From Sulfurimonas sp. HSL3-1 (GTDB taxonomy: Bacteria; Campylobacterota; Campylobacteria; Campylobacterales; Sulfurimonadaceae), in contig NZ_CP147920.1 in NCBI RefSeq assembly GCF_039645995.1, positions 868,001 through 932,000 of the forward strand: a stretch of 64,000 bases of DNA, in the 5' to 3' direction. A program made the position numbers and the translations under genes. Each line of letters starts with the position of its first letter. Position 1 is the first letter of the stretch. The notes under the pieces were generated by a model. That model had not been told where the DNA came from. It saw only the letters and a list, made by a program, of their open reading frames with translations, and ran no database searches. This document shows, piece by piece, positions 1 to 64,000 of this stretch.

Positions 1-360
1 TTCCTTGATCAGCTGCGGGTCGTCGAACTTCTCGGCCATCTCCACCGAGAGGGTGTCGAAACGGGCCAGGGCCTCTTTGAGTTCGACGAGGCCGTGCTCG
101 ATCGCCTCGCGCACGCTGTGCCCCTGCTCGAAATGCGGCACCTGGGCGAGCATCTTCACCTGCAGGTTCTGGCGGATGATGCGCTCCCCTTCGTCGTATT
201 CCAGCGTCCCGGCAACGATCTTCATCAGCGTCGATTTGCCGCTCCCGTTCTTGCCGACGACAACGACGCGCTCCCCCTCATCGATATGGAAATCGACGTT
301 CTCAAGGATTTTTTGCGCTTCGTAGTTTTTATAGATGCCGTGCAGATCAATGAGGGCCAT
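1..360 (-). CDS. ABC-F type ATP-binding protein, N-terminal part
   Basis: The first 120 codons of a gene that runs off the left edge of the window. It starts at an ATG at 360. A Walker A motif, GKNGSGKST, lies at residues 36-44, preceded by the usual ABC lead-in (IDLHGIYKNYEAQKILENVDFHI). No membrane segment is visible. The following stretch (LAQVPHFEQGHSVREAI) resembles soluble ABC-F proteins such as Uup, which act on ribosomes or in nucleic-acid metabolism rather than in transport. The subfamily is inferred, because the linker and second ATPase domain lie outside the window. Confidence 0.8.
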   Translation of the reverse strand, partial: MALIDLHGIYKNYEAQKILENVDFHIDEGERVVVVGKNGSGKSTLMKIVAGTLEYDEGERIIRQNLQVKMLAQVPHFEQGHSVREAIEHGLVELKEALARFDTLSVEMAEKFDDPQLIKE

Positions 361-452
361 GGTGCTCTTTTTTTCTGCGTATTTTACTATAACGGGTTGA
401 AAGTCAGTTGTTGTATCCGCGTATCCCTCTGCCGTAAGTGGCGGGCAGGAAG

Positions 453-926
453 CTACTGCTCGAAGGCGTAATTGACGTGTCCCGCTTCGAACATCGCGTC
501 GACGAGGGTCCGGTCTCCGCTTTTAACCGCGTTCATAAACGCCGTCTCCGTCTTTGGATCGTCGTTTTCGAACCAGAGGTACTTTTCCGTGATCAGCTCA
601 GAGACCGTTTTGGGGGTGTTGTGTTTCATGGAAAGTTCGATGATGTAGCGGCAGGTGTAGCGGCGGAGGTTGCTGACCTCGCCCAGGGCGTGCTCGAGGT
701 CGCCGTCGGGGGCGCCGTGCACGATGAGCATGGCGGCCATCCGTTTGAAGGTATCTTCCCGGTCAAACTCCCCGGCTTCGAAGGCGCGCTCTATCAGCGT
801 GCCGACAAGCGTCAGCGGATGCACGCCCGCTTCGTTTTCCGTGATGGGGGAGGTGCCGGCCTCAAGAATCTGTTCAAGGGCGGCTGCATCGCCGGCTTCG
901 ATCGCATTGAAAATAGGTTTCGGCAT
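453..926 (-). CDS. small ankyrin-like hypothetical protein
   Basis: 157-residue soluble protein with no signal peptide. Two stretches look like degenerate ankyrin repeats: IFNAIEAGDAAALEQILEAG near the N-terminus and AFMNAVKSGDRTLVDAMFEAG near the C-terminus. The start at 926 is supported by an AAGGAG ribosome site six bases upstream. Ankyrin repeats usually mediate protein contacts, but no partner is evident. It sits alone between the ABC-F gene and the OmpA-type lipoprotein gene, all on the minus strand. Function unknown. Confidence 0.6.
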   Translation of the reverse strand: MPKPIFNAIEAGDAAALEQILEAGTSPITENEAGVHPLTLVGTLIERAFEAGEFDREDTFKRMAAMLIVHGAPDGDLEHALGEVSNLRRYTCRYIIELSMKHNTPKTVSELITEKYLWFENDDPKTETAFMNAVKSGDRTLVDAMFEAGHVNYAFEQ

Positions 927-1035
927 GGTGACTCCTTCCGGGAGGAAATGGTCGTTAAATTATTATAGCCAATGCCGTAGCCGTTTGGTGACTGAAATGG
1001 TGAAAGTTGTGCCTGAAGCACCGAGCGGTGCTATG

Positions 1036-1752
1036 CTAGAGGCACTGGTCGACGACGTTCTCCTGTGTCTGGTACAAGAAGATCTCGACGCGGCGGTTTT
1101 GGGCCATATTGGCTTCGCTGTTGTTGGGAACGAGCGGTTTGTCGAAGGAACAGCCGCGGGCATAGACGGCGTTGGGCAGTCCCTGGTTTACCATGGCCGT
1201 GGCGACGGTGCGCGCCCGGCGCTCGGAGAGCTGCAGGTTGTAGTCATAGGAACCGCGCGGGTCGGTGTGGCCGACGACCTGGACGATGGAACTGGGATAT
1301 TTTTTCAGTGCCGTCGTCAGCTGGTCGATCTTTGTCAGCGCCGTTGACGTCGGCGTATCGGAGTTCGTCGGGAACATCATGGCGCTTTTAAAGGTGACTT
1401 TGACAAAGGTCTCATGCTGGGTGACGATGATGTTGTCCGCGCCGACATCGCTCTGGCTGACGGTCGTATTGAGAGATTTGGCGACGTCTTTGGCCTGCTG
1501 GTCCATCGCATAACCGATCCCGCCGCCGGCTGCTGCGCCGACCGCCGCGCCGATCAGCGCGCCCTGGCCTTTGTTCTTGCCGCCGAGCAGCAGTCCGCCG
1601 ATGGCACCGACGGCCGCACCGATGAGGGCGCCTTTTTTGGTCTTGTCGTACTCGTCCTGCTGCGTGCCGTCGGCATTGGGCTGGGTGCTGGCACACCCGC
1701 CGATCAGTGCGGCGGCAAGGATGAGTGAAAGTGATTTGGTTGGAAATGTCAT
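1036..1752 (-). CDS. OmpA-family outer membrane lipoprotein with glycine zipper
   Basis: 238 residues. The N-terminus is a lipoprotein signal with lipobox LIGGC, giving a lipidated Cys20. Residues about 40-90 form a glycine-zipper segment with repeated GALIGAAVGA, followed by an OmpA-type peptidoglycan-binding domain (about 120-230; VVGHTDPRGSYDYNLQLSERRA is diagnostic). The arrangement is that of YiaD-like proteins, anchored in the outer membrane and bound to the cell wall. The OmpA domain assignment is firm; the exact role is inferred. Confidence 0.85.
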   Translation of the reverse strand: MTFPTKSLSLILAAALIGGCASTQPNADGTQQDEYDKTKKGALIGAAVGAIGGLLLGGKNKGQGALIGAAVGAAAGGGIGYAMDQQAKDVAKSLNTTVSQSDVGADNIIVTQHETFVKVTFKSAMMFPTNSDTPTSTALTKIDQLTTALKKYPSSIVQVVGHTDPRGSYDYNLQLSERRARTVATAMVNQGLPNAVYARGCSFDKPLVPNNSEANMAQNRRVEIFLYQTQENVVDQCL

Positions 1753-1812
1753 TGTTTTTGCTCCTAAACTAGATCGCTTATTGTAACAGGAAAATGTCTC
1801 TTTTTCGTGATA

Positions 1813-2679
1813 TCAGCCGACGGGCGTCTCTGTCTGCAGGTAGTCGCTGTGCACCCACCCCTCTCTGCAGATACGGACCTTCTGCCACACGCCGCTGCGC
1901 TCGACCAGCTCCACCCGGGTCCCTTTCTCAATCGGATCGCCTGCCAAAGAGGCGCTTCCCGAGGGCTGGGACCTGACGTTAAGGAGGCTGGCGGTGACCG
2001 TTGCGTTTGCGGCGGGAGCCTCCTGCTCATCCGTCGGCTCCGCATCGGCATGGCGTCCCGTCAGAACCCTGTCGCGCAGCCGCTCCAGCGGGAAGGCCGG
2101 GCCGGGGTCGATCTTGCGTTCGGGGGCGATCTCTTCGTGGCCGAGGATCGTCTGGATGGGATAGTGCCCCTTCAGTACCCGGCATATCTCGAAACATGCC
2201 TCGATCTGTTCGGCCGTATAGGTGTGCCAGTAAGAGGGTTCCGTCTGGTTCCGGTGGATGGCCCGGATGACGTCCGCCTCTTCGTAGCGCCGGCCGAACC
2301 AGGCGAGGTAGCTGTCACCCGAGGGGGTGAGCTCGCCGGCATTGACGAGCTCGATACCGATGGCATAGCGGTTGAGCCCGCTGCGTTCCTGCCAGCGGCT
2401 CGTGCCCGCGTGCCAGGCGATTCGCCCGAAGTCGACCATCTGCACAACTGTGCCGTCGCGATCGATGATGAGATGGGCCGAGGCTTCGACATCGGGGTTT
2501 TTGAACGTATTGACGGCGGAGGCGAGGGTCGGGCCGGCGGTGAAGTGAATGACGACGGTGTCGGGCAGACCCGCCGCATAGGGGCCGCTGTCTTTGTTGT
2601 CGCAGGGGTCGAAAACGACCTCTCGGCCGAACAGGTCGCCGGTCAGCAGGTGGGTATCGATACGCAGTGCCATCGTCAC
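1813..2679 (-). CDS. N-acetylmuramoyl-L-alanine amidase with C-terminal SH3 domain
   Basis: 288-residue amidase_2-type enzyme expected to cleave the bond between N-acetylmuramic acid and L-alanine in peptidoglycan. The N-terminal domain carries the zinc-site segments VIHFTAG and ILGHEEIAPERKIDPGPAF. A bacterial SH3-like domain (NVRSQPSG ... GWVHSDYL) occupies about the last 70 residues and probably binds cell wall. I see no clear signal peptide, as in AmpD-like enzymes that act on recycled fragments, so the compartment is uncertain. Confidence 0.85.
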   Translation of the reverse strand: MTMALRIDTHLLTGDLFGREVVFDPCDNKDSGPYAAGLPDTVVIHFTAGPTLASAVNTFKNPDVEASAHLIIDRDGTVVQMVDFGRIAWHAGTSRWQERSGLNRYAIGIELVNAGELTPSGDSYLAWFGRRYEEADVIRAIHRNQTEPSYWHTYTAEQIEACFEICRVLKGHYPIQTILGHEEIAPERKIDPGPAFPLERLRDRVLTGRHADAEPTDEQEAPAANATVTASLLNVRSQPSGSASLAGDPIEKGTRVELVERSGVWQKVRICREGWVHSDYLQTETPVG

Positions 2680-2799
2680 TCCTTTTTTAATAACATAAAC
2701 CCATTATTATTCATGATTTATTAATAAAGGATAAACCCGTCTACAGCAGAGAGGATGGCTGCACGTTGTTGAGGGGCTAAAAAGGGTGGAGGCGGGAGG

Positions 2800-3102
2800 T
2801 CAGAGATCGCAGAGCATACGCCGGACGACGAACCATTTTGCGATGGCCTGATCGGTGTACTGGTACTCCTGCTGGGCGGGGGGAATGGAGATATTCCGGA
2901 TCTTGGCGCGGAGGATACCGAAAGCGACGAATCCGAAGAGCAGGGCACCGATGGCATAGAACCAGTCATACAGGAGCCAGACCGCCACCGCGAGGAGATA
3001 GGTGCCGTAGGAGAAGAGCCACCCCAGCAGCCATGCTGCCGTGCGGCAGAGCGGTTTGGTGGGTTCGGGCGTCGGTTCAAGCAGTGGGATATCGGTTTTC
3101 AT
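2800..3102 (-). CDS. small membrane protein of unknown function
   Basis: 100-residue protein with two hydrophobic segments (about 24-45 and 49-66) after a proline-rich N-terminus (LLEPTPEPTKP). I recognise no family. The start ATG at 3102 has no ribosome-binding site. Instead an extended -10 box lies only about 7 bases upstream, so the message may be leaderless (see the promoter entry). An overlapping frame from 3080 to 2721 is less plausible because it reads as arginine/serine-rich noise. Confidence 0.55.
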   Translation of the reverse strand: MKTDIPLLEPTPEPTKPLCRTAAWLLGWLFSYGTYLLAVAVWLLYDWFYAIGALLFGFVAFGILRAKIRNISIPPAQQEYQYTDQAIAKWFVVRRMLCDL

Positions 3103-3117
3103 GGCATGATTATAGCA
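3103..3117 (-). promoter_or_regulatory. extended -10 promoter, possibly giving a leaderless mRNA
   Basis: On the minus strand the sequence reads CTGCTATAAT followed by CATGCC and then the ATG at 3102. TG-C-TATAAT is a perfect extended -10 element (TATAAT at 3114-3109). Its 3' edge is about 6 bases from the start codon, which would place the transcription start at or next to the A of the ATG. No -35 box is obvious. Confidence 0.5.
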
Positions 3118-3255
3118 GTTGGCGCATCGAAAACGGTATTGACGATAAAATAAATAAAAAAATAGACTTAAATCGTCATTTTAATCCTGAAAACAGACGG
3201 GATCATCATGAATAAAAAGTATGATTGTAGCAAATAAAAATTAAAAGGATAGGTT

Positions 3256-3453
3256 ATGAATGAACCGACACTCCAGGGCATCGGCGATTATAACGGACTC
3301 AAAGGTGAGAAAAAACGGGTAGTGCGGGCCGTCCTGCTCACGGGACTCCTGCTCGGTGCGCTCTATGTCATCGTCTCCAACAGCTACGTCGGAGAGGTAC
3401 ATGACAGGCTGCCGGTCCATGACGGCATCACCGCCGTTCCCTTCAACCGCTGA
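3256..3453 (+). CDS. small single-pass membrane protein
   Basis: 65 residues with one transmembrane segment (VLLTGLLLGALYVIVS, about 27-42), a basic cytoplasmic side before it (KGEKKRVVR) and a short exterior tail. An AAAAGGATA ribosome site precedes the ATG. I do not recognise a family; accessory subunits of respiratory complexes often look like this, but nothing nearby supports that. Codon use matches neighbouring genes, so it is probably real. Confidence 0.55.
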   Translation: MNEPTLQGIGDYNGLKGEKKRVVRAVLLTGLLLGALYVIVSNSYVGEVHDRLPVHDGITAVPFNR

Positions 3454-3491
3454 ACTTCTTTGCCCGTCGCTGACCCGTTTTAGGGTCGCGA

Positions 3492-3500
3492 TGCTACAAT
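3492..3500 (+). promoter_or_regulatory. extended -10 promoter of the M48 protease operon
   Basis: TGCTACAAT, matching TGn-TANAAT, lies 28 bases before the ATG at 3529. A short GACCC/GGGTC hairpin sits just upstream (about 3472-3488). It would drive the protease-prmC-DUF4149 operon. Confidence 0.4.
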
Positions 3501-3528
3501 ATCCGACACGCTTTCACAAGGTATTTCT

Positions 3529-4812
3529 ATGGTAACAGCACTGATGGTTATGATCAGCCTCTATTTCATTATCAAACTCTACATCAGCGTCATGCAGGTC
3601 GGGTTTATCAACCGCGCCAAGCGGATGGCTCCGGTGCTCATGGGGAGTGCGGATTATCTCAAGGCCGGCAACTATGCCGTGGCAAAAGAGAAGCTGCAGA
3701 TGACGGGAATGCTGATCGAATACATCATGTTCCTTGTCTGGCTCGACGGCGGGATCCGCTGGCTGGACGCGGTAATGGGCGGGATGGACGCGCCTTTCAA
3801 AAGCATCGTCATGGTCCTGGCGTTTTTGCTGATCAATACCCTGGTGGAACTGCCGCTGTCGCTCTACGAGAAATTTGTCCTTGATGCGAAGTTCGGCTTC
3901 AACCGTACCAGCGTCGGCCTCTACATCAAAGACACGCTGATCACGCTGTTTCTGGTGGCCCTGCTCGGCGGGGCGGTCATCTGGGGCGTGACGGCGATCA
4001 TCGCATGGGCGCCGCTGTGGTGGTTCTGGAGCTTCCTCTTCCTCTTCGCCGTCGTCGTTGCGCTCAATATGCTTTTCCCGACACTGCGGGCACTCTTCTT
4101 CGACAAGCTGACACCGCTCGAGGATGCGGAGCTCTCAGAAGAGATCGACGCCTTGATGAAGAAGACGGGCTTTGTCAGTAGCGGGGTCTTTGTCAGCGAT
4201 GCCAGCAAACGCGATACCCGTCTCAACGCCTACTTCGGCGGCCTGGGCAAGAGCAAGCGCGTCGTCCTCTACGACACGCTGCTCGAAAAGCTCGAAGCGC
4301 GCGAACTGCTTGCGGTACTGGGGCATGAACTGGGCCACTTCGCCCACGGCGACCTCTACAAGAACATCGCGGTCGTCGGCGGGATGCTTTTTGGCATGCT
4401 CGCCCTTTTCGGCAACCTGCCCGAATCGCTCTTCGTGCAGCTGGGCATCGGCAATACGCCTGCAGTGACGGTGATACTCTTCTTGCTCTTCATGCCGCTG
4501 GTCAGCTTCTTCATTATGCCGCTAATGGGCGTGATAAGCCGACATAACGAGTACGAAGCGGACCGCAGCGGCGGGGAGCTCGTCGGCAAGCTCTACCTCG
4601 CAAACGCCCTGCGCAAACTGGTAACGGAGAACCGCTCCTTCCCCCTTTCGCATCCGCTCTATATCTTCTTCTACTATACCCATCCGCCGGTGATCGAACG
4701 CCTGCGGGCGCTTGGATTCGAGGAGCGGGGCAGCGGCAAAGGTGCGATGCGCTCCGAATGCGACGCGGACAGCGTGGAGCGCGAACTCGATAACGAAGGT
4801 GTGCGTTCTTGA
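3529..4812 (+). CDS. M48 family zinc metalloprotease (Ste24/CAAX protease type)
   Basis: 427-residue polytopic inner-membrane protease. The zinc motif HELGH is at residues 266-270 and the third-ligand motif NEYEAD at 340-345 (E341 likely). Several hydrophobic segments precede the catalytic domain, as in Ste24/CAAX prenyl protease 1 relatives. In bacteria, which lack CAAX prenylation, such enzymes are thought to act in membrane-protein quality control. The stop codon overlaps the next start (TGATG), so it is probably co-translated with prmC. An extended -10 box TGCTACAAT lies just upstream at 3492-3500. Confidence 0.9.
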   Translation: MVTALMVMISLYFIIKLYISVMQVGFINRAKRMAPVLMGSADYLKAGNYAVAKEKLQMTGMLIEYIMFLVWLDGGIRWLDAVMGGMDAPFKSIVMVLAFLLINTLVELPLSLYEKFVLDAKFGFNRTSVGLYIKDTLITLFLVALLGGAVIWGVTAIIAWAPLWWFWSFLFLFAVVVALNMLFPTLRALFFDKLTPLEDAELSEEIDALMKKTGFVSSGVFVSDASKRDTRLNAYFGGLGKSKRVVLYDTLLEKLEARELLAVLGHELGHFAHGDLYKNIAVVGGMLFGMLALFGNLPESLFVQLGIGNTPAVTVILFLLFMPLVSFFIMPLMGVISRHNEYEADRSGGELVGKLYLANALRKLVTENRSFPLSHPLYIFFYYTHPPVIERLRALGFEERGSGKGAMRSECDADSVERELDNEGVRS

Positions 4813-5648
4813 TGGGTGAACGCGTGCGGACGCTGCGGGAGTGCCTCGATGTGATCGCCGCCGAGATCGCCGTGAGTGCGGAGCGTCCGCGGCGGGAGGC
4901 GGAACGGATGCTGATGGAGTACCTGGGGCGCGACGGCCTTTGGCTGATCACCCACCAGGACGAGCCGCTCTCCTGCGACGAAAGGCTCTGGGAGTGGGTG
5001 GCGCGTCGCAAGGCCCATGAACCCCTCGAATATATCTTCAACCGCGTCAGCTTCTATTCGCAGCTCTTCTATATCGCCCCGGGGGCTTTGATCCCGCGGC
5101 CGGAAACGGAGCTTCTAATCGACCGCGTCCTGGAAGCGGTCGACCCTGCCGCTGAGATGACGCTCTGCGAGGTGGGGGTAGGGAGCGGCGCGGTCAGCGT
5201 GACCCTGGCGCTGCATCTTGAACAGGCACAGATGATCGGCGTCGATATCAGCGAGGAGGCGCTGGGCGTGGCGGCCAAAAACGTCGCGGATTTCGGCCTC
5301 CAGGAGCGGATCGAGCTGCGGCAGAGCGATCTGCTCGCAGGCGTTCCGGAGAACATTGACGTTCTGGTCTCCAACCCGCCCTATGTCGCCGAGGATGCCG
5401 CACTCGAACGCAACCTCGATTATGAGCCTGACCTGGCGCTGTTCGGCGGTGTGACGGGGATGGACATTATCGTTCGACTGATCGACGCGGTCGCCGAGCG
5501 GAAGATTCCCCTGTTCTGTTGCGAAATGGGGTATGATCAGCGCGAAGCCGTCTCGGCGATCGTCCCGAAGGGGTATACGATCGATTTTTACAAAGATCTT
5601 GCGGGACTCGACCGCGGGTTCGTAATGACACGAAAGGATGAAACATGA
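4812..5648 (+). CDS. prmC: peptide chain release factor N5-glutamine methyltransferase
   Basis: 278 residues. It methylates the glutamine of the GGQ motif in release factors RF1 and RF2 using S-adenosylmethionine. The methyltransferase signature NPPY is at residues 188-191, and the cofactor loop is EVGVGSGAVSVTLAL. The ATG at 4812 overlaps the stop of the upstream protease gene; an in-frame TTG one codon earlier is the alternative start. Its own stop overlaps the DUF4149 gene by four bases. Confidence 0.93.
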   Translation: MGERVRTLRECLDVIAAEIAVSAERPRREAERMLMEYLGRDGLWLITHQDEPLSCDERLWEWVARRKAHEPLEYIFNRVSFYSQLFYIAPGALIPRPETELLIDRVLEAVDPAAEMTLCEVGVGSGAVSVTLALHLEQAQMIGVDISEEALGVAAKNVADFGLQERIELRQSDLLAGVPENIDVLVSNPPYVAEDAALERNLDYEPDLALFGGVTGMDIIVRLIDAVAERKIPLFCCEMGYDQREAVSAIVPKGYTIDFYKDLAGLDRGFVMTRKDET

Positions 5649-6139
5649 ATACCAAACAGTGGAGCGTCACGCTCTATCTTATGACCGTTGCCGCCACGCT
5701 GGGAGCGGTTTTGATTCTGGGCATCGTTGTCGCCGCGGTGATCTTCCACTCGGCATCGATCCTGCCGACGGAGCTGCTGGGCCGTTACGAAGAGGGAATG
5801 CTGATGGGCGAGATCTTCCGCCGTTTCAGTTTCTGGGCCTATGCGATGGCCGTGATCATCCTCGCCTTTGAAGGAAACGAATACCGCCGCCAGCGTCGTG
5901 ACAAGTGGGCCATTATGAGCGCGCTGCTCGCGGTGGCAACCCTGCTGATGTTCGCGGCGGTCTACGTTCCGAAGATTCTCTCCATGCAGGCCGAGGGGGC
6001 GGATGCCACGGCGAGCGAAGCCTTCGCCTCGCTGCACAGTGCCAGTGAACTGGATTTCAAGCTGCTGGCCGTCGCGCTGATCGTCCTTTTTGTGCGTCGG
6101 ATGCAGCTGATGTTTCTGCCGTCTGCCGGAAAGGTCTAA
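5645..6139 (+). CDS. DUF4149-like membrane protein
   Basis: 164 residues with four hydrophobic segments (about 12-34, 62-80, 92-110 and 135-150). Size, spacing and the pattern ASEAFASLHSASELDF ahead of the last segment fit the DUF4149 family, whose function is unknown. It is the last gene of the protease-prmC operon, overlapping prmC by ATGA. It converges on the doxX gene 20 bases away. Confidence 0.7.
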   Translation: MNTKQWSVTLYLMTVAATLGAVLILGIVVAAVIFHSASILPTELLGRYEEGMLMGEIFRRFSFWAYAMAVIILAFEGNEYRRQRRDKWAIMSALLAVATLLMFAAVYVPKILSMQAEGADATASEAFASLHSASELDFKLLAVALIVLFVRRMQLMFLPSAGKV

Positions 6140-6159
6140 TGTAACGGGAGGTCGCCCCT

Positions 6160-6549
6160 CTAGGAGCGATTGATGCCGTATTTCCCGGGCCCGGAAAAGA
6201 AGAGGGCGAGGGCGGCAAAGAGATAGAGTAGCGCCATCTCGCTGACCGGGCCGCCGGTTTTGCTCAGCTGCAGCGGGAAGAGCCCGCCGACAAGTGCCAC
6301 GGCCACCAGCATATTCGCGGCCATCAGCGCCGCACCGATCCGCGCATACAATCCGAGAATAATCATCACCGGGGCGATCACCTCCCCGATAAAGACGCCG
6401 TAACCGAACCAGCCGGGCAGGCCGTGGGCCTGCAGCATGCCCTGGATATGGGCAATGCCGTGCAGCAGTTTATGAATGCCGTGAAACAGCATAAGGGTAC
6501 CGAGGGCAAGGCGCAGCAGCAGGCGGGCAAGGTCGTCGTTTCTCAACAT
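6160..6549 (-). CDS. DoxX family membrane protein
   Basis: 129 residues with four transmembrane segments. The DoxX pattern is visible: LARLLLRLALGTLMLFHGIHKL at the N-terminus, then GWFGYGVFIGEVIAPVMIILGLYARIGA. DoxX proteins are linked to thiosulfate/quinone chemistry or redox stress in some bacteria, but most members are uncharacterised. An AAGGAA ribosome site precedes the ATG. It is the last gene of the minus-strand ftsZ cluster, 13 bases after the J-domain gene. Confidence 0.85.
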   Translation of the reverse strand: MLRNDDLARLLLRLALGTLMLFHGIHKLLHGIAHIQGMLQAHGLPGWFGYGVFIGEVIAPVMIILGLYARIGAALMAANMLVAVALVGGLFPLQLSKTGGPVSEMALLYLFAALALFFSGPGKYGINRS

Positions 6550-6562
6550 GATTGTTCCTTAA

Positions 6563-6853
6563 CTAGCGTCCGCCGAACTTCCGTTCCCACCACTCCTGCG
6601 GCGTGAGGCAGGTCTCTTTGAGGTAGGGTTCGTCCAGGCGGTATTCGTAATGTTTGACAAATTCCAGCAGTATTTTATAGGCGTCGTTGATTCGCGCGCT
6701 CATGGTGTTCGCCGTATCGGGGTCATCCGGGTGCTTGTCCGGGTGCCAACGGTGCATCAGGTTTTTATAGCGCGTTTTGATTTCGGGGAGGGTCGCCTTG
6801 TCATGAAGGCCCAGCAGGGTCTTGGCCTTCAGAACGCTCTCATAGGGGGGCAT
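6563..6853 (-). CDS. J-domain protein
   Basis: 96 residues that are almost entirely a DnaJ J-domain: the helix II region TRYKNLMHRWHPDKHPDD includes the HPD tripeptide that stimulates DnaK ATPase. There is no glycine/phenylalanine region or zinc domain, so it is a stand-alone J-domain co-chaperone. The gene starts 11 bases after ftsZ stops and has only a weak ribosome site, suggesting translation coupled to ftsZ. Its partner Hsp70 is not in the window. Confidence 0.88.
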   Translation of the reverse strand: MPPYESVLKAKTLLGLHDKATLPEIKTRYKNLMHRWHPDKHPDDPDTANTMSARINDAYKILLEFVKHYEYRLDEPYLKETCLTPQEWWERKFGGR

Positions 6854-6864
6854 TAGCGGGTGCG

Positions 6865-8016
6865 TCAGTCTTTTTGCTGGCGCATGTAGGTCGGCACGTC
6901 GAGGTAGTCATCACTCAGATCGCCGCCGACGACCATTCTCGGACGGCTCACAGTACGGCTGGCCGCCGGGGTCTCCTGTGCCGGAGCATCGTAGGAGTCG
7001 TTATTGATGGAGGGGGCCTTTTTCGGGGCCTCCTCATGGTCAAAACCCGTGGCAACGAGGGTGATCTTGATATAGTCGATCGCCAGCGTGGCATCCGTCG
7101 TCGTCCCGAAGATGACATCGGCATTTTCGTCCGCGCTCTCTTCGACGACACCCATCGCTTCCCCGATGGAGATCATCGGGAAGTCGGGGTGCATCGTGAA
7201 GTGGACGAGAACGCCCATGGCGCCGTTGATGCTCATGTTGTCGAGCAGCGGCGATTCGATTGCGGCGCGGATCGCTTCATAAGCGGCATTGTCGCCCTGG
7301 TGCTCGCCCACGCCCATCAGCGCCATACCGTGGTGGCACATGACCGTTTTGAGGTCGGCGAAGTCGAGGTTGATGTCGTTGTCGCCCGAAGAGAGGATCA
7401 CGCCGGACGTCCCGCTGACCGCCTGGGCCAGGACGGCATCGACAATCTTGAAAGACTCTTTGAGCCCCAGGTTCTTGTCGATGATGGAGAGGAGTTTGTC
7501 ATTGGGGATGACGACGATGGAATCACTCTCTTTTTTCAGCTCTGCCAGTCCCTGTTCCGCCAGTTTGAGGCGTTTGCGCCCCTCGAAGGCAAAGGGTTTC
7601 GTGACGACGGAGATGGTCAGGGCACCGACGTCGCGTGCGATCTGGGCGATGACCGGCGCCGCGCCGGTACCGGTGCCGCCGCCGAGGCCGGCGGCGATAA
7701 AGACGATATCGGCCCCTTCGATGGCACTGCGGATGTCGTCATAGTTCTCGATGGCGGAATCTTTGCCGACGCTCGGTTTCATCCCGGCACCGAGCCCTTT
7801 CGTCAGACGGCTGCCCATCTGGATTTTGACCGGGGCAAAGGAGGTCTGAAGCACCTGGGCATCGGTATTGGCAACGACCATTTCGATGCCGTCGACCCCT
7901 TCGTTGATCATATGACCGATCATATTGCCGCCGCCGCCGCCGACGCCGATGGCTACGATACGCGCACCGTTATTGGCCGTCGTCTCTTCGATTTTGAACA
8001 TATTGTCAGATCCCAT
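6865..8016 (-). CDS. ftsZ: cell division GTPase FtsZ
   Basis: 383 residues. FtsZ polymerises into the cytokinetic ring on the inner membrane. The tubulin/FtsZ signature GGGTGTGAAP is present (about residues 107-119), as are the N-terminal GVGGGGGNMI loop and the catalytic T7 loop region NLDFADLKTVM. The C-terminus is a variable linker followed by a short conserved tail (DDYLDVPTYMRQQ), the usual docking peptide for FtsA. The ATG at 8016 follows a GGGGAG site. It is transcribed with ftsA, 14 bases apart. Confidence 0.97.
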   Translation of the reverse strand: MGSDNMFKIEETTANNGARIVAIGVGGGGGNMIGHMINEGVDGIEMVVANTDAQVLQTSFAPVKIQMGSRLTKGLGAGMKPSVGKDSAIENYDDIRSAIEGADIVFIAAGLGGGTGTGAAPVIAQIARDVGALTISVVTKPFAFEGRKRLKLAEQGLAELKKESDSIVVIPNDKLLSIIDKNLGLKESFKIVDAVLAQAVSGTSGVILSSGDNDINLDFADLKTVMCHHGMALMGVGEHQGDNAAYEAIRAAIESPLLDNMSINGAMGVLVHFTMHPDFPMISIGEAMGVVEESADENADVIFGTTTDATLAIDYIKITLVATGFDHEEAPKKAPSINNDSYDAPAQETPAASRTVSRPRMVVGGDLSDDYLDVPTYMRQQKD

Positions 8017-8030
8017 CTATCACTCCCCTG

Positions 8031-9398
8031 TTAAAATAACTGTGTAATCCAGTTCCAAAACTTGCTGCCGAAGCCTGCGGCTTTGTCAGCACTTTTTCTT
8101 GCGTCAAAGGACTTGATCCTGATCGTGCCTGCTTCCTCGGAGGGGGGCAGCGGAATCTCTTCCTCTGCCGGCTCCTGAACGGAAGGTTCAGTCAGGTCAG
8201 GCTTCTCCATCGGTTCTTCATTACGGTAACGTACCTGGCGGTTCACATCGATTTCGTAAGGCGCATAGCCTCCCGCCGCATATTTGATAAGCCCGACCGC
8301 TGTCGCCGTCGCCGGCTCTTTGAGGGCGTCGAAGAGTCCTTCGACGTTACACGGCTTGGCGAGGCGGACCGGCACATTGTCGAAAATGGCAACGGCAAGA
8401 TCGCGGAGGCCGTCGAGTTTGGTAAAGCCGCCCGTCAGGACGACCCCGGCCCCCAGCTGATCTTTGAGCCCGCTCTTGTCAATGGACTGGGCGAGGATCA
8501 TCAGGGTCTCCTCGACCCTGGCATAGATAACGTTGTGTACCACGCCGAGGGAGACCTCGTGGGAGGACTCCTCGTCGCCGATAATCGGCAGCTCGATCAG
8601 GTCATCGCTCGGCGCACTGAGCGATCCGTACTTGATCTTGACGCTCTCGGCGATGTTGAGCGGCGTGTGCAGCGCCATGGAGAGGTCGCTGGTGATGTGG
8701 TGCGAACCGACACCGAGGAAATCGTTGTAGCGGATCGCGGTCCCGGAGTGGATCACGGTGTCGCAGGTGTGGCCGCCCATGTCGATCACGGCGGCACCGA
8801 GTTCCTTCTCATCCTCGTTGAGCACGGCAATGGCGGAAGCGTAGCCGTTGAGGACGACGGTATCCACCTCGACGCCCGCGCCGCGAACGGCTTTCTTGAG
8901 GTTGTTGAGGTTGGACTTCTGCGTCGTGATGATATGGGTCTCGACCTCCAGGCGCGACGCATTCATCCCCAGTGGATCCTCGATGAACTCCTGGTCGTCG
9001 ACGATAAAATTGTACGGCAGTGTATGCAGCACTTCGTATTCGTTGGGAATATTGGCGTTGTACAGCGACGTGTGCATGACACGGCTGATCTCTTTGAAGG
9101 TGATCTCCCGGTTGGGGATATTGACGATCCCGCTGGAGTTCAGGCTCTTTGTATAGGCGCCCGAGATGGAGACGATCGCCCGTTTGATTTCAGTGCCGGC
9201 GACGCGTCTGGCGTCCGCCAAGGCGGCTTTGATCGCCTTGGAGGCGAGCTCGATGTTAGTGATGGATCCCTTTTTGATCCCCTGGGAACGGACGATGCCG
9301 GCCCCCGAGATCTGAATCGTACCCTCAGGGGAGATCTCCGCGATGATGGCGCAGATTTTGCTGGAGCCTATATCGATCGCGAGGATGCTTTTTTTCAC
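8031..9398 (-). CDS. ftsA: cell division protein FtsA
   Basis: 455 residues, actin-like ATPase that tethers FtsZ to the membrane. The phosphate-1 motif AIDIGSSKICAII is at the N-terminus and the adenosine motif VVLTGGFTKLDGL in the second half. After a charged linker the protein ends in KFWNWITQLF, a typical amphipathic membrane-targeting helix. The start overlaps the upstream ppiD-like stop by four bases, and ftsZ follows at once, so the three genes form one operon. Confidence 0.96.
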   Translation of the reverse strand: MKKSILAIDIGSSKICAIIAEISPEGTIQISGAGIVRSQGIKKGSITNIELASKAIKAALADARRVAGTEIKRAIVSISGAYTKSLNSSGIVNIPNREITFKEISRVMHTSLYNANIPNEYEVLHTLPYNFIVDDQEFIEDPLGMNASRLEVETHIITTQKSNLNNLKKAVRGAGVEVDTVVLNGYASAIAVLNEDEKELGAAVIDMGGHTCDTVIHSGTAIRYNDFLGVGSHHITSDLSMALHTPLNIAESVKIKYGSLSAPSDDLIELPIIGDEESSHEVSLGVVHNVIYARVEETLMILAQSIDKSGLKDQLGAGVVLTGGFTKLDGLRDLAVAIFDNVPVRLAKPCNVEGLFDALKEPATATAVGLIKYAAGGYAPYEIDVNRQVRYRNEEPMEKPDLTEPSVQEPAEEEIPLPPSEEAGTIRIKSFDARKSADKAAGFGSKFWNWITQLF

Positions 9399-10870
9399 TG
9401 GCCGAATCCTTGAAGGAAGATTTTCGTCTCATACCGCTCGGCGAGGGCGGTGATCAGGGACTGGCTGAAAAGGGTCTCTTTTGTCTGTGCGACCGCCTGG
9501 TCCGCATTCGCATCGGCAACGGGGTCGATCTGCTGGTCGAGAATGCGGTAGAGGACGATCTTTCCATCCGGAAGCTGTGCCATGCTTTCGGCTTTACGTG
9601 AGCGGAAGAGGCTGGTCAGCAGGGCCTGCGTCTCTTTTTCATCCAGCCCCTGTACACCGGACGTCGCATCGCGCTTGAGGTATCCATCGGTCGTGGTACC
9701 GCGGAAGGAGTTCAGGGAGGAGGTCGCCAGTTCCGTCAGCTTTTCGGCGCGCATCTGGCGGGTGTAGGCGGCGAGGACGTCGGCTTCCGCCGCTTCGAAG
9801 CTCTTGGGCATCGGTTCGACGGTCTCCAGGCGTTTGATGATCAGGTACGCCCCGTGCTCTTTTTTCGGTTTCAGGTAGGGGCTGGCCGCGTCGGCGGAAG
9901 CGATGGCCTGCATCGTCTCCGCGCTGAAGCTGTTGTCGCCTTCACGGACGGTTGTCTCAACGATCTTCACGTCGGCGTCAAGCTTCTCTTTCTTGTAGGC
10001 GATGTAGGTCTTCAGCGCTTCTTTGTTGGTGGCTTTGTCGTTGACGGCGGCGACCACGGCGCTCTTGGCGTTGTCAAACGCGAGGATCTTTCCGTCCGGT
10101 CCGACGAAGTCGTATTTGTGCGCATCGTAGTACGACTGCAGCTCTTCCTCTCCGGCGCCGGCTTCGACGGCGTCTTGGGTGATGTAGGCGATCTTGAACG
10201 CCCGCGGCGTCATGTAGTCGAGCTTGTGGCCCTCCCAGAACGTTCTGAGGGCTGCGTCGGAGGTGTCGATGCTGACCATGGCGCCGTCAAGCACTTTGTA
10301 TTCGAATTTGTCCCCGATACCCAGGGCGGTCTCGAAGGCTGATGTTTCGATGCCGTTCGCCTGGGCAGGGAAGAGGGCGAAGAGTTTCTGGATCAACAGG
10401 GCACGGCGGATGTCCGCTTCGTAGTCAACAGGGGTCAAACGGTTCTGTTTGAGGACCTTCTGGTAGAGCTCCTTGCTGAAAACGCCGTTCTCGATGAAGG
10501 CTTCCTGGGACTGCAGCACCGTAGCCACCTCTTTGTCGGTCGTTTCGAGGTTATAGCTGTTAGCGAGGTTCACCAGCAGGGCCTGGTTGACGAGCTGCTG
10601 TAACGCCTGTTTGTCCAGGCCGAGCTTTTTCGCCTGCTCCTCGTCGAATTTGCCCTGGAAGATCTGGCTGTAGCGGTTGAAAAGCTGTGCATAGGTTTTT
10701 TGAAGTTCGCGGCTGGTGATGCTGACGTCACCGACTTTGGCCACGGCCCCCGATTTGTCGCCGTAGCTGTACTGCCCCCATCCGACAAATCCGGCGCCGA
10801 TAAAGGCGATCGTGGAGATCCAGATCGTAATGACGAGGTATTTTCGGTGTCGTTGCATCCATGTAATCAT
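9395..10870 (-). CDS. PpiD/SurA-like periplasmic folding factor
   Basis: 491 residues with an N-terminal membrane anchor (about 9-30) followed by a SurA-N-type chaperone domain (VAKVGDVSITSRELQKTYAQLF) and a long periplasmic region that should hold a parvulin-type domain. The layout matches PpiD, an inner-membrane chaperone for proteins leaving the Sec channel. The isomerase domain is poorly conserved to the eye, so catalytic activity is uncertain. It heads the ftsA-ftsZ operon. Confidence 0.8.
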   Translation of the reverse strand: MITWMQRHRKYLVITIWISTIAFIGAGFVGWGQYSYGDKSGAVAKVGDVSITSRELQKTYAQLFNRYSQIFQGKFDEEQAKKLGLDKQALQQLVNQALLVNLANSYNLETTDKEVATVLQSQEAFIENGVFSKELYQKVLKQNRLTPVDYEADIRRALLIQKLFALFPAQANGIETSAFETALGIGDKFEYKVLDGAMVSIDTSDAALRTFWEGHKLDYMTPRAFKIAYITQDAVEAGAGEEELQSYYDAHKYDFVGPDGKILAFDNAKSAVVAAVNDKATNKEALKTYIAYKKEKLDADVKIVETTVREGDNSFSAETMQAIASADAASPYLKPKKEHGAYLIIKRLETVEPMPKSFEAAEADVLAAYTRQMRAEKLTELATSSLNSFRGTTTDGYLKRDATSGVQGLDEKETQALLTSLFRSRKAESMAQLPDGKIVLYRILDQQIDPVADANADQAVAQTKETLFSQSLITALAERYETKIFLQGFGQ

Positions 10871-11023
10871 CTGTATAGTTTGCCTTCTTGCGTCGTAGTT
10901 GTCAATTTTATAAGGTTAAAGCTTAAGAATTGCCTTAAAGCCCCTGTTTTCCGAACCTTTTTTCACTGTGAGTTCAATATTTTTCGATAAGATTTTCAAA
11001 ATTCTACTTTTGGAGGGTACAAG

Positions 11024-12319
11024 ATGAAGAACCGCGAAATTTCCGAAAGGGACCTGCGCCATATCTGGCACCCGTGTACCCAGATGAAAGATCACGAATT
11101 TCTGCCGCTCACGCCGATCAAAAAAGGGGACGGCATCTACCTCGAGGATTTTGAGGGCAACCGTTTCATCGATGCGGTAAGCAGCTGGTGGGTCAACCTT
11201 TTCGGTCACGCGAACCCGATCATCTCTTCGGCGGTCAAAACCCAGGCCGAAACGTTAGAGCACGTTATCCTGGCGGGGTTCACCCATGAGCCCATTGTCC
11301 GTCTCTCCGAACGTCTGGCAGCCATGACTCCCGAAGGGCTAACGCGCTGTTTTTACGCGGACAACGGCTCGAGTGCGATAGAGGTCGCCCTGAAAATGGC
11401 CTATCACTATTATAAGAATATCGGAAAAGAGCGCCCCCTGTTCATCTCCCTGACCAACAGTTATCATGGCGAGACGATCGGGGCGCTCTCGGTCGGTGAC
11501 GTGTCGCTTTACAAAGAGACCTACGGACCGCTGCTGCTGCAAACGATCCAGACGCCGGTCCCGGCCGACCAGAGCGAGGCGGCAGCACTGGCCGCGGCGG
11601 CGGAACTCGAAACCCTGCTAAAGGCCCGTGCGGAAGAGGTCGCAGCCCTCATTGTCGAACCGCTGATCCAGGGGGCTGGGAACATGCATATGTACCATCC
11701 GCGCTACCTGAAAGAGGCGCGAAAACTTTGCGATCAGTATGACATATTGTTAATTGCAGACGAAATCATGACAGGATTCGGACGAACCGGAACGATGTTC
11801 GCCTGCGAACAGGCGGGAATTTCGCCGGATCTTATGACCCTTTCAAAAGGGTTGACCGGCGGCTACCTTCCGCTCTCCGTCACCATGACAACGGATAAAA
11901 TATACGAGGCGTTCTACTGCGACTACAACCTTTATAAAGCGTTCTTGCATTCGCACAGTTATACGGGCAATGCCCTTGCCTGTGCCGCGGCCAACGCGAC
12001 GTTGGACATCTTCGAACTGGATAACGTGATCGAAGCGAACCGCGCGTTGTCGGAACAGATGGCGGAGGGACTCAAACGTTTTGAAAAGTTGCCGAACGTG
12101 AAATCGGTACGCCAGACGGGCATGGTCGCCGCAGTGGAGCTTGAGGGGTACGCTCCCGACGAGCGCGTCGGATTGAAGATCTTTGACTTCGCGCTGGCGC
12201 GGGGGGTTCTTCTCCGGCCGCTGGGGCCGGTGATCTACTTTATGCCCCCCTACATTATTAATGCGGAGGAGCTGACGTACGTCATGGACACCGCTTACGA
12301 GGCAGTGACCTCGTTGTAG
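11024..12319 (+). CDS. bioA: adenosylmethionine-8-amino-7-oxononanoate aminotransferase
   Basis: 431 residues, class III pyridoxal-phosphate aminotransferase making 7,8-diaminopelargonate in biotin synthesis. The N-terminal IWHPCTQMKDHE is typical of BioA. The cofactor-binding segment LLIADEIMTGFGRTG and the PLP lysine in SKGLTGGY (K275) are present. A GGAGGG ribosome site precedes the ATG. No other bio genes are adjacent. It stops two bases before the convergent aldolase gene. Confidence 0.95.
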   Translation: MKNREISERDLRHIWHPCTQMKDHEFLPLTPIKKGDGIYLEDFEGNRFIDAVSSWWVNLFGHANPIISSAVKTQAETLEHVILAGFTHEPIVRLSERLAAMTPEGLTRCFYADNGSSAIEVALKMAYHYYKNIGKERPLFISLTNSYHGETIGALSVGDVSLYKETYGPLLLQTIQTPVPADQSEAAALAAAAELETLLKARAEEVAALIVEPLIQGAGNMHMYHPRYLKEARKLCDQYDILLIADEIMTGFGRTGTMFACEQAGISPDLMTLSKGLTGGYLPLSVTMTTDKIYEAFYCDYNLYKAFLHSHSYTGNALACAAANATLDIFELDNVIEANRALSEQMAEGLKRFEKLPNVKSVRQTGMVAAVELEGYAPDERVGLKIFDFALARGVLLRPLGPVIYFMPPYIINAEELTYVMDTAYEAVTSL

Positions 12320-12321
12320 CG

Positions 12322-12900
12322 TTATGACAACATACTTTGCCGGAGCATCAGGATCCGGCAGCTCTTTTCCAGCACGGCCAGCTGTTTGGCCATCTCATGC
12401 AGGTCGCGGTTGTAGGCGTAGATGCCGTAGCCGCGGATGACGACCAGTTCCAGATCGGAGTTGATCAGCCGTTTGGGAATCTCCGTGGAGGCGCGCTCGT
12501 ACCACTGGTCGAAAGAGCGGGGATCGTAGACCTCGACGCGGGGCATCTCCTTGATCCCGAAATAGTCCTGCGGTTCGATCACCTCGTGAAGCAGGCTGTA
12601 GGCCATCGTATTGGGCGGCATCGAGAAGGTGATGAACTTCGCATCGCTGATCTGGCGGTAGATGCTGTGATGGATGGCCGCGTCGATACTGGCTTCGTTC
12701 CAGCGGTAATCTTTCTGGAAATAGAGTTCGATCAGCTGCGAGTCGTTCATATGGTCGAAGATGGTGTCTTTCGTATTGATGATGAAACGGCTGTTGTCGG
12801 ATTTGGCAGAGACGCTGCCGTGGTAGATACTGAAGAACTCTTTGCGGAACATCGAGAGGGAAAAAGAGACGAGCTGTTCTTTGAGATGCTGTTTGTTCAT
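12322..12900 (-). CDS. class II aldolase/adducin-like protein
   Basis: 192 residues from the ATG at 12900. The frame stays open further upstream, but that part looks non-coding. Class II aldolase/adducin features are visible: FSIYHGSVSAKSDNSRFIINTKD (the N-terminal G-N-S region in altered form) and MAYSLLHEVIE. The usual HxH zinc pair is not obvious, so sugar-phosphate aldolase activity is doubtful. No sugar or methionine-salvage genes are nearby. Confidence 0.65.
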   Translation of the reverse strand: MNKQHLKEQLVSFSLSMFRKEFFSIYHGSVSAKSDNSRFIINTKDTIFDHMNDSQLIELYFQKDYRWNEASIDAAIHHSIYRQISDAKFITFSMPPNTMAYSLLHEVIEPQDYFGIKEMPRVEVYDPRSFDQWYERASTEIPKRLINSDLELVVIRGYGIYAYNRDLHEMAKQLAVLEKSCRILMLRQSMLS

Positions 12901-12967
12901 AGCGCTATTGTAACGGAAGATAGGTGAATTTTTGTGTGAAGGAGAAGGGGGAGCGGAGGGGCCGGCC

Positions 12968-13279
12968 TTACGGCTGGCCGTTACCGTACTGCTCGGCGAG
13001 ATAGTCGGTAATGAGGGCCTGATCTTCTTTGGTGATCGGCGCTTTGAACGCGTCAACCATCTTTTCGACTTTCTCTTTCCAGAAGGTCCGGGACTGTTTG
13101 CCCTGGTTCAGGATGTAGCCGAAAGAGTGGCAGGTCAGACAGTTGGCCTGGACCAGGTCGAAGTGTTTGCCCATTTTGATCTCAAACGGGACATAAGGGA
13201 CTTCGACATCCTCGTTCAGGGCGGCGTGGAGATTAAGGGCACCCAGGCTCAGCAGGGCGGCAAAGATTGTTTTTTTCAT
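12968..13279 (-). CDS. sorB: monohaem cytochrome c subunit of sulfite dehydrogenase
   Basis: 103 residues with a signal peptide (about 1-20) and a single haem c motif CLTCH at residues 47-51. Size, single haem and position 11 bases after a molybdopterin oxidoreductase gene fit SorB, the electron-accepting subunit of periplasmic sulfite:cytochrome c oxidoreductase. A SoxD-like role is the alternative, but SoxD is usually larger and dihaem. Assignment rests mostly on gene context. Confidence 0.75.
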   Translation of the reverse strand: MKKTIFAALLSLGALNLHAALNEDVEVPYVPFEIKMGKHFDLVQANCLTCHSFGYILNQGKQSRTFWKEKVEKMVDAFKAPITKEDQALITDYLAEQYGNGQP

Positions 13280-13290
13280 AAAGGCTCTCC

Positions 13291-14481
13291 TTAGACTACT
13301 TCGACGGTAACGACGTCGATTCCGTTAAATTTGTAACCGCCGTGGTTCCACTTGATATCTTTGGCATACGGCTGCTCTTCGCCGGCGCGGTTGATCGCCT
13401 TGGCCATGATGGTCTGCTTACCGTACTTTTTCGGCTTGAAGTCGAAGGTGAAGGCGCGGAACGCGTAACGGCCCAGATCGTCGCCCAGCGTCGCCTCCTG
13501 CCATGTTTTGCCGTCGTCGAAGGAGAGCATGACCGCTTTGATGCCCGCGCCGTAGTCGAAGGCAACTCCGCGGATCGTCGCGTAGGAGTTATGGTAGAGC
13601 GTTTCGCCGTTCGTCGGGTAGCCGATGAAGGATTTGACGTTCATCTTCGTGATCGGTTTGGTCGGAACGTGCTCGCCCGGCTTCTGGCATTCGCAGTCGT
13701 TGTCCGGCACACGGTACGCCTTGTCCATAAAGAAGAGGTGCTGGTAGTCGCTGGTGACGGTCAGGTTGCTCAGCATTTTGACCCAGCTGTCGGAGTAGGT
13801 GCCCGGGATGACGAGGCGCACCGGGTAGCCGTTGAGGTACGGCAGGTCCTCGCCGTTCATCTCATAGGCAACGATGACGTGGTCACCGATCTCTTCGAGG
13901 TGCAGTTCGCGGACAAAGTTCGGGGTTTCGTAGTAGGCGGCCGTTTCGGAACCGTTGAACCCGACCCACTCTGCCTCTTTTTTCAGACCGGCACGCTCAA
14001 GGATGTCGCGCAGACGGACACCTTTCCAGCGGGCGCAGCCCATGGCGCCGCTGCCCCACTGGATACCACCGGCCGTCGGTTTGAACGCGGAGCGGCTGTT
14101 ACCGCCGCACTGCAGGACGGCATAGACTTCGACGGGTTCGAAGTCATGCTTCAGCTGGTCGACGGAGAGAGAGAGTTCGCGCTCGACGAGGCCGTTGACC
14201 TTGATGCGGAAGGTTCCCAGGTCGATGTGCGTCGGAATGTCCGGCATATGCCAGCGTACGAAGAACATGTCGTTCGGCGTGACCGGGTGGGCAAAGACGT
14301 AGCGCGGCGATTCGAGCAGCGGCGGGCGGTCAGAGTAGGTGATCATCGGCCGTTTCTGCGGGAACGGAATAGAGGAGATTTTGCGGTTATCGACGGGTTG
14401 GCCCGCGGCGAAGGCTTCGGGGCCCAGCGCGGTCACGCCGGCACCGGCCAGCGCGCCCTTAAGGAAAGATCTGCGTTTCAT
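13291..14481 (-). CDS. sorA: molybdopterin sulfite dehydrogenase catalytic subunit (SorA type)
   Basis: 396 residues. A twin-arginine signal (MKRRSFLKGALAGAG) exports the folded protein. The molybdenum-ligand cysteine is C125 in LQCGGNSRS, followed by WKGVRLRDIL as in the sulfite oxidase family, then a C-terminal Mo-co dimerisation domain (IRGVAFDYGAGIKAVMLSFDDGKTW). It should oxidise sulfite to sulfate in the periplasm and pass electrons to the adjacent cytochrome. SoxC is the nearest alternative. A LysR regulator is divergent from it. Confidence 0.82.
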   Translation of the reverse strand: MKRRSFLKGALAGAGVTALGPEAFAAGQPVDNRKISSIPFPQKRPMITYSDRPPLLESPRYVFAHPVTPNDMFFVRWHMPDIPTHIDLGTFRIKVNGLVERELSLSVDQLKHDFEPVEVYAVLQCGGNSRSAFKPTAGGIQWGSGAMGCARWKGVRLRDILERAGLKKEAEWVGFNGSETAAYYETPNFVRELHLEEIGDHVIVAYEMNGEDLPYLNGYPVRLVIPGTYSDSWVKMLSNLTVTSDYQHLFFMDKAYRVPDNDCECQKPGEHVPTKPITKMNVKSFIGYPTNGETLYHNSYATIRGVAFDYGAGIKAVMLSFDDGKTWQEATLGDDLGRYAFRAFTFDFKPKKYGKQTIMAKAINRAGEEQPYAKDIKWNHGGYKFNGIDVVTVEVV

Positions 14482-14512
14482 GATTTTAGGACCTTGAGAC
14501 GATATAAAATCG

Positions 14513-14544
14513 TTTGATAAAAATTATGTCCGTATTTTATCAAA
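14513..14544. promoter_or_regulatory. palindromic operator between sorA and the LysR gene
   Basis: A perfect inverted repeat, TTTGATAAAA then 12 bases then TTTTATCAAA, lies in the divergent intergenic region 31 bases upstream of sorA. It contains the T-N11-A spacing of LysR binding sites, so it is a good candidate site for the adjacent regulator. Function is inferred from position and symmetry only. Confidence 0.5.
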
Positions 14545-14574
14545 AAGATATAGTTAAGAAAAATAAAACCAAAA

Positions 14575-14583
14575 TGATATAAT
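14575..14583 (+). promoter_or_regulatory. extended -10 promoter of the LysR gene
   Basis: TGATATAAT, a perfect TGn-TATAAT element, lies about 78 bases before the LysR start. It may drive the whole LysR-rsmH-ftsL-RND group, since the genes are nearly contiguous. No clear -35 box is visible. Confidence 0.5.
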
Positions 14584-14660
14584 GTGCAATAAAACTGTAC
14601 TTAATGGATCGTGTTTCCTCCGGGAAATAGGGGCATAGAGAGGTGCAGGAGGAGGGTGAG

Positions 14661-15548
14661 ATGTATACGCTGAAACAGCTGGAACTTTTTCTCGATCTGG
14701 GGCGGAGCGAAAAGATTATCGACACGGCCAAAAAGTTCGGGCTGAGCCAGTCGGCGGTCTCGATGGCGATCAAGGAGCTCGAGCGGCTCCTCGACGGCCC
14801 GCTGTTCGAGCGGATCGGCAAACGGCTGGTGCTCAACGGACGGGGGGCGATGCTGATGCGCAGCGCCCAGCCGCACGTCGACGCTCTGCACGCCCTCTAC
14901 GATCAGATGCGCAGCGATTCGCTGCGCGGAGAGCTCCGCCTGGCGGCCAGTGTAACGATCGCGGAGTACTTCATCCCGACGCTGGTCTGCAACTATATGG
15001 AGCAGAACGAACATGTCAGTATCTCGCTCAAAAGCGCCAACACCGCCGACGTCATCCACAAAGTCACCTCCGGGGAGGTCGATATCGGGTTTATCGAGGG
15101 GGAGGGGATCCTCGAAGAGGTCGAGAGCCGGGTGCTGATGCGCGACGAGCTGGTCGTGCTCACAAGCGACAGGGCACTGGCGGAGCGGGGGCCGTGGTTC
15201 ATCGACCAGTTGGCGTCACGGCCGTGGATCATGCGCGAAAAGGGTTCCGGGACCCGGGCCGTCTTTCTCAACGCGATCAGCCCCGTCGACCAGGAACTCA
15301 ATATGGTGATGGAGCTGGAGCATATCGAGTCGATCAAGAACTTCCTGCTGGCCAAGCCCGATTATCTCAGCGTTCTGCCGCGCATCTCTGTCAGAAGGGA
15401 ACTGGAAGAAGGGCACCTGTTCGAGATCGCGATCAAGGCGCACCACTTCGAGCGCGACTTCACGATGATCGCCCGCAGCCAGCAGACGCTGCTGCCGCTG
15501 CAGACCCATTTCCAGGAGTACCTCTTAAGTTCCATCGGGCTACAATAG
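14661..15548 (+). CDS. LysR-family transcriptional regulator
   Basis: 295 residues from the ATG at 14661, chosen because GGAGGAGGGTGAG stands directly upstream; an earlier in-frame start at 14643 has no such site. The N-terminal winged helix-turn-helix is clear (KKFGLSQSAVSMAIKELERLLDGPLFERIGKRLVL), followed by a periplasmic-binding-like effector domain. It is divergent from sorAB across a palindrome, suggesting control of sulfite oxidation, perhaps as a CysB/CysL-like sensor. The regulon is inferred. Confidence 0.9.
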   Translation: MYTLKQLELFLDLGRSEKIIDTAKKFGLSQSAVSMAIKELERLLDGPLFERIGKRLVLNGRGAMLMRSAQPHVDALHALYDQMRSDSLRGELRLAASVTIAEYFIPTLVCNYMEQNEHVSISLKSANTADVIHKVTSGEVDIGFIEGEGILEEVESRVLMRDELVVLTSDRALAERGPWFIDQLASRPWIMREKGSGTRAVFLNAISPVDQELNMVMELEHIESIKNFLLAKPDYLSVLPRISVRRELEEGHLFEIAIKAHHFERDFTMIARSQQTLLPLQTHFQEYLLSSIGLQ

Positions 15549-15551
15549 CGC

Positions 15552-16484
15552 ATGCAAAACATCCCCCATATCCCGGTACTTTACCGTGAGGTTACCGAAG
15601 CTTTTTCCGGCTGCGAAGCGGGCATTGTCGTCGACTGTACCATGGGGTATGGCGGGCACAGCAGCCTGCTGCTTGAAGCGAACCCGAAACTCCGCCTGGT
15701 GGGCATCGACCAGGACGAGACGGCGATCCGTTTCTCGACGGAGCGGCTCGCCCCGTTCGCAGAGCGTGTCGAGATCCGAAAAGGGCGCTTCTCCGCCGTG
15801 CTGGAGACGATCGTGCGGGATTACGGCGCAGAGCAGATCCGCGGGGTGCTCGCGGATATCGGCGTCTCTTCGCTGCAGCTCGATGAAAAGGATCGGGGCT
15901 TCTCTTTTGAGAGCGAGACGCTGGATATGCGGATGGACCCTTCGGCGCCGCTGGATGCCGCGACCGTCGTCAATACCTACGCCGAAGCGGAGCTCGAGCG
16001 CATCCTGCGCGACTACGGCGAGGTCCCCAATGCACGCAAGATCGCACAGGTGATCGCAACGCAGCGGCCGTTTACGTCCGCCAAGGCCCTTGCCGAGGCG
16101 GTCCGCCCCTTCGCGCCCCGCGGCAAGAAGATCCACCCGGCGACGCTGGTGATGCAGGCGATCCGCATCGAGGTGAACGACGAACTGGGGGAACTGAACC
16201 GTCTGCTCGACGTCTGCGAACGTGCCTGCTTCCCCGAGGCGGTCATCGGGATTATCTCGTTCCACTCCCTCGAAGACCGGATTGTCAAACAGCGGTTCGC
16301 GCAGTGGAGCCGCAACTGCATCTGCCCCAGCGACGCGATGCGCTGTACCTGCGGGAACGACCATGCCATCGGGCGGCCCCGGCCGAAGAAACCGATCACG
16401 GCCCGCTCGGACGAACTCAAAGAGAACCCCCGCAGCCGCAGTGCGAAACTGCGGCTTTTTGAGATGAACTGCCATGGACGATAA
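15552..16484 (+). CDS. rsmH: 16S rRNA (cytosine-1402-N4)-methyltransferase
   Basis: 310 residues; the former MraW family, which modifies C1402 in the ribosomal decoding centre. Diagnostic segments are TMGYGGHSSLLLE (cofactor site), LADIGVSSLQLDEKDRGFSF and the C-terminal SFHSLEDRIVKQ. In many bacteria rsmH heads the division cluster with ftsL next; the same pairing is kept here, with an 11-base overlap. It starts 3 bases after the LysR stop. Confidence 0.96.
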   Translation: MQNIPHIPVLYREVTEAFSGCEAGIVVDCTMGYGGHSSLLLEANPKLRLVGIDQDETAIRFSTERLAPFAERVEIRKGRFSAVLETIVRDYGAEQIRGVLADIGVSSLQLDEKDRGFSFESETLDMRMDPSAPLDAATVVNTYAEAELERILRDYGEVPNARKIAQVIATQRPFTSAKALAEAVRPFAPRGKKIHPATLVMQAIRIEVNDELGELNRLLDVCERACFPEAVIGIISFHSLEDRIVKQRFAQWSRNCICPSDAMRCTCGNDHAIGRPRPKKPITARSDELKENPRSRSAKLRLFEMNCHGR

Positions 16485-16767
16485 AGCCAACCTCCTTGAA
16501 GAGACCGGCAGCGCCATTGTCACCCGCAAGGGAATAGGCCTGCGGTTTCTGCTCAGCATGCTGATGGTCTTCGGGATCGTCTGGATGCTGCTCTTCCCGA
16601 AGATCTACCTTCAAAACAGCATCTACTACAAGAGCCGCGACATCGCGACGATGCAGCGCGAATACGAGACGCTCAAAGAGGAGAACCTCGTTATCAAGCG
16701 GCGGGTGGAGGCGCTGAAATTCAAAAACCAGGTGCTTGACACCCTCTTTGTCGAGGAGCAGCCGTGA
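16474..16767 (+). CDS. FtsL-like division protein
   Basis: 97 residues with a short cytoplasmic tail, one membrane span (LRFLLSMLMVFGIVWMLLF, about 24-42) and a coiled coil (about 55-90, MQREYETLKEENLVIKRRVEALKFK). This is the FtsL/FtsB architecture, and the position just after rsmH is the classical ftsL locus. Sequence identity in this family is too low for certainty. It overlaps rsmH by 11 bases and the RND gene by four. Confidence 0.7.
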   Translation: MDDKANLLEETGSAIVTRKGIGLRFLLSMLMVFGIVWMLLFPKIYLQNSIYYKSRDIATMQREYETLKEENLVIKRRVEALKFKNQVLDTLFVEEQP

Positions 16768-19700
16768 TTGCACGCCTGATAGAGTTCGCGCTGAACAAAC
16801 CGCTGCTCAACCACATGCTGCTGCTGTTCATCCTGCTTCTTTCCGTCTTCGCCTACCTCAACATTCCCAAAGAGATCTTCCCGCCGGTCCAGATGGACAA
16901 GATCACGATCACCGGCGGGTATGCCGGAGCGAGCGCGGATGTCCTTGATAAAATGGTCGTTACCACCATCGAGGACGAGCTGGGAAACATCAGCGAGCTG
17001 GAGACGGTAACGACGACAATCAAAAACGGCGCGTTCACCATTACGGCCGACATCAAGCCGGGGTCGCAGAACATCAACGTGCTCAACGACGTCAAGGATA
17101 TCATCGCCCAGACGAAGCGGGACCTCCCTTCGGACATGAACGAACCCATCGCGCAGATCCATGAAGAGACGATCCCGCTGGTGCTGGTGGCCATCGCCGG
17201 TGAGGCACCCATGACGGAGCTGCTCGAACGCGCCGACGAGCTCAAAAGCGCGCTGTCACGCTACAAGGAGCTCAGCGACATTACGATCCGCGGCGATTCA
17301 GACGACGAACTCGTCTTCCGCATCGACCCGGACAAACTGGACGCCTACGGCCTCTCCACCGACGCCGTGGTTTCGGCGCTGCAGAACCTCAGCTCCATTT
17401 TTCCCGTCGGCACCGTCAAGCGGCGGGGCGAGCACCTCTACATCAGCACCTACAACGGTGAGAAGGATGAAACGGCGATCGAGAATACGGTCATCGGCGT
17501 CGGCGGCAAGCGGGTGAAAATCGGTCAGATCGCTACGGCCACCTTCGAGCTGGGCGACGCGACGGAGCTCTCGCACTACAACGGGGTGCGCAACGTCTCC
17601 GTCAACATCACCAAGTCAAAATCGGGCAACGCCATTGCCCTGGCCAAACAGATCCGCGAAACCCTCAAGGGCTTTGAAAAACGCTACCCGGACCTGCAGT
17701 TCGCGGTCTACACCGACACCTCGGTCTGGATCAAGAACCGTCTCAATACGGTCGTCTCCAACATCATCGTCGGGCTGATTCTCGTCTTCGCCGCCATGCT
17801 CATCTTCGTCAACCGCGGCATCGCGCTGGTCGTGGCGATGGGAATCCCGATGAGTTTCATGATCGGGCTGATCGCGACGGAGATGATCGGCTATTCGCTC
17901 AACATGCTCTCCCTGCTCGGCGCCCTGATCGCCCTGGGGATGCTCGTGGATGAAGCGATCGTCGTGGCGGAGAACATCTACCGCCATATGGAAGAGGGGA
18001 TGCCGCGGAGGGAGGCGGCGATCCAGGGGGCGGTGGAGATGTTCCCCGCCGTGCTGACGGCGACGTTGACGACGGTCTTTGCCTTTTTGCCGATGCTGCT
18101 GATCAGCGGGGAGATGGGGACCTTTATCAAGATCCTGCCCGTGATGATCACCATTTTGCTGCTCAGCTCCCTCTTTGAAGCCTTTTTTTTCCTGCCGCTG
18201 CACGCACACGAACTGCTGCGCCTGCGCCGGGAGAGCCATGTCAGCCACAGCATCTGGGAGCACCTCTACCGCTGGTACGACAAAACGCTGCATCTGCTAT
18301 TCCGCCGCCGCAAACGCTCTCTTTTCCTGATCGTCGGCGCCATCGTGGCGTTGACGGCGGTGATGGTGTCGCAGAGCCGATTTCAGCTCTTCCCTCCCTT
18401 CGATGTGACCCAGGTCTATGTGACGGGGAAGGTCAATATCAACAACGAGCTCGAAGATACGGAGCAGAGGGTTGCGGCCATCGAGCGGATGCTGTTGGAG
18501 AAGCTTGACCCCGAGGAGTACTCCTCGGTGACGGCGGTAATCGGGATGCGTCTGGATGCGAAGAACAAGGCGGAAATCGGCGAAAACCTTTTCCAGGTCT
18601 TCATCGACCTGCATGAACGGGCCCCGGACAACTGGTACAACCGTTACATCAATCCCTTCTTCTCGATTGAATATAACGCCGAAGTGCTCAAACGGCAGCG
18701 CGACGCGAAGGCGATCAGTGAGGATGTCAAGCGGTGGCTGGAACCGCTCGCCCAACGCACGGAAGAAGACGGGACGAAAACCTTCGAGAACTTCAATGTC
18801 ACCGTCCCGGGAACGGGGGTCGTCGCGCACGATATCGAGCTCGCGCTTGAGGGCAAAAATGATACAGAGCTGGCCAAGGGCGTGAAAGTGCTGGAAGCAG
18901 CCCTGGCCGACGTGACGGGGGTCTATAACATTTCCGATGATGCCGATCTCGGGGAGCGGGAGCTGAAACTGCGCATCAACGACTACGGTTACGACCTGGG
19001 GCTTACCGAGGCGGATATCAGCCGTCAGCTGCGCGCCCACTACCTCAAAGGCGAATACGGCAAGATGTTCAGTGCCAGCGGCCTGGTCCGCATCCGCATC
19101 GAGAGTGTGCAGAAAGATGACCCCGAGAGTCTGGAGACCTTCCGCATCCAGATCCCGGGCAGCACGCAGACCGTTGCCCTGCGCGACGTCGCCGACTTCA
19201 TTTATACGCAGGCTTATGTGACGATCGAAAAGGAGGACGGTGCGCGTATCCGCAGCGTCTATGCGTCGCTGGACAAGGATATTCGGACATCGTCGGAGGT
19301 GATGGCGGCGATTGCACCGACGCTGGAAGGGCTCAGGAAAGAGGGCTTTGATATCGAGATCAAGGGGGAGGAGAAGGAGAACGCCAAGACGCAGCGGGAG
19401 ATGTCCCAGGCGGCGGCCGTCGCGATCTTCCTGATCTTTATTACCCTCGTATGGCTGTTCGACTCGCTGGTACTGGCGCTGATCGTGCTCAGCACGATCC
19501 CCCTTGTCCTTGTCGGTGTCTATGTCGGCCACTGGGTGATGGGCCTCACCATTACGATGCCGAGTCTGATCGGGGCCGTGGGGCTGGCGGGGGTCGTCGT
19601 GAACGACGGCCTGATCATGGTGAGTTTCATCCGGCAGGCCAGGGACAGCGAAGCGTTGATGCGGCGGGCGCGGACACGCCTGCGGCCGATCCTGATGACG

Positions 19701-19871
19701 TCGATCACGACGGTACTCGGGCTCATGACGCTGATCTTTTTCGCTTCGGGTCAGGCACAGATACTGCAGCCGATGGCGGTGTCGCTGGGATACGGGATAT
19801 TATGGGCAACGGTACTGAACTTGTTCTATGTACCGTTGCTTTATGCCGTCATCTACCGTATCAAACGGTAG
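16764..19871 (+). CDS. RND efflux transporter permease (AcrB type)
   Basis: 1035 residues, normal length for an inner-membrane RND pump: one N-terminal span, a large periplasmic porter domain, spans 2-6, a second porter domain and spans 8-12. Span 4 contains the proton-relay region GMLVDEAIVVAENIYRHMEEG. The GTG start overlaps the ftsL stop. No membrane-fusion protein or outer-membrane factor lies beside it, so it must borrow partners encoded elsewhere. The substrate cannot be read from sequence. Confidence 0.92.
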   Translation: MIARLIEFALNKPLLNHMLLLFILLLSVFAYLNIPKEIFPPVQMDKITITGGYAGASADVLDKMVVTTIEDELGNISELETVTTTIKNGAFTITADIKPGSQNINVLNDVKDIIAQTKRDLPSDMNEPIAQIHEETIPLVLVAIAGEAPMTELLERADELKSALSRYKELSDITIRGDSDDELVFRIDPDKLDAYGLSTDAVVSALQNLSSIFPVGTVKRRGEHLYISTYNGEKDETAIENTVIGVGGKRVKIGQIATATFELGDATELSHYNGVRNVSVNITKSKSGNAIALAKQIRETLKGFEKRYPDLQFAVYTDTSVWIKNRLNTVVSNIIVGLILVFAAMLIFVNRGIALVVAMGIPMSFMIGLIATEMIGYSLNMLSLLGALIALGMLVDEAIVVAENIYRHMEEGMPRREAAIQGAVEMFPAVLTATLTTVFAFLPMLLISGEMGTFIKILPVMITILLLSSLFEAFFFLPLHAHELLRLRRESHVSHSIWEHLYRWYDKTLHLLFRRRKRSLFLIVGAIVALTAVMVSQSRFQLFPPFDVTQVYVTGKVNINNELEDTEQRVAAIERMLLEKLDPEEYSSVTAVIGMRLDAKNKAEIGENLFQVFIDLHERAPDNWYNRYINPFFSIEYNAEVLKRQRDAKAISEDVKRWLEPLAQRTEEDGTKTFENFNVTVPGTGVVAHDIELALEGKNDTELAKGVKVLEAALADVTGVYNISDDADLGERELKLRINDYGYDLGLTEADISRQLRAHYLKGEYGKMFSASGLVRIRIESVQKDDPESLETFRIQIPGSTQTVALRDVADFIYTQAYVTIEKEDGARIRSVYASLDKDIRTSSEVMAAIAPTLEGLRKEGFDIEIKGEEKENAKTQREMSQAAAVAIFLIFITLVWLFDSLVLALIVLSTIPLVLVGVYVGHWVMGLTITMPSLIGAVGLAGVVVNDGLIMVSFIRQARDSEALMRRARTRLRPILMTSITTVLGLMTLIFFASGQAQILQPMAVSLGYGILWATVLNLFYVPLLYAVIYRIKR

Positions 19872-19910
19872 CGACGCGCTTTGAAATGAGAGGAGAAAAG
19901 GAAGTGCGGT

Positions 19911-20113
19911 AGGGAAGGAAGCCGACACTTCCCTCCCTGTGATTAAACGGACACTCAAAATCATACAGACCTGCCGTCCGCACAGACGTCAGCGTCCGTA
20001 TGATGGCATCAGGTTGAGTAGTAAGGAGTGTACCGTCACCTTGTGTTGAACCGAGAATTGTGTGCTAATTAGTAGAGCGTGTGCAAGACACTCGAGGAGT
20101 AGAAGACCTTAGT
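19911..20113 (-). ncRNA. structured RNA downstream of an orphan c-di-GMP riboswitch
   Basis: This 200-nt stretch on the minus strand follows the c-di-GMP aptamer and carries no convincing gene. It folds well. A 45-nt hairpin at 19960-20004 has 11 outer and 7 inner pairs. It is enclosed by CGGtACACTC pairing with GAGTGTCCG, and by GTGA with TCAC. A last 11-bp hairpin (19911-19938, one G.U pair) may end the transcript, though no U-run follows. Three CTACT motifs lie largely outside these stems. The 3' boundary is uncertain; reading on would enter the RND gene antisense. Confidence 0.5.
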
Positions 20114-20197
20114 TTATGTTTAGGCAACCCGGCCGTCTCAGTGAGACCCGTGGCTTTCCGTCCCCGTTTCGCAACGAGTTTGGCATTATCTACATAA
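20114..20197 (-). promoter_or_regulatory. cyclic di-GMP-I (GEMM) riboswitch
   Basis: On the minus strand: TTATGT, then AATGCCAAAC, a hairpin CTCGTT-GCGA-AACGGG with a GNRA tetraloop, then GGGACGGAAAGCCACGGG, a second hairpin GTCTC-act-GAGAC, then GGCCGGGTTGCC and ACATAA closing the first stem. These are the hallmarks of the c-di-GMP-I aptamer, with a C-to-G change from the usual ACGCAAAGCC. No gene follows on this strand, so it is an orphan; the expected ligand is c-di-GMP or a related dinucleotide. Confidence 0.85.
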
Positions 20198-20385
20198 TTA
20201 AGCAACAACAGATTGTTATAAGTTACAGCTTACAGTTCCATTAAAATATGATTTTTTTCTAGCTTTATTTTTTTATCGGATCGTAAAGTAGCGATTGGCA
20301 AAGTCCGGACGGTGATTATGAGTTGAGGAGATGCACTTAAGCCCAAAAGGGGTATAATCACGAATTATTTTCAAGGTTACACAAG
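20198..20385. other. AT-rich intergenic region upstream of riboswitch and DUF2018 gene
   Basis: Divergent region between the minus-strand riboswitch and the plus-strand DUF2018 gene. A TATAAT box at 20353-20358 probably serves the plus-strand gene. On the minus strand an AT-rich block (about 20205-20280) must hold the riboswitch promoter, with TTATAA near 20215-20222 as a weak candidate. The string AAAGTCCGGAC near 20300 resembles the start of RNase P RNA by chance only. No gene seen. Confidence 0.4.
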
Positions 20386-20673
20386 ATGTACGAAGCACTT
20401 TTCGAAGACGAAGGCGATATGTTCAGCGGATCGCCTCGCAGTAAATTCATGGACGTTATCTTCAATGCTAACCGTTCGGTCGCCGAAGGGGAGCTCCAGC
20501 GCCTGATCGAGCGCCTGGCCGCAATGGAAAAAATCCTCTCAGAGTCGATGGACGATGCGACGCTCGAACGGACGATCAAACAGCTTCAGTTCGAGGAAGC
20601 GGATGCGATCAACGCGATGGCGAAGGAGCTCTATATCGAGTCGATGGGCAACGTGCTCAGCCAGAGCGAGTAG
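20386..20673 (+). CDS. DUF2018 family protein
   Basis: 95 residues, soluble and helical (MYEALFEDEGDMFSGSPRSKFMDVIFNANRS ...). It matches the DUF2018 family as I recall it, a small Campylobacterota-specific group typified by Helicobacter HP0242, which forms a knotted dimer of unknown function. Its presence is one of the better taxonomic markers here. The polyprenyl synthase gene follows 15 bases later, so the two are probably co-transcribed. Confidence 0.75.
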   Translation: MYEALFEDEGDMFSGSPRSKFMDVIFNANRSVAEGELQRLIERLAAMEKILSESMDDATLERTIKQLQFEEADAINAMAKELYIESMGNVLSQSE

Positions 20674-20688
20674 GGGGTAGGCGCCGAG

Positions 20689-21579
20689 ATGGTCGAAGCG
20701 GTAGCGCGGAGAATGCAGGAGATGGTGGCGGCGGTGGATTATCCGTACGCGACCGGGCTTTTTGAAACACTGTCCGGCGGCAAGCGCCTCCGTGCCCGTC
20801 TGATCATGATGATCGCGGGGGAGGAAGATGCCGCGGTGACGCTGGCGGCGGTGATCGAACTGATTCACGCCGCCAGCCTCCTGCATGACGATGTCATCGA
20901 CGAGGCGCAGCTGCGCCGGGGCACCCCTTCTGTCAATGCGACCGAGGGGAGCAAACAGGCGGTGATGCTCGGCGATATCCTCTATTCCAAAGCGTTCAGC
21001 GAGCTGACGCAGTTCGACGCCCGGATCGCCAAGAGCGTGGCAGATGCCGTTACCTCCCTCTCCGTCGGCGAGATGATGGATGTGCAGATGGCGAAAACAT
21101 TCAACGAGGATGACAAGCGCTATCTGCAGATGCTCTATCTTAAAACGGGGGTCCTGATCGAGGCGGCGGCAAAGTGCGCCGCCCTGCTCGCGGGGAAGGA
21201 TGCCGATGCCTATGCGCTCTACGGCAAGAACCTCGGGATCGCTTTTCAGATCATCGACGATATCCTCGATATCGTTTCCGATGAAGCGACGCTGGGCAAA
21301 CCGGCGATGAACGACTTCGTCGAAGGCAAATGCACCCTGCCGTATATCCACCTCTACCGCACGCTCGAGGGGGAGGCGCGTGAGCGTCTCCTCGCCCTTC
21401 ACGGCCGGAGTGCGACAACAGAGGAGACGCAATGGCTCAAAGCGGGGCTGGAAAGCAGCGGGGCGGTCAAAGCCGCCTACGCGCAGGCCCGCGCCCTCAG
21501 CGACGAGGCAAAACGCGCCGTCAGCGGTGACGCACCACTCGAGGCCGTCATCGAATCCATGATGCAGAGAACCTTCTGA
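20689..21579 (+). CDS. trans-polyprenyl diphosphate synthase
   Basis: 296 residues, soluble enzyme that extends an allylic diphosphate with isopentenyl units, probably to make the quinone side chain. Both aspartate-rich motifs are present: DDVID at residues 67-71 and DDILD at 190-194, with the substrate loop GGKRLRARL at 30-38. It resembles IspB/octaprenyl synthases, although chain length cannot be read with confidence. It abuts hemA with a one-base overlap. Confidence 0.9.
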   Translation: MVEAVARRMQEMVAAVDYPYATGLFETLSGGKRLRARLIMMIAGEEDAAVTLAAVIELIHAASLLHDDVIDEAQLRRGTPSVNATEGSKQAVMLGDILYSKAFSELTQFDARIAKSVADAVTSLSVGEMMDVQMAKTFNEDDKRYLQMLYLKTGVLIEAAAKCAALLAGKDADAYALYGKNLGIAFQIIDDILDIVSDEATLGKPAMNDFVEGKCTLPYIHLYRTLEGEARERLLALHGRSATTEETQWLKAGLESSGAVKAAYAQARALSDEAKRAVSGDAPLEAVIESMMQRTF

Positions 21580-22823
21580 TGCACTATCTCATACTCAGTT
21601 TTACGCATAAAAATACGACGCTCCCCATCCGGGACAAGCTGGCGTTTAACGATGATGCTGCCAAAGAGACCTTTCTCGCCCGTACCCTTGAAGCGCCCTA
21701 CCTGAACGAGGCGTTTGTCCTCTCCACCTGCAACCGTATTGAACTGATCAGCAGCTGCAACAACCCCGGCGAAGCGGCCAAGCACCTCTTTATGCTGCTG
21801 CATGAGCATTCGGGGATCAGCCTCAACGAGTTGGAGGGCAGGGCGGAGCTTTTCGAGGACCAGGGGGCGATCCACCACCTCTTCAGCGTCGCCAGCTCCC
21901 TCGATTCGCTCATCGTCGGCGAGACGCAGATCGCCGGCCAGCTCAAAGACGCCTACCGTTTCGCCCTGGAGCGGGGACATTGCGGCGATAAACTGACCCG
22001 TGCGGTCAACTACGCCTTCAAATGCGCCGCGGAAGTGCGCAACCAGACCGATATCTCCTCCAAGCCCGTCTCCGTTGCCAGTGTCGCCGTGGCGGCTGCA
22101 CGCCGCGCCTTCGGTACGCTGTCGGGCAAACGGGCGCTGGTCATCGGTTCGGGGGAGATGTCCGTTATCGCCGCGCGCACCCTGAAGAACCATGGGGCCG
22201 AGGTCAGCCTGATGAACCGAACCATGGCGAAGATCGAAGCGCTGGCCGAAGAGGTGAAAGGGACGCTCGTTCCCTTTACGCGCCTCAAAGACGTCCTGGG
22301 CGAGTACGACATGATCTTTACGGCGACGAGCGCGGAAGAGCCCATTATCGGCGGGAAGATCGGTCTGAAAAAAGAGCGGGAGTGCCACTGGTTCGATATG
22401 GCGGTTCCGAGGGATATCGGCGACATCGACCACGCGATGGTAACGGTGCACCGGGTGGACGACCTGAAAAACACGGTCGACGAGAACATCATGCTGCGCG
22501 AAGAGGAGGCCAAGGCCTCCTTCGCCATCGTCGGCCGCTACACGGCGGAGTTCTACGCATGGCTCAAGTCGCTCAACATCGAGCCGCTGATCAAAGAGCT
22601 CTACCGCCGCGCGGACGCGGCGGCGTCGACGGAGGCGGCCCGCGTCGTCGGCAAGGGCTACGTGCCCGAAGCGTACGAAGCGCAGGCACAGAAGATGGCG
22701 CTGCAGGCGATCAAGCGTTTCCTGCACCCGCAGGTGCAGCAGCTGCGAAAGGCTGCCGACGAGGGCGACATCGACGCCATGATCGATTCGATGGCATTTA
22801 TTTTAGACATGAGTGAGGAGTAA
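21579..22823 (+). CDS. hemA: glutamyl-tRNA reductase
   Basis: 414 residues. First committed enzyme of C5-pathway haem synthesis, reducing glutamyl-tRNA(Glu) to glutamate-1-semialdehyde with NADPH. The catalytic cysteine is C51 in LSTCNRIE, the nucleotide-binding region is ALVIGSGEMSVIAARTL, and a C-terminal dimerisation helix follows. It is co-transcribed with polyprenyl synthase and proS; hemC lies 2.9 kb downstream in the same run of genes. Confidence 0.96.
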   Translation: MHYLILSFTHKNTTLPIRDKLAFNDDAAKETFLARTLEAPYLNEAFVLSTCNRIELISSCNNPGEAAKHLFMLLHEHSGISLNELEGRAELFEDQGAIHHLFSVASSLDSLIVGETQIAGQLKDAYRFALERGHCGDKLTRAVNYAFKCAAEVRNQTDISSKPVSVASVAVAAARRAFGTLSGKRALVIGSGEMSVIAARTLKNHGAEVSLMNRTMAKIEALAEEVKGTLVPFTRLKDVLGEYDMIFTATSAEEPIIGGKIGLKKERECHWFDMAVPRDIGDIDHAMVTVHRVDDLKNTVDENIMLREEEAKASFAIVGRYTAEFYAWLKSLNIEPLIKELYRRADAAASTEAARVVGKGYVPEAYEAQAQKMALQAIKRFLHPQVQQLRKAADEGDIDAMIDSMAFILDMSEE

Positions 22824-22829
22824 CCGACA

Positions 22830-24536
22830 ATGCGTATGTCCCAGGCTTTTATCCCGACGGAGAAGGAGGCGCCCAAAGACGCGGCGCTCCCGAGCCACAT
22901 CTATCTGACCCGGGCCGGGTTTATCGCCCAGGTCGCCAGCGGGCTGTACAACCTGATGCCTTTGGGCAAGCGGGTGCTGAAAAAGATCGAAGCGATCATT
23001 AACGAAGAGATGGCCCGTGCCGGTGCGCAGGAGGTGGACCTCAGTTTCGTCACCCCGGCGGAGCTGTGGGAAGAGAGCGGCCGGATCGAGAAGTTCGGCA
23101 AGGAGCTGCTGCGTTTCCGTGACCGTAAAGAGAACCTCTTTGTCCTGGGACCGACCCACGAGGAGATGATGGTCAACCTCGTGCGCAACCGCGTCAACAG
23201 TTACAAGCAGCTGCCGCTGAATCTCTACCAGATCAAGACGAAGTTCCGCGACGAGGCCCGTCCGCGTTTCGGCCTGATGCGCGCCCGCGAATTCGTCATG
23301 AAAGACGGCTACAGCTTCCACACCTCCTACGAGGACCTCGACCGCGAGTTCGATGCCATGGAAGCGGCCTACAAGCGCGTCCTGGAGCGGCTGGGGCTTG
23401 ATTTCCGCATTGTCGAGGCCGACAGCGGCGCGATCGGCGGGTCGGGCTCGAAGGAGCTGATGGTCCTTGCCGACAGCGGCGAAGATACCCTTGCCGTCTG
23501 CGACCGCTGTGAATACGGCGCCAATATCGAAGCCGCCAGACGTTCGGAGCGTACGACGATTCCCGAGGCGCCGGAGGCGGACTTCAACAAGTTCGCGACA
23601 CCGGGCATCAAGAGCATCGAGGATCTGAGTGGTTTCTTTCACGTCGATCCCTACTACACCCTGAAGGCCGTGGCGAAGCGGGCGATCTACGAAGAGGGGG
23701 ACGAGGTCGTCGTCTTCTTCCTGCGCGGCTGTGACGACCTGCAGGAGGTCAAGGCGACGAATGCCTGCGGTGCGCTGGATCTCGTCGATGTCAACGAAGA
23801 GGAGCTTTCGGCGCTCGGGCTCGTTCCGGGCTTCATCGGGCCGCTGGACCTGGACGCCGTGCGTACGATCTTTGACTGGGACGTCAAAGGGGCGGCGAAT
23901 ATGATCTGCGGCGCCAACGAGGCCGATTTCCACTATGTCGGCGTCGATCTTTCGGTCCTTCCGGAAGAGGCGGAATACGCCGCGCTCTATGAAGTCAAAG
24001 AGGGCGACGGCTGTCCGGTCTGCGACGGAAAGCTCTCCTATACGAAAGGGATCGAGGTCGGGCACATCTTCAAGCTCGGTACCGTCTACTCCGCACCGCT
24101 GGGGGCTCAGTTCCTTAACGAAAACGGAAAAGCGGAGCCTTTCGTGATGGGCACCTACGGTATGGGCGTGAGCCGTCTCATTGCCGCTGTCATCGAGCAG
24201 CACCATGATGAGAAAGGGTGCGTCTGGACGAAGACGACGGCACCGTACCTGGTCAACCTGATGATCTCCAACATCAAAGATGAGGCGCAGGTGGCCCTGG
24301 CCGAGCGCCTTTACGAAGCACTGCAAAATGCGGGCGTTGACGTCATTATGGACGACCGCAAGGAGCGCTTCGGGTTCAAGGCGAAAGACGCGGAACTGGT
24401 CGGATACCCGCTCACCGTCATCATCGGCAAGGAGCTTGCCAACGGCATCGTCCAGTTCTTTGACCGTGCCGAAGACACGAAGAGCGATGTCCCTTCCGAT
24501 GAAGCCCTCGCGCGCATAATGGAGTGGATCGGATGA
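22830..24536 (+). CDS. proS: prolyl-tRNA synthetase
   Basis: 568 residues, class II synthetase of the bacterial type. Motif 2 region [26 protein letters not shown] and motif 3 region [23 protein letters not shown] flank an insertion of about 180 residues, the editing domain that clears alanyl-tRNA(Pro). The C-terminal anticodon-binding domain ends the protein. The start is 6 bases after hemA and the stop overlaps fxsA (ATGA). Confidence 0.97.
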
Positions 24537-24952
24537 TCTACTTTCTCCTCTATCTTTTCCTGGAAGTACTCGTCTCCGTCAACATCGCTTCGGCGATCGG
24601 CGGGGTATGGACCTTCGTCGAGCTGATCGCGAGCGCCCTGGTCGGCATCGTGATCCTGGCGAACTTTCGGGGCACGCTGGCGGAGAATATCAACGCGTTG
24701 AACCAGGCGCGCATCGACCCCTTCGAATTTCAGCAGCTCAACCTCTTTACCATTCTGGGCGCCTTTCTGCTGATCGCCCCCGGTTTTCTCACGGACATCT
24801 TCGGCGTACTGCTTCAGTTCAGTGTCATCACGAAGATGTTGGTTAACCGATTTGTGTCACAATCCAAGCACGATTCATCAACTCACAACACTCAAAAGGA
24901 TGACCATGTCATTGATGTCGAAATTGTCAGCGACGATGCTGATAAGCGCTAG
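24533..24952 (+). CDS. fxsA: FxsA family membrane protein
   Basis: 139 residues from the ATG at 24533, which overlaps the proS stop. Four short hydrophobic segments and the pattern [23 protein letters not shown] are characteristic of FxsA, a cytoplasmic-membrane protein that in E. coli lowers phage T7 exclusion by the F plasmid; its normal role is unknown. Its last 47 bases overlap the start of the downstream DsbC-like gene in another frame. Confidence 0.85.
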
Positions 24953-25745
24953 CCTTTTTGCCGCAACGAACAGCGAAGTCGAAACCTTTCTCAAGAACAA
25001 CCTTTCCAAGAATCCCGCCATCACCTCTTTGACGGTCAAGGTCGTCGAGCGTCAACCGCTCGAGGGCATGAAAGGGTGGGACAGTTTCGTCGTATCGCTC
25101 GATGCGAAGGTGAAGCAGGGCAAGGATGAGCGCGAAGTGAAGCAGCGTGTCATCTATTTCGCCAACGACAAGGTGATCACCGGAGAACTGACGGATATGA
25201 AAACGGGCAAAAGCCTCCGCGACGCGGTGGCCCCGAAATTCAAAGCCGAGTACTACAAAAAAGAGAACCTGATTTACGGGAATGCGAATGCAAAGCACAA
25301 GGTCGCGATCTTCTCAGACCCGCTCTGCCCTTTCTGCCGCAATTACGTTCCGAAGGCGGTGGAGTATATGAAGCAGTACCCGGAGACCTTCGCCATCTAT
25401 TACTACCATTTCCCGCTTGAACGTCTCCACCCCGCCGCACCGACGCTGACCCGCGCGGCAGTGGCCGCAGAGCTCCAGGGGCGGAAGGATGTCATGCTTT
25501 CGCTCTACAAGGTGCCGACGACGATCACGCGCGAAAAGGATGAGCAGAAGATCCTCGATGCTTTCAACAAAGCCGTCAACACGAACCTGAAAATCAGTGA
25601 TCTGCATGCAGCAGCAGTCAACGCCCAGGTCGCATCGGATGACGCTGTCATCGAATCCCTGATGGTCAGCGGCACGCCGACGGTCTATTTCGACGGCGAA
25701 AAAGATGCAACCAAAAACCGTTACAAGGGAGTCAACGTTAAATGA
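24906..25745 (+). CDS. DsbC/DsbG-like periplasmic thiol-disulfide protein
   Basis: 279 residues from the ATG at 24906, chosen because AAAAGGA sits about six bases upstream. A signal peptide (about 1-20) is followed by a dimerisation-like region and a thioredoxin fold with CPFC at 141-144 and the cis-proline segment SGTPTVYF. This is the plan of the disulfide isomerases DsbC and DsbG. Given the many c-type cytochromes in such bacteria it could serve cytochrome or envelope-protein maturation. It overlaps hemC by four bases. Confidence 0.82.
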
Positions 25746-26680
25746 AGAAACTCGTCATCGCAACCCGCGGAAGCAAGCTGGCACTCTGGCAGTCCGAACA
25801 TATCAAGGCCGTTCTCGAAGAGCAGAACCCCGGGCTGGAAGTGTCGCTTAAAATCGTCGTCACCAGCGGCGACAAGATCCTCGACGTGCCGCTGGCAAAG
25901 ATCGGCGGTAAGGGGCTCTTTCTCAAAGAGATCGAAGAGACGATGCTGAAAGGCGAAGCCCAGCTCGCCGTCCATTCGCTCAAAGACGTACCGACGCAGA
26001 TGCCCGACGGGCTTCTGCTGGCCGCCATTACCGAACGCGAAGACGACCGCGATGCGATGCTGAGCGAAAAATACGCCAGTGTCGATGCCCTGCCCGAGGG
26101 GGCGGTCGTCGGTACCTCGTCGCTGCGCCGCCGGATGCAGATCCTCTCCTTGCGCCCGGACCTGACCATCAAGGACCTCCGCGGGAACGTCGATACCCGT
26201 ATCCGCAAGCTCAAAGAGGGCGACTACGATGCCATCATCCTTGCTTCGGCCGGGATCAACCGCCTGGGGCTGCTCGACAGCGTCGAGTACGTCTACCCGA
26301 TCGCGCTGGGCGATATGGTGCCTGCCATGGGACAGGGCGCACTCGGGATCGAAGCCGTCGATGATCCGGAAGTCCTTGAAATCGCCCGGGGGCTTGAAGA
26401 TACGAATACCCGTATCGAAACGACGATCGAACGCGACTTCGTCGACACCCTGCAGGGCGGATGCCAGGTGCCGATCGGCGTCAATGCCACCGTGCTCGAG
26501 AACGGCCAGGTGCTGACCCAGGCGATTGTCGGGCTCCCCGACGGTACGGAAGTGCTTGCAGAATCGGTCGAAGTCCCTAAAGACGCCGTCGATAATCTCG
26601 GCCGGAAAATGGCGGAGACGTTCATTGAACAAGGTGCCCGGGAACTGCTTGCCAGGGCCGAAGAGATGGCGTTTAAGTAG
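25742..26680 (+). CDS. hemC: porphobilinogen deaminase (hydroxymethylbilane synthase)
   Basis: 312 residues. It joins four porphobilinogens into hydroxymethylbilane. C241 in GGCQVPIGV carries the dipyrromethane cofactor; the N-terminal [10 protein letters not shown] and the region [13 protein letters not shown] are diagnostic. It overlaps the DsbC-like gene, making it the last gene of the run from DUF2018, before a new promoter region. Confidence 0.97.
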
Positions 26681-26692
26681 CCTGTTACAAAA

Positions 26693-26744
26693 GTGTCACA
26701 ATTAAGGCCCGCATAATAATATATAATGTATTCTTGTGTGACAC
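26693..26744 (+). promoter_or_regulatory. promoter bracketed by inverted GTGTCACA/TGTGACAC sites
   Basis: A TATAAT box at 26722-26727 lies between GTGTCACA (26693-26700) and its exact inverse TGTGACAC (26737-26744). Upstream, TGTTACAA and TGTCACAA form a direct repeat spaced by one helical turn. The half-sites resemble those of CRP/FNR-family regulators. The layout suggests a regulator binding on both sides of the promoter of the following cytochrome gene. Confidence 0.5.
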
Positions 26745-26766
26745 CTCCCTTGGATAAAGGATGCGA

Positions 26767-27102
26767 ATGAAGAAGGTCGTTTTCTCTGTTCTTATTACGG
26801 CACTGTTGACCGGTGCTGTCGGCGAAGCAGCCGTGTACAAAGGCCAGCGCGAGTTTCATAAACAGTGTAAAGCCTGCCATGATGACGGTCAGGATATCGC
26901 CTTTACCTATAAACGGAGAACATGGAAAAAGATGATGAAGGACAACGGCGCGGGATTGGCCGAACTGCATCTCAATAGCGAGAAAGCGAAGAAGTCCTGG
27001 AAATACTTCAAAAGCAAGAAGTACCAGAAAAATTCGAAGCACCTGAAGGACTTCATGGTCGAATACGCCAAGGACAGCGGGAACGTTCCCGCCTGTAACT
27101 AA
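26767..27102 (+). CDS. small monohaem cytochrome c-like protein
   Basis: 111 residues from the ATG at 26767; the ATG six bases earlier abuts the AAAGG ribosome site and is less likely. A signal peptide (about 1-22) precedes the haem motif CKACH at residues 34-38. The rest is unusually lysine-rich (KRRTWKKMMKDNG, KKSWKYFKSKKYQKNSK), giving a strongly basic periplasmic cytochrome. The protein ends in a cysteine-asparagine dipeptide. The axial methionine may be one of MMK. Its partner is unknown. Confidence 0.8.
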   Translation: MKKVVFSVLITALLTGAVGEAAVYKGQREFHKQCKACHDDGQDIAFTYKRRTWKKMMKDNGAGLAELHLNSEKAKKSWKYFKSKKYQKNSKHLKDFMVEYAKDSGNVPACN

Positions 27103-27109
27103 AACCTCC

Positions 27110-27126
27110 GGGCCTCCGGGCCCTTT
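27110..27126 (+). terminator. rho-independent terminator-like hairpin
   Basis: GGGCC-TCCG-GGCCC followed by TTT, eight bases after the cytochrome stop codon. The stem is short but all G-C, and the T-run is only three, so termination may be partial. Confidence 0.5.
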
Positions 27127-27181
27127 CTGCACTTTAAACCCTATTCGCTAAAATACCGTATTTTATTTTGGAGACAGAGCT

Positions 27182-28570
27182 ATGGAAAAAATGTGGTCCG
27201 GCCGTTTCAGCGCCTCAGCCTCGTCACTACTAGACCAGTTTAACGCCTCGATCATGTTCGACCGCGAACTGTACCGGGAAGATATCGAAGGTTCACTCGC
27301 ACACGCCGCCATGCTGCAGAGCCGCGGCATCCTGAGTGTGGATGAGATCGAGGCGATCCGCGGGGGACTGGCACAGGTCCGCGAAGAGATCGAAGCGGGC
27401 AGTTTTGAGTGGAATATCAGCGACGAAGACCTGCATATGGCGATCGAAAAACGTCTCACGGCGCTCATCGGGGATGCCGGCAAGAAGCTGCATACGGCCC
27501 GTAGCCGCAACGACCAGGTGGCCGTCGACTTCCGCCGCTACGTCCTGCGCAAGAACCTGGAGATCGCCGGTCAGCTTAAAACCCTGATGCAGACCCTCAT
27601 TGACATTGCCGGCAAGCATACGGAGACGCTGCTGCCGGGGATGACGCACCTGCAGCATGCCCAACCGATCAACTTCGGTTTCCACCTGTTGGCGTATGCC
27701 AGTATGTTCAAACGCGACATCGACCGTCTCCTCTCGAGTCGCCAGCGCAACAACGTCTCCCCGCTGGGGTGCGCCGCACTGGCCGGGACGCCGCACGACA
27801 TCGACCGCAACCTGACCGCCAACGCGCTGGGATTTGACAGCGTCAGCGTCAACTGCCTCGATACGGTCAGCGATCGCGATTTCGCCCTGGAGATCCTTTT
27901 TAACATCTCGACGATGATGATGCACGTTTCCCGCCTGAGCGAAGAGCTGATCCTCTGGTCGAGCTACGAGTTCGGCTTTGTCGAGCTCTCCGACGAATAT
28001 TCGACAGGCTCCTCCATCATGCCGCAGAAGAAGAACCCGGACGTCCCGGAACTGCTGCGGGGCAAAACGGGCCGCGTCTACGGCGCACTCATGGGGCTTC
28101 TGACCGTGATGAAGGGGCTGCCGCTCGCTTATAACAAGGATACCCAGGAGGACAAAGAGGGAGTCTTTGACGCCGTTACCACGGCGCACATCTCCCTTGA
28201 GATCCTTAACGAAGCGCTCAAGACGATGACCGTGAAGCCCGAGAACATGCTGGCCGCTTCCAAGAAGGGACACCTGAGCGCCACCGACCTGGCCGACTAC
28301 CTTGTCGAGCGCTGCGGGGTGCCGTTCCGCGAGGCGCACTTCATTACGGGCAAAGCTGTCGCCCGGGCCGAAGCGCTCGGAATCGACCTGAGCGAGATCG
28401 CCTACGGCGAGCTCAAGGCTATCGATGAACGTATCGGCGAGGACGTGATTCCCCATCTTCAGTTGGCGCACTCCATGAACGCCCGTACTTCCTCCGGCGG
28501 AACGGCGACGGTGCGCACGCTCGAACAAATCGTGCACTTCGAAAACTACCTGAAGGAGCTTGATTTATGA
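27182..28570 (+). CDS. argH: argininosuccinate lyase
   Basis: 462 residues, last enzyme of arginine synthesis, splitting argininosuccinate into arginine and fumarate. The superfamily signature [12 protein letters not shown] is at residues 276-287, and [15 protein letters not shown] holds the substrate-binding residues. Length is standard. The stop overlaps the osmC-like start by four bases. A TAAAAT box near 27151 is a possible promoter. Confidence 0.97.
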
Positions 28571-29034
28571 AAGTAACGATTTCCCACCTGGACGAGATGC
28601 GCTTCGAGGCGAAAACGGACCGCGGACAGAGTTTTGTCATTGACTGCCCGGTCATCTCCCCGATCGAATACTTCCTCTCCGGCCTTGTCGCCTGTACGAC
28701 CAGCGACCTCATTGCCATCCCGAAAAAGCAGGGCAAGACGGTCACCAACCTCAGTGTCGACGGCGAGGTCGTGCGCAACGAAACGCCGCCGTGCAAGTTT
28801 AATACCCTGCACCTCGACTACCGCTTCGACTCCGACGCCGACGATATGACGGCGCTGCGCTGGGTCATGGGCAGCATCGAGACCTACTGCTCGACGATCA
28901 ACACCGTCCGCGATACGACGAAGATTACTTACTCCGTGACGCATAACGGCAACGTCCTGCGCGAAAACGAAGAGGTCATCAGCGGGCAGGGCGGCAACGT
29001 CGACTTCGGCGAAATCGAAGCCTGCCCCAGCTAA
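28567..29034 (+). CDS. OsmC family peroxiredoxin-like protein
   Basis: 155 residues. The two conserved cysteines of the OsmC/Ohr fold are C43 (VACTTSD) and C108 (ETYCST), which in characterised members reduce organic hydroperoxides. The sequence is closer to the YhfA/OsmC-like branch than to Ohr, so the substrate is uncertain. It is translationally coupled to argH, with no visible metabolic link. Confidence 0.85.
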
Positions 29035-29267
29035 TACAGTAGATTTTCTATAAGCCGCTACAAATTCCTTTAGAAGCTTTTTGTTCCCTTTCTTCTTTGC
29101 TTGCACAAAGAAGAAACCGAACCCGAAAGAAGAAAGTGCAAAGCGGCTGCCGCATGTAATACACTCACACGCACTTCAACCGTCCTATTACATGGACATT
29201 CCATGCCGAAATTTTTTGTAATGTTTTTTAGTGGGGAGAGTTGAAAGCGCAGGCCTTCTGCGCGTGG
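29035..29267. other. intergenic region with an 11-bp perfect hairpin
   Basis: No gene seen. TTTCTTCTTTG-CTTGCA-CAAAGAAGAAA (29089-29116) is a perfect 11-bp stem 55 bases after the osmC-like gene. The right arm is followed by another AAGAAGAAAGTGCAAAG block, so alternative pairings exist. A second hairpin GCGCAG-gcctt-CTGCGC lies at about 29247-29263. The first may act as a terminator or be part of a dispersed repeat. Confidence 0.55.
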
Positions 29268-29363
29268 GCTTGCTGCCGATGTAGCAAAGCGGAATTCCGC
29301 AACGCGAGTGAGGACAACGCAAACCCAGTGTTAACGTAGGCATCCGGACTTTGTTCGGATGCC
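29268..29363. repeat. structured intergenic repeat, copy 1
   Basis: A 96-nt element sharing a core with copy 2 at 29886-29983: GATGTAGCrAAGCGG, the perfect palindrome GCGGAATTCCGC, GAGGACAACGC and a GTTArCGTAG block. It ends in the 11-bp hairpin GGCATCCGGAC-TTT-GTTCGGATGCC. In copy 2 this terminal hairpin has a different sequence but the same TTT loop. It lies just downstream of the HIT gene. Confidence 0.75.
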
Positions 29364-29369
29364 GTGCGA

Positions 29370-29726
29370 TTAAAGGAAGTCTTTCGGGTCCGCGTCCGCG
29401 AAGTGGCCCCAGCGGAGTCTGGCACCGCCGAGGATGTGGAAATGGAGGTGTTTGACCTCCTGGCCGCCGTTTTCGCCGACGTTCGTAATGACGCGGTAAC
29501 CGCTCTCTTTCACATCCACTTTCTCGGCCACTTCCTGGATAAATGCAGTCATGTCCGCCATCATCTCCGGCGTTACCTCGTTGAAGCTGTCAACATGGGT
29601 TTTGGGAATGGCGAGCACATGAACAGGAGCCTTGGGGTTGATGTCGTGGAAGGCGACGAAATCGTCGTTTTCGTGTACCTTGTTGGCCGTCAGTTCATTG
29701 TTGGCGATTTTGCAGAAAAGACACAT
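29370..29726 (-). CDS. HIT family nucleotide-binding protein
   Basis: 118 residues from the ATG at 29726 (MCLFCKIANNE); upstream in-frame codons belong to the intergenic repeat zone. The histidine triad HLHFHI puts H93, H95 and H97 at the nucleotide-phosphate site, as in HINT/PKCI hydrolases of purine phosphoramidates. The N-terminal CLFC pair may bind zinc as in some relatives. The gene stands alone between two copies of the same intergenic repeat. Confidence 0.93.
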   Translation of the reverse strand: MCLFCKIANNELTANKVHENDDFVAFHDINPKAPVHVLAIPKTHVDSFNEVTPEMMADMTAFIQEVAEKVDVKESGYRVITNVGENGGQEVKHLHFHILGGARLRWGHFADADPKDFL

Positions 29727-29885
29727 GGATGTTCCTTGAAAGAGCGTTTTTGAGATTGTAGCATAGAAGCCTTTGAGGCTAACCTGCTTTGAATTGGAGG
29801 GTTTCGGTCTTGATTTTAAAGAAGAGCATTTCAGAGAAAAAGTGCCGAGGGCGCGCGAGCGCTCCGAGAGCACTTCTTCCAGAGC
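29727..29885. other. intergenic region upstream of the HIT gene
   Basis: No gene seen. It contains GC-rich self-complementary stretches (GAGCGCTC within 29850-29880) leading into repeat copy 2. A minus-strand frame extending the HIT gene upstream runs through here but has no ribosome site and non-coding composition. Confidence 0.4.
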
Positions 29886-29983
29886 GCCCGCTGCTGATGT
29901 AGCGAAGCGGAATTCCGCAGGGCATAGCTCGAGGACAACGCGAACTTAGCGTTAGCGTAGCTGTAGGGGCTTTGCCCCTGCAG
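29886..29983. repeat. structured intergenic repeat, copy 2
   Basis: A 98-nt element in the same orientation as copy 1. The core is kept, including GCGGAATTCCGC and the AACGC/GCGTT hairpin (AACGC/GTGTT with a G.U pair in copy 1). The terminal hairpin is CTGTAGGGGC-TTT-GCCCCTGCAG. Paired changes between copies indicate selection for structure. It lies about 90 bases upstream of pheS. Confidence 0.75.
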
Positions 29984-30023
29984 GGTAATTGATCAATGAT
30001 ACTGCCCTTTAAAGCTCTTTGGA

Positions 30024-30059
30024 TACAATACGCGCAAGATACATGGGGGAGACGTCCCC
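30024..30059 (+). promoter_or_regulatory. pheS promoter and leader hairpin
   Basis: TACAAT at 30024-30029 is a plausible -10 box. The leader holds GGGGA-GACG-TCCCC (30046-30059) ending three bases before the AAGGAG ribosome site of pheS. The hairpin could affect ribosome access; no phenylalanine-rich leader peptide is seen. Confidence 0.4.
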
Positions 30060-30074
30060 GAGAAGGAGCCAGGG

Positions 30075-31067
30075 TTGCAAGAGTGGTATGACGCCATTGC
30101 GTCGGCACAGAGTGTCGACAAACTTGAAGAGATCCGTATTGCGGTGTTCGGGAAAAAAGGGGTACTCGCGGCCGAGTTCGCGAAGATGAAGTCCGTTCCC
30201 AACGAGGAGAAGGGTGCTTTTGCCAAAGAGCTCAACGAGCATAAGGCGAAGTTGACCGAGGCCTTTAATGTCCGCAAGGAGATCCTGGCCCTCGAAGCGC
30301 TCGAGGCAGGGATGAAAGCGGAGGCGATCGACGTGACCCTCTTCGGCCGGGGAAGCGAACGCGGTGCGCTGCACCCGGTGATGCAGACGATGGACCGCAT
30401 CGTTGAGTACTTCGTCGCCATGAACTTTTCGGTCAAGACCGGCCCGATGGTTGAAGACGACTTCCATAACTTCGAAGCGCTGAACCTGCCCAAGTACCAC
30501 CCGGCCCGTGACATGCAGGACACCTTCTACTTCAAAGACGAGCTGCTGCTGCGCACCCATACCTCCCCGGTGCAGATCCGCACGATGAAGCAGGAGAAGC
30601 CGCCGATCCGCATGATCGCTCCGGGCGCCGTGTTCCGCCGCGACTACGACCTGACGCACACCCCGATGTTCCATCAGGTCGAGGGTCTGCTCGTCGACGA
30701 AGAGGGCAAAGTCTCCTTCGCGAACCTGAAGTTCATTCTCGAGGACTTCCTCAAGTACATGTTCGGCGACGTCGAGGTCCGTTTCCGCCCGAGTTTCTTC
30801 CCCTTCACGGAACCGTCCGCGGAAGTCGATATCAGCTGTATCTTCTGCGGCGGCGACGGCTGCCGCGTCTGTTCCAAGACGGGATGGCTGGAAGTCCTGG
30901 GCTGTGGGATCGTCGACCCCAACGTCTTCAAGGCGGTCGGCTATGAGAACGTCAGCGGCTACGCCTTTGGCCTCGGCGTGGAGCGCTTCGCGATGCTGAT
31001 CCACCGTATCGGGGATCTGCGCTCACTGTTTGAGGGCGATATCAGACTACTGGAGCAGTTCAAATGA
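30075..31067 (+). CDS. pheS: phenylalanyl-tRNA synthetase alpha subunit
   Basis: 330 residues from a TTG codon at 30075; AAGGAG stands six bases upstream and no in-frame ATG exists nearby. It has the N-terminal coiled coil and class II core, with [24 protein letters not shown] and the motif 3 region [13 protein letters not shown]. It forms the alpha2-beta2 enzyme with pheT, overlapping it by ATGA. Confidence 0.96.
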
Positions 31068-33397
31068 TTGTCACACGCCACTGGCTTAACGAATGGATCG
31101 ACCTTTCCGACATTACGACGGAGCACCTGGCCAAGACTTTCAATGCCATCGGTCTGGAGGTCGACAGGGTAGAGTCCTACCGCATTCCGGAAAAAGTCGT
31201 CGTGGGCAGGGTTGCTGCGTGCGAAAAACACCCTGATGCCGACAAGCTCAACGTCTGCCAGGTTGATCTGGGCGGCGAAACGCGCCAGATCGTCTGCGGC
31301 GCGCCTAACGTCGCGGCGGGGCAGTATGTTCCCGTTGCCGTTGTCGGCGCGGTGATGCCCGGCGGCCTGGAGATCAAACCGGTCAAGCTGCGTGGCGTCG
31401 ATTCGGCGGGAATGATCTGTTCCGCGACCGAACTGGGACTGCCGAAAGTGAACGACGGGATCCTTGTGCTTGATGAGAGTATCGGCGCACTCGAGCTCGG
31501 GAAGCCGCTCGCCGACTACCCGCTGATCAATGACGACCTGATCGAGATCGAACTGACGGCGAACCGCGGGGACTGTCTGAGTATCCGCGGGGTGGCCCGC
31601 GACCTCTGTGCGGCCCTGGACAAGAGCCTGAAACCCCGGGCCGCCGGCCGTGAGGACGAGAACCGCCTGGGCATTGGGCGTCTGCTGAAACTCGATGTTG
31701 AAGGCGATGTTACCGGAAGCGTCCGCTACCATGCGGTATCGGTCGAGTTCTTCGACGACTCACTGCTGATGACGTTGCGCCTGGCGATGATCGACGAGAG
31801 CCGCGCCAACGCCGTCGAAGGGTGTCTCGAGTACGCCATGCATACGACCGGCGTGATCCTGCGTGCCTACCCCGTGGACTTCTTCCGCGGCAATGACGAG
31901 AAGCTCGCCGAGATCGTCATCAAGCGCGAAGGCCACGGCCTCACCGCCGTCTACGGGCAGGAGTGCGCTTCGATCATCGGTATCCGCCAGGAAGATGCTT
32001 CCCGCCTGCAGGATGTCCGCGGCGTCATCGTCATCGAGGCGAGCTATATCGCCCCGGAGGTCATTTCGCAGAAGATGGCGGAGACGAAACTGCAAAGCGG
32101 GCCGCTTTACTACCGCACATCCCGGGGCAGCGAGCCGGAACTTTCCATCGGCAGCGACTTCCTTTTCAGCTGCATCGAGGCAAAGGGTGAAGGCAAGATC
32201 TACGGCGGCACCCTGGAGCATGCCGAAGTCTTCGAACCGAAGAATATCAGCATCGATATGGCCTACGTCAGCAGCATCGTCGGTACGGAAATAGACAAGA
32301 GCCGTGTGGCGAACATTCTCAAAAATCTCGGCTTTGATATTTCCAAATCGAGCGAGGAGCAGATCGTCGTCAGCGTACCGCGTTTCCGTCACGACATCGT
32401 CAACCGCCAGGATCTGATCGAAGAGATCGTCCGTATCGTCGGAATCGACAATATCCCGGCGAAACCGTTTGTCCTGACGGAAGCGGACCGGATCGACGAT
32501 GACTACTTTACGTTCCGGAAAAAGCAGACCTACCGTCAGCGCGCGGCGCAGAGCGGCTTTTACGAGAGCGTTCACTTCGTCTTTAACGAGCGCGAGCAGC
32601 TTGACGCTCTTGGAATGGCGAGCGTCGCGAAGGAGCTCTCTCTGCTCAACCCGATCGCCGGGACACTCGATACCTTGCGTCCGACCCTGCTGGCAGGACT
32701 GCTCAATGCGGCCAGCAGCAATGCCAAGAACGGCCGCAAGCGCATTCCGCTCTTCGAGATCGGTTCGGTCTTCGATGTCCAGCGCCGCGAGTCGGTCAAA
32801 ATCGCGCTTCTCTTTGCGGGAACCCTGAACGAGGACAGCCTCGATAACAGCGGAAAGCCGGAGAGTGTCAGTTTTGAGTCCTTCTCCAAACTGGCGGCGG
32901 ACGTTCTGGGCGATTTCACCCTAAAGCCGGTTACGCCGACACACAAGATGGCCCACCCCTACCAGGCGGCAGCCGTCTACCAGAAGGGCCTCAAGATCGG
33001 GGAGATGTTCACCCTGCACCCGACGCTGCAGGCGGAGATGGACCTTCCGCGTACCGTAATGTTTGAAGGATCTTTTGATGCGCTCGCCTTTGAAAGGGTC
33101 GAAGCGAAGCCGTACTCCAAGTACCAGGCGTCACACCGCGACCTCAGCATCCTGATGCCGCAGGCCATGGCCTACGCGAAGGTGGCCGACGTCATCGAGG
33201 GAAGCCGCAGCGGCGAGATTATCCGCTTCTACCCCGTCGACCGCTATACGGACGAGACCCTGGGCGATCAGATGAGCCTGACGCTGCGTTTCGTGCTGCA
33301 GTCGCAGGAGAAGACCCTGGAAGAAGAGGAGATCACGGCGGCGATGGCAGGGATCCTTACCGCCCTCCAGAACGATCTCGGGGTAGCACTGCGATGA
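31064..33397 (+). CDS. pheT: phenylalanyl-tRNA synthetase beta subunit
   Basis: 777 residues. An N-terminal OB-fold tRNA-binding domain (about 40-150, [23 protein letters not shown]) is followed by the B3/B4 editing region, a B5 domain, an inactive class II core and a C-terminal anticodon-binding ferredoxin-like domain ([16 protein letters not shown]). It overlaps both pheS and aroA by four bases, so all three are co-translated. Confidence 0.97.
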
Positions 33398-34677
33398 GCC
33401 GGGTCCGTATCGCGCCGGCGGGGACGTTTGCATTCCGCAGCGACAAGGTCGCGGCGGACAAATCGATCTCACACCGCAGCGCGATGTTCGCGACCCTCGC
33501 CGAGGGCACAAGCGTTATCAGGAACTTCCTGCGCGGGGAGGATACGATGAATACCCTGCGCATCGTGGAAGCGTTGGGGGCCGAGGTGGCGGATGACGGC
33601 GAGGTGATCACGATCGCCTCCCGCGGCATCAAAGAACCCGACGACATCCTCGACTGCGGCAATTCCGGCACGGGGATGCGGCTTTTCTGCGGGCTGCTCG
33701 CGTCGGCGGAGGGGCACTTCGTGTTGAGCGGGGACGAGTATCTCCGCCGCCGCCCGATGAAACGGGTAACGGCGCCGCTGCGCAGCATCGGCGCACAGCT
33801 CGACGGCCGCAACAACGGTGACCTGGCGCCGCTGAGCGTGCGCGGCGGTTCGCTGAAGGCTTTCGACTACAAAAGCCCTGTTGCCTCGGCGCAGGTCAAA
33901 AGCGCCATGATTCTCGCGGCGCTTCGGGCCGACGGTCCCTGCTATTTCGAAGAACCCGAACTCAGCCGAGACCATACCGAGCGGATGCTCAGCGGGATGG
34001 GAGCTTCGATCAAAACGGAGAATCTGCGAACGGAAGTGCAGCCGCTCGGCGGACTGCTGCAGCCCCTCGACATCCGGGTGCCTGCCGACCCGTCCAGCGC
34101 CTTCTTTTTTGCCGTCGCCGCGGCGATCACGCCCGGCAGCAGCGCCGTCATCGAGGGTGTCACCCTCAATCCGACCCGTATCGAGGCCTTCAAGGCGCTC
34201 GAACGCATGGGGGCGGATATACGCTACGAGGTGACCGACGAGCGGTATGAGCCCATCGGGAACATCGAGGTGCGCTACCGGCCGCTCAAGGCGGTCGTCG
34301 TCGAGGAGAACATCGCCTGGCTGATCGACGAACTGCCGGCACTGGCCGTCGCGATGGCGACGGCGGAGGGGACCAGCGAGGTCAAAAATGCCGAAGAGCT
34401 CCGGGTTAAGGAGAGCGACCGCATCAGTACGGTGATGACGAACCTGAAAAAATGCGGTATAGTCTGTGAAGAGTTTAACGACGGATACCGTATTACGGGC
34501 GGGGCGTTGCAGGCGGCCGCCGTCGACAGTTTCGGGGACCACCGCATCGCGATGAGTTTTATCGTTGCTGGTCTGCGCTGCGGGATGGAAGTCACGGATA
34601 CCGACTGCATCCGGACCTCCTTCCCGAATTTTTTCGAACTGATCGGTACGATCGGGGAAGTGCAACATGAAGATTGA
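33394..34677 (+). CDS. aroA: 3-phosphoshikimate 1-carboxyvinyltransferase (EPSP synthase)
   Basis: 427 residues, sixth step of the shikimate pathway, adding enolpyruvate from PEP to shikimate-3-phosphate. Family motifs: [15 protein letters not shown] at the N-terminus, [13 protein letters not shown], and RVKESDRIS near the C-terminus. The usual LGNAGT motif appears here as [10 protein letters not shown]. It is coupled to pheT upstream and overlaps ispH by 11 bases. Confidence 0.96.
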
Positions 34678-35503
34678 ACTGGCAGAGAACTATGGCTTCT
34701 GTTTCGGCGTCAAACGGGCGATCAAGATCGCCGAGGAGAACCGCCAGTCGGCCACCTACGGTCCGCTGATCCATAACGCGAAGGAGATCGAGCGTCTCCA
34801 GAAGGATTTCCAGGTCGCACTGACGGAGAACCTGGACGATTTCAAAGCGGGCGACACGGCGGTCATCCGGACCCACGGCATTCCGAAGCAGGAGCTGGAG
34901 ACGCTCTATGCGCGAGATGTCCATGTCGTCGACGCCACCTGCCCCTATGTGACCAAACCGCAGCAGATCTGCGAGGAGATGAGCGAGCAGGGGTACGACA
35001 TCGTCATCTTCGGCGACGAGGCGCATCCGGAGATCCGCGGGGTCAAGAGCTACGCCACGGAAGGCGCTTATGTCGTCATGAGCGTCAAGGAGCTCGAACA
35101 GATCCGCTTCAAAGAGAAGATCGCCGTCGTGGCGCAGACGACGCGGAAAGTCGACGAGTTCCTCAAAATCGTCAATTACCTGATACCGCACTATAAAGAG
35201 GTAAGGGTCTTCAACACGATCTGCAACGCGACCTTCGAAAACCAGGACGCGGTGCGGGACCTCTCGAAACGGGCCGACGTGATGATCATCATCGGCGGGA
35301 AGAACTCCTCGAACACGAAGCAGCTGCACAGTATCGCCCAGGCGTACTGCCCCGACAGCTATCACATCGAAGGGCCCGACGACATCGACGACGCCTGGTT
35401 TGAAGGCAAAGCGTACTGCGGCATCAGCGCCGGCGCTTCGACACCGGATTGGATCATTGAACAGGTGATTGCGCGGATCAAAACGGGGTCGAAGAGCGCT
35501 TAA
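34667..35503 (+). CDS. ispH: 4-hydroxy-3-methylbut-2-enyl diphosphate reductase
   Basis: 278 residues, last step of the MEP isoprenoid pathway, making IPP and DMAPP. The three cysteines that hold the iron-sulfur cluster lie in [22 protein letters not shown] and [19 protein letters not shown] supplies an active-site histidine and glutamate. An 11-base overlap couples it to aroA; rpsA follows after 127 bases, as in several Campylobacterota. Confidence 0.96.
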
Positions 35504-35591
35504 CAGTTCCGGCGCGTTTCCGGAAGATGCTGCTTAGCGTAAAAAATCCGTCCTGCTGTAATCTTTCTGCTTCATAAAAGCTTTCTTTCGC

Positions 35592-35597
35592 TATACT
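35592..35597 (+). promoter_or_regulatory. -10 box of the rpsA promoter
   Basis: TATACT in the 127-base gap between ispH and rpsA, about 34 bases before the rpsA start. No strong -35 element is visible. rpsA may also be read from the upstream operon. Confidence 0.35.
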
Positions 35598-35630
35598 CAC
35601 GAGATTTTATTACGTAATAAGGGTACAGGT

Positions 35631-37292
35631 ATGGCTTTCGATAACGAAGCATTTGAAGAGGAAAATTTCGCCGAGATGCTTGAGGCTTCTTTCCAGGAGC
35701 AAGAATCAAACCGCATCACCGAAGGTGAAATTGTCGCAATCCAGGAAGACGATAATCGCGCGCTCGTCGGAGTTGGAGAGAAACTGGAAGGTATCATCAG
35801 TCTTGATGAGATCAGGGATGAAGCAGGCGACCTGCTTTTCAACGTCGGTGACAAGATCACGGTTATGGTCACAGGACACTACAACGAGCGTCCGAAGATC
35901 TCCTACCGCAAGGTCCTCGAGCAGCAGAAGACGATGGAATTCGTCGAAGCGCACAAAGAGGATTTCGAAGATGTGATCATCGAAGGCATCGTGACCAAGA
36001 AGAACCGCGGCGGCTACGTGATCGAAGCGGACGGCGTCAGCTTCTTCATGCCGCGTTCACTCGCGGCGTTCAAAGAGAGCGACAATGTCATCGGTCGCAA
36101 AGTCAAGGCGCAGGTCATCAAGCTTGATCCGGAAGACAACTCCATCGTCGTCTCCCGCCGCAAACTCTTCAACGAAGAGCGCAAGCGCAAGAAAGAGATC
36201 ATCGACCAGCTGATGGAAGAGGGTACGATTGTCGAAGGTGTCATCAAGAAGATCACCAGCTACGGTATGTTTGTAGACGTCGGCGGTGTCGACGGTCTGG
36301 TCCACTACAACGAGATCAGCTACAAAGGCCCGGTCAACCCGTCCAAGCTCTACAACGAAGGCGACAAAGTCAACGTCAAAGCGATCGCTTACGACAAAGA
36401 CAAACGCCACCTCTCCCTCTCCATCAAAGCGGTCCAGCCGGATCCGTGGAAAGAGATCGAGGACGAACTCGAAGCGGGCGATACCATCACTGTCACCGTC
36501 AGCAACATCGAGCCGTACGGTGCGTTCGTTGACCTCGGAAACGATATCGAAGGTTTCCTCCATATCTCAGAGATCACCTGGGACAAAAACATTAAGAACC
36601 CGAAAGACTACCTGACCGTCGGCGACGACATTGACGTCGAGGTGATCGACGTTGATCCGGAGAAGCACAAGCTGCGCGTCTCCCTCAAGCGTCTCCTGCC
36701 GAAACCTTTCGACGAATTCGCGAAGAAATTCAAAGAGGGCGATATTGTGACCGGTACCGTCACATCCCTGACGGACTTCGGTGCGTTCGTCAAGATCGCC
36801 GGCGTCGAAGGCCTCCTGCACAACCAGGATACGACTTGGGAAAAAGGTGTCAAAGCCAAAGACCTCTTCAAGTCCGGTGACGAAGTCGAAGTCAAGATCG
36901 CGAAGATCAACCGCGACGACCAGAAGATCTCCCTCAACCGCAAGATGCTCGAAGAGAGCCCGGTTGAGAAGTTTGCCGCTTCCCACCGCGTCAACGACAT
37001 CGTCAAAGGCAGCGTCCGTGACGTAAAAGACTTCGGTGTCTTCGTCTCCCTCAGCGACGGCGTCGATGCGCTGATCCGCAACGAAGACCTCGAACCGCTC
37101 AAAGCGGAAGAGCTCGAAAAAGGGCAGGAGATCGAAGCGGCAATCGTTGCGATCGATGCCAAGCGCGACCGTATCCGCCTCTCTGTCCGCAAACTCGACA
37201 GACTGCACGATCAGAAAATCCTCGACAAACTCAACGAAGAGGACGGTTCCAACAGCCTCGGCGACCTGATCAAAGACCAACTCAAAAAATAA
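35631..37292 (+). CDS. rpsA: 30S ribosomal protein S1
   Basis: 553 residues with six S1 RNA-binding repeats. The last four are most typical (GVIKKITSYGMFVDVGGVDGLVH, VSNIEPYGAFVDLG, VTSLTDFGAFVKIAG, VRDVKDFGVFVSL). The first two are divergent and in S1 serve ribosome docking. S1 helps load structured or weak-SD mRNAs. The coding sequence uses a narrow, highly biased codon set, as expected of an abundant protein. A terminator-like hairpin follows. Confidence 0.97.
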   Translation: MAFDNEAFEEENFAEMLEASFQEQESNRITEGEIVAIQEDDNRALVGVGEKLEGIISLDEIRDEAGDLLFNVGDKITVMVTGHYNERPKISYRKVLEQQKTMEFVEAHKEDFEDVIIEGIVTKKNRGGYVIEADGVSFFMPRSLAAFKESDNVIGRKVKAQVIKLDPEDNSIVVSRRKLFNEERKRKKEIIDQLMEEGTIVEGVIKKITSYGMFVDVGGVDGLVHYNEISYKGPVNPSKLYNEGDKVNVKAIAYDKDKRHLSLSIKAVQPDPWKEIEDELEAGDTITVTVSNIEPYGAFVDLGNDIEGFLHISEITWDKNIKNPKDYLTVGDDIDVEVIDVDPEKHKLRVSLKRLLPKPFDEFAKKFKEGDIVTGTVTSLTDFGAFVKIAGVEGLLHNQDTTWEKGVKAKDLFKSGDEVEVKIAKINRDDQKISLNRKMLEESPVEKFAASHRVNDIVKGSVRDVKDFGVFVSLSDGVDALIRNEDLEPLKAEELEKGQEIEAAIVAIDAKRDRIRLSVRKLDRLHDQKILDKLNEEDGSNSLGDLIKDQLKK

Positions 37293-37316
37293 CCCCTTTC
37301 CGCACCGGCGGAGGGG
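37293..37316 (+). terminator. terminator-like hairpin after rpsA
   Basis: CCCCTTTCCGC-ACCG-GCGGAGGGG, nine pairs with a two-base bulge, begins at the rpsA stop codon. The tail (CTTCCCAAATTTAT) is not a clean T-run, so read-through toward serA is likely. Confidence 0.5.
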
Positions 37317-37336
37317 CTTCCCAAATTTATCAGCAA

Positions 37337-37350
37337 TGCCCTGCAGGGCA
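37337..37350. other. 14-bp perfect palindrome upstream of serA
   Basis: TGCCCTGCAGGGCA, a self-complementary 14-mer between rpsA and serA, 45 bases before the serA ATG. It could be an operator, or a hairpin in the transcript. GCCCCTGCAG at the end of repeat copy 2 shares CCCTGCAG. Confidence 0.4.
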
Positions 37351-37394
37351 GGTACTTGTTGATAACATTTTCAATTTCACTTTAGGATTTTAAG

Positions 37395-38981
37395 ATGGAA
37401 AAATACAAAGTAGTCGTGTGTGACCATATCCACGAAGCCGGGCTCGAGATGCTTCAGAACGATCCGCAGATCGATTACGTCTTTGCTGCCGATGTCGACA
37501 AAACGGCGCTGCTCGATGTCATCGCCGACGCCGACGTCGCGATCACACGCTCCTCTACCGACGTGGATGACAAGTTCATCGGTGCCGCCAAGCAGATGAA
37601 GGCGATCGTCCGCGCCGGTGTCGGTGTCGACAATGTCGATATCGACGGCTGTTCCAAAGAGGGGATCATCGTCATGAACGTCCCGACGGCCAATACGATC
37701 GCTGCCGTCGAGCTGACCATGGCCCATATGCTCTCCTGTATGCGTATGTTCCCCTACTCCCACGACCATCTTAAAAACCAGCGCATCTGGAAGCGCGAGA
37801 AATGGTACGGCTACGAGCTCAAAGGCAAGAAGCTCGGCATCATCGGTTTCGGTAACATCGGGAGCCGCGTCGGGGTACGCTGCAAGGCGTTCGAGATGGA
37901 CGTCGTGGCTTACGACCCGTACATCCCGGCCTCCAAGGCGACAGACCTCGGCGTGAAATACACGGACAGCTTCGATGAGATCCTGGGCTGCGACATTATT
38001 ACGATCCATACACCGAAGAACTCAGAGACAATCGACATCATCGGTGCCGATGAGATCGCGAAGATGAAAGACGGCGTCGTGCTCGTCAACTGTGCCCGCG
38101 GCGGCCTTTACAACGAGGAAGCGCTCTATGACGGTCTGAAATCCGGCAAGATCCGCTTCGCCGGTATCGACGTCTTCAAGAAAGAGCCGGCAACGGACCA
38201 CCCGCTGCTCGACCTGGACAACATCGTCGTTTCCCCGCACCTCGGTGCGAACACCTTCGAATCCCAGTACAACATCGGTACGCAGGCGGCGCAGCAGGCG
38301 ATTGAGGCAGCCAAGGGCATTGCCTTCCCGAATGCCTTCAACCTGCCGATCGACGAGACGAAGATCCCGGCATTCGTCAAACCGTTCCTGGAGCTCGGAC
38401 AGAAGATCGGCTTTATGGCGAGCGAGCTCAACCGTGCACCGATCGTCTCCATCAAGGTCAGCGCACAGGGCGATATCGCCGAGTACCTCGATTCGCTGAG
38501 CACCTTCGTCACCGTCGGTACGCTGGCGGACAAGACGGGAGACACCATCAACTACGTCAACGCCTCTTTCATCGCCGAGCAGAAGGGGATCAAGATCGAG
38601 ACCTCTGCCGAGCTCGACAGCAGCGCCTATAAAAACCTCATTTCCGTCAAACTGACGACGGACAAGCGTGTCGTCGATATCGACGCGACGATCTTCGAAG
38701 AGGGCGTCCAGCGTATCGTCGAGGTCAACGGTTTCGACCTCGATGTCGAGCCGAAGGGGAACTTTACCCTCTTCAAAAACACCGACGTCCCGGGCGTGAT
38801 CGGCAAAGTGGGATCACTGCTGGCGCGTAACGGCGTCAACATCGGCGACTTCCGCCTGGGCCGCAACAGCAACGGCGAGGCCCTTGCAGTCATTATCACC
38901 GACACGCCGGTCAAAGACGCAGCACTTTCAGAGCTCTCCGCCCTTGAAGAGTGCATCAGCGTCGACACCGTCCGCCTCTAA
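37395..38981 (+). CDS. serA: D-3-phosphoglycerate dehydrogenase
   Basis: 528 residues, first step of serine synthesis. Catalytic and NAD-binding domains (GIIGFGNIGSRVG; NCARGGLYNEEAL; SPHLGANTFES with the catalytic histidine) are followed by an intervening domain and a C-terminal ACT domain (GVIGKVGSLLARNGVNIGDFRLGR). This is the long form; the ACT domain usually gives feedback control by serine. Confidence 0.96.
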   Translation: MEKYKVVVCDHIHEAGLEMLQNDPQIDYVFAADVDKTALLDVIADADVAITRSSTDVDDKFIGAAKQMKAIVRAGVGVDNVDIDGCSKEGIIVMNVPTANTIAAVELTMAHMLSCMRMFPYSHDHLKNQRIWKREKWYGYELKGKKLGIIGFGNIGSRVGVRCKAFEMDVVAYDPYIPASKATDLGVKYTDSFDEILGCDIITIHTPKNSETIDIIGADEIAKMKDGVVLVNCARGGLYNEEALYDGLKSGKIRFAGIDVFKKEPATDHPLLDLDNIVVSPHLGANTFESQYNIGTQAAQQAIEAAKGIAFPNAFNLPIDETKIPAFVKPFLELGQKIGFMASELNRAPIVSIKVSAQGDIAEYLDSLSTFVTVGTLADKTGDTINYVNASFIAEQKGIKIETSAELDSSAYKNLISVKLTTDKRVVDIDATIFEEGVQRIVEVNGFDLDVEPKGNFTLFKNTDVPGVIGKVGSLLARNGVNIGDFRLGRNSNGEALAVIITDTPVKDAALSELSALEECISVDTVRL

Positions 38982-39002
38982 AGAGACCATCGGAGCTTTC
39001 CG

Positions 39003-39695
39003 GTGTTCTCGCACTTCCCCGCAGGAACCCTCCCTTTTCTAGCCGAACTACAGGGCAATAACAGCAAGGCGTGGTTTGACGCCAACAAGATGCTCTACCA
39101 TGAACTTGTGCTCGAACCCAGCCGTGCATTTGTCGAGGAGATGGGCGAACACCTCATGGCCCTCGTGCCGACGATCAATGCCGTACCGAAAGTCAACGGT
39201 TCGCTCTTCCGCATCTACCGCGACCAGCGTTTCCATTTCGACGAGCCGCCGCTGAAGGACCATATCGGCATCGTCTTCTGGCAGGGCGGCGGCAAGCGGA
39301 TGCAGAGCAGCGCCTTTTACCTTCATTTCGATCCGCAAATGCTCCTGGTCGCAACGGGCCTGCGCCGCTTCAAGCCGGCCATGCTCTCCGCGTATCGTTC
39401 CTATCTGAAATCCGAGGAGCGTCGCAGGGAGCTGCAGGCAATCCTCGAACGTCTGACACAGAAGGGGTACAGGCTGCCGGAGAAACGTTACAAGCGTTTG
39501 CCGGCCGGTTTTGACGCATCAATGCCGCTGGCGGAGCTGGCCCTGTATAACTGCATGTATGCTTCTACGGAGACCAAGGCGGCGCTGATCACGTCCGAGA
39601 TGCTCATTGACACGCTTTATGCCCATTACGAAGCGATGCTGCCGCTGCAGCAGTGGGTGTACGAGATGACGCTCTATGCGGAGCAGCAGGCGTGA
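39003..39695 (+). CDS. DUF2461 family protein
   Basis: 230 residues starting at GTG (39003), 21 bases after serA. The N-terminal FLAELQGNNSKAWFDANKMLYHELVLEPSRAFVEEM and the segment RIYRDQRFHFDEPPLKDHIGIVFW are characteristic of DUF2461, a widespread family of unknown function. No signal peptide or membrane span. Position suggests co-transcription with serA. Confidence 0.85.
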   Translation: MFSHFPAGTLPFLAELQGNNSKAWFDANKMLYHELVLEPSRAFVEEMGEHLMALVPTINAVPKVNGSLFRIYRDQRFHFDEPPLKDHIGIVFWQGGGKRMQSSAFYLHFDPQMLLVATGLRRFKPAMLSAYRSYLKSEERRRELQAILERLTQKGYRLPEKRYKRLPAGFDASMPLAELALYNCMYASTETKAALITSEMLIDTLYAHYEAMLPLQQWVYEMTLYAEQQA

Positions 39696-39697
39696 CG

Positions 39698-40651
39698 CTA
39701 CCGATGCTTTCCGGGGACAAGCGACGGGTAGTCTATCCGGTTGCGCAGACGGTACTCCTTCGGACAGATGCCTTCATGGTTTTTGAAAAAACGCCCCAGT
39801 TGTGAGGGGCTTTCGAAGTTGAGGGCGTAGGCGATCTGTTTGATCGACATATTGCCGAAGCAGAGCAGGTACTGTATCTCCTTGATGATACGCAGGTGGA
39901 TATAGGAGAGCGCGCTGCGGTGCAGGGTCGCTTTGACCGTTTCGCTGAGATGTTTCGGGGTGACGGCCATCATCTCGGCATAGGCTTTGACGCTCTTTTT
40001 GTTCCAGAAATGCTCTTCGATCAGGACGAGGAACTCCGCGCTGAGCTGTTCGGCCCTGGTGAGGTTCTGCGGAAGGCCGGCATTCTGCTTTTCGCGTTTA
40101 AGAATGAAGAGCAGCTGGGTGATCAGCATCTTGGCCATACTCCTGAAATCCTCTTTTTTCTGACGCAGTTCATAGCTAAGCTGTTCGTAAAGGGAGAGGA
40201 CCTGGGCATAGCTCGCCGTATCGAGGACGACATCGTTCTGGTGAAGCCGGTGAAAGGCGAAGAGCGGATTGAGGGCTTCGGAGGAGAGGTTCTCCTCTTC
40301 AATGAACGCCTTGTCGAAAAGCAGCACATAGGTTTTCGACTCTTCCGAGATATCCCTGAACGCATAGATGGAGCCCGGACAGACCAGTTGCAGTGCCTGC
40401 GGTTGTATCGTGTAGTCAAAATGGTTGACACTGCGGATGGTCTCCCCTTTCAGCCGGAGAAAAAGGGCGTAATAGTCGAACCGCAGGGGAATACCGTGAC
40501 TCGGAGCGATGTCATCGAGCAGTAAGACGACATCCTTCGCTTCGAAACCTTCGGCGTAAAAGTCCATGCCGAAGGAGGGATTGGGTTTGAAAAGGTACTT
40601 ATAGGTATTGATCGTCTCTTCGATCGTGTATAGCGGAAGCGGCGCCCCCAT
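39698..40651 (-). CDS. AraC-family transcriptional regulator
   Basis: 317 residues from the ATG at 40651, which has AAAGGTGAGA upstream. The C-terminal double helix-turn-helix is clear (SIKQIAYALNFESPSQLGRFFKNHEGICPKEYR). The N-terminal part looks like a cupin-like sensor domain. It is divergent from a periplasmic cupin gene 188 bases away and probably controls it. A TATAAT box on its strand lies at 40681-40676. Confidence 0.88.
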   Translation of the reverse strand: MGAPLPLYTIEETINTYKYLFKPNPSFGMDFYAEGFEAKDVVLLLDDIAPSHGIPLRFDYYALFLRLKGETIRSVNHFDYTIQPQALQLVCPGSIYAFRDISEESKTYVLLFDKAFIEEENLSSEALNPLFAFHRLHQNDVVLDTASYAQVLSLYEQLSYELRQKKEDFRSMAKMLITQLLFILKREKQNAGLPQNLTRAEQLSAEFLVLIEEHFWNKKSVKAYAEMMAVTPKHLSETVKATLHRSALSYIHLRIIKEIQYLLCFGNMSIKQIAYALNFESPSQLGRFFKNHEGICPKEYRLRNRIDYPSLVPGKHR

Positions 40652-40839
40652 TGTCTCACCTTTCGTCTTTTGCCTATTATAGTGACGCAATAACTATAGA
40701 AAAATCAAATAATCCGACCAATTGCACAGTTAAGCGAACATTGGCTCTTTCCAACGGATGGCGGTGCTGTTAAGATAGTGGGGTAGTACTGCAAAATTCA
40801 TTTTGAGGCCGCCATGGCCTTTGATAAAAAGGATTCTCA

Positions 40840-41301
40840 ATGTTATTACCGAACCGCAAAATGGCAGTGATGGTGTTGGCGTCCGTCGTGACAGGGCTTT
40901 TCTCGGGACTCTCCGCCGACGAGCCGGCACTGGCGTACAAGTACGATGATCAGCGGCTTCAGTGGGGGCCTTGCCCTGCTTTCCTCGGCGAGGCGTGCAA
41001 GATCGCCGTTTTGCATGGCGATCCGGCCAAGCCCCACACGGATGTTTTGTTCAAAGTCCCGGGGGATTACAAGATTCCGCACCACTGGCATACCTCGGCG
41101 GAGCGCATGATCCTCGTCTCGGGCAATATGACGGTCCAGTACGACAACCAGAAAGCCGAATTGATTGAAACCGGTATGTATGCTTTCGGACCAGAGAAGC
41201 ATCCGCATGTCGCCTACTGCGAAAAAGGGGACCCCTGTGTGCTCTTTATCGCATTCAACGAACCCATTGACGCTTTCGAGATCATGAAACCCGCTGAATA
41301 A
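40840..41301 (+). CDS. secreted cupin-domain protein
   Basis: 153 residues with a signal peptide (about 1-25, cleaved near GLSADEP). A cupin fold follows: IPHHWHTSAERMILVSGNMTVQYDN carries the metal-type histidine cluster. Four cysteines (GPCPAFLGEAC, YCEKGDPC) may form disulfides in the periplasm. AAAAAGGA precedes the ATG. Small-molecule or metal binding is likely; the divergent AraC gene is the obvious regulator. Confidence 0.75.
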   Translation: MLLPNRKMAVMVLASVVTGLFSGLSADEPALAYKYDDQRLQWGPCPAFLGEACKIAVLHGDPAKPHTDVLFKVPGDYKIPHHWHTSAERMILVSGNMTVQYDNQKAELIETGMYAFGPEKHPHVAYCEKGDPCVLFIAFNEPIDAFEIMKPAE

Positions 41302-41316
41302 GAGGGAAGAGGGCGG

Positions 41317-42063
41317 TTATTTATTATGCCGCTGCCGCCACAGGCGCATCAGGGCGTTTTCGCCCAGCGGGTGCTTGTGCTTGACCCGAAAACTGTGGAC
41401 CCACTCCCGGACGAAATCCTTCTGCAGGGTTGCGTTGATGGCGGCGGTGATGACCATGGCAATGAGGGCGCCGATAGTGGCAAAGAGCATATCCTTGTGC
41501 GCATCCCAGGCGTCGCCCTGGGTACCGAGATAGGCCATCCCCAGGTCGCCGCCGAAATAGACGGCCGCGCCCCATTCGACCAGTTCATAGAGCATGGAGC
41601 TGGCCATGGTGACGAGGAGGGGGAAAAAGTAGCCCCAGAACCCTTTGACGTCGACGACCCGCAGAAAGAACTCCCGCAGCGGGTAGGCAAGCAGCAGGCC
41701 GTAGAGAAAATGGACGACACGGTCGAAATTGTTACGCTCCCAGCCGAAGAGCCCGTTGAGCGAAATACCGAAGAGGGATTGTCCCCACGCCTCATAGGGC
41801 ACTTCGGCATAGGTGTAGTGGGCGCCGACTTCGTGCAGGTAGAGGAAAAGAAAGATCAGCGTCAGCGAAATGCGCGAGAGGGGAAACGTTCTGAAGGTCG
41901 TGGCGAAAAAAAGCACGGCCAGCAGGACCAGTACGTTTTCGAGCAGCCAGTCATGACGGTCGCAGGGAGCGAATGCGAGAAAGATAAATTCCACTCCGAA
42001 GAGCACGGAGAGGAGGAGAAGGTAGCGGTTATGGGCGTAGCAGCACTCCTCTTCCTGTTGCAT
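41317..42063 (-). CDS. DUF2238 membrane protein (YjdF-like)
   Basis: 248 residues, about seven hydrophobic segments. The conserved pattern NNFDRVVHFLYGLLLAYPLREFFLR and SMLYELVEWGAAVYFGGDLGMAYLGTQGDAWDAHKDM is typical of DUF2238/YjdF, an inner-membrane family of unknown function. The stop is 16 bases from the convergent cupin gene. Confidence 0.85.
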   Translation of the reverse strand: MQQEEECCYAHNRYLLLLSVLFGVEFIFLAFAPCDRHDWLLENVLVLLAVLFFATTFRTFPLSRISLTLIFLFLYLHEVGAHYTYAEVPYEAWGQSLFGISLNGLFGWERNNFDRVVHFLYGLLLAYPLREFFLRVVDVKGFWGYFFPLLVTMASSMLYELVEWGAAVYFGGDLGMAYLGTQGDAWDAHKDMLFATIGALIAMVITAAINATLQKDFVREWVHSFRVKHKHPLGENALMRLWRQRHNK

Positions 42064-42083
42064 TCACGCTCCTGTCGCCTGGA

Positions 42084-42521
42084 TCAGCTCTTCTTTTCAG
42101 CGGGCTTTTCGGCCGCGGCGTCCTTAACGGGCTTTGCCGCGGCTTCGGACGTTTTGCGATGGCTTTCGCCTTCAAAGATCCCTTTGGACTCGATCACCAT
42201 CTCTTTTGAGGAGATGACCCCTCCGACGTAACCGTTCTCCTTGATCTCGACCCGATCGACGTCGAGGGTCCCTTCGATGCGGCCGCGCACGATGAGATGC
42301 GGTGCTTTGACTTCGCCGACGATCACACCGTTCTGTCCGACGGTGATGACCCCCTTGGAACGCATAGTCCCCTCCAGACGACCGTCAAAAAAGACGTCGC
42401 ACTCCAGTGCTATTTCGCCTTTGAGTAAAGCGCCAGCTGTGATGATGGTGGTACTGGTGTTGGTGACGGGAGCTTTTGCAGGTGCTGATCCTGAGTTATT
42501 GTTGCTACCAAAGATTGCCAT
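42084..42521 (-). CDS. ccmA: bactofilin
   Basis: 145 residues. The right-handed beta-helix repeats of bactofilins fill about residues 28-120 (ALLKGEIALECDVFFDGRLEGTM, IVGEVKAPHLIVRGRIEGTLDVDRVEI), flanked by disordered ends, the last lysine/alanine-rich. Bactofilins self-assemble into filaments and in Helicobacter (CcmA) set helical shape with Csd endopeptidases. The first 112 bases overlap the end of the M23 gene in another frame, the same pairing as csd1-ccmA. Confidence 0.93.
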   Translation of the reverse strand: MAIFGSNNNSGSAPAKAPVTNTSTTIITAGALLKGEIALECDVFFDGRLEGTMRSKGVITVGQNGVIVGEVKAPHLIVRGRIEGTLDVDRVEIKENGYVGGVISSKEMVIESKGIFEGESHRKTSEAAAKPVKDAAAEKPAEKKS

Positions 42522-43363
42522 GGTACTTTTTTCTCCTTTTCAAAGATGGTGGCATAGTGTTCAAGATCCCACTTGATGAACCAGTAGGGATTGAGTTTGC
42601 GCTGGATAAATCGCACTTCGTAATGAAGGTGCGGTCCGTTGCTCATCCCGCTGTTGCCCGTATAGCCGATAACGTCGCCTCTTCTGACATACTGGCCGGA
42701 TTTGACGCTGATCTTGTTGAGGTGGCCGAAATAGGTCTTGAAGCCGTAGTTGTTGTCGACGATGATCAGACGCCCGTAGCCGCTGCTGCTGTGCAGCCCT
42801 GCGTACTCGATGACGCCGTCTGCCGTGGCATGGATGGGGGTGTTCATCGGCGCGCGGAGGTCGCTGCCGGGATGGAACTCTTTGCGGTGGAGCGTGGGGT
42901 GGGTACGGTAGCCGAATTTGCTCGTAATGCCCCGGTATTCGACGGGGGAACCGTTGGGGATGTGCTGCAGCAGCGCCGCGCGCTGTACGGAGGTCATCTG
43001 GGCGATCTCAACGCGTTCAAGCAGGCTGCTCTCCGTTTCCGTATCGGGCGCCAGGCCGATCAGGCTTTCGATGCCGTCGAGGCGGTCGGAAACGGTGGTC
43101 AGCTCCTTCTGTTTCGCGGCCAGGTCCAGCTCGGCCGCGGTGATAGAGCTGCGCAGTTCGGCGTTGTGCGCTTCGAGCTGAAGCTTTTTCTCGTCGATAT
43201 CGTTGAGGGAGGCGTTGAGGAAGACAATAAACGCGACCCCTGCGGCAATCAGTGTGACGAGGCCTGCTCCCGCGTACAGAAGGACTTTCTTGACGATATT
43301 GTGCAGGCTGTACTGCCGTACGCCGTCAATGTCGTGTATCGTGACAGTGAAGCGTGTATTCAT
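42410..43363 (-). CDS. M23 peptidoglycan endopeptidase (Csd1-like)
   Basis: 317 residues. An N-terminal membrane anchor (about 30-50) and periplasmic coiled coil (about 52-95) lead into a LytM/M23 zinc peptidase: H164 and D168 in HPGSD, H245 and H247 in HLHYE. It should cut peptidoglycan cross-links. Shape determinants Csd1-3 of Helicobacter have this plan, and the overlap with a bactofilin gene supports the same role. Confidence 0.9.
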   Translation of the reverse strand: MNTRFTVTIHDIDGVRQYSLHNIVKKVLLYAGAGLVTLIAAGVAFIVFLNASLNDIDEKKLQLEAHNAELRSSITAAELDLAAKQKELTTVSDRLDGIESLIGLAPDTETESSLLERVEIAQMTSVQRAALLQHIPNGSPVEYRGITSKFGYRTHPTLHRKEFHPGSDLRAPMNTPIHATADGVIEYAGLHSSSGYGRLIIVDNNYGFKTYFGHLNKISVKSGQYVRRGDVIGYTGNSGMSNGPHLHYEVRFIQRKLNPYWFIKWDLEHYATIFEKEKKVPWQSLVATITQDQHLQKLPSPTPVPPSSQLALYSKAK

Positions 43364-43660
43364 CCTTCCGCGTCTCCTATGATACTGCCGAAACAGCCCT
43401 CTTTATTTTTATGTATGAAAATTAAATTATTATCTTTGTTTAACAAAATATTTATATGACATTATACCTTGATTTGATGCGGTATCGTTTCCGTAAAAAC
43501 GGTACGATGTCATACTGAGATCAATATATAATATTTTTAAATACCGCGCTCATTTTACATTGCTAATCTTAAGAAAATTATAAAGCATTAAATTCATGTT
43601 TTTTAATATTTATTTTAAATAAAATTTGATAGAAGAATCCCCTCTGCTTCCCGAAAATCC
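43364..43660. other. AT-rich intergenic region
   Basis: 297 bases between the M23 gene and a GNAT gene, markedly AT-rich (for example ATATATAATATTTTTAAATA near 43525). It must hold the promoter of the M23-bactofilin pair. No gene, tRNA or long hairpin seen. Confidence 0.4.
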
Positions 43661-44146
43661 TCAGGAAAGGTCTATATCGCTTTTCAGTTTTCTGCCGCCG
43701 GAGATTTCAAAAGTATGGCGTTCATAGAAGTTCAGTGTCCTGTCAAACTCCGGCAGGGGAGGCGTCGTCACCTCCAACCGCTTCCACCCTCTGGAGGCAG
43801 CGAAATCTTTAGCGCGCTTCAAGAGCGCCACACCTACTCCCATCGAACGGTAGGGGGGACGTACATAGAGTTCCGGAATCGTACCGTAGGCTCCTTCGGC
43901 GTAGAGGGCGTAACTTTCATAGAGTGAAATAAAACCGATCGCCTCTCCGGTTGCGGGGTCCTTGGCGAGGAAGACATAATAGACGCCTCTGGATAACAGC
44001 TCCGCAGCCCGGGTTTCCGTCTCATCCTGATGAAAGCGGAAGGCTTTGACGTTGATACGCTCCATGATCTCGTGAAGCAGTTCCCCGGTCATGACGGCGA
44101 TGTCACGGGCATTTTCAGGTGTGGCGCAGATGATAGTGGGGTGCAT
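43661..44146 (-). CDS. GNAT family N-acetyltransferase
   Basis: 161 residues. The acetyl-CoA-binding motif A is ELYVRPPYRSMGVGVALLKRAKDFAASRGWKRLEV. The substrate is unknown; this branch often acetylates amino acids, amines or antibiotics. AAGGAG lies upstream of the ATG. A LysE-type exporter gene is immediately upstream on the same strand, so an amino-acid-related substrate is possible. Confidence 0.88.
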   Translation of the reverse strand: MHPTIICATPENARDIAVMTGELLHEIMERINVKAFRFHQDETETRAAELLSRGVYYVFLAKDPATGEAIGFISLYESYALYAEGAYGTIPELYVRPPYRSMGVGVALLKRAKDFAASRGWKRLEVTTPPLPEFDRTLNFYERHTFEISGGRKLKSDIDLS

Positions 44147-44174
44147 GGGGTATGTCTCCTTGGGATCGGGCGTA

Positions 44175-44777
44175 TCAGGCTTTTGCGAGCAAAACGCTGC
44201 CTGTACCTATCATGACGCTCCCGGCCGTGCGCTTCAGACGTTTTTGCGACTGCTCGCTTTTGAAAAGCATGCCGGTTCGCGCGGCGGAGAAAGCATAAAA
44301 GAGCATGACGGAGCCGAGAATCAAGGCAAGTGCAAGCGCGGTGAGCACAACGTCGACACTTTCCAGAGCATGCAGGTCGACGAAGGCGGGGAGAAAGCCC
44401 AGATAGAAAAGGATGACTTTTGGATTGCCCAGCGTGATGGAGAGGCCGCTCAGGAATCCGTACTTCTTGGACGCCGCGACGCGCATCTGTTTGGGCGGTG
44501 CACGCCACAACTGGACCCCCAGCCAGATGAGATAGGCGGCACCCGCATACTTGATCATGACAAAGAGGAGCGAAAAAACCTCGGCGATGGCCGCGAGGCC
44601 GTAGATAGCGGCCAAAAGAAAAACAAGATCGCCTGCAACGATCCCCGCGATGACGGGCAGGGTTGCGTTGAAGCCCGATGCCAGCGCTTTGGAAACCGTG
44701 ATAAACGCCCCGGGACCGGGGGTAGCGGCCAGCAAGAACATGGCGACCGAAAAAGCCGCAAGGTCGTACAAGGTCAT
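44175..44777 (-). CDS. LysE/RhtB family amino acid exporter
   Basis: 200 residues, about six spans. The conserved N-terminal pattern MFLLAATPGPGAFITVSKALASGF and YLIWLGVQLWR are typical of LysE/RhtB translocators, which export amino acids or homoserine lactones. An AAAGGA site precedes the ATG. It ends 29 bases before the GNAT gene on the same strand, so they may be one unit. Confidence 0.9.
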   Translation of the reverse strand: MTLYDLAAFSVAMFLLAATPGPGAFITVSKALASGFNATLPVIAGIVAGDLVFLLAAIYGLAAIAEVFSLLFVMIKYAGAAYLIWLGVQLWRAPPKQMRVAASKKYGFLSGLSITLGNPKVILFYLGFLPAFVDLHALESVDVVLTALALALILGSVMLFYAFSAARTGMLFKSEQSQKRLKRTAGSVMIGTGSVLLAKA

Positions 44778-44817
44778 TGCTATCCTTTCTGCCCTTTAAA
44801 TGCGTTTGTCATGCATT

Positions 44818-45609
44818 TTAGCACGGCGCGACGCCGAAACCGCTGCCGATGGCATTGCCGACGGCGTTGATCACCTCCGTCGTCACCCTGGCTTTGTTGA
44901 AGGCGATATCGCACAGGAAGGCGAAGACGACGAGCAGGTAGGCGAGAAAGCCGAAACCGGTGTAATCGTTATAGAGGATGGTATAGAACCAGTTCTGTTC
45001 CAGGAGGTAAAAATAGGAACAGACGGCACTCGACACCAGCAGAAGCATCCCGGGAAGGAACAGATGCGTGGTCGCCCGCGGTTTCAGGAATGAGACCAGG
45101 AAGAGCAGGAGAAATACGAGGGCGTTCACGCCGAGAAAGATCCGCACGTCCTTGGTGAGTTCGACGACGATCTGCATGTATTTCGCCTGCATAAAATCCG
45201 CCAGTTTCGCCTTGGCTGTTTCGGCATTGGCAATTTCAAAACGGATATAGCCCCTCAGGCGTTCTTCCCATTTTTCTCTGCATGCACAATCGAGATCGCG
45301 GACTTTGGAAAGCTGTTCGGCCATGAGGGCGGGCAGATCATGTCTGAGCATCTCCTTGTAAAGCGCCAGTTTGGCATCGGCCTGTTGCGTCAGCACCTGC
45401 GCCTTGCTCCCCAGCATCATTTCCAGTCTCCTCGATTTCGGCCATGCGATGGCGTCGATCTTTGCATCGGCTTCGCGCTGGAGTTTCCACTCAATGAACC
45501 CTTTGCCCGACTGCTCGATGGCCTGCGGGTCGGCAAACGTGAAAAAGAAAAGCGGCACAAAAAAAAGGACGCCCAGCAGTCCGAACCCCCGAAGCAGATA
45601 TTTTTTCAA
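44818..45609 (-). CDS. membrane protein of unknown function
   Basis: 263 residues from a TTG at 45609, with GGGGAAG upstream. One N-terminal span (about 7-25), a long charged exterior helical region (about 30-150, with CAC at a bend), then three more spans. I recognise no family. The C-terminus (NAVGNAIGSGFGVAPC) is glycine-rich and ends in cysteine. Neighbouring genes give no functional clue. Confidence 0.6.
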   Translation of the reverse strand: MKKYLLRGFGLLGVLFFVPLFFFTFADPQAIEQSGKGFIEWKLQREADAKIDAIAWPKSRRLEMMLGSKAQVLTQQADAKLALYKEMLRHDLPALMAEQLSKVRDLDCACREKWEERLRGYIRFEIANAETAKAKLADFMQAKYMQIVVELTKDVRIFLGVNALVFLLLFLVSFLKPRATTHLFLPGMLLLVSSAVCSYFYLLEQNWFYTILYNDYTGFGFLAYLLVVFAFLCDIAFNKARVTTEVINAVGNAIGSGFGVAPC

Positions 45610-45643
45610 GACGCTTCCCCGTGTTTAATGTGAACCATGCGCC

Positions 45644-45985
45644 TCAGGCATCCACTCTGTCCCCGTGGCTTGGCGGTGTAGAGACCACTAAAAATTCCAA
45701 ATCCAGCACGTGCTCGTTGTTCAGGGAGTGCGCAATCCCCGCGGGAATGTGAAAGCCTTCCCCGGGGGCCAGAAGGTATATTTCCCCGGAGACCTCAAGG
45801 GTGGCGATGCCGGAAAGTATATAGAAGAACTGCTCTGCACTGCTGTGGAGGTGACGGGTCTCCGATGCGCCCTGCGGCATGCGTTCGCGGATAACGTTGA
45901 GGTTGGCTGAAGCGGCCAGATGCCAACCGTCACAGTTCTCCCCCCATCCGTAATGATCGCTGTTTGTAATGGAAACGACGGGCAA
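45644..45985 (-). CDS. small cupin-domain protein
   Basis: 113 residues from a TTG at 45985, chosen because AAAGGAGG stands six to seven bases upstream; the longer frame to 46051 lacks a site. The cupin motifs are complete: ETRHLHSSAEQFFYILSG and GEGFHIPAGIAHSLNN, giving a metal site of histidines and glutamate. Cytoplasmic, with unknown ligand. Confidence 0.8.
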   Translation of the reverse strand: MPVVSITNSDHYGWGENCDGWHLAASANLNVIRERMPQGASETRHLHSSAEQFFYILSGIATLEVSGEIYLLAPGEGFHIPAGIAHSLNNEHVLDLEFLVVSTPPSHGDRVDA

Positions 45986-46225
45986 TGCAGCCTCCTTTAT
46001 TGACGATAATGAACTGTTATGCACTGCCGGAAGGACCGGATAACCGTGCATAAAGTATTTATGCCTTCTTCGGAACCGACGGGGAATGCTTCATTTTCTT
46101 GTTCATCTCCGAAAGAGATGATTCAGTTGTCAGCTATGATATCTCATTTTTTGGATACTGTTCATACGAGCATTCACGCTCAGATCTGCTTCGCAGCTTC
46201 ATCCGCTGCAGTATGCGGCCGATGC

Positions 46226-46915
46226 CTATCGCCATATCCCTTTTCGCTTCTGCTCTCTCAGAACAGCGAGAGCCTCTTCCCTGATGAGGCTGGGATTGAC
46301 CTCGAGGATCTCTTTAGCGACGGGCTGCAGTTCAGGGACGTCGCCGACCTTCATCGCCTCCAGTGCCATGCGGACCTTGAAATGCAATTTGGCATTACTG
46401 GACAGGGACCATTTTGCGGACGCCGCGGTGAGGAACAGGTTGATATCCTGACGCTCGTCCAGGTGCTTCAGCAAAGCAATGATCGCATAGAGATATTCAA
46501 AGTCGCCGGTGGTGAAAAAGCAGGCCCAGTACATGTCGACTTTGGCGGGGGAGAGGGGTGCTGCATCCAGCAGCGCACTCGGCGATCGGCGCAAGGAGTG
46601 CATTAAGAGCGATTTGGCCGGTTCCCTGATGCCCTGTATTGTCTTCTCCCACTGCGCTTTCCGGGAAGCGTCATACATGGAAAAGAGCGAACTGAACGAC
46701 ATGAGCATCAGGGCTTTCGCATTTGGATTGGAGGCCATCTCGGAGGAGCCGAAAAAAGTAATGGCGCTGTCAATAAGCTCCGGTTGGGGATGGAGATAGA
46801 ATGTATGAACGAAACCCTGGAATTCATTCATCGTTGTAATGTTTTCAAGCTTTTGGGTTGCGTGCACGGCGATGCTCAACAGAAGGACGAACGATAAAAC
46901 AAGAAGCTTTTTCAT
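46226..46915 (-). CDS. secreted protein of unknown function
   Basis: 229 residues with a signal peptide (MKKLLVLSFVLLLSIAVHA, cleaved after about 19) and a good AAAGGAG site. The mature part is helical with repeat-like segments (PAKSLLMHSLRRSPSALL; EYLYAIIALLKHLDERQDINLFL; LQPVAKEILEVNPSLIREEALAVL), suggesting an alpha-solenoid, but no family is recognised. Likely periplasmic. Confidence 0.6.
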   Translation of the reverse strand: MKKLLVLSFVLLLSIAVHATQKLENITTMNEFQGFVHTFYLHPQPELIDSAITFFGSSEMASNPNAKALMLMSFSSLFSMYDASRKAQWEKTIQGIREPAKSLLMHSLRRSPSALLDAAPLSPAKVDMYWACFFTTGDFEYLYAIIALLKHLDERQDINLFLTAASAKWSLSSNAKLHFKVRMALEAMKVGDVPELQPVAKEILEVNPSLIREEALAVLREQKRKGIWR

Positions 46916-47331
46916 GTCTACTCCTTTGTAGCCGACACTCTCCAGACGCTACAGCACTATAGCAGGACGAGCTTTGTCGTTGCCGTAAGGCGCCCAACAA
47001 CTAACAGATAAGAACCATTGTACATGTTCAAACTTATTCCAACCAAAACTATTCATGTTAATTCTACCTGAATCGACTGTTTTGTGCATGGCTTGAGGAG
47101 AAACGAATGTACCATCCTTCGATGCGGATGACGGGGGAACCCACGTCTATGCAGGTTTTTGGGCGGGGTTGTGGAATGGATAGCGCAGAAGACATGGAAA
47201 CAAAACGTGAGGACTCTCCCGATCGTTGCAAACGGCAACGGCATTGAAATATGGAATTTAAGCAAATCGAATAAACGGTAATATACAATATATGATGCTT
47301 AGAAACATAAAGTAAAAAGGAGGTGGATCAG
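46916..47331. other. 416-base intergenic region
   Basis: Divergent region between two secreted-protein genes. A possible small frame at 47107-47247 (46 codons, GAGGAG upstream) has atypical composition and is not called. The stretch TATGCAGGTTTTTGGGCGGG near 47149 would read YAGFWAG, loosely like the start of RDD-domain proteins, so a decayed gene is conceivable. An AT-rich block at 47275-47315 probably holds the promoter of the 47332 gene. Confidence 0.35.
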
Positions 47332-48480
47332 ATGATGAGAGTACTTATTGTGGCGATCTTTTTACTGACAGGAGGGATAACAATGGCATCGGAATTAACA
47401 CAGGAAGAGCAGATCAGGCAGTTGGAGGACGAGACCAAGCTTTTAACGAAAAAATCGGCATTGGTACAAGCGCAAAAAGCATTGGCGGATGCCGAGGCGG
47501 AGATGGATTCTGCGCAACTTCAAAAGATCAAAGCGGCACTGAGCGAGTGGAAGCTGCCCGAGGGGAACAAGGGGACGGTGACGGTCTCGGATGGGAAGGA
47601 TAACATGGCGCTGCTTCGGAGCAAGCGCCCGATGCTGGCGTTGATGGACGAGATTGCCGATACGCTGGTCGATCTCTGCCCTGAAGGAGCCGTTCTGGTC
47701 TCGGAGGCGGAACTGAAAAAGGCATATATGTCAGCGTACACGCTCCGTATGATCGACGAATCGATTGCGGCGCTGCAAAGCTTCAATGCGCAAGCGACGC
47801 AGCCCTCGCAGGGGGAATCCATGAAAATGCAGGGAATGGCCGCTGCGATATCGTTGCTTGGCGTCGTCCCGGAGGTCATCGAGAGTGTTTCCAAACTCTT
47901 TCGCGTTGACCGCTCCATCACGGTGTTCAATGATGAAGCGGAGGCGGAAACGATCCTGAAAAATCTGCTGGATTCAAAAGCGAAAAGCAGATTTGTGACC
48001 CATCCGGCAGCCGTGGGCGGCAGAGCCCAAAAGGAGGCAGAAGCACTGTTGGAAAAAAGAACCACTATGAGCCGCGAACTCGGCGCTGCCATGATAAACC
48101 TGGAACGCGCTAAAAAGACGTCGGAGGGCGATGGCGCCGTTTTGGCCATGATAGAGACGGACATTCAGCATGCCAAAGCACTGCTGGAGACCCTGAATAA
48201 GAGCGAGGAGTTCTGGAATCAGGTTGAGGGGCAGATGATCGCATCGTCGATCAAGGAGAAGGATCTTCTTTTTCTGAAAACGTCGGTCCAGACGCTCCAG
48301 GTTAAAGAGTCGCGTTGGTATGCGAGTGACAAGTTGTTTGCCGTCGGTGAAGTGCAGGTCCTTTACCGGCTGACAGACCCCGATGGGGCGGTGAAGAAGG
48401 CCGGTGTCATTTTGAAATCTTCCAGGGCGGAAAATCTGTGCCTCGATAGGCTGCAACCTGCTGACTGGTCGCGGCCGTAA
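47332..48480 (+). CDS. secreted coiled-coil protein of unknown function
   Basis: 382 residues from the ATG at 47332, with AAAAAGGAGGTG upstream. A signal peptide (about 1-20) is followed by a coiled coil (EEQIRQLEDETKLLTKKSALVQAQKALADAEAEM) and mixed helical regions. A hydrophobic patch (GMAAAISLLGVVPEVIESVSKLF) in the middle may be membrane-associated. I recognise no family. It is probably periplasmic, with no clear partner nearby. Confidence 0.65.
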   Translation: MMRVLIVAIFLLTGGITMASELTQEEQIRQLEDETKLLTKKSALVQAQKALADAEAEMDSAQLQKIKAALSEWKLPEGNKGTVTVSDGKDNMALLRSKRPMLALMDEIADTLVDLCPEGAVLVSEAELKKAYMSAYTLRMIDESIAALQSFNAQATQPSQGESMKMQGMAAAISLLGVVPEVIESVSKLFRVDRSITVFNDEAEAETILKNLLDSKAKSRFVTHPAAVGGRAQKEAEALLEKRTTMSRELGAAMINLERAKKTSEGDGAVLAMIETDIQHAKALLETLNKSEEFWNQVEGQMIASSIKEKDLLFLKTSVQTLQVKESRWYASDKLFAVGEVQVLYRLTDPDGAVKKAGVILKSSRAENLCLDRLQPADWSRP

Positions 48481-48507
48481 CGGGCAGTCTTCTGTCGGGA
48501 ACTGTGA

Positions 48508-48648
48508 TCAAAGGAACGCCTGTTTATGCAGGGTTCTAAACGCGGCGTTGAGGCCGTCATTTATTTGAATAGAGCGGTTCATCCACCTGCTCATGCCACG
48601 TTTCATCTAAAGGATGGAACGTCCGGAATATGCCTTGACATTTCCGTA
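48508..48648 (-). pseudogene. decayed 3' end of an acyl-CoA-dehydrogenase-like gene
   Basis: Read on the minus strand, 46 codons end in NDGLNAAFRTLHKQAFL-stop. This matches the C-terminus of the gene at 54673-55560 (NANGLNTTLKNLYKQAFL). Upstream, SGRSIL-stop-MKR lines up with GGSSVLATER, with one internal stop. At DNA level CCTGTTTAT.CAG and TTGAG.CCGT are shared. Nothing of the 5' part remains. It abuts the end of the DUF255 gene. A remnant of a paralogue or of a recombination event. Confidence 0.7.
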
Positions 48649-48658
48649 CGCGGGTCAG

Positions 48659-50599
48659 TCAGTATGAAAATTTTTCCCGGATGGTGTCGGCGATTTCCAC
48701 CGGCGTTTTCAACTGTGCGAAACAGCTCTGTGTCCCGCAGAGCATGTAATTTTTGTTATGGGTGGCTTTGACGCGAACGTAGGGGTAGGTAACCTCGGCC
48801 AGGGAAGGGGCGGCGTCCGCCAGTTTGTCGGCATTGGCTTTGACAAGCAGGTCTTCGAAGCGGTAGCGGATCGCCTGGTTGAAGAGGTGGGGGTAGCTGA
48901 TGGGCGCTTTCGCCAGGTTGGCGGAGTAGAACTGCAGGGTTGTGAAGGCGAATTGCCGGTAGCTGTCATCCTGGAGAATGCCGAGGCTCAGCAGCAGATC
49001 GACGATCACGCCGATGGAACCGGGGTAGAGCGCGTCTGCCGGGTCCGCCTCCGTCGTGAACGCCCCGCGGCTCAAATACCAGCGTCTGTTCTCATAGAAG
49101 ATATCCAGCGCATGGTCGGCCATCCGCTGCGCCTGCATGAGCCAGACGTTGTCATAAGTCGCTTCATACGCTTTGATAAACGCGGTGCCGAGGTAGGCGT
49201 AATCTTCCAAAAAGGCGCCGACCTTCGGGGTGCTGTGAATGAGGCCCGAGTGAAAGAGCGCTCCCTGGGGCATCACAAAATCCATAAGCGCCTCCAGCGC
49301 ATCGACGGCCTTTTGCGTGTAGATGGGGTCGGATTTCCCCAGCTCAAAGAGGCCGCGGATCATCATCGCGCTCCACGAGGTCTGGACTTTGCGGTCGATA
49401 AAGGGGTATTCGCGCGCTTCTCTCAGGGAGAGGAACACGTCCCGCACGGCATCGAACCACTCCGGTCGGTCAGCGGGCGACTCGAGCCAGACGATGTTGC
49501 GGCCCATGAAGTTGCCCTCTGGCGTCACATGCAAGGTGGCGAGGATCGTTTCCGTATCGTCCGCACTGAACCCGTGTTCGAGCAGTGCGGTTTTGGCCGT
49601 GTCGTAGTCAAACGTGTAGTAGATGCCCTGCTTGCCTTCGGTGTCGGCATCGCTGGCGGAGTAGAAGAGGCCGTCTTCTTGCATTTTCCCGGTCATAAAG
49701 TCGGCGACCTCTTTGGCAATGAGGGTATAGCTCGCGTCATTCAACATACGTCCGGCACGGGCATAAAGCTCGCAGTGCAACCCGTTGTCGAAGGTCATCT
49801 TCTCAAAACGTGGCACCAGCCAATCTACATCGGTACTGTAGCGGCAGAAGCCGCCGTCGATGAGGTCGTACATGCCGCCCCGGTGCATCGCCGATAGGGT
49901 CTGCGTCAACATCTTCTCGGCATCGGGATTGTTTTGCAGCAGCGAGATGTCCAGCAGCGCGTTGAGGGTGTAGATCTGAGGGAATTTCAGATCATTCGAA
50001 AAGCCGCCGCTGTTCGGCTCGAAAATGCGCAGCGCCTGTTTGACGAAGCGCTGGGTCAAAGTGGCATTGAGCTGTTTTACCTCGACGGCTTGCGAGGCGG
50101 GTTTGTCCAGATAGGCCTGGATCTCGTCAGCGCTTTTGAACAGGCTCTCATCTTTTTGCGCCACTTTGGTCGCAATGAGTTTAGAGAGCTCCGTGAAACC
50201 GATCTTCTCTCCGCGGGAGTCCGGCGTGATGTAGGTACCGGCAAAGATGGGCCGGTTGTCCGGCGTGCAGAAGACGGAAGTGGGCCATCCGCTCGGTTTG
50301 CGGTTCAACAGGTGGTGGACCTCCTGGTAATATTTGTCGATATCCGGGCGCTCTTCACGATCAACTTTGATGCAGATATAGTGTTCGTTCAGGATCGCGG
50401 CGATTGTTTCATTGCTGAACACGTCGTGCTCCATGGCGTGGCACCAGTGGCAGGTGCTGTAGCCTATAGAGATGAAAATAGGGCGTGCTTCCGTACGGGC
50501 GCGTTCGAACGCTTCGTCGCACCAGGGATACCAGTCTATGGGGTTGTCTTTGTGTTGCTGCAGATAGGGGGAGTCTTCGAGTTCAAGTCTGTTGGGCAT
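48659..50599 (-). CDS. thioredoxin-domain protein of the DUF255/YyaL family
   Basis: 646 residues from the ATG at 50599. An N-terminal thioredoxin-like domain carries [16 protein letters not shown], with C50 and C53 as the CxxC pair. A long alpha/alpha-toroid region resembling glycosidase or cellobiose-epimerase folds follows (for example [33 protein letters not shown]). Family members (YyaL, spermatogenesis-associated protein 20) have unknown function. Length is normal. Confidence 0.9.
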
Positions 50600-50763
50600 G
50601 GGCTTCCGATCTGTTTTGGGAAAGGACTTTAACAAACGAGTTTATGTTTGTGTCGCGCGTATTGCGTATTGAGCGATAGTCCTTTACTTTTGTGCGATGT
50701 GCAAGTTCCGCTCTTTTGGTCTTAACGCCCTTTTTTTGATTCGACTACATATGTGTAAGACAA

Positions 50764-51087
50764 TCATGCGTGCGATAAGTGATGTGTTTCTATGATCTCG
50801 GTAAATGCCGCTTGGAGCACTGCTTCGTCCGGGAGCTCACCGCGCGCTGCTTTGCCCCGAAGATCGTAGAGCTCAAAAAGACGTGCAACATCTTCTTGTT
50901 TTAATTCGAAGCCTTTTGCTTCGATTGACCGCAGAAGTCCTTCGCTGACAGCAATTTGGTGTTCTTTATTTGCCACTGTCCACGCTTCACCCATGTACCA
51001 GTAGACAACCATGTCAGTGACCGGATAATGTCCTTTTTTGATGTAGGTGTAGTCGTTAAAATATCGTTCCAGTCTATCCAATTGCAT
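50764..51087 (-). CDS. small hypothetical protein
   Basis: 107 residues from the ATG at 51087; AGGAGG stands six bases upstream, whereas the ATG at 51093 abuts that site. Soluble and helical (RLERYFNDYTYIKKGHYPVTDMVVYWYMGEAWTVANKEHQIAVSEGLLRSIEAKGFEL). I recognise no family. It lies 96 bases downstream of trxC on the same strand and may be co-transcribed. Confidence 0.6.
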   Translation of the reverse strand: MQLDRLERYFNDYTYIKKGHYPVTDMVVYWYMGEAWTVANKEHQIAVSEGLLRSIEAKGFELKQEDVARLFELYDLRGKAARGELPDEAVLQAAFTEIIETHHLSHA

Positions 51088-51182
51088 CAGCATCCTCCTG
51101 GCTCACATAACAGGAGGTGTGCAAAAGTCAGTCTATGCGTTAGAAAAAGGGCAAAAATAGGGACAAGCCTGACGGCATGATA

Positions 51183-51617
51183 TTAGACGATGTACTTCCC
51201 GGTCCACTTGTGGATCTCTTCCACGCTCATCGCCCTGCTTCTGCGGTTGATCTCATACCCGTTTTTAAAGAGAATGAGTGTCGGGACGGAGCGGATGTTA
51301 TAACGTGATGCAAGTAAATTTTGCACATCGGTATCGACTTTGAGGAAACGGGCCTTCATCGGCAGGGCTGTGGCCGCCTCTTCGAATGCCGGGGCCATCG
51401 TGCGGCAGGGACCGCACCAGGGCGCCCAGAAATCGACTACTACCACGATGTCGCTGTTCCAGATATGTTTGATAAATGCCGCTTCGTCCACGCCGACCGG
51501 TTTCGTCTCCAGCAGCGAAGCCCTGCAGTGAGTGCAGTCGGCTTCGCTGTAGTGCTCCTGTATAGGAATGGTGTTGATCTCGCCGCAATGGGGACAGACC
51601 ATTTTTTGTGTATCCAT
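51183..51617 (-). CDS. trxC: thioredoxin 2 (TrxC type)
   Basis: 144 residues from the ATG at 51617. An N-terminal zinc ribbon (C8, C11, C28, C31) precedes a thioredoxin domain with the active site WCGPC (C68, C71) and the cis-proline segment RSVPTLILFKNG. This two-part plan is that of TrxC, a cytoplasmic reductase induced by oxidative stress in E. coli. It marks the edge of normal GC composition before the AT-rich island. Confidence 0.93.
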   Translation of the reverse strand: MDTQKMVCPHCGEINTIPIQEHYSEADCTHCRASLLETKPVGVDEAAFIKHIWNSDIVVVVDFWAPWCGPCRTMAPAFEEAATALPMKARFLKVDTDVQNLLASRYNIRSVPTLILFKNGYEINRRSRAMSVEEIHKWTGKYIV

Positions 51618-51779
51618 GACGTTATGCCTTCTGTGTCTCGATTTCTTTCTGCTTCTCCCTTGCAAGTTTCAAACTATGAAAGATGAAACAGTACATCTGG
51701 GATTGCCAAGGCTTTGTCTTTGAATACGCGTGTAATAAAGTTCGACTTCTGAACATAGCGTCCAGGTGCGATAGGATCG

Positions 51780-51848
51780 GGCTAAGGTTCAAAAGGAGCC
51801 AACAAATTACCCTTGGGGCAATTTATTGGCTCCTCTGATTTGTTAGGG
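51780..51848 (-). other. attC-like palindromic element at the end of the 51782 gene
   Basis: On the minus strand, CCCTAAC begins a 69-nt palindrome: AGGAGCCAA ... AAATT ... AATTT ... TTGGCTCCT, followed by TTTTGAACCTTAG. The ends resemble integron attC boxes, but the right core reads CTT rather than GTT. The hairpin plus TTTT could equally be a terminator. The last codons and stop of the upstream gene lie inside it. Confidence 0.4.
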
Positions 51849-52273
51849 CTATGTTCGAATATATTTAAGTGGACATGGTAAATGTCATTATTTAATTCTA
51901 GTACTGGCTCATATTCCCGTACCAAGTAAGGCTTGTGGGATATTTCCAAATTAAAGTTGTCCAGCCATTGTATAGTTGGTCTTTCATGCACTTGTGAATG
52001 CCAAACTTGCCAACGATTTCCCAATTTATCGGTGCCTTTTTGAGCTTGGAGAGTCAAATAATAGATAGGGAATGTATTTGTTTCAGTAGAAATACCCCGT
52101 TCAAGAACAGCAATTACAATTCCATTGGGGCTAGGGTGTTTGCTGACAACTGACACGTCAAGATCCTTCTTGACTTTTCCTGCCAATATCAAGTATATAC
52201 TCATTCCAAGTAAAGAGACAACTCCGATCAGTGCCAAAATATTTTTGGTAAATCTCCATGCTTGCATGTGCAT
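51782..52273 (-). CDS. membrane-anchored protein of unknown function
   Basis: 163 residues from the ATG at 52273, which lies on the last base of an attC-like box (GTTAGAATG); a TTG at 52294 falls inside a hairpin arm and is rejected. One N-terminal span (ILALIGVVSLLGMSIYLILAG) and an exterior domain (VIAVLERGISTETNTFPIYYLTLQAQ). No family recognised. AT-rich codon use unlike the flanking genes. The 3' end is encoded by a palindrome. Confidence 0.55.
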   Translation of the reverse strand: MHMQAWRFTKNILALIGVVSLLGMSIYLILAGKVKKDLDVSVVSKHPSPNGIVIAVLERGISTETNTFPIYYLTLQAQKGTDKLGNRWQVWHSQVHERPTIQWLDNFNLEISHKPYLVREYEPVLELNNDIYHVHLNIFEHSPNKSEEPINCPKGNLLAPFEP

Positions 52274-52345
52274 TCTAACGCTTGTACACACCAATAAGAA
52301 ACCTGCGTGAAGGTTTCTTATTGGTGGTGCCGTGATTGGTTAGAT
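52273..52345 (-). other. attC-like recombination site
   Basis: Minus strand, 73 nt: ATCTAAC (fits RYYYAAC) two bases after the stop of the 52348 gene, then a perfect 14-bp stem CCAATAAGAAACCT-6 nt-AGGTTTCTTATTGG, then ACAAGC-GTTAGAA (fits GTTRRRY except the last base). The two ends are complementary at six of seven positions, and CAAGCGTTAGA is what many integron attC sites carry. The next gene's ATG begins at the last base. A strong terminator is the alternative. Confidence 0.5.
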
Positions 52346-52347
52346 CT

Positions 52348-53196
52348 TTAACGTTCATCGAAGCTCACCCATACATATTTTTCTAATACAGTTTGAACAG
52401 ATTTTATATCCACTTTTTTTCCTGCCTGAATTGTGCCGACAACCTTCCCAGAGTTTTCTTCGAGGATAGGTATTTTGGTACTTGATATAACTTTATTTTT
52501 GAATGAAACTTGAAGGCCTTTCATGACTGGTACTTTTGTTTTTATTTCTCTAGTTTCATATCGGATAGATGGGGGCTGCTCTCGAACTAAAACAGCTTTT
52601 GTAGCTAATGCTGATTGGTTTGCCGTAGGTAACGTATCTACGTCTTTATGTTCTAAATTGAAATTTTTACTAGACCATACCCACTCACCATTTTCATTTT
52701 TCCCCCCTTCTCCGTAAAGAGCAAATCCATGTAGCTTTGGAGTCTCACTTATGACTTTGAAGTTTTTATGCTTGTTGGTCTTGATTTGTTTCAATAGTAA
52801 GTTGAACTTTTCTTCGTAAGCCGCTGAAACTTCGGCAATTTTTTGATCCATTTTTGCATTGGCCTGAGACCGGGCTTCTACCATCAGTTCTTCAAGTCTA
52901 GCATCAACTTGTGTTTCTACGTCTCTCTGCAATTCAGGAATGACGCTTTTAGCAATAGCTTCGGCAACCTTCGTGCCCCCAATATCGACAATTTCCTTGT
53001 AACTTTGGTAGCCTATGGCACCTAAGAGTAATGCAACAAAAAGACTAAAATATTTAGCAGTAGTAGATAGCTTCTCTTTTGCAGCTAGATAGACTCGTTG
53101 TGCTAGAACATTTTCTACCTCAGGTAAAATCTGGTCAATTTTTGTTTCAATTGATTTGAGGCGAACATCTATTTTTGATGTATTTTTTTCATCCAT
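52348..53196 (-). CDS. membrane-anchored coiled-coil protein of unknown function
   Basis: 282 residues, AAGGAGAG before the ATG. A short cytoplasmic coiled coil (about 5-35), one span (about 48-64), a long charged helical region (about 75-145, VETQVDARLEELMVEARSQANAKMDQKIAEVSAAYEE) and a C-terminal domain (VVGTIQAGKKVDIKSVQTVLEKYVWVSF) that resembles a bacterial SH3 fold. No family recognised. AT-rich; lies between a DUF900-like hydrolase gene and an attC-like site. Confidence 0.6.
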   Translation of the reverse strand: MDEKNTSKIDVRLKSIETKIDQILPEVENVLAQRVYLAAKEKLSTTAKYFSLFVALLLGAIGYQSYKEIVDIGGTKVAEAIAKSVIPELQRDVETQVDARLEELMVEARSQANAKMDQKIAEVSAAYEEKFNLLLKQIKTNKHKNFKVISETPKLHGFALYGEGGKNENGEWVWSSKNFNLEHKDVDTLPTANQSALATKAVLVREQPPSIRYETREIKTKVPVMKGLQVSFKNKVISSTKIPILEENSGKVVGTIQAGKKVDIKSVQTVLEKYVWVSFDER

Positions 53197-53214
53197 AAAA
53201 ACTCTCCTTATTAA

Positions 53215-53285
53215 ACCAAACGTTTAAAATAAGCAATCAAAAGGTCGTCCGCGGGTTTTTGATTGGGTTTCTCTATTGTTCTTAT
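53215..53285 (-). other. palindromic element after the hydrolase gene, possibly a degenerate attC
   Basis: About 71 nt. CAATCAAAA (53234-53242) and TTTTGATTG (53257-53265) form a perfect 9-bp stem around a GC-rich loop. AAGAAC and GTTTGG stand at equal distance outside the stem, where attC sites have their AAC and GTT cores, but the full consensus is not met. Its length matches the two better elements in this island. Confidence 0.3.
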
Positions 53286-53352
53286 CTACCAATAAACAGA
53301 TTCAAAAACATGTAAGAATCACAAGAAATTTTTTGTCCGTATTTAGAACTTG

Positions 53353-54339
53353 CTATGTATTTATAGGCTTTAGTACTAATTCACCATTCTCTACAGTTCG
53401 AGTTGGAATCTTATGTCGATCTATATCTCCTGAAATGGTTGAAGCTAAATCTTGAGCAAACGTAGTATCACCAATATGCCATGAGTGGGGAAAACTTCCA
53501 TAATAATCTATACCTTGGGTGAGTGCATCTTCATCAAGTTGATAAAAGTATGGCCCACAATTAACATTAACAGCTTTTTCAGACGCGTCGTTTGGTAAAC
53601 CAACCCGACCTACTCTAGGAGCCAGCCCAATTCGTTTTGTATTGGAGAGCTTTAATACAGAGTCATACGGATTTTGGTAGTTCGTTAAGCGCACACAATG
53701 GCGGTACAGAGATTTTGATTTACTATCATTTTTATTCAAGGAACGACTGGATATATCTCCGCCAATAAATGCAATCTGGCTTACTGTCCAAGGACGATTC
53801 TTTATTGAAGTTTTTTCATCTGCATCTGCAAAAGCGTGTCGGATGACATAAGCACCTGTTGAATGTCCAAGTAAATGCACATTTATTTCACATCCTGCTA
53901 GCTGCTGTGATGAAAATAGACTGATACAGTCATCCCTTAACCTCCTAGCAGTGTCCTTCGCATCATCACGATCTTCTAAATAATTCAAGCCTGATTGTGC
54001 ACTTGGCCAATCGTAACTAATCACAGCACCTTGATAGCCTGCACTTCTTAAGTCTTCAGCAAGTTTTCTATGTCTTTTAAGGACTATTTCTTGACTATTG
54101 TTGTAGCCGTGAATAAATACTAAGATGTCACCGGTGGGATTTCCTGAAAATTCATTTTTCCCAGTTTCTGCCTGTGCCAGTACTGTAGAAACCCATTCAC
54201 GACGTGCAATAGCGTGAGATGGTATTGGATATTCATTACTTGGTACTTTTAGAAACATAGTAGGACCAGGCTCATTACCAAAAATTTGAGCACCGTTTAA
54301 GGTTTTCTTATTTCGAACACAAACAATAAAGTCATACAT
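53353..54339 (-). CDS. alpha/beta hydrolase, DUF900-like
   Basis: 328 residues, TAAAGGAGATTG before the ATG. The segment GDILVFIHGYNNSQEIVLKRHRKLAEDLRSAGYQGAVISYDWPSAQ and nucleophile elbow GHSTG (S160) place it among DUF900 alpha/beta hydrolases; a late histidine (FPHSWHIG) could complete the triad. No signal peptide, so cytoplasmic. AT-rich codon use sets it apart from the chromosome around it. Substrate unknown; esterase or lipase-like activity is the best guess. Confidence 0.8.
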   Translation of the reverse strand: MYDFIVCVRNKKTLNGAQIFGNEPGPTMFLKVPSNEYPIPSHAIARREWVSTVLAQAETGKNEFSGNPTGDILVFIHGYNNSQEIVLKRHRKLAEDLRSAGYQGAVISYDWPSAQSGLNYLEDRDDAKDTARRLRDDCISLFSSQQLAGCEINVHLLGHSTGAYVIRHAFADADEKTSIKNRPWTVSQIAFIGGDISSRSLNKNDSKSKSLYRHCVRLTNYQNPYDSVLKLSNTKRIGLAPRVGRVGLPNDASEKAVNVNCGPYFYQLDEDALTQGIDYYGSFPHSWHIGDTTFAQDLASTISGDIDRHKIPTRTVENGELVLKPINT

Positions 54340-54581
54340 TACAATCTCCTTTATGTAAATTAATAACTATTTTTTTGTTGCTAATAATGTCATCTTGCTG
54401 GAATGCCTATTGTTGTCAAGAACCCTTGTGTGTTAGACCAGTGGGTTTTTGATCGCAATTTTAAACAAATTGAAATATATCTTTCAATACTATTATTTTT
54501 TTCTTAAAATAATTTTATTTAATGAATCTTTGTATTTTGAGAGATGGACAATTTGTCTATCTCTCAATTAGAAGTATGCAT
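54340..54581. other. AT-rich region with a 14-bp perfect hairpin
   Basis: Upstream region of the hydrolase gene. TTGAGAGATGGACA-ATT-TGTCTATCTCTCAA (54537-54567) is a 14-pair stem with one G.U. A second, weaker inverted repeat TCAAGAACCC/GGGTTTTTGA (about 54417-54452) has GTTAGAC in its loop. No gene seen. The block TGTATT-GAG-GATGG-AATTTGTC near 54531-54557 recurs imperfectly at 54600-54624. Confidence 0.5.
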
Positions 54582-54668
54582 ATTTAACACTATGTCTTGT
54601 GTATTGGAGGATGGCTAATTTGTCAAAGAAGAAGCTTCGAAGCTCTCGCGACACAAAAGGCGTTTAGT
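54582..54668 (-). other. possible attC-like boundary element of the AT-rich island
   Basis: Minus strand: ACTAAAC four bases after the stop of the acyl-CoA-dehydrogenase-like gene, an inner palindrome AGCTTCGAAGCT, TTGTGT pairing with ACACAA, then GTTAAAT, which fits the integron core GTTRRRY. The left box deviates from RYYYAAC at one base. Composition changes sharply here from GC-rich to AT-rich. Confidence 0.3.
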
Positions 54669-54672
54669 ACGT

Positions 54673-55662
54673 CTATTGGAGTATTGAGAGAAATGCCTGT
54701 TTATACAGATTTTTGAGAGTGGTATTGAGCCCGTTGGCATTAAACATGACGAGTTCGCGGTAGTAGCGTTGCAGCCGTTCGGTTGCGAGGACGGAGCTGC
54801 CGCCTTTGAGGATCATGCCGGTGGTGACTATGCGCTGGACGAGTTCAAAAAGTTCGACGCGGAGTGTGTCGAGTTCCGCGCCGTCTTTCGAGTCGAGGAA
54901 GGCGTCTTTCACCGTTTCCAGAGCCGCTTTGGCTTTGCGCCGGACCTCCTCGTCCTCCAGGGCATCCACGGCGCCGAGGCCGATGCCGTAGAGGGCATAG
55001 TGGATCGTTTTGGAGACGGATTTGTTCTTTGTGTAGGTGCCGAGGGGGTGTGAAGCAACGATGTGTTCCTGCGGCACTTCGTACTCGTCCAGGACGATAT
55101 CGACGGTATGCATTGCGTTGCCGACGAACGTTTCGGTCGGGGTGCCCAGGGTGAAGCCCTTGCGGGGTTCGAAGGGGATCATTGCCTGCAGCTCCCGCCC
55201 TTCGCAGTGGAAACCGACGACGAGGGTGTCAAAGATGCCGTAGCCGCTGGCCCATGTCAGGCGGCCGCTCAGGCGGTAGGTGCCGTCCTGCTTCGTGGCG
55301 GAAACCACCGTAACAGGGGCGCGCAGGTGGTTGATGGCGATCCCGCAGCGTCTGTTCAGGTAGGTTTCCATCAGCGCAAAACGGTTGGCGTGCATGATCT
55401 TGTTCGCCGCGAGGATCTGGATGGCCAGAAAGGCGAGGCTGCCGGAGCGGGGGGCAAGCGTGGTGAAGAGGCGGAATTTCATCTCATCGTGCAACTCGGG
55501 GGAGTAGCGGTGAAAGGCAAAGACGCCCGCATCATAGATAAGGTCGAAGGCGCTTTTCAACGCGGCCGTTTCGCTGTCAAGACGGTAGAGCGGCAGGGTG
55601 TCGAGCTGTGCCGCCGTCGCGTCGAGCTGTCGGGCGTAATGGGTCTCGTCGTATGGAAGAAT
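54673..55662 (-). CDS. acyl-CoA-dehydrogenase-like protein with uncertain start
   Basis: The smallest version starts at TTG 55560 (295 residues). The coding pattern, however, continues 34 codons upstream to an ATT at 55662, preceded by AAGGAG at ideal spacing, with no ATG/GTG/TTG in between. The protein has part of the N-terminal helical domain, the beta middle domain (RRCGIAINHLRAPVTVVSATKQDGTYRLSGRLTWASGYGIFDTLVVG) and a short C-terminal helical domain. The catalytic glutamate region is unclear, so it may not be an active dehydrogenase. Confidence 0.65.
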   Translation of the reverse strand: MLPYDETHYARQLDATAAQLDTLPLYRLDSETAALKSAFDLIYDAGVFAFHRYSPELHDEMKFRLFTTLAPRSGSLAFLAIQILAANKIMHANRFALMETYLNRRCGIAINHLRAPVTVVSATKQDGTYRLSGRLTWASGYGIFDTLVVGFHCEGRELQAMIPFEPRKGFTLGTPTETFVGNAMHTVDIVLDEYEVPQEHIVASHPLGTYTKNKSVSKTIHYALYGIGLGAVDALEDEEVRRKAKAALETVKDAFLDSKDGAELDTLRVELFELVQRIVTTGMILKGGSSVLATERLQRYYRELVMFNANGLNTTLKNLYKQAFLSILQ

Positions 55663-55708
55663 GGCGGACTCCTTGGGCGGCCGAGGGCCGAGAAATGGTG
55701 TTGGCGGT

Positions 55709-56209
55709 CTAGGCCTCTTCGGCGGGATCGATCTTTTTGTAGGCGATGACGCGGAAAGGCTCGAAGCCCAGCTTTTCCCAGGTTGCCTGCGCGGCGAGGT
55801 TCGACGCCATATAGCTCAGTTCAATGATGTCAATGGCCATGGAGCCGAACCAGGCCTGAAGCTGTTCGTACATCCGCACGCAGTGGTCCGCCCGCCGAAA
55901 ACGCGCATCGACATAACAGAGCCCGATCCAGCCGACGAGTCCCAGCCCGGAAGCACTGAGGTGCGACGGGGCGATTTTGCCCATGATGCAGCCGATCTCC
56001 TCCCGGGCGTTTTGCAGGATGAAGGTCCGCGCTTTGCGTTCGTCGAGGTACTCCAGCAGGTACGTCTCCATCTCCTCGACGCTCAGCGCACCGAACCCCT
56101 TGCAGTAGGGGTCTTTTCCCTGTGCCATCAGATAAAGAAAGGTCTTGTGGAGTGCTTCCGTGAGGAAGGGCAGGTCCTCTTCCGTCGCCCGGCGCAGTTC
56201 GATAGCCAT
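55709..56209 (-). CDS. GNAT-like N-acetyltransferase
   Basis: 166 residues. The fold order fits GNAT: FLTEALHKTFLYLMAQGKDPY, then KARTFILQNAREEIGCIMGKI, then LCYVDARFRRADHCVRMYEQLQAWFGSMAIDIIELSYMASNLAAQATWEKLGFEPFRVIAYKK. The acetyl-CoA loop is degenerate, so substrate and activity are uncertain. It lies upstream of the acyl-CoA-dehydrogenase-like gene on the same strand and is probably co-transcribed. Confidence 0.75.
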   Translation of the reverse strand: MAIELRRATEEDLPFLTEALHKTFLYLMAQGKDPYCKGFGALSVEEMETYLLEYLDERKARTFILQNAREEIGCIMGKIAPSHLSASGLGLVGWIGLCYVDARFRRADHCVRMYEQLQAWFGSMAIDIIELSYMASNLAAQATWEKLGFEPFRVIAYKKIDPAEEA

Positions 56210-56384
56210 AGCACCCCTTTGGTTCGTCTGCAGGTATTTTACTCTGTCGGCGGTTCAAATACACTGTGCACACGGCGCTCTAATACCCCGGAAGCCCGGG
56301 GATTCGGCCGGTCTGCAGGGAGTGTAAGTGGGATGTAAGTATGAATTGGTGAATCGATGAGGTGTGCTGTCAGCACACCCCGGG

Positions 56385-59300
56385 TCAGGTGAATGCCGGC
56401 GGCACGGGGAAACGTGCATCCATGCGCCCCTGGTTGGTGGCCAGCAGGCCGGCGAGGGAGGCGATGCCGTGGTCGATGAAGTCGATCGGATCGAGGGGGC
56501 TCGTGTGCGCGGTGTCTTCAAAACCGGTCAATTCGGTAAACGTCAGGTCGATGCCCTGGTTCATGATGTCGCCCGGGATTTTCGGCGCATTGTGGCCGCT
56601 GGGGATATCAAAGGCCAAGAGGCTGTGAATGATTTCGTGCGACATGATGCTCCCGAGCAGGCGGCCCAGCAACGTGGTGGCAAAGCTTTCCAGGTCCGCC
56701 GTCATGGTTTGGTTCTGGATCTGGATGAGCAGCGCCTGGACTTCGATGCTGATCTCGTGCGAGTTTGAATCGTCCAGTGCTCCCGGGTAGATGTCGATGG
56801 TCTCGTTGAGAACGGCAGCGCCTGCCGGTGTATGGGTGACCCCCGGTGTCCCGGCATAGATTGCCGGCGGTTCGTTGTGAATCTTCAGCGTCGTCACATG
56901 GTTCGCGGGAAGATGGGCGGGCACTGTCTCGCTGAACGGGCCGACGCGCCAGATCGTGCGGACGTTCGACGTTTTCAGCAGATAGTCGCACACCTCTTTC
57001 GCCTCCTGCAGTACCTCGTTCTTCTTGGCGTCCAGTTTGAACTGCGCAAGGAAGTCGTCAAAGGGCGTCGGCGACGCAATGGCATCTTCGTCGATGGTGA
57101 CAAACTGGGGAATGCAGAGCGTCAGTTTCTGGCTGGCCACGGCGCTCCCCGCGCTGTCGCGGACGCTAAAGTCAAGCTCCTGCAGCCCCGGCTTCTTGCC
57201 GCGAACGATGGTCCGCAGGCTGTTCTGCGCGTCGATGTCCATTGCATCGACATCGGGGCGCGTCCAGCGGTGCGAGCCGCCTGAAGGGGCGTTGTTGATC
57301 TGTGCTGCGACTTCAATGACGCCGCTTTTATCATCCCTGGAGGGGAAGAACGCCCTTGAATCGGGACTGCTCTGCGGGGTCGGTAAAACGATCGCCGTCT
57401 TTGTCGAAAATTCCAATTCGGCCGCCGCGTCCTGGGGGCGGGCATCCACTTCGATCTGCTCGCCCGACGGACGGTTGACCTTGACAGAAGCTTTGTTGTC
57501 CCCGGCGCTCTTCGCCAGATCCTTGACCTCGTCCACCGTCGTGCCCTCTGCCTCTTTCTTTGTCGGTTCACCGACCATGGAGCTGAGCGCGCTGTAGGAG
57601 AGGCCGTTCGCCTGCGTATCGGAGATCTGGTTTTTCTTCTTGGCGTCGTCGATGGTCTGCAGGGTTTTGCCGATATCTTTTTTCATTGCCGTCTGTTTTT
57701 TCAGATCCGCCGCCATACCCGCCAGGTCGGTAACGCTTTTCGAGGTGGTCTCGAGGGCTTTGATGGCGTTGGCCTGGGTGCCGGCGAGACCGGTCATGTC
57801 TTTGAAGGCGTCGCTCTTGCCCAGCAGTTCGAAGGCGGCGCCCAGTCCGGTCGGGTCCGGGGCGTTCGGCGCGGTCTGCATATTGATGATGCTCGACGGG
57901 AGATCCTTGACCTGCAGACTGCCCACATCCGACTGGCGGCTGGCGGTGGAGACAGGGGAGATCGGTGTCGGCGTCGTTCCGCACGGCTCGTCCTTGAAGC
58001 GCCAGTGCCGCGTATCGTCGATCGGTTCGCAGCTGTTGCATTTGCCCATGACGGATTCGGCGTAGACGCCTTTGGTCGGAACGCTGATGCGGAACGGGTC
58101 GGGTTTCGTCGCGGTCTTGTAATGGCCGATCAGGTCCTCGACATTCCTGAAGACGGGGTCGAGCCTCTCCCCCGGGACGACCTTGAGCACCAGGTTGTTC
58201 CCGACGACGCCCATCACTTTGTTCTCGACGACGCTGGCAACGCTCTTGTTGCCGGAGTTGGGGGCGATGTAGCCGTCGAGCAGGCCGAAGAGGCGGCTGG
58301 CATCCAGGCTCGTCCAGATGACCTTGTGCGACAGTTCCAGATGTTCGTTCAGGTGGCTGACCAGCGCCGCGGCAGCTTTGCGGTCCTCTTTGCGCGGGTC
58401 TCTCAGTTCCCTGTCCGTCAGCGGTGTATAGAGCAGCGCGGCATCGGTCACCACTTCAATCGTGGGGTCGAACCAGACGCCGCTGACCTTGACGATGTTG
58501 ATGATGTCGTTGTTGACGCGGCCGTTTCGGACGATGTAGCTGCTCATGTGGTTGGTCCGGTAGTGCAGATAGGCCGTACGCAGAATGATCTTTGACGAGG
58601 CGTGCACGGTCGTATTGGCCCGGAAACGGAGGTGCTGGATCTGGCGGCGCGTCACGGTCGGGATCTCCTTGCTGGCGATGTTCACCTGCAGCGCGACCCC
58701 TTTGCGGTAGTTCGACATCAGGGTGTAGTCCAGGTCCAGACGCACGTCGTTGCCGTTCTCGTCGATCCCGTAGATGTCGATGGTATCGATGAATTTGCGG
58801 ACGATCTCCGGTGCGTAGTCCGCTTCGAAAATGGCGTCTTTTTCCGCTTCGGTCAGCGGGACCTCTTTGTCGTAGGTGAATTTCAGGACGTAGGGGTACC
58901 AGAGGAACCACTCCTTGAGCTCAACGGTCTCCGTGATGGTCTTCGTCTGCTCCTCGATCTGGCTGATATAGGGGCGTTTCAGTTCGAAGGAGATGGAGAA
59001 GTGGCCCGAAAAGTTCTGAATAATCTCGTCGGCATAACTCCCCTCCGGCAGGTCGGAGTCGGCGTAGCTGTTCGCCATGCGTTCGATGGCGTCGAATCCG
59101 CGGCGCAGCTGCGTACCGTAGACCGCTCTGCGGAGCGTGTCTTTCCAGCGCAGGATCTTCGCGTGGTCGAAATCCGACATCGGCAGGGGAACGAAGAGGC
59201 ACTCCTGCACATCCGCAAGCTCCTGTTCGATGGCGTAGTGCTTCAGCACTTCGAAATACTCCACGGTCATGGCGTGGCAGTGGTTGTTGTTTTTGACGAC

Positions 59301-61895
59301 CTCGGTCTGTACGGTCATCGTCTCGTTCTGGCCGACGGTCTGCACGACCGTACTGCGCTGGCTGCGGAGCGACGAGGCCGACTGGGAGATGTTGTCCTGC
59401 AGACGGTTCAGCGTGCTGCCGGAGAGGTTCCTGGCCGAATCCTGGTTGGCCGTCGAGCGCGACGAGGCGCCGGAGTGGGAGACCCCGCCGAAGAGGCCGC
59501 CGATTCCCCCGACGATCCCGCCGCCTATGCCTGCGCTCGTGCTGCTGGTCTTGTTGGTGGAGCTGGCGCTGATGTTCTCCTGGAAACTCGAATTGATGAT
59601 TTCACTGATGTCTCTGTCGCGGGAGAGGTCCGCCGTGAGCGACTCGGCGACCGTTTGCGCCTCCGTGCGTGATGCACGCTCCTCACGGTCCCAGTCGATG
59701 ATGGCGATCTGTTTCTCCTGGCAGGGGGCCAGCGGCAGGCTGTAGAGCAGGTCGCCGAGGGAGTAGCCGTCCGCTTTCCACTTCTGCTTGAAATGGAGGA
59801 TATGCCCGTGGGCGATCGTCGTGTTCTCGTACACCGTCGGCGTCTCGTCCCAGTCGATGCTCGTCTCCACGGTCAGCTCCCTGCGGCCGGGATGGTTCAG
59901 AATGTAGGCCGCTTCCAGCGCCTCGATCCGGGTGATGGCCGCGTAGATCTGCCGCTTGAGGGTAGAGAGGGCGCTCTTGGTGCTGTGGTAGTGTTCGACA
60001 AAATAGTCATCCTCTAGGGAGATCAGGAGGTTGGAGCCCGTCGTATAGAAGGTGTGGAAACGTTCCAGCAGGCTGAGGAAGGCGGAGATGCTGGTCACGT
60101 AGGTATCGTAATTGTCGCGGATCGAGAGAATTTCGCCCAGGGTGAAGACCGTCTTGTTGCGGAGGGTCTCCTTGATCTGCTCGAACTGCTGCATGATGCA
60201 GAGGATCCCCATCGTATCGGTTTCGCGGGTGGGGCAGGGTTCGAAGGTATAGAACCCCTTCTGGTCCACTTCGGCCAGCTCGGAGACGAGGCGCCTGAAG
60301 TAGCCGAGCAGCTCCTCCTGGTCCTGGGACTCCTTGGTCTGGGTATCGATGCTCCCGATCAGTTTTTCGGCGCGTTTTTGCATGACGGTGATCAGACCCG
60401 CGTCAACGAAGGGGTGTTTGACCAGCGCCTGGAAATCTTTGATGTAGTCGCGTATCTGGTTGGGGAGGGCGTTCCCGGCGAACAGGGTGCTGTTTTCCGC
60501 GTCGGCGTAGGTTTTGATGTGCCCCAGCAGGGAGGAGACCGTGGCGCGGTTCAGCGCGTCTTCGGAGGCGAGGGATTCGCAGTATGTCTCCGCTTCCCGG
60601 GCCCCTTTTTTGCCGCAGTACGCGGCTGCGAGTTCGCGGTGAAGCTCCTGCAGCGCCGTTTTGCGGCGCGCCTGTTCGGCGAGGATTTTCAGCAGGGCGC
60701 TGAAATCCAGTTTGAATGAGGTCAGGTTCGCGGAACTGAATTTAAGCTGCCCGACGGCGGTCTCCATCTTCAGGTGATAGACGGGTACGGTGGTGAACTG
60801 GGCCGTGCCGCTGCTGAAAGAGCGCATCATGACCGGCTCCGCCACGGCGGCGGGCTGCTCCGTCGTCATCGCCTGCGCCGTCTTCTCGTCGTCGACCGTA
60901 TAGGCGTTCAGGGAGAGCGTCTTCATGGAACTGTTCATGCGGCTGAAGACGCCGAAAAGTGTCTCCGAAATGTCGAGCAGCTCCGTTTTGAGCTTTTTGC
61001 TCTCTTTTGCGGTGATCGTCAGCCCTCTGATCTCGGGCTCGGTCGTCCGGACGGTATGGTAGAAACTGTACTCCTCGAGGGTGCGGTTCGGGATCGTAAA
61101 GTCGACGCATTTGCCTCCAAGGTCCTGGGAGAAGGAGGGGTTGCCGATCATTTCGGCCGTCTCCGGAAGCGTCGGAGTGCTTCCGGTGTCTCCGACGCCT
61201 TCGGGAAGTAAAGAGAGGTCGGCGACGAGCAGGATGTTCTTGGGGATGATCTGCTTGTTCTCCTGCGTCGAGAGGGTGACGGGAATAGGGGTCTCCTCCA
61301 GGCCGGCGACGATGCCGTACGCCTGGGCATAGTCCTCGCTGCCGACACGGGCGAAGAAACTCCCGTCCTTGTTGGTCCAGACCGAAAAGAGCGGATGGAA
61401 GCCTTCGCTCCCCGGGTCGGCGTCAGGGTCCGTCGTCACCATGAGGACGACGGAGAGACCCGCAGCGCTGCGCTCGCCGGAAATGTCCACCAGCATGCCC
61501 GAAACGAGCCGGGAGTCGTCCGTGATAGGATTGGAGTCGCCGAAGGTGATGACCTTGGGGTCGACACCGATTTCCATCGGCTGCGTGTCATCTTCGGCGC
61601 TTGCGTCCGTATTGGACGCGTTGAGGCTGCCGTAACTGTAGATCTGCGAGCCGAGCAGTTCGCCGTCGGGCGCGTAGACTTCTACGGTGACGGATTGGCT
61701 GGCCAGCAGCTCCTGTTGGGGCAGGAAGAAACGGAAAGCGCCGTTGGGCTGGACATCGACACGGTCTTTGCTGTAGGTCGAATGGCCGCCGATCTCCTGA
61801 ATATAGCTTACCTTCAGAAAGTGTCCAAGGTATTGGTCTGTGACGTCGGTGTCATCTGTCGGTTTCAAGATGCCGTTGATACTTACTCTGCTCAT
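56385..61895 (-). CDS. giant multidomain protein with C-terminal metallopeptidase-like domain
   Basis: 1836 residues, no signal peptide. In order: beta-rich N-terminal region (about 1-240, with SGMLVDISGERSAAGLSVVLMV like a carboxypeptidase-regulatory domain); helical region (about 385-680); LLYSLPLAPCQEKQIAIIDWDREERASRTE (about 715-745); a Gly/Ser-rich stretch near 785-810; a beta-rich region (about 960-1240); coiled coil (about 1355-1440); an Ig-like region; and a metallopeptidase-like end with HEIIH at 1753-1757, D1763 in the third-ligand position and IMN (M1778) as a Met-turn. No family recognised. Composition is native. Confidence 0.85.
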   Translation of the reverse strand: MSRVSINGILKPTDDTDVTDQYLGHFLKVSYIQEIGGHSTYSKDRVDVQPNGAFRFFLPQQELLASQSVTVEVYAPDGELLGSQIYSYGSLNASNTDASAEDDTQPMEIGVDPKVITFGDSNPITDDSRLVSGMLVDISGERSAAGLSVVLMVTTDPDADPGSEGFHPLFSVWTNKDGSFFARVGSEDYAQAYGIVAGLEETPIPVTLSTQENKQIIPKNILLVADLSLLPEGVGDTGSTPTLPETAEMIGNPSFSQDLGGKCVDFTIPNRTLEEYSFYHTVRTTEPEIRGLTITAKESKKLKTELLDISETLFGVFSRMNSSMKTLSLNAYTVDDEKTAQAMTTEQPAAVAEPVMMRSFSSGTAQFTTVPVYHLKMETAVGQLKFSSANLTSFKLDFSALLKILAEQARRKTALQELHRELAAAYCGKKGAREAETYCESLASEDALNRATVSSLLGHIKTYADAENSTLFAGNALPNQIRDYIKDFQALVKHPFVDAGLITVMQKRAEKLIGSIDTQTKESQDQEELLGYFRRLVSELAEVDQKGFYTFEPCPTRETDTMGILCIMQQFEQIKETLRNKTVFTLGEILSIRDNYDTYVTSISAFLSLLERFHTFYTTGSNLLISLEDDYFVEHYHSTKSALSTLKRQIYAAITRIEALEAAYILNHPGRRELTVETSIDWDETPTVYENTTIAHGHILHFKQKWKADGYSLGDLLYSLPLAPCQEKQIAIIDWDREERASRTEAQTVAESLTADLSRDRDISEIINSSFQENISASSTNKTSSTSAGIGGGIVGGIGGLFGGVSHSGASSRSTANQDSARNLSGSTLNRLQDNISQSASSLRSQRSTVVQTVGQNETMTVQTEVVKNNNHCHAMTVEYFEVLKHYAIEQELADVQECLFVPLPMSDFDHAKILRWKDTLRRAVYGTQLRRGFDAIERMANSYADSDLPEGSYADEIIQNFSGHFSISFELKRPYISQIEEQTKTITETVELKEWFLWYPYVLKFTYDKEVPLTEAEKDAIFEADYAPEIVRKFIDTIDIYGIDENGNDVRLDLDYTLMSNYRKGVALQVNIASKEIPTVTRRQIQHLRFRANTTVHASSKIILRTAYLHYRTNHMSSYIVRNGRVNNDIINIVKVSGVWFDPTIEVVTDAALLYTPLTDRELRDPRKEDRKAAAALVSHLNEHLELSHKVIWTSLDASRLFGLLDGYIAPNSGNKSVASVVENKVMGVVGNNLVLKVVPGERLDPVFRNVEDLIGHYKTATKPDPFRISVPTKGVYAESVMGKCNSCEPIDDTRHWRFKDEPCGTTPTPISPVSTASRQSDVGSLQVKDLPSSIINMQTAPNAPDPTGLGAAFELLGKSDAFKDMTGLAGTQANAIKALETTSKSVTDLAGMAADLKKQTAMKKDIGKTLQTIDDAKKKNQISDTQANGLSYSALSSMVGEPTKKEAEGTTVDEVKDLAKSAGDNKASVKVNRPSGEQIEVDARPQDAAAELEFSTKTAIVLPTPQSSPDSRAFFPSRDDKSGVIEVAAQINNAPSGGSHRWTRPDVDAMDIDAQNSLRTIVRGKKPGLQELDFSVRDSAGSAVASQKLTLCIPQFVTIDEDAIASPTPFDDFLAQFKLDAKKNEVLQEAKEVCDYLLKTSNVRTIWRVGPFSETVPAHLPANHVTTLKIHNEPPAIYAGTPGVTHTPAGAAVLNETIDIYPGALDDSNSHEISIEVQALLIQIQNQTMTADLESFATTLLGRLLGSIMSHEIIHSLLAFDIPSGHNAPKIPGDIMNQGIDLTFTELTGFEDTAHTSPLDPIDFIDHGIASLAGLLATNQGRMDARFPVPPAFT

Positions 61896-62222
61896 GCCGT
61901 ATCCTTTAGAGTGAACAGTCGGGGGAATCTGACGCTGGTTCAGATAGGGGTTGACGGTTGCTTCCGCGTTTCAGAAAAATTCTTTTTTGTCGACATCCCA
62001 ATAGCGCGTCAAAAAAACAGTGCATCGCCGGCAGGCATCTATCAAAACGGTACAAAAAAGCAGACACGATCAAGTTAACAGTAAAAAACTTAAATAACAA
62101 TTATTTAACTTAAAATAGATTTTTTTCGTTTTCTCGGGGGATGGCAACGCCGACGGAATGCGGACCGTTCCGCGTCGTTCGGGAGAGGTGGCGGGTCGTT
62201 TCTCTTTCGGGCGCGGAGTGGG
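61896..62222. other. intergenic region upstream of the giant gene
   Basis: 327 bases without a gene. A perfect palindrome TTAAATAA-CAA-TTATTTAA lies at 62090-62108 within an AT-rich block (62050-62125), followed toward 62200 by GC-rich DNA. The block probably contains the promoter of the 1836-residue gene, about 195 bases upstream of its start; the palindrome is a candidate operator. Confidence 0.45.
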
Positions 62223-62633
62223 TTATGCGCGGGAGGAGAGCAGGGCAAAGAGCATGCCCAGAGAGAGACAGAGAGGAGAAAAGTATTTTGTGTCGTACGC
62301 CGCAAAATCCGTGGCGTTGATTTTTTTAAAAAATCCAACGGCATTGAAGTCGCCGACAGCCCGCAGAATGAACAGTATTGAGAGTACCCAGCCTGCAGTG
62401 AGAAGCGGTTTTGCAGGGGAGGCATCGACGTAAAGCGCGTAGGCCACAAAGGCACACCCGAACAACAAAAGCGCGACGGCAAAGGTGAGGAGGCGGCCGG
62501 GGTTGAGAAGGCGTTTGCCGTCCTTCGTCGGCAGCGCCCTGTTCAGGCCTGCTTCCCCGCCAAAGGCCCAGTAGATATGGAACAGAGCCGTTACGATCAG
62601 AAGCGTGATGGCGGCAAGGACGATAAGCGTCAT
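62223..62633 (-). CDS. DUF3995-like membrane protein
   Basis: 136 residues, four spans. The N-terminal IVTALFHIYWAFGGEAGLNRALP and the later AVGDFNAVGFFKKI match DUF3995, an inner-membrane family of unknown function. It overlaps the DUF1801 gene stop by four bases on the same strand, so the two form an operon. Confidence 0.8.
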   Translation of the reverse strand: MTLIVLAAITLLIVTALFHIYWAFGGEAGLNRALPTKDGKRLLNPGRLLTFAVALLLFGCAFVAYALYVDASPAKPLLTAGWVLSILFILRAVGDFNAVGFFKKINATDFAAYDTKYFSPLCLSLGMLFALLSSRA

Positions 62634-63052
62634 TTTGGTTTTTTCGGCGCGTTGGGTTTCTGCTTCATAACCCGGATGCTGGCCTTCACCAGCTTTTCGA
62701 CCAGCGCCTTCGGTATGGCTTTGTCTACCGGGAAACTGATGATGGATTTGGTCGTCGCGTAATTTTCAAGCTCCTCTTGATGCTCTTCAAGCACCGGAGG
62801 CCGCACATGCAAGCGGACATGGGGACGCTTGTAGCTGAACCAGGCGAACATGCCATGATAGTCATACCCCTCATAAAGATAACCGGGCATTTCAAAGTAA
62901 CTGACGGTTTCCGTGGCATCCGGCGCGGCGGCCTCTATAATGCCGCGGATCTCGTGTAAACGATCGCGTACCTCCTGCGGGTATTTTTCGATGTATGCGT
63001 CAACGCCTCCGGGGACGATCTCGGGGGATCTGCTATTTGCCTTTCGTGCCAT
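62630..63052 (-). CDS. DUF1801 domain protein
   Basis: 140 residues from the ATG at 63052, with GGAGG eight bases upstream; the longer frame to 63091 lacks a site. The DUF1801/YdhG pattern is clear: YIEKYPQEVRDRLHEIRGIIEAAAPDATETVSYFEMPGYLYEG and the C-terminal ISFPVDKAIPKALVEKLVKASI. Function unknown; some relatives bind iron-sulfur-scaffold partners. Soluble. Confidence 0.88.
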   Translation of the reverse strand: MARKANSRSPEIVPGGVDAYIEKYPQEVRDRLHEIRGIIEAAAPDATETVSYFEMPGYLYEGYDYHGMFAWFSYKRPHVRLHVRPPVLEEHQEELENYATTKSIISFPVDKAIPKALVEKLVKASIRVMKQKPNAPKKPK

Positions 63053-63082
63053 AGGGCACCTCCAAACGTCTGGGTAAAGTGC

Positions 63083-63106
63083 TGTTGGCACTGAGGCGTG
63101 CCAACA
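63083..63106. other. 9-bp perfect inverted repeat upstream of the DUF1801 gene
   Basis: TGTTGGCAC-TGAGGC-GTGCCAACA, 31 bases upstream of the DUF1801 start. It may be an operator, or a hairpin in the leader. No T-run on either side. Confidence 0.4.
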
Positions 63107-63191
63107 CCTGTTCTGATGGTTCCATCATAATCAAATAGTTCAAACCGGCCAAGAGCGATGAGAAAAAGCAGACGTGGAAAGGCGTGGCATC

Positions 63192-63209
63192 AAAAGCCCG
63201 GGGGCTTTT
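63192..63209 (-). terminator. bidirectional terminator-like hairpin after the RND gene
   Basis: AAAAGCCC-GG-GGGCTTTT, 25 bases beyond the stop of the partial RND gene. The A-tract, GC stem and T-tract are symmetric, so it could end transcription in either direction. Confidence 0.55.
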
Positions 63210-63233
63210 GGGCGGCGGGTGCGATATTGAGGC

Positions 63234-64000
63234 TTACGGCTCGTAGACGGAGACGGCTTTGCGCTCTTTGAACCCGAAGTGGCGCTCGAGGTCGGCGTTG
63301 TGCAGCAGCACCGGTACGACCATCAACGACGCGACGACGGCGGCGATGGTGCCGAAAATGAGTGCGACGCCCAAGCCGCCGAAAACGGCATCGCTGGCGA
63401 GCAGCGTCGAGGCGAGGATGATCGCCGTCGCCGTCAGGAAGATCGGCTTGGCGCGGGTGGCAGCGGCATAGGCGAGCGCTTCGGTTTTATGCATCCCTTT
63501 TTCACTCATCAGCGACTTGGTGAAGTCGATGAGCAGCAGCGAGTTGCGCGAGCTGATCCCGATCAGGGCGATGAAGCCGATCAGCGACGTCGCCGTCAGG
63601 AAGAAGGTGTCGGCGCTGAAGAGGTCCATAATGAAGTGACCCACGATGACCCCGATGATGGAGAGGAAGCTTCCCAGAAGGACAATGCCGCTGAGCGTAA
63701 AGCTCTTGTAGTAGACGACCATCAGCAAGAATATGAGCACGAGCGCGGCGATGAAGGCCCCGCCCAGGTCCCGGAAGGTGTCAAGGGTAACTTCCATCTC
63801 GCCGTCCCAGTGAAGCTCGTAATGGCTCCCCGTATTTTTGTCGGTGAGGGAGAGGTCGAAGAGGCCGCTCTTCTCGATGTCGTACTGCTCGGAGAGGGTG
63901 TCGAGGATCATATGGCGCGCGTCCATCAGCGGGTAGACCTGGGAGACCATGTCCGTTTCGGCCACGACGTTGACCATCTGGTGCAGGTCCTTGCTCATGA
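63234..64000 (-). CDS. RND efflux permease, C-terminal part
   Basis: The last 255 codons of a large RND-family permease that runs off the right edge. It holds the end of the second periplasmic porter domain and the final five or six spans (FIAALVLIFLLMVVYY, LIGFIALIGISSRNSLLLIDF, PIFLTATAIILASTLL, ALIFGTIAAVVASLMVVPVLL). ISSRNSLLLIDF is the usual segment after span 10. It is not the same gene as the RND permease at 16764; sequence differs throughout. Substrate unknown. Confidence 0.88.
   Translation of the reverse strand, partial: MSKDLHQMVNVVAETDMVSQVYPLMDARHMILDTLSEQYDIEKSGLFDLSLTDKNTGSHYELHWDGEMEVTLDTFRDLGGAFIAALVLIFLLMVVYYKSFTLSGIVLLGSFLSIIGVIVGHFIMDLFSADTFFLTATSLIGFIALIGISSRNSLLLIDFTKSLMSEKGMHKTEALAYAAATRAKPIFLTATAIILASTLLASDAVFGGLGVALIFGTIAAVVASLMVVPVLLHNADLERHFGFKERKAVSVYEP

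Follow-up and report, generated by a model that had tools for sequence, protein, structure and literature searches.

What remains of an integron once its integrase has gone, and can the loss itself be read at one locus? This question is raised by an AT-rich island in Sulfurimonas sp. HSL3-1, which was analysed within a 64-kb stretch of DNA (64,000 nt; hereafter the window). Genome surveys find CALINs (attC clusters that lack an integrase) in about the same numbers as complete integrons, and their origin is usually inferred, not seen. Loss of a recognisable intI is among the origins proposed for this category (PMC9024848, PMC8618304).

A first-pass annotation had described the island as a small integron cassette array without an integrase, in which each gene is followed by a palindrome of about 70 nt. 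Its account of an AT-rich island in GC-rich flanks was borne out by composition in the window, with a GC of 0.37-0.47 in the island vs 0.55-0.62 in the neighbouring DNA. The island is bordered by a thioredoxin gene (51183-51665) on one side and an acyl-CoA-dehydrogenase-like gene (54673-55560) on the other, and holds three minus-strand open reading frames, at 51782 (gene 1), 52348 (gene 2) and 53353 (gene 3). The structure further takes in 54361-54667, where 250 bp of leader, also AT-rich, adjoin what is left of an integrase gene. The three palindromes were confirmed at the claimed places and sizes (51780-51848, 69 nt; 52273-52345, 73 nt; 53215-53284, 70 nt), whereas the claim that each gene precedes its palindrome failed for gene 1, as its reading frame spans its own attC whole and has its stop in the R' box. 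The cassettes and their sites are arranged as follows:

51780-51848, minus strand: site A, attC of cassette 3 (69 nt; CCCTAAC ... CTTAGCC; crossover G mutated to C)
52273-52345, minus strand: site B, attC of cassette 2 (73 nt; ATCTAAC ... GTTAGAA)
53215-53284, minus strand: site C, attC of cassette 1 (70 nt; decayed, with a weak fold and R''/R' agreement of 6/7)
53221-54366, minus strand: cassette 1 (1146 bp), carrying gene 3 (53353-54339)
52279-53220, minus strand: cassette 2 (942 bp), carrying gene 2 (52348-53196)
51786-52278, minus strand: cassette 3 (493 bp), carrying gene 1 (ATG at 52273, stop at 51782)
51728-51779, no strand: left junction, about 50 bp outside the cassettes that separate site A from the conserved flank with the thioredoxin gene

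The left junction is possibly a cassette remnant. A short inverted repeat, GAACATAGC/GCTATGTTC (51752-51760 and 51849-51857), flanks site A outside the attC and lies partly in this stretch.

Consensus scans proved inadequate for judging these sites, since a strict scan returned site B only and relaxing it brought too much noise from the GC-rich flanks, and a covariance model was built instead. Candidate attC sites were taken, by their conserved ends and hairpin, from integrase-bearing regions of other genera in the class, and 32 aligned sites, none from the genus of the window, made up the model; the structure in it, from RNAalifold, has 14 pairs and is not complete, and part of each score therefore comes from sequence. 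With this model, trained on other genera only, the 64-kb window gave three clear matches, each in the island and on the minus strand: site A at 51848-51780 (60.5 bits, E 1e-11), site B at 52345-52273 (42.5 bits, E 2e-7) and site C at 53284-53215 (31.0 bits, E 1e-4). These were exactly the minus-strand matches in 64 kb, arranged head to tail within 1.6 kb, and the sole other matches were lower-scoring plus-strand mirror images of sites A and B, which are expected because the sites are near-palindromes.

As single-stranded DNA, the stretch around site A (51740-51875) folded with a z of -6.7 and that of site B with a z of -5.9, with 0/200 shuffles as good in either case, while the stretch of site C folded weakly against its shuffles (z -1.6). 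Folding energies were about -17.5 kcal/mol each for sites A and B and -6.7 for site C, and the long imperfect hairpin formed by the paired arms is accordingly clear at A and B and weak at C; in the reference attC set, arm swapping between sites halves the mean folding energy. Site C is 80-92% identical over 48-69 nt to attC sites of the sister species G304, and site B resembles an attC of a second relative, G191 (L067 4734-4805). Agreement of the R''/R' boxes (RYYYAAC / GTTRRRY) in the window was 6, 5 and 5 of 7 per cassette (P = 0.13, not significant, for the window alone), and this low agreement is read as decay.

The origin of the array became legible through the same locus in relatives. 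Window positions 46213-51727 align to G304 at 93% and 54663-63293 at 95%, the left alignment ending at 51727 (L039 6043), and between these flanks G304 carries a complete integron: an intact intI encoding 324 aa (TIGR02249, 421 bits vs a cut-off of 265), its leader and five attC sites. The G304 array includes a MazEF-type pair, a usual array stabiliser. Instead of three genes held as a fixed block with ordinary terminators, the relatives showed different cassettes at this place, with no near-identical cassette common to any two of the four species' arrays; one relative has its integrase intact, and the others have scars of it or a deletion. In the window the corresponding parts are:

54361-54610, no strand: leader with degenerate attI, separating the first cassette from intI
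54611-54667, plus strand: intI pseudogene stub of 18 codons (MANLSKKKLRSSRDTKGV and a stop), retaining about 12-15 codons from the start, and perhaps a few from the end, of an integron integrase of about 324 codons

Window positions 54442-54638 correspond to the leader and intI start of G304 (L039 10187-10384; 75%, E 1e-31), and the flanking DNA resumes at 54663, i.e., at L039 11327, just beyond the body of the G304 intI. The start of the gene reads ATG GCT AAT TTG TCA AAG AAG AAG CTT ... (MANLSKKKL) in the window vs MAIMSKKKLLDL in G304. The absence of an integrase, also part of the first-pass annotation, held genome-wide: a TIGR02249 search of the closed genome gave nothing above XerC/D level, the recombinases present are XerC/D-like only, and all that is left of an integron integrase is the stub. 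Two integrase-like matches elsewhere in the genome (938.7 kb and 551 kb) were rejected as IntI on their XerC/D likeness.

The same gene has been lost elsewhere in the genus. In G191 the deletion begins before the start codon of intI and reaches its last codons, whereas in G359 about 17 codons survive as a stub (MGKKLLDKVRDQISIRLEC) that runs straight into the flank. Since the breakpoints differ among the window genome, G191 and G359, the simplest reading of the alignments is that intI loss recurred at this locus in at least three deletions. The G359 leader is not alignable with the others (47-51% identity), and its platform may be a different type of integron at the same place. Two degenerate attC sites in G359 (L068 3726-3783 and 5810-5881), one of them with a gene reading straight out, are further signs of array decay after integrase loss.

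The attI adjoining the intI remnant is eroded but recognisable by alignment with relatives. Its crossover, GTTATTA, lies at 54367-54361, with the minus-strand G at 54367 and T at 54366; the motif ATAGTTA is common to the window, G304, G191 and G359, and the cut ATAG^TTA falls at 54367/54366. This placement was chosen because the 5' end of the first cassette matches its own attC R'' box in the relatives (7/7 in G304, G191 and G359). The sequence GTTAAAT (54582-54588), put forward earlier as a fourth candidate site and outer boundary, was rejected, having no model match and no conservation in relatives; the actual attI crossover is GTTATTA. Also rejected as a fourth attC was a palindrome at 54537-54567, which has no model match and has a counterpart in relatives, a hairpin at that position of their intI leader. 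This leader hairpin, between attI and intI, recurs in L070, L067 and L068 despite differing sequence, with compensatory changes, and so in all four species; it is possibly a control element of intI. A search for a Pc promoter reading into the cassettes found promoter-like sites at chance level (10 vs 9.8 expected).

Compared with the G304 leader, that of the window shows 71% identity, a divergence exceeding the 4-fold divergence of the flanking genes (0.16), whereas the leaders of G304 and G191 are 87% identical at a 4-fold divergence of 0.20. This extra divergence, judged over about 250 bp, would fit relaxed constraint or an older loss in the window lineage.

Given the intact intI of the sister species at the same locus, and the stub beside attI and leader in the window, we are highly confident that the island is a CALIN that arose on the spot when intI was deleted from a sedentary chromosomal integron, of which it is the relic. 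The proposal of an array without an integrase is thereby supported by the attC model, the relatives and the absence of intI. Under this reading, an intI reading rightward from about 54.6 kb would once have inserted circular cassettes at attI (54367/54366), its product acting on the folded attC sites of the cassettes to recombine them. Once the lineages of the window and G304 had parted, nearly all of the gene would have been lost to an internal deletion of about 0.9 kb, leaving the three cassettes then present frozen in place while attI and the attC boxes gathered mutations. Expression of the cassette genes may continue, but the genes would be immobile unless an integrase came from outside.

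Also in favour of this reading, cassettes move as units within the genus. In an integron, the R'' box has its complement in the 5' end of the same cassette, and agreement was 7/7 in five of five cassettes of G304, 4/5 in G191 and 3/4 scored in G359; over all four arrays, 60 of 68 outer bases matched vs a shuffle mean of 32 and a maximum of 48. Cassette 2 of G304 also occurs in G359 at another locus (1361.5-1362.6 kb), bounded by attC, and at 98.5% identity over 1079 bp the two copies are far closer than the species themselves (4-fold divergence 0.21). This movement lends indirect support to the sites being of the type that IntI would recombine as a folded bottom strand.

In the strongest of the alternatives, the array is still mobile through an integrase acting in trans that comes and goes, e.g., on a plasmid. 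The exchange of that cassette between species, with G359 now lacking a strong intI match, speaks for it. Against it, the attI and attC boxes of the window are eroded, the closed genome has XerC/D-like recombinases only, and no cassette gene of the window was found elsewhere in the genus; we consider continued mobility unlikely.

A second alternative is that a trans-acting integrase inserted the cassettes at an ordinary, attG-like site and that no integron ever stood here. The suggested genome-wide check for more attC sites found four further clusters without an integrase:

G000:C1 680480-680943 (L162): attC cluster with a carboxymuconolactone decarboxylase-type gene as cargo
G000:C1 800680-802153 (L161): attC cluster with zeta-toxin/AAA_33-like and dual-specificity-phosphatase-like proteins as cargo
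G000:C1 1176064-1177303 (L163): attC cluster in the same genome
G000:C1 1437700-1438060 (L160): attC cluster in the same genome

These lie mostly at places with attC in sister species too. At one of them, at the right end of its array, the insertion point AAAGAG^TT (AATAAAGAG^TT) is common to three species with different cassettes (L160, L164, L168); it resembles the attI crossover, and no integrase was found there. Insertion of this kind may fit such places, but at the window locus the sister species has an intI, and the stub, leader and attI of the window occupy the same place in the same orientation, making this origin very improbable for the island. That the island is an ordinary genomic one whose palindromes are transcription terminators or repeated hairpins can practically be dismissed, for although the palindromes stand at gene ends and site C is weak, the sites match a model of array attC from other genera, are absent from the terminator-like sites of our scan, and are of the same type as those bounding the cassette common to loci of two species.

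With the island taken as a CALIN left by intI deletion, a wider scenario may tentatively be drawn, although we think it somewhat less probable than its opposite: that an ancestral integron was repeatedly stripped of its integrase (three scars in four species) while cassette exchange continues at secondary sites, one of them AAAGAG^TT. If true, the genus would offer a natural series in which the integrase is selected against while the cassettes stay in use.

Three tandem attC sites, one open reading frame per cassette and the lack of an integrase gene in the window are shared with known CALINs (PMC9024848, PMC8618304), from which the island differs in that its origin is documented by the intI stub, the attI and the sister's intact integron at the locus. 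It has three same-strand attC sites within 1.6 kb, where a CALIN calls for at least two within a few kb, and no integron integrase next to them, and where a complete integron has a functional intI it retains the 18-codon stub only. A close parallel is with the chromosomal integrons of Xanthomonas (PMC12444791), where an ancestor at a fixed locus, repeated lineage-specific deletion or truncation of intI, and extra CALINs at conserved loci are likewise seen; here, in contrast, the host belongs to the Campylobacteria, the locus lies between thioredoxin and acyl-CoA-dehydrogenase-like genes, the attC sites are short (about 70 nt), and three deletions with distinct breakpoints are found among four species. 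Secondary attG insertion sites (PMC12444791, PMC12901181) may explain the other attC clusters of the genome, whereas that of the window occupies a former attI. As CALINs, their origin by intI loss and repeated intI inactivation are already known (PMC9024848, PMC8618304, PMC12444791, PMC2426708), the island is a known sort of element and an unusually well documented example of it: an intact integron, scars of the deletion and leftover cassettes are all found at one locus within a single genus, so that the 'lost integrase' origin can be read directly.

The view that cassette arrays are uncommon in Campylobacterota was only partly right. Integron parts are widespread in the sampled Campylobacteria, with a strong intI match in 44 of 397 genomes of the class (about a tenth) and attC matches at E <= 1e-6 in 73 of 357 (about a fifth), a count not wholly independent, as some of these genomes supplied training sites for the model; 43 of these 73 had no strong intI match. 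CALINs had already been tabulated for Sulfurovum sp. NBC37-1 and Sulfurimonas autotrophica (PMC10295459), and these CALIN and In0 records share the bacterial class and element category of the island but, in the tabulated part of that source, stand as table entries only, without origin, attI or relatives. An attC model now exists for a group absent from the paper on 11 taxon-specific models (PMC8352920).

Among the cargo of the array, gene 3 encodes a predicted 328-aa alpha/beta hydrolase (DUF900) with a GHSTG motif (PF05990, E 1.4e-18 in Pfam), matched on plasmids by distant alpha/beta hydrolases only. Gene 2, which had no plasmid match, encodes 282 aa, for the most part helical and probably including a membrane segment (the structure model has low confidence). 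Gene 1 encodes about 163 aa with an N-terminal membrane helix (structure model poor); the sole matches in the class to its C-terminal ~30 aa overlap or adjoin attC matches in G200, G298 and G309. No close homologues of the three genes were found in 396 other genomes of the class, nor did a defence-system search with the cassette genes give a match. Rfam, at gathering thresholds, gave no match inside the island. Elsewhere in the window, a c-di-GMP-I-GGC riboswitch aptamer lies at 20119-20193 on the minus strand (67 bits).
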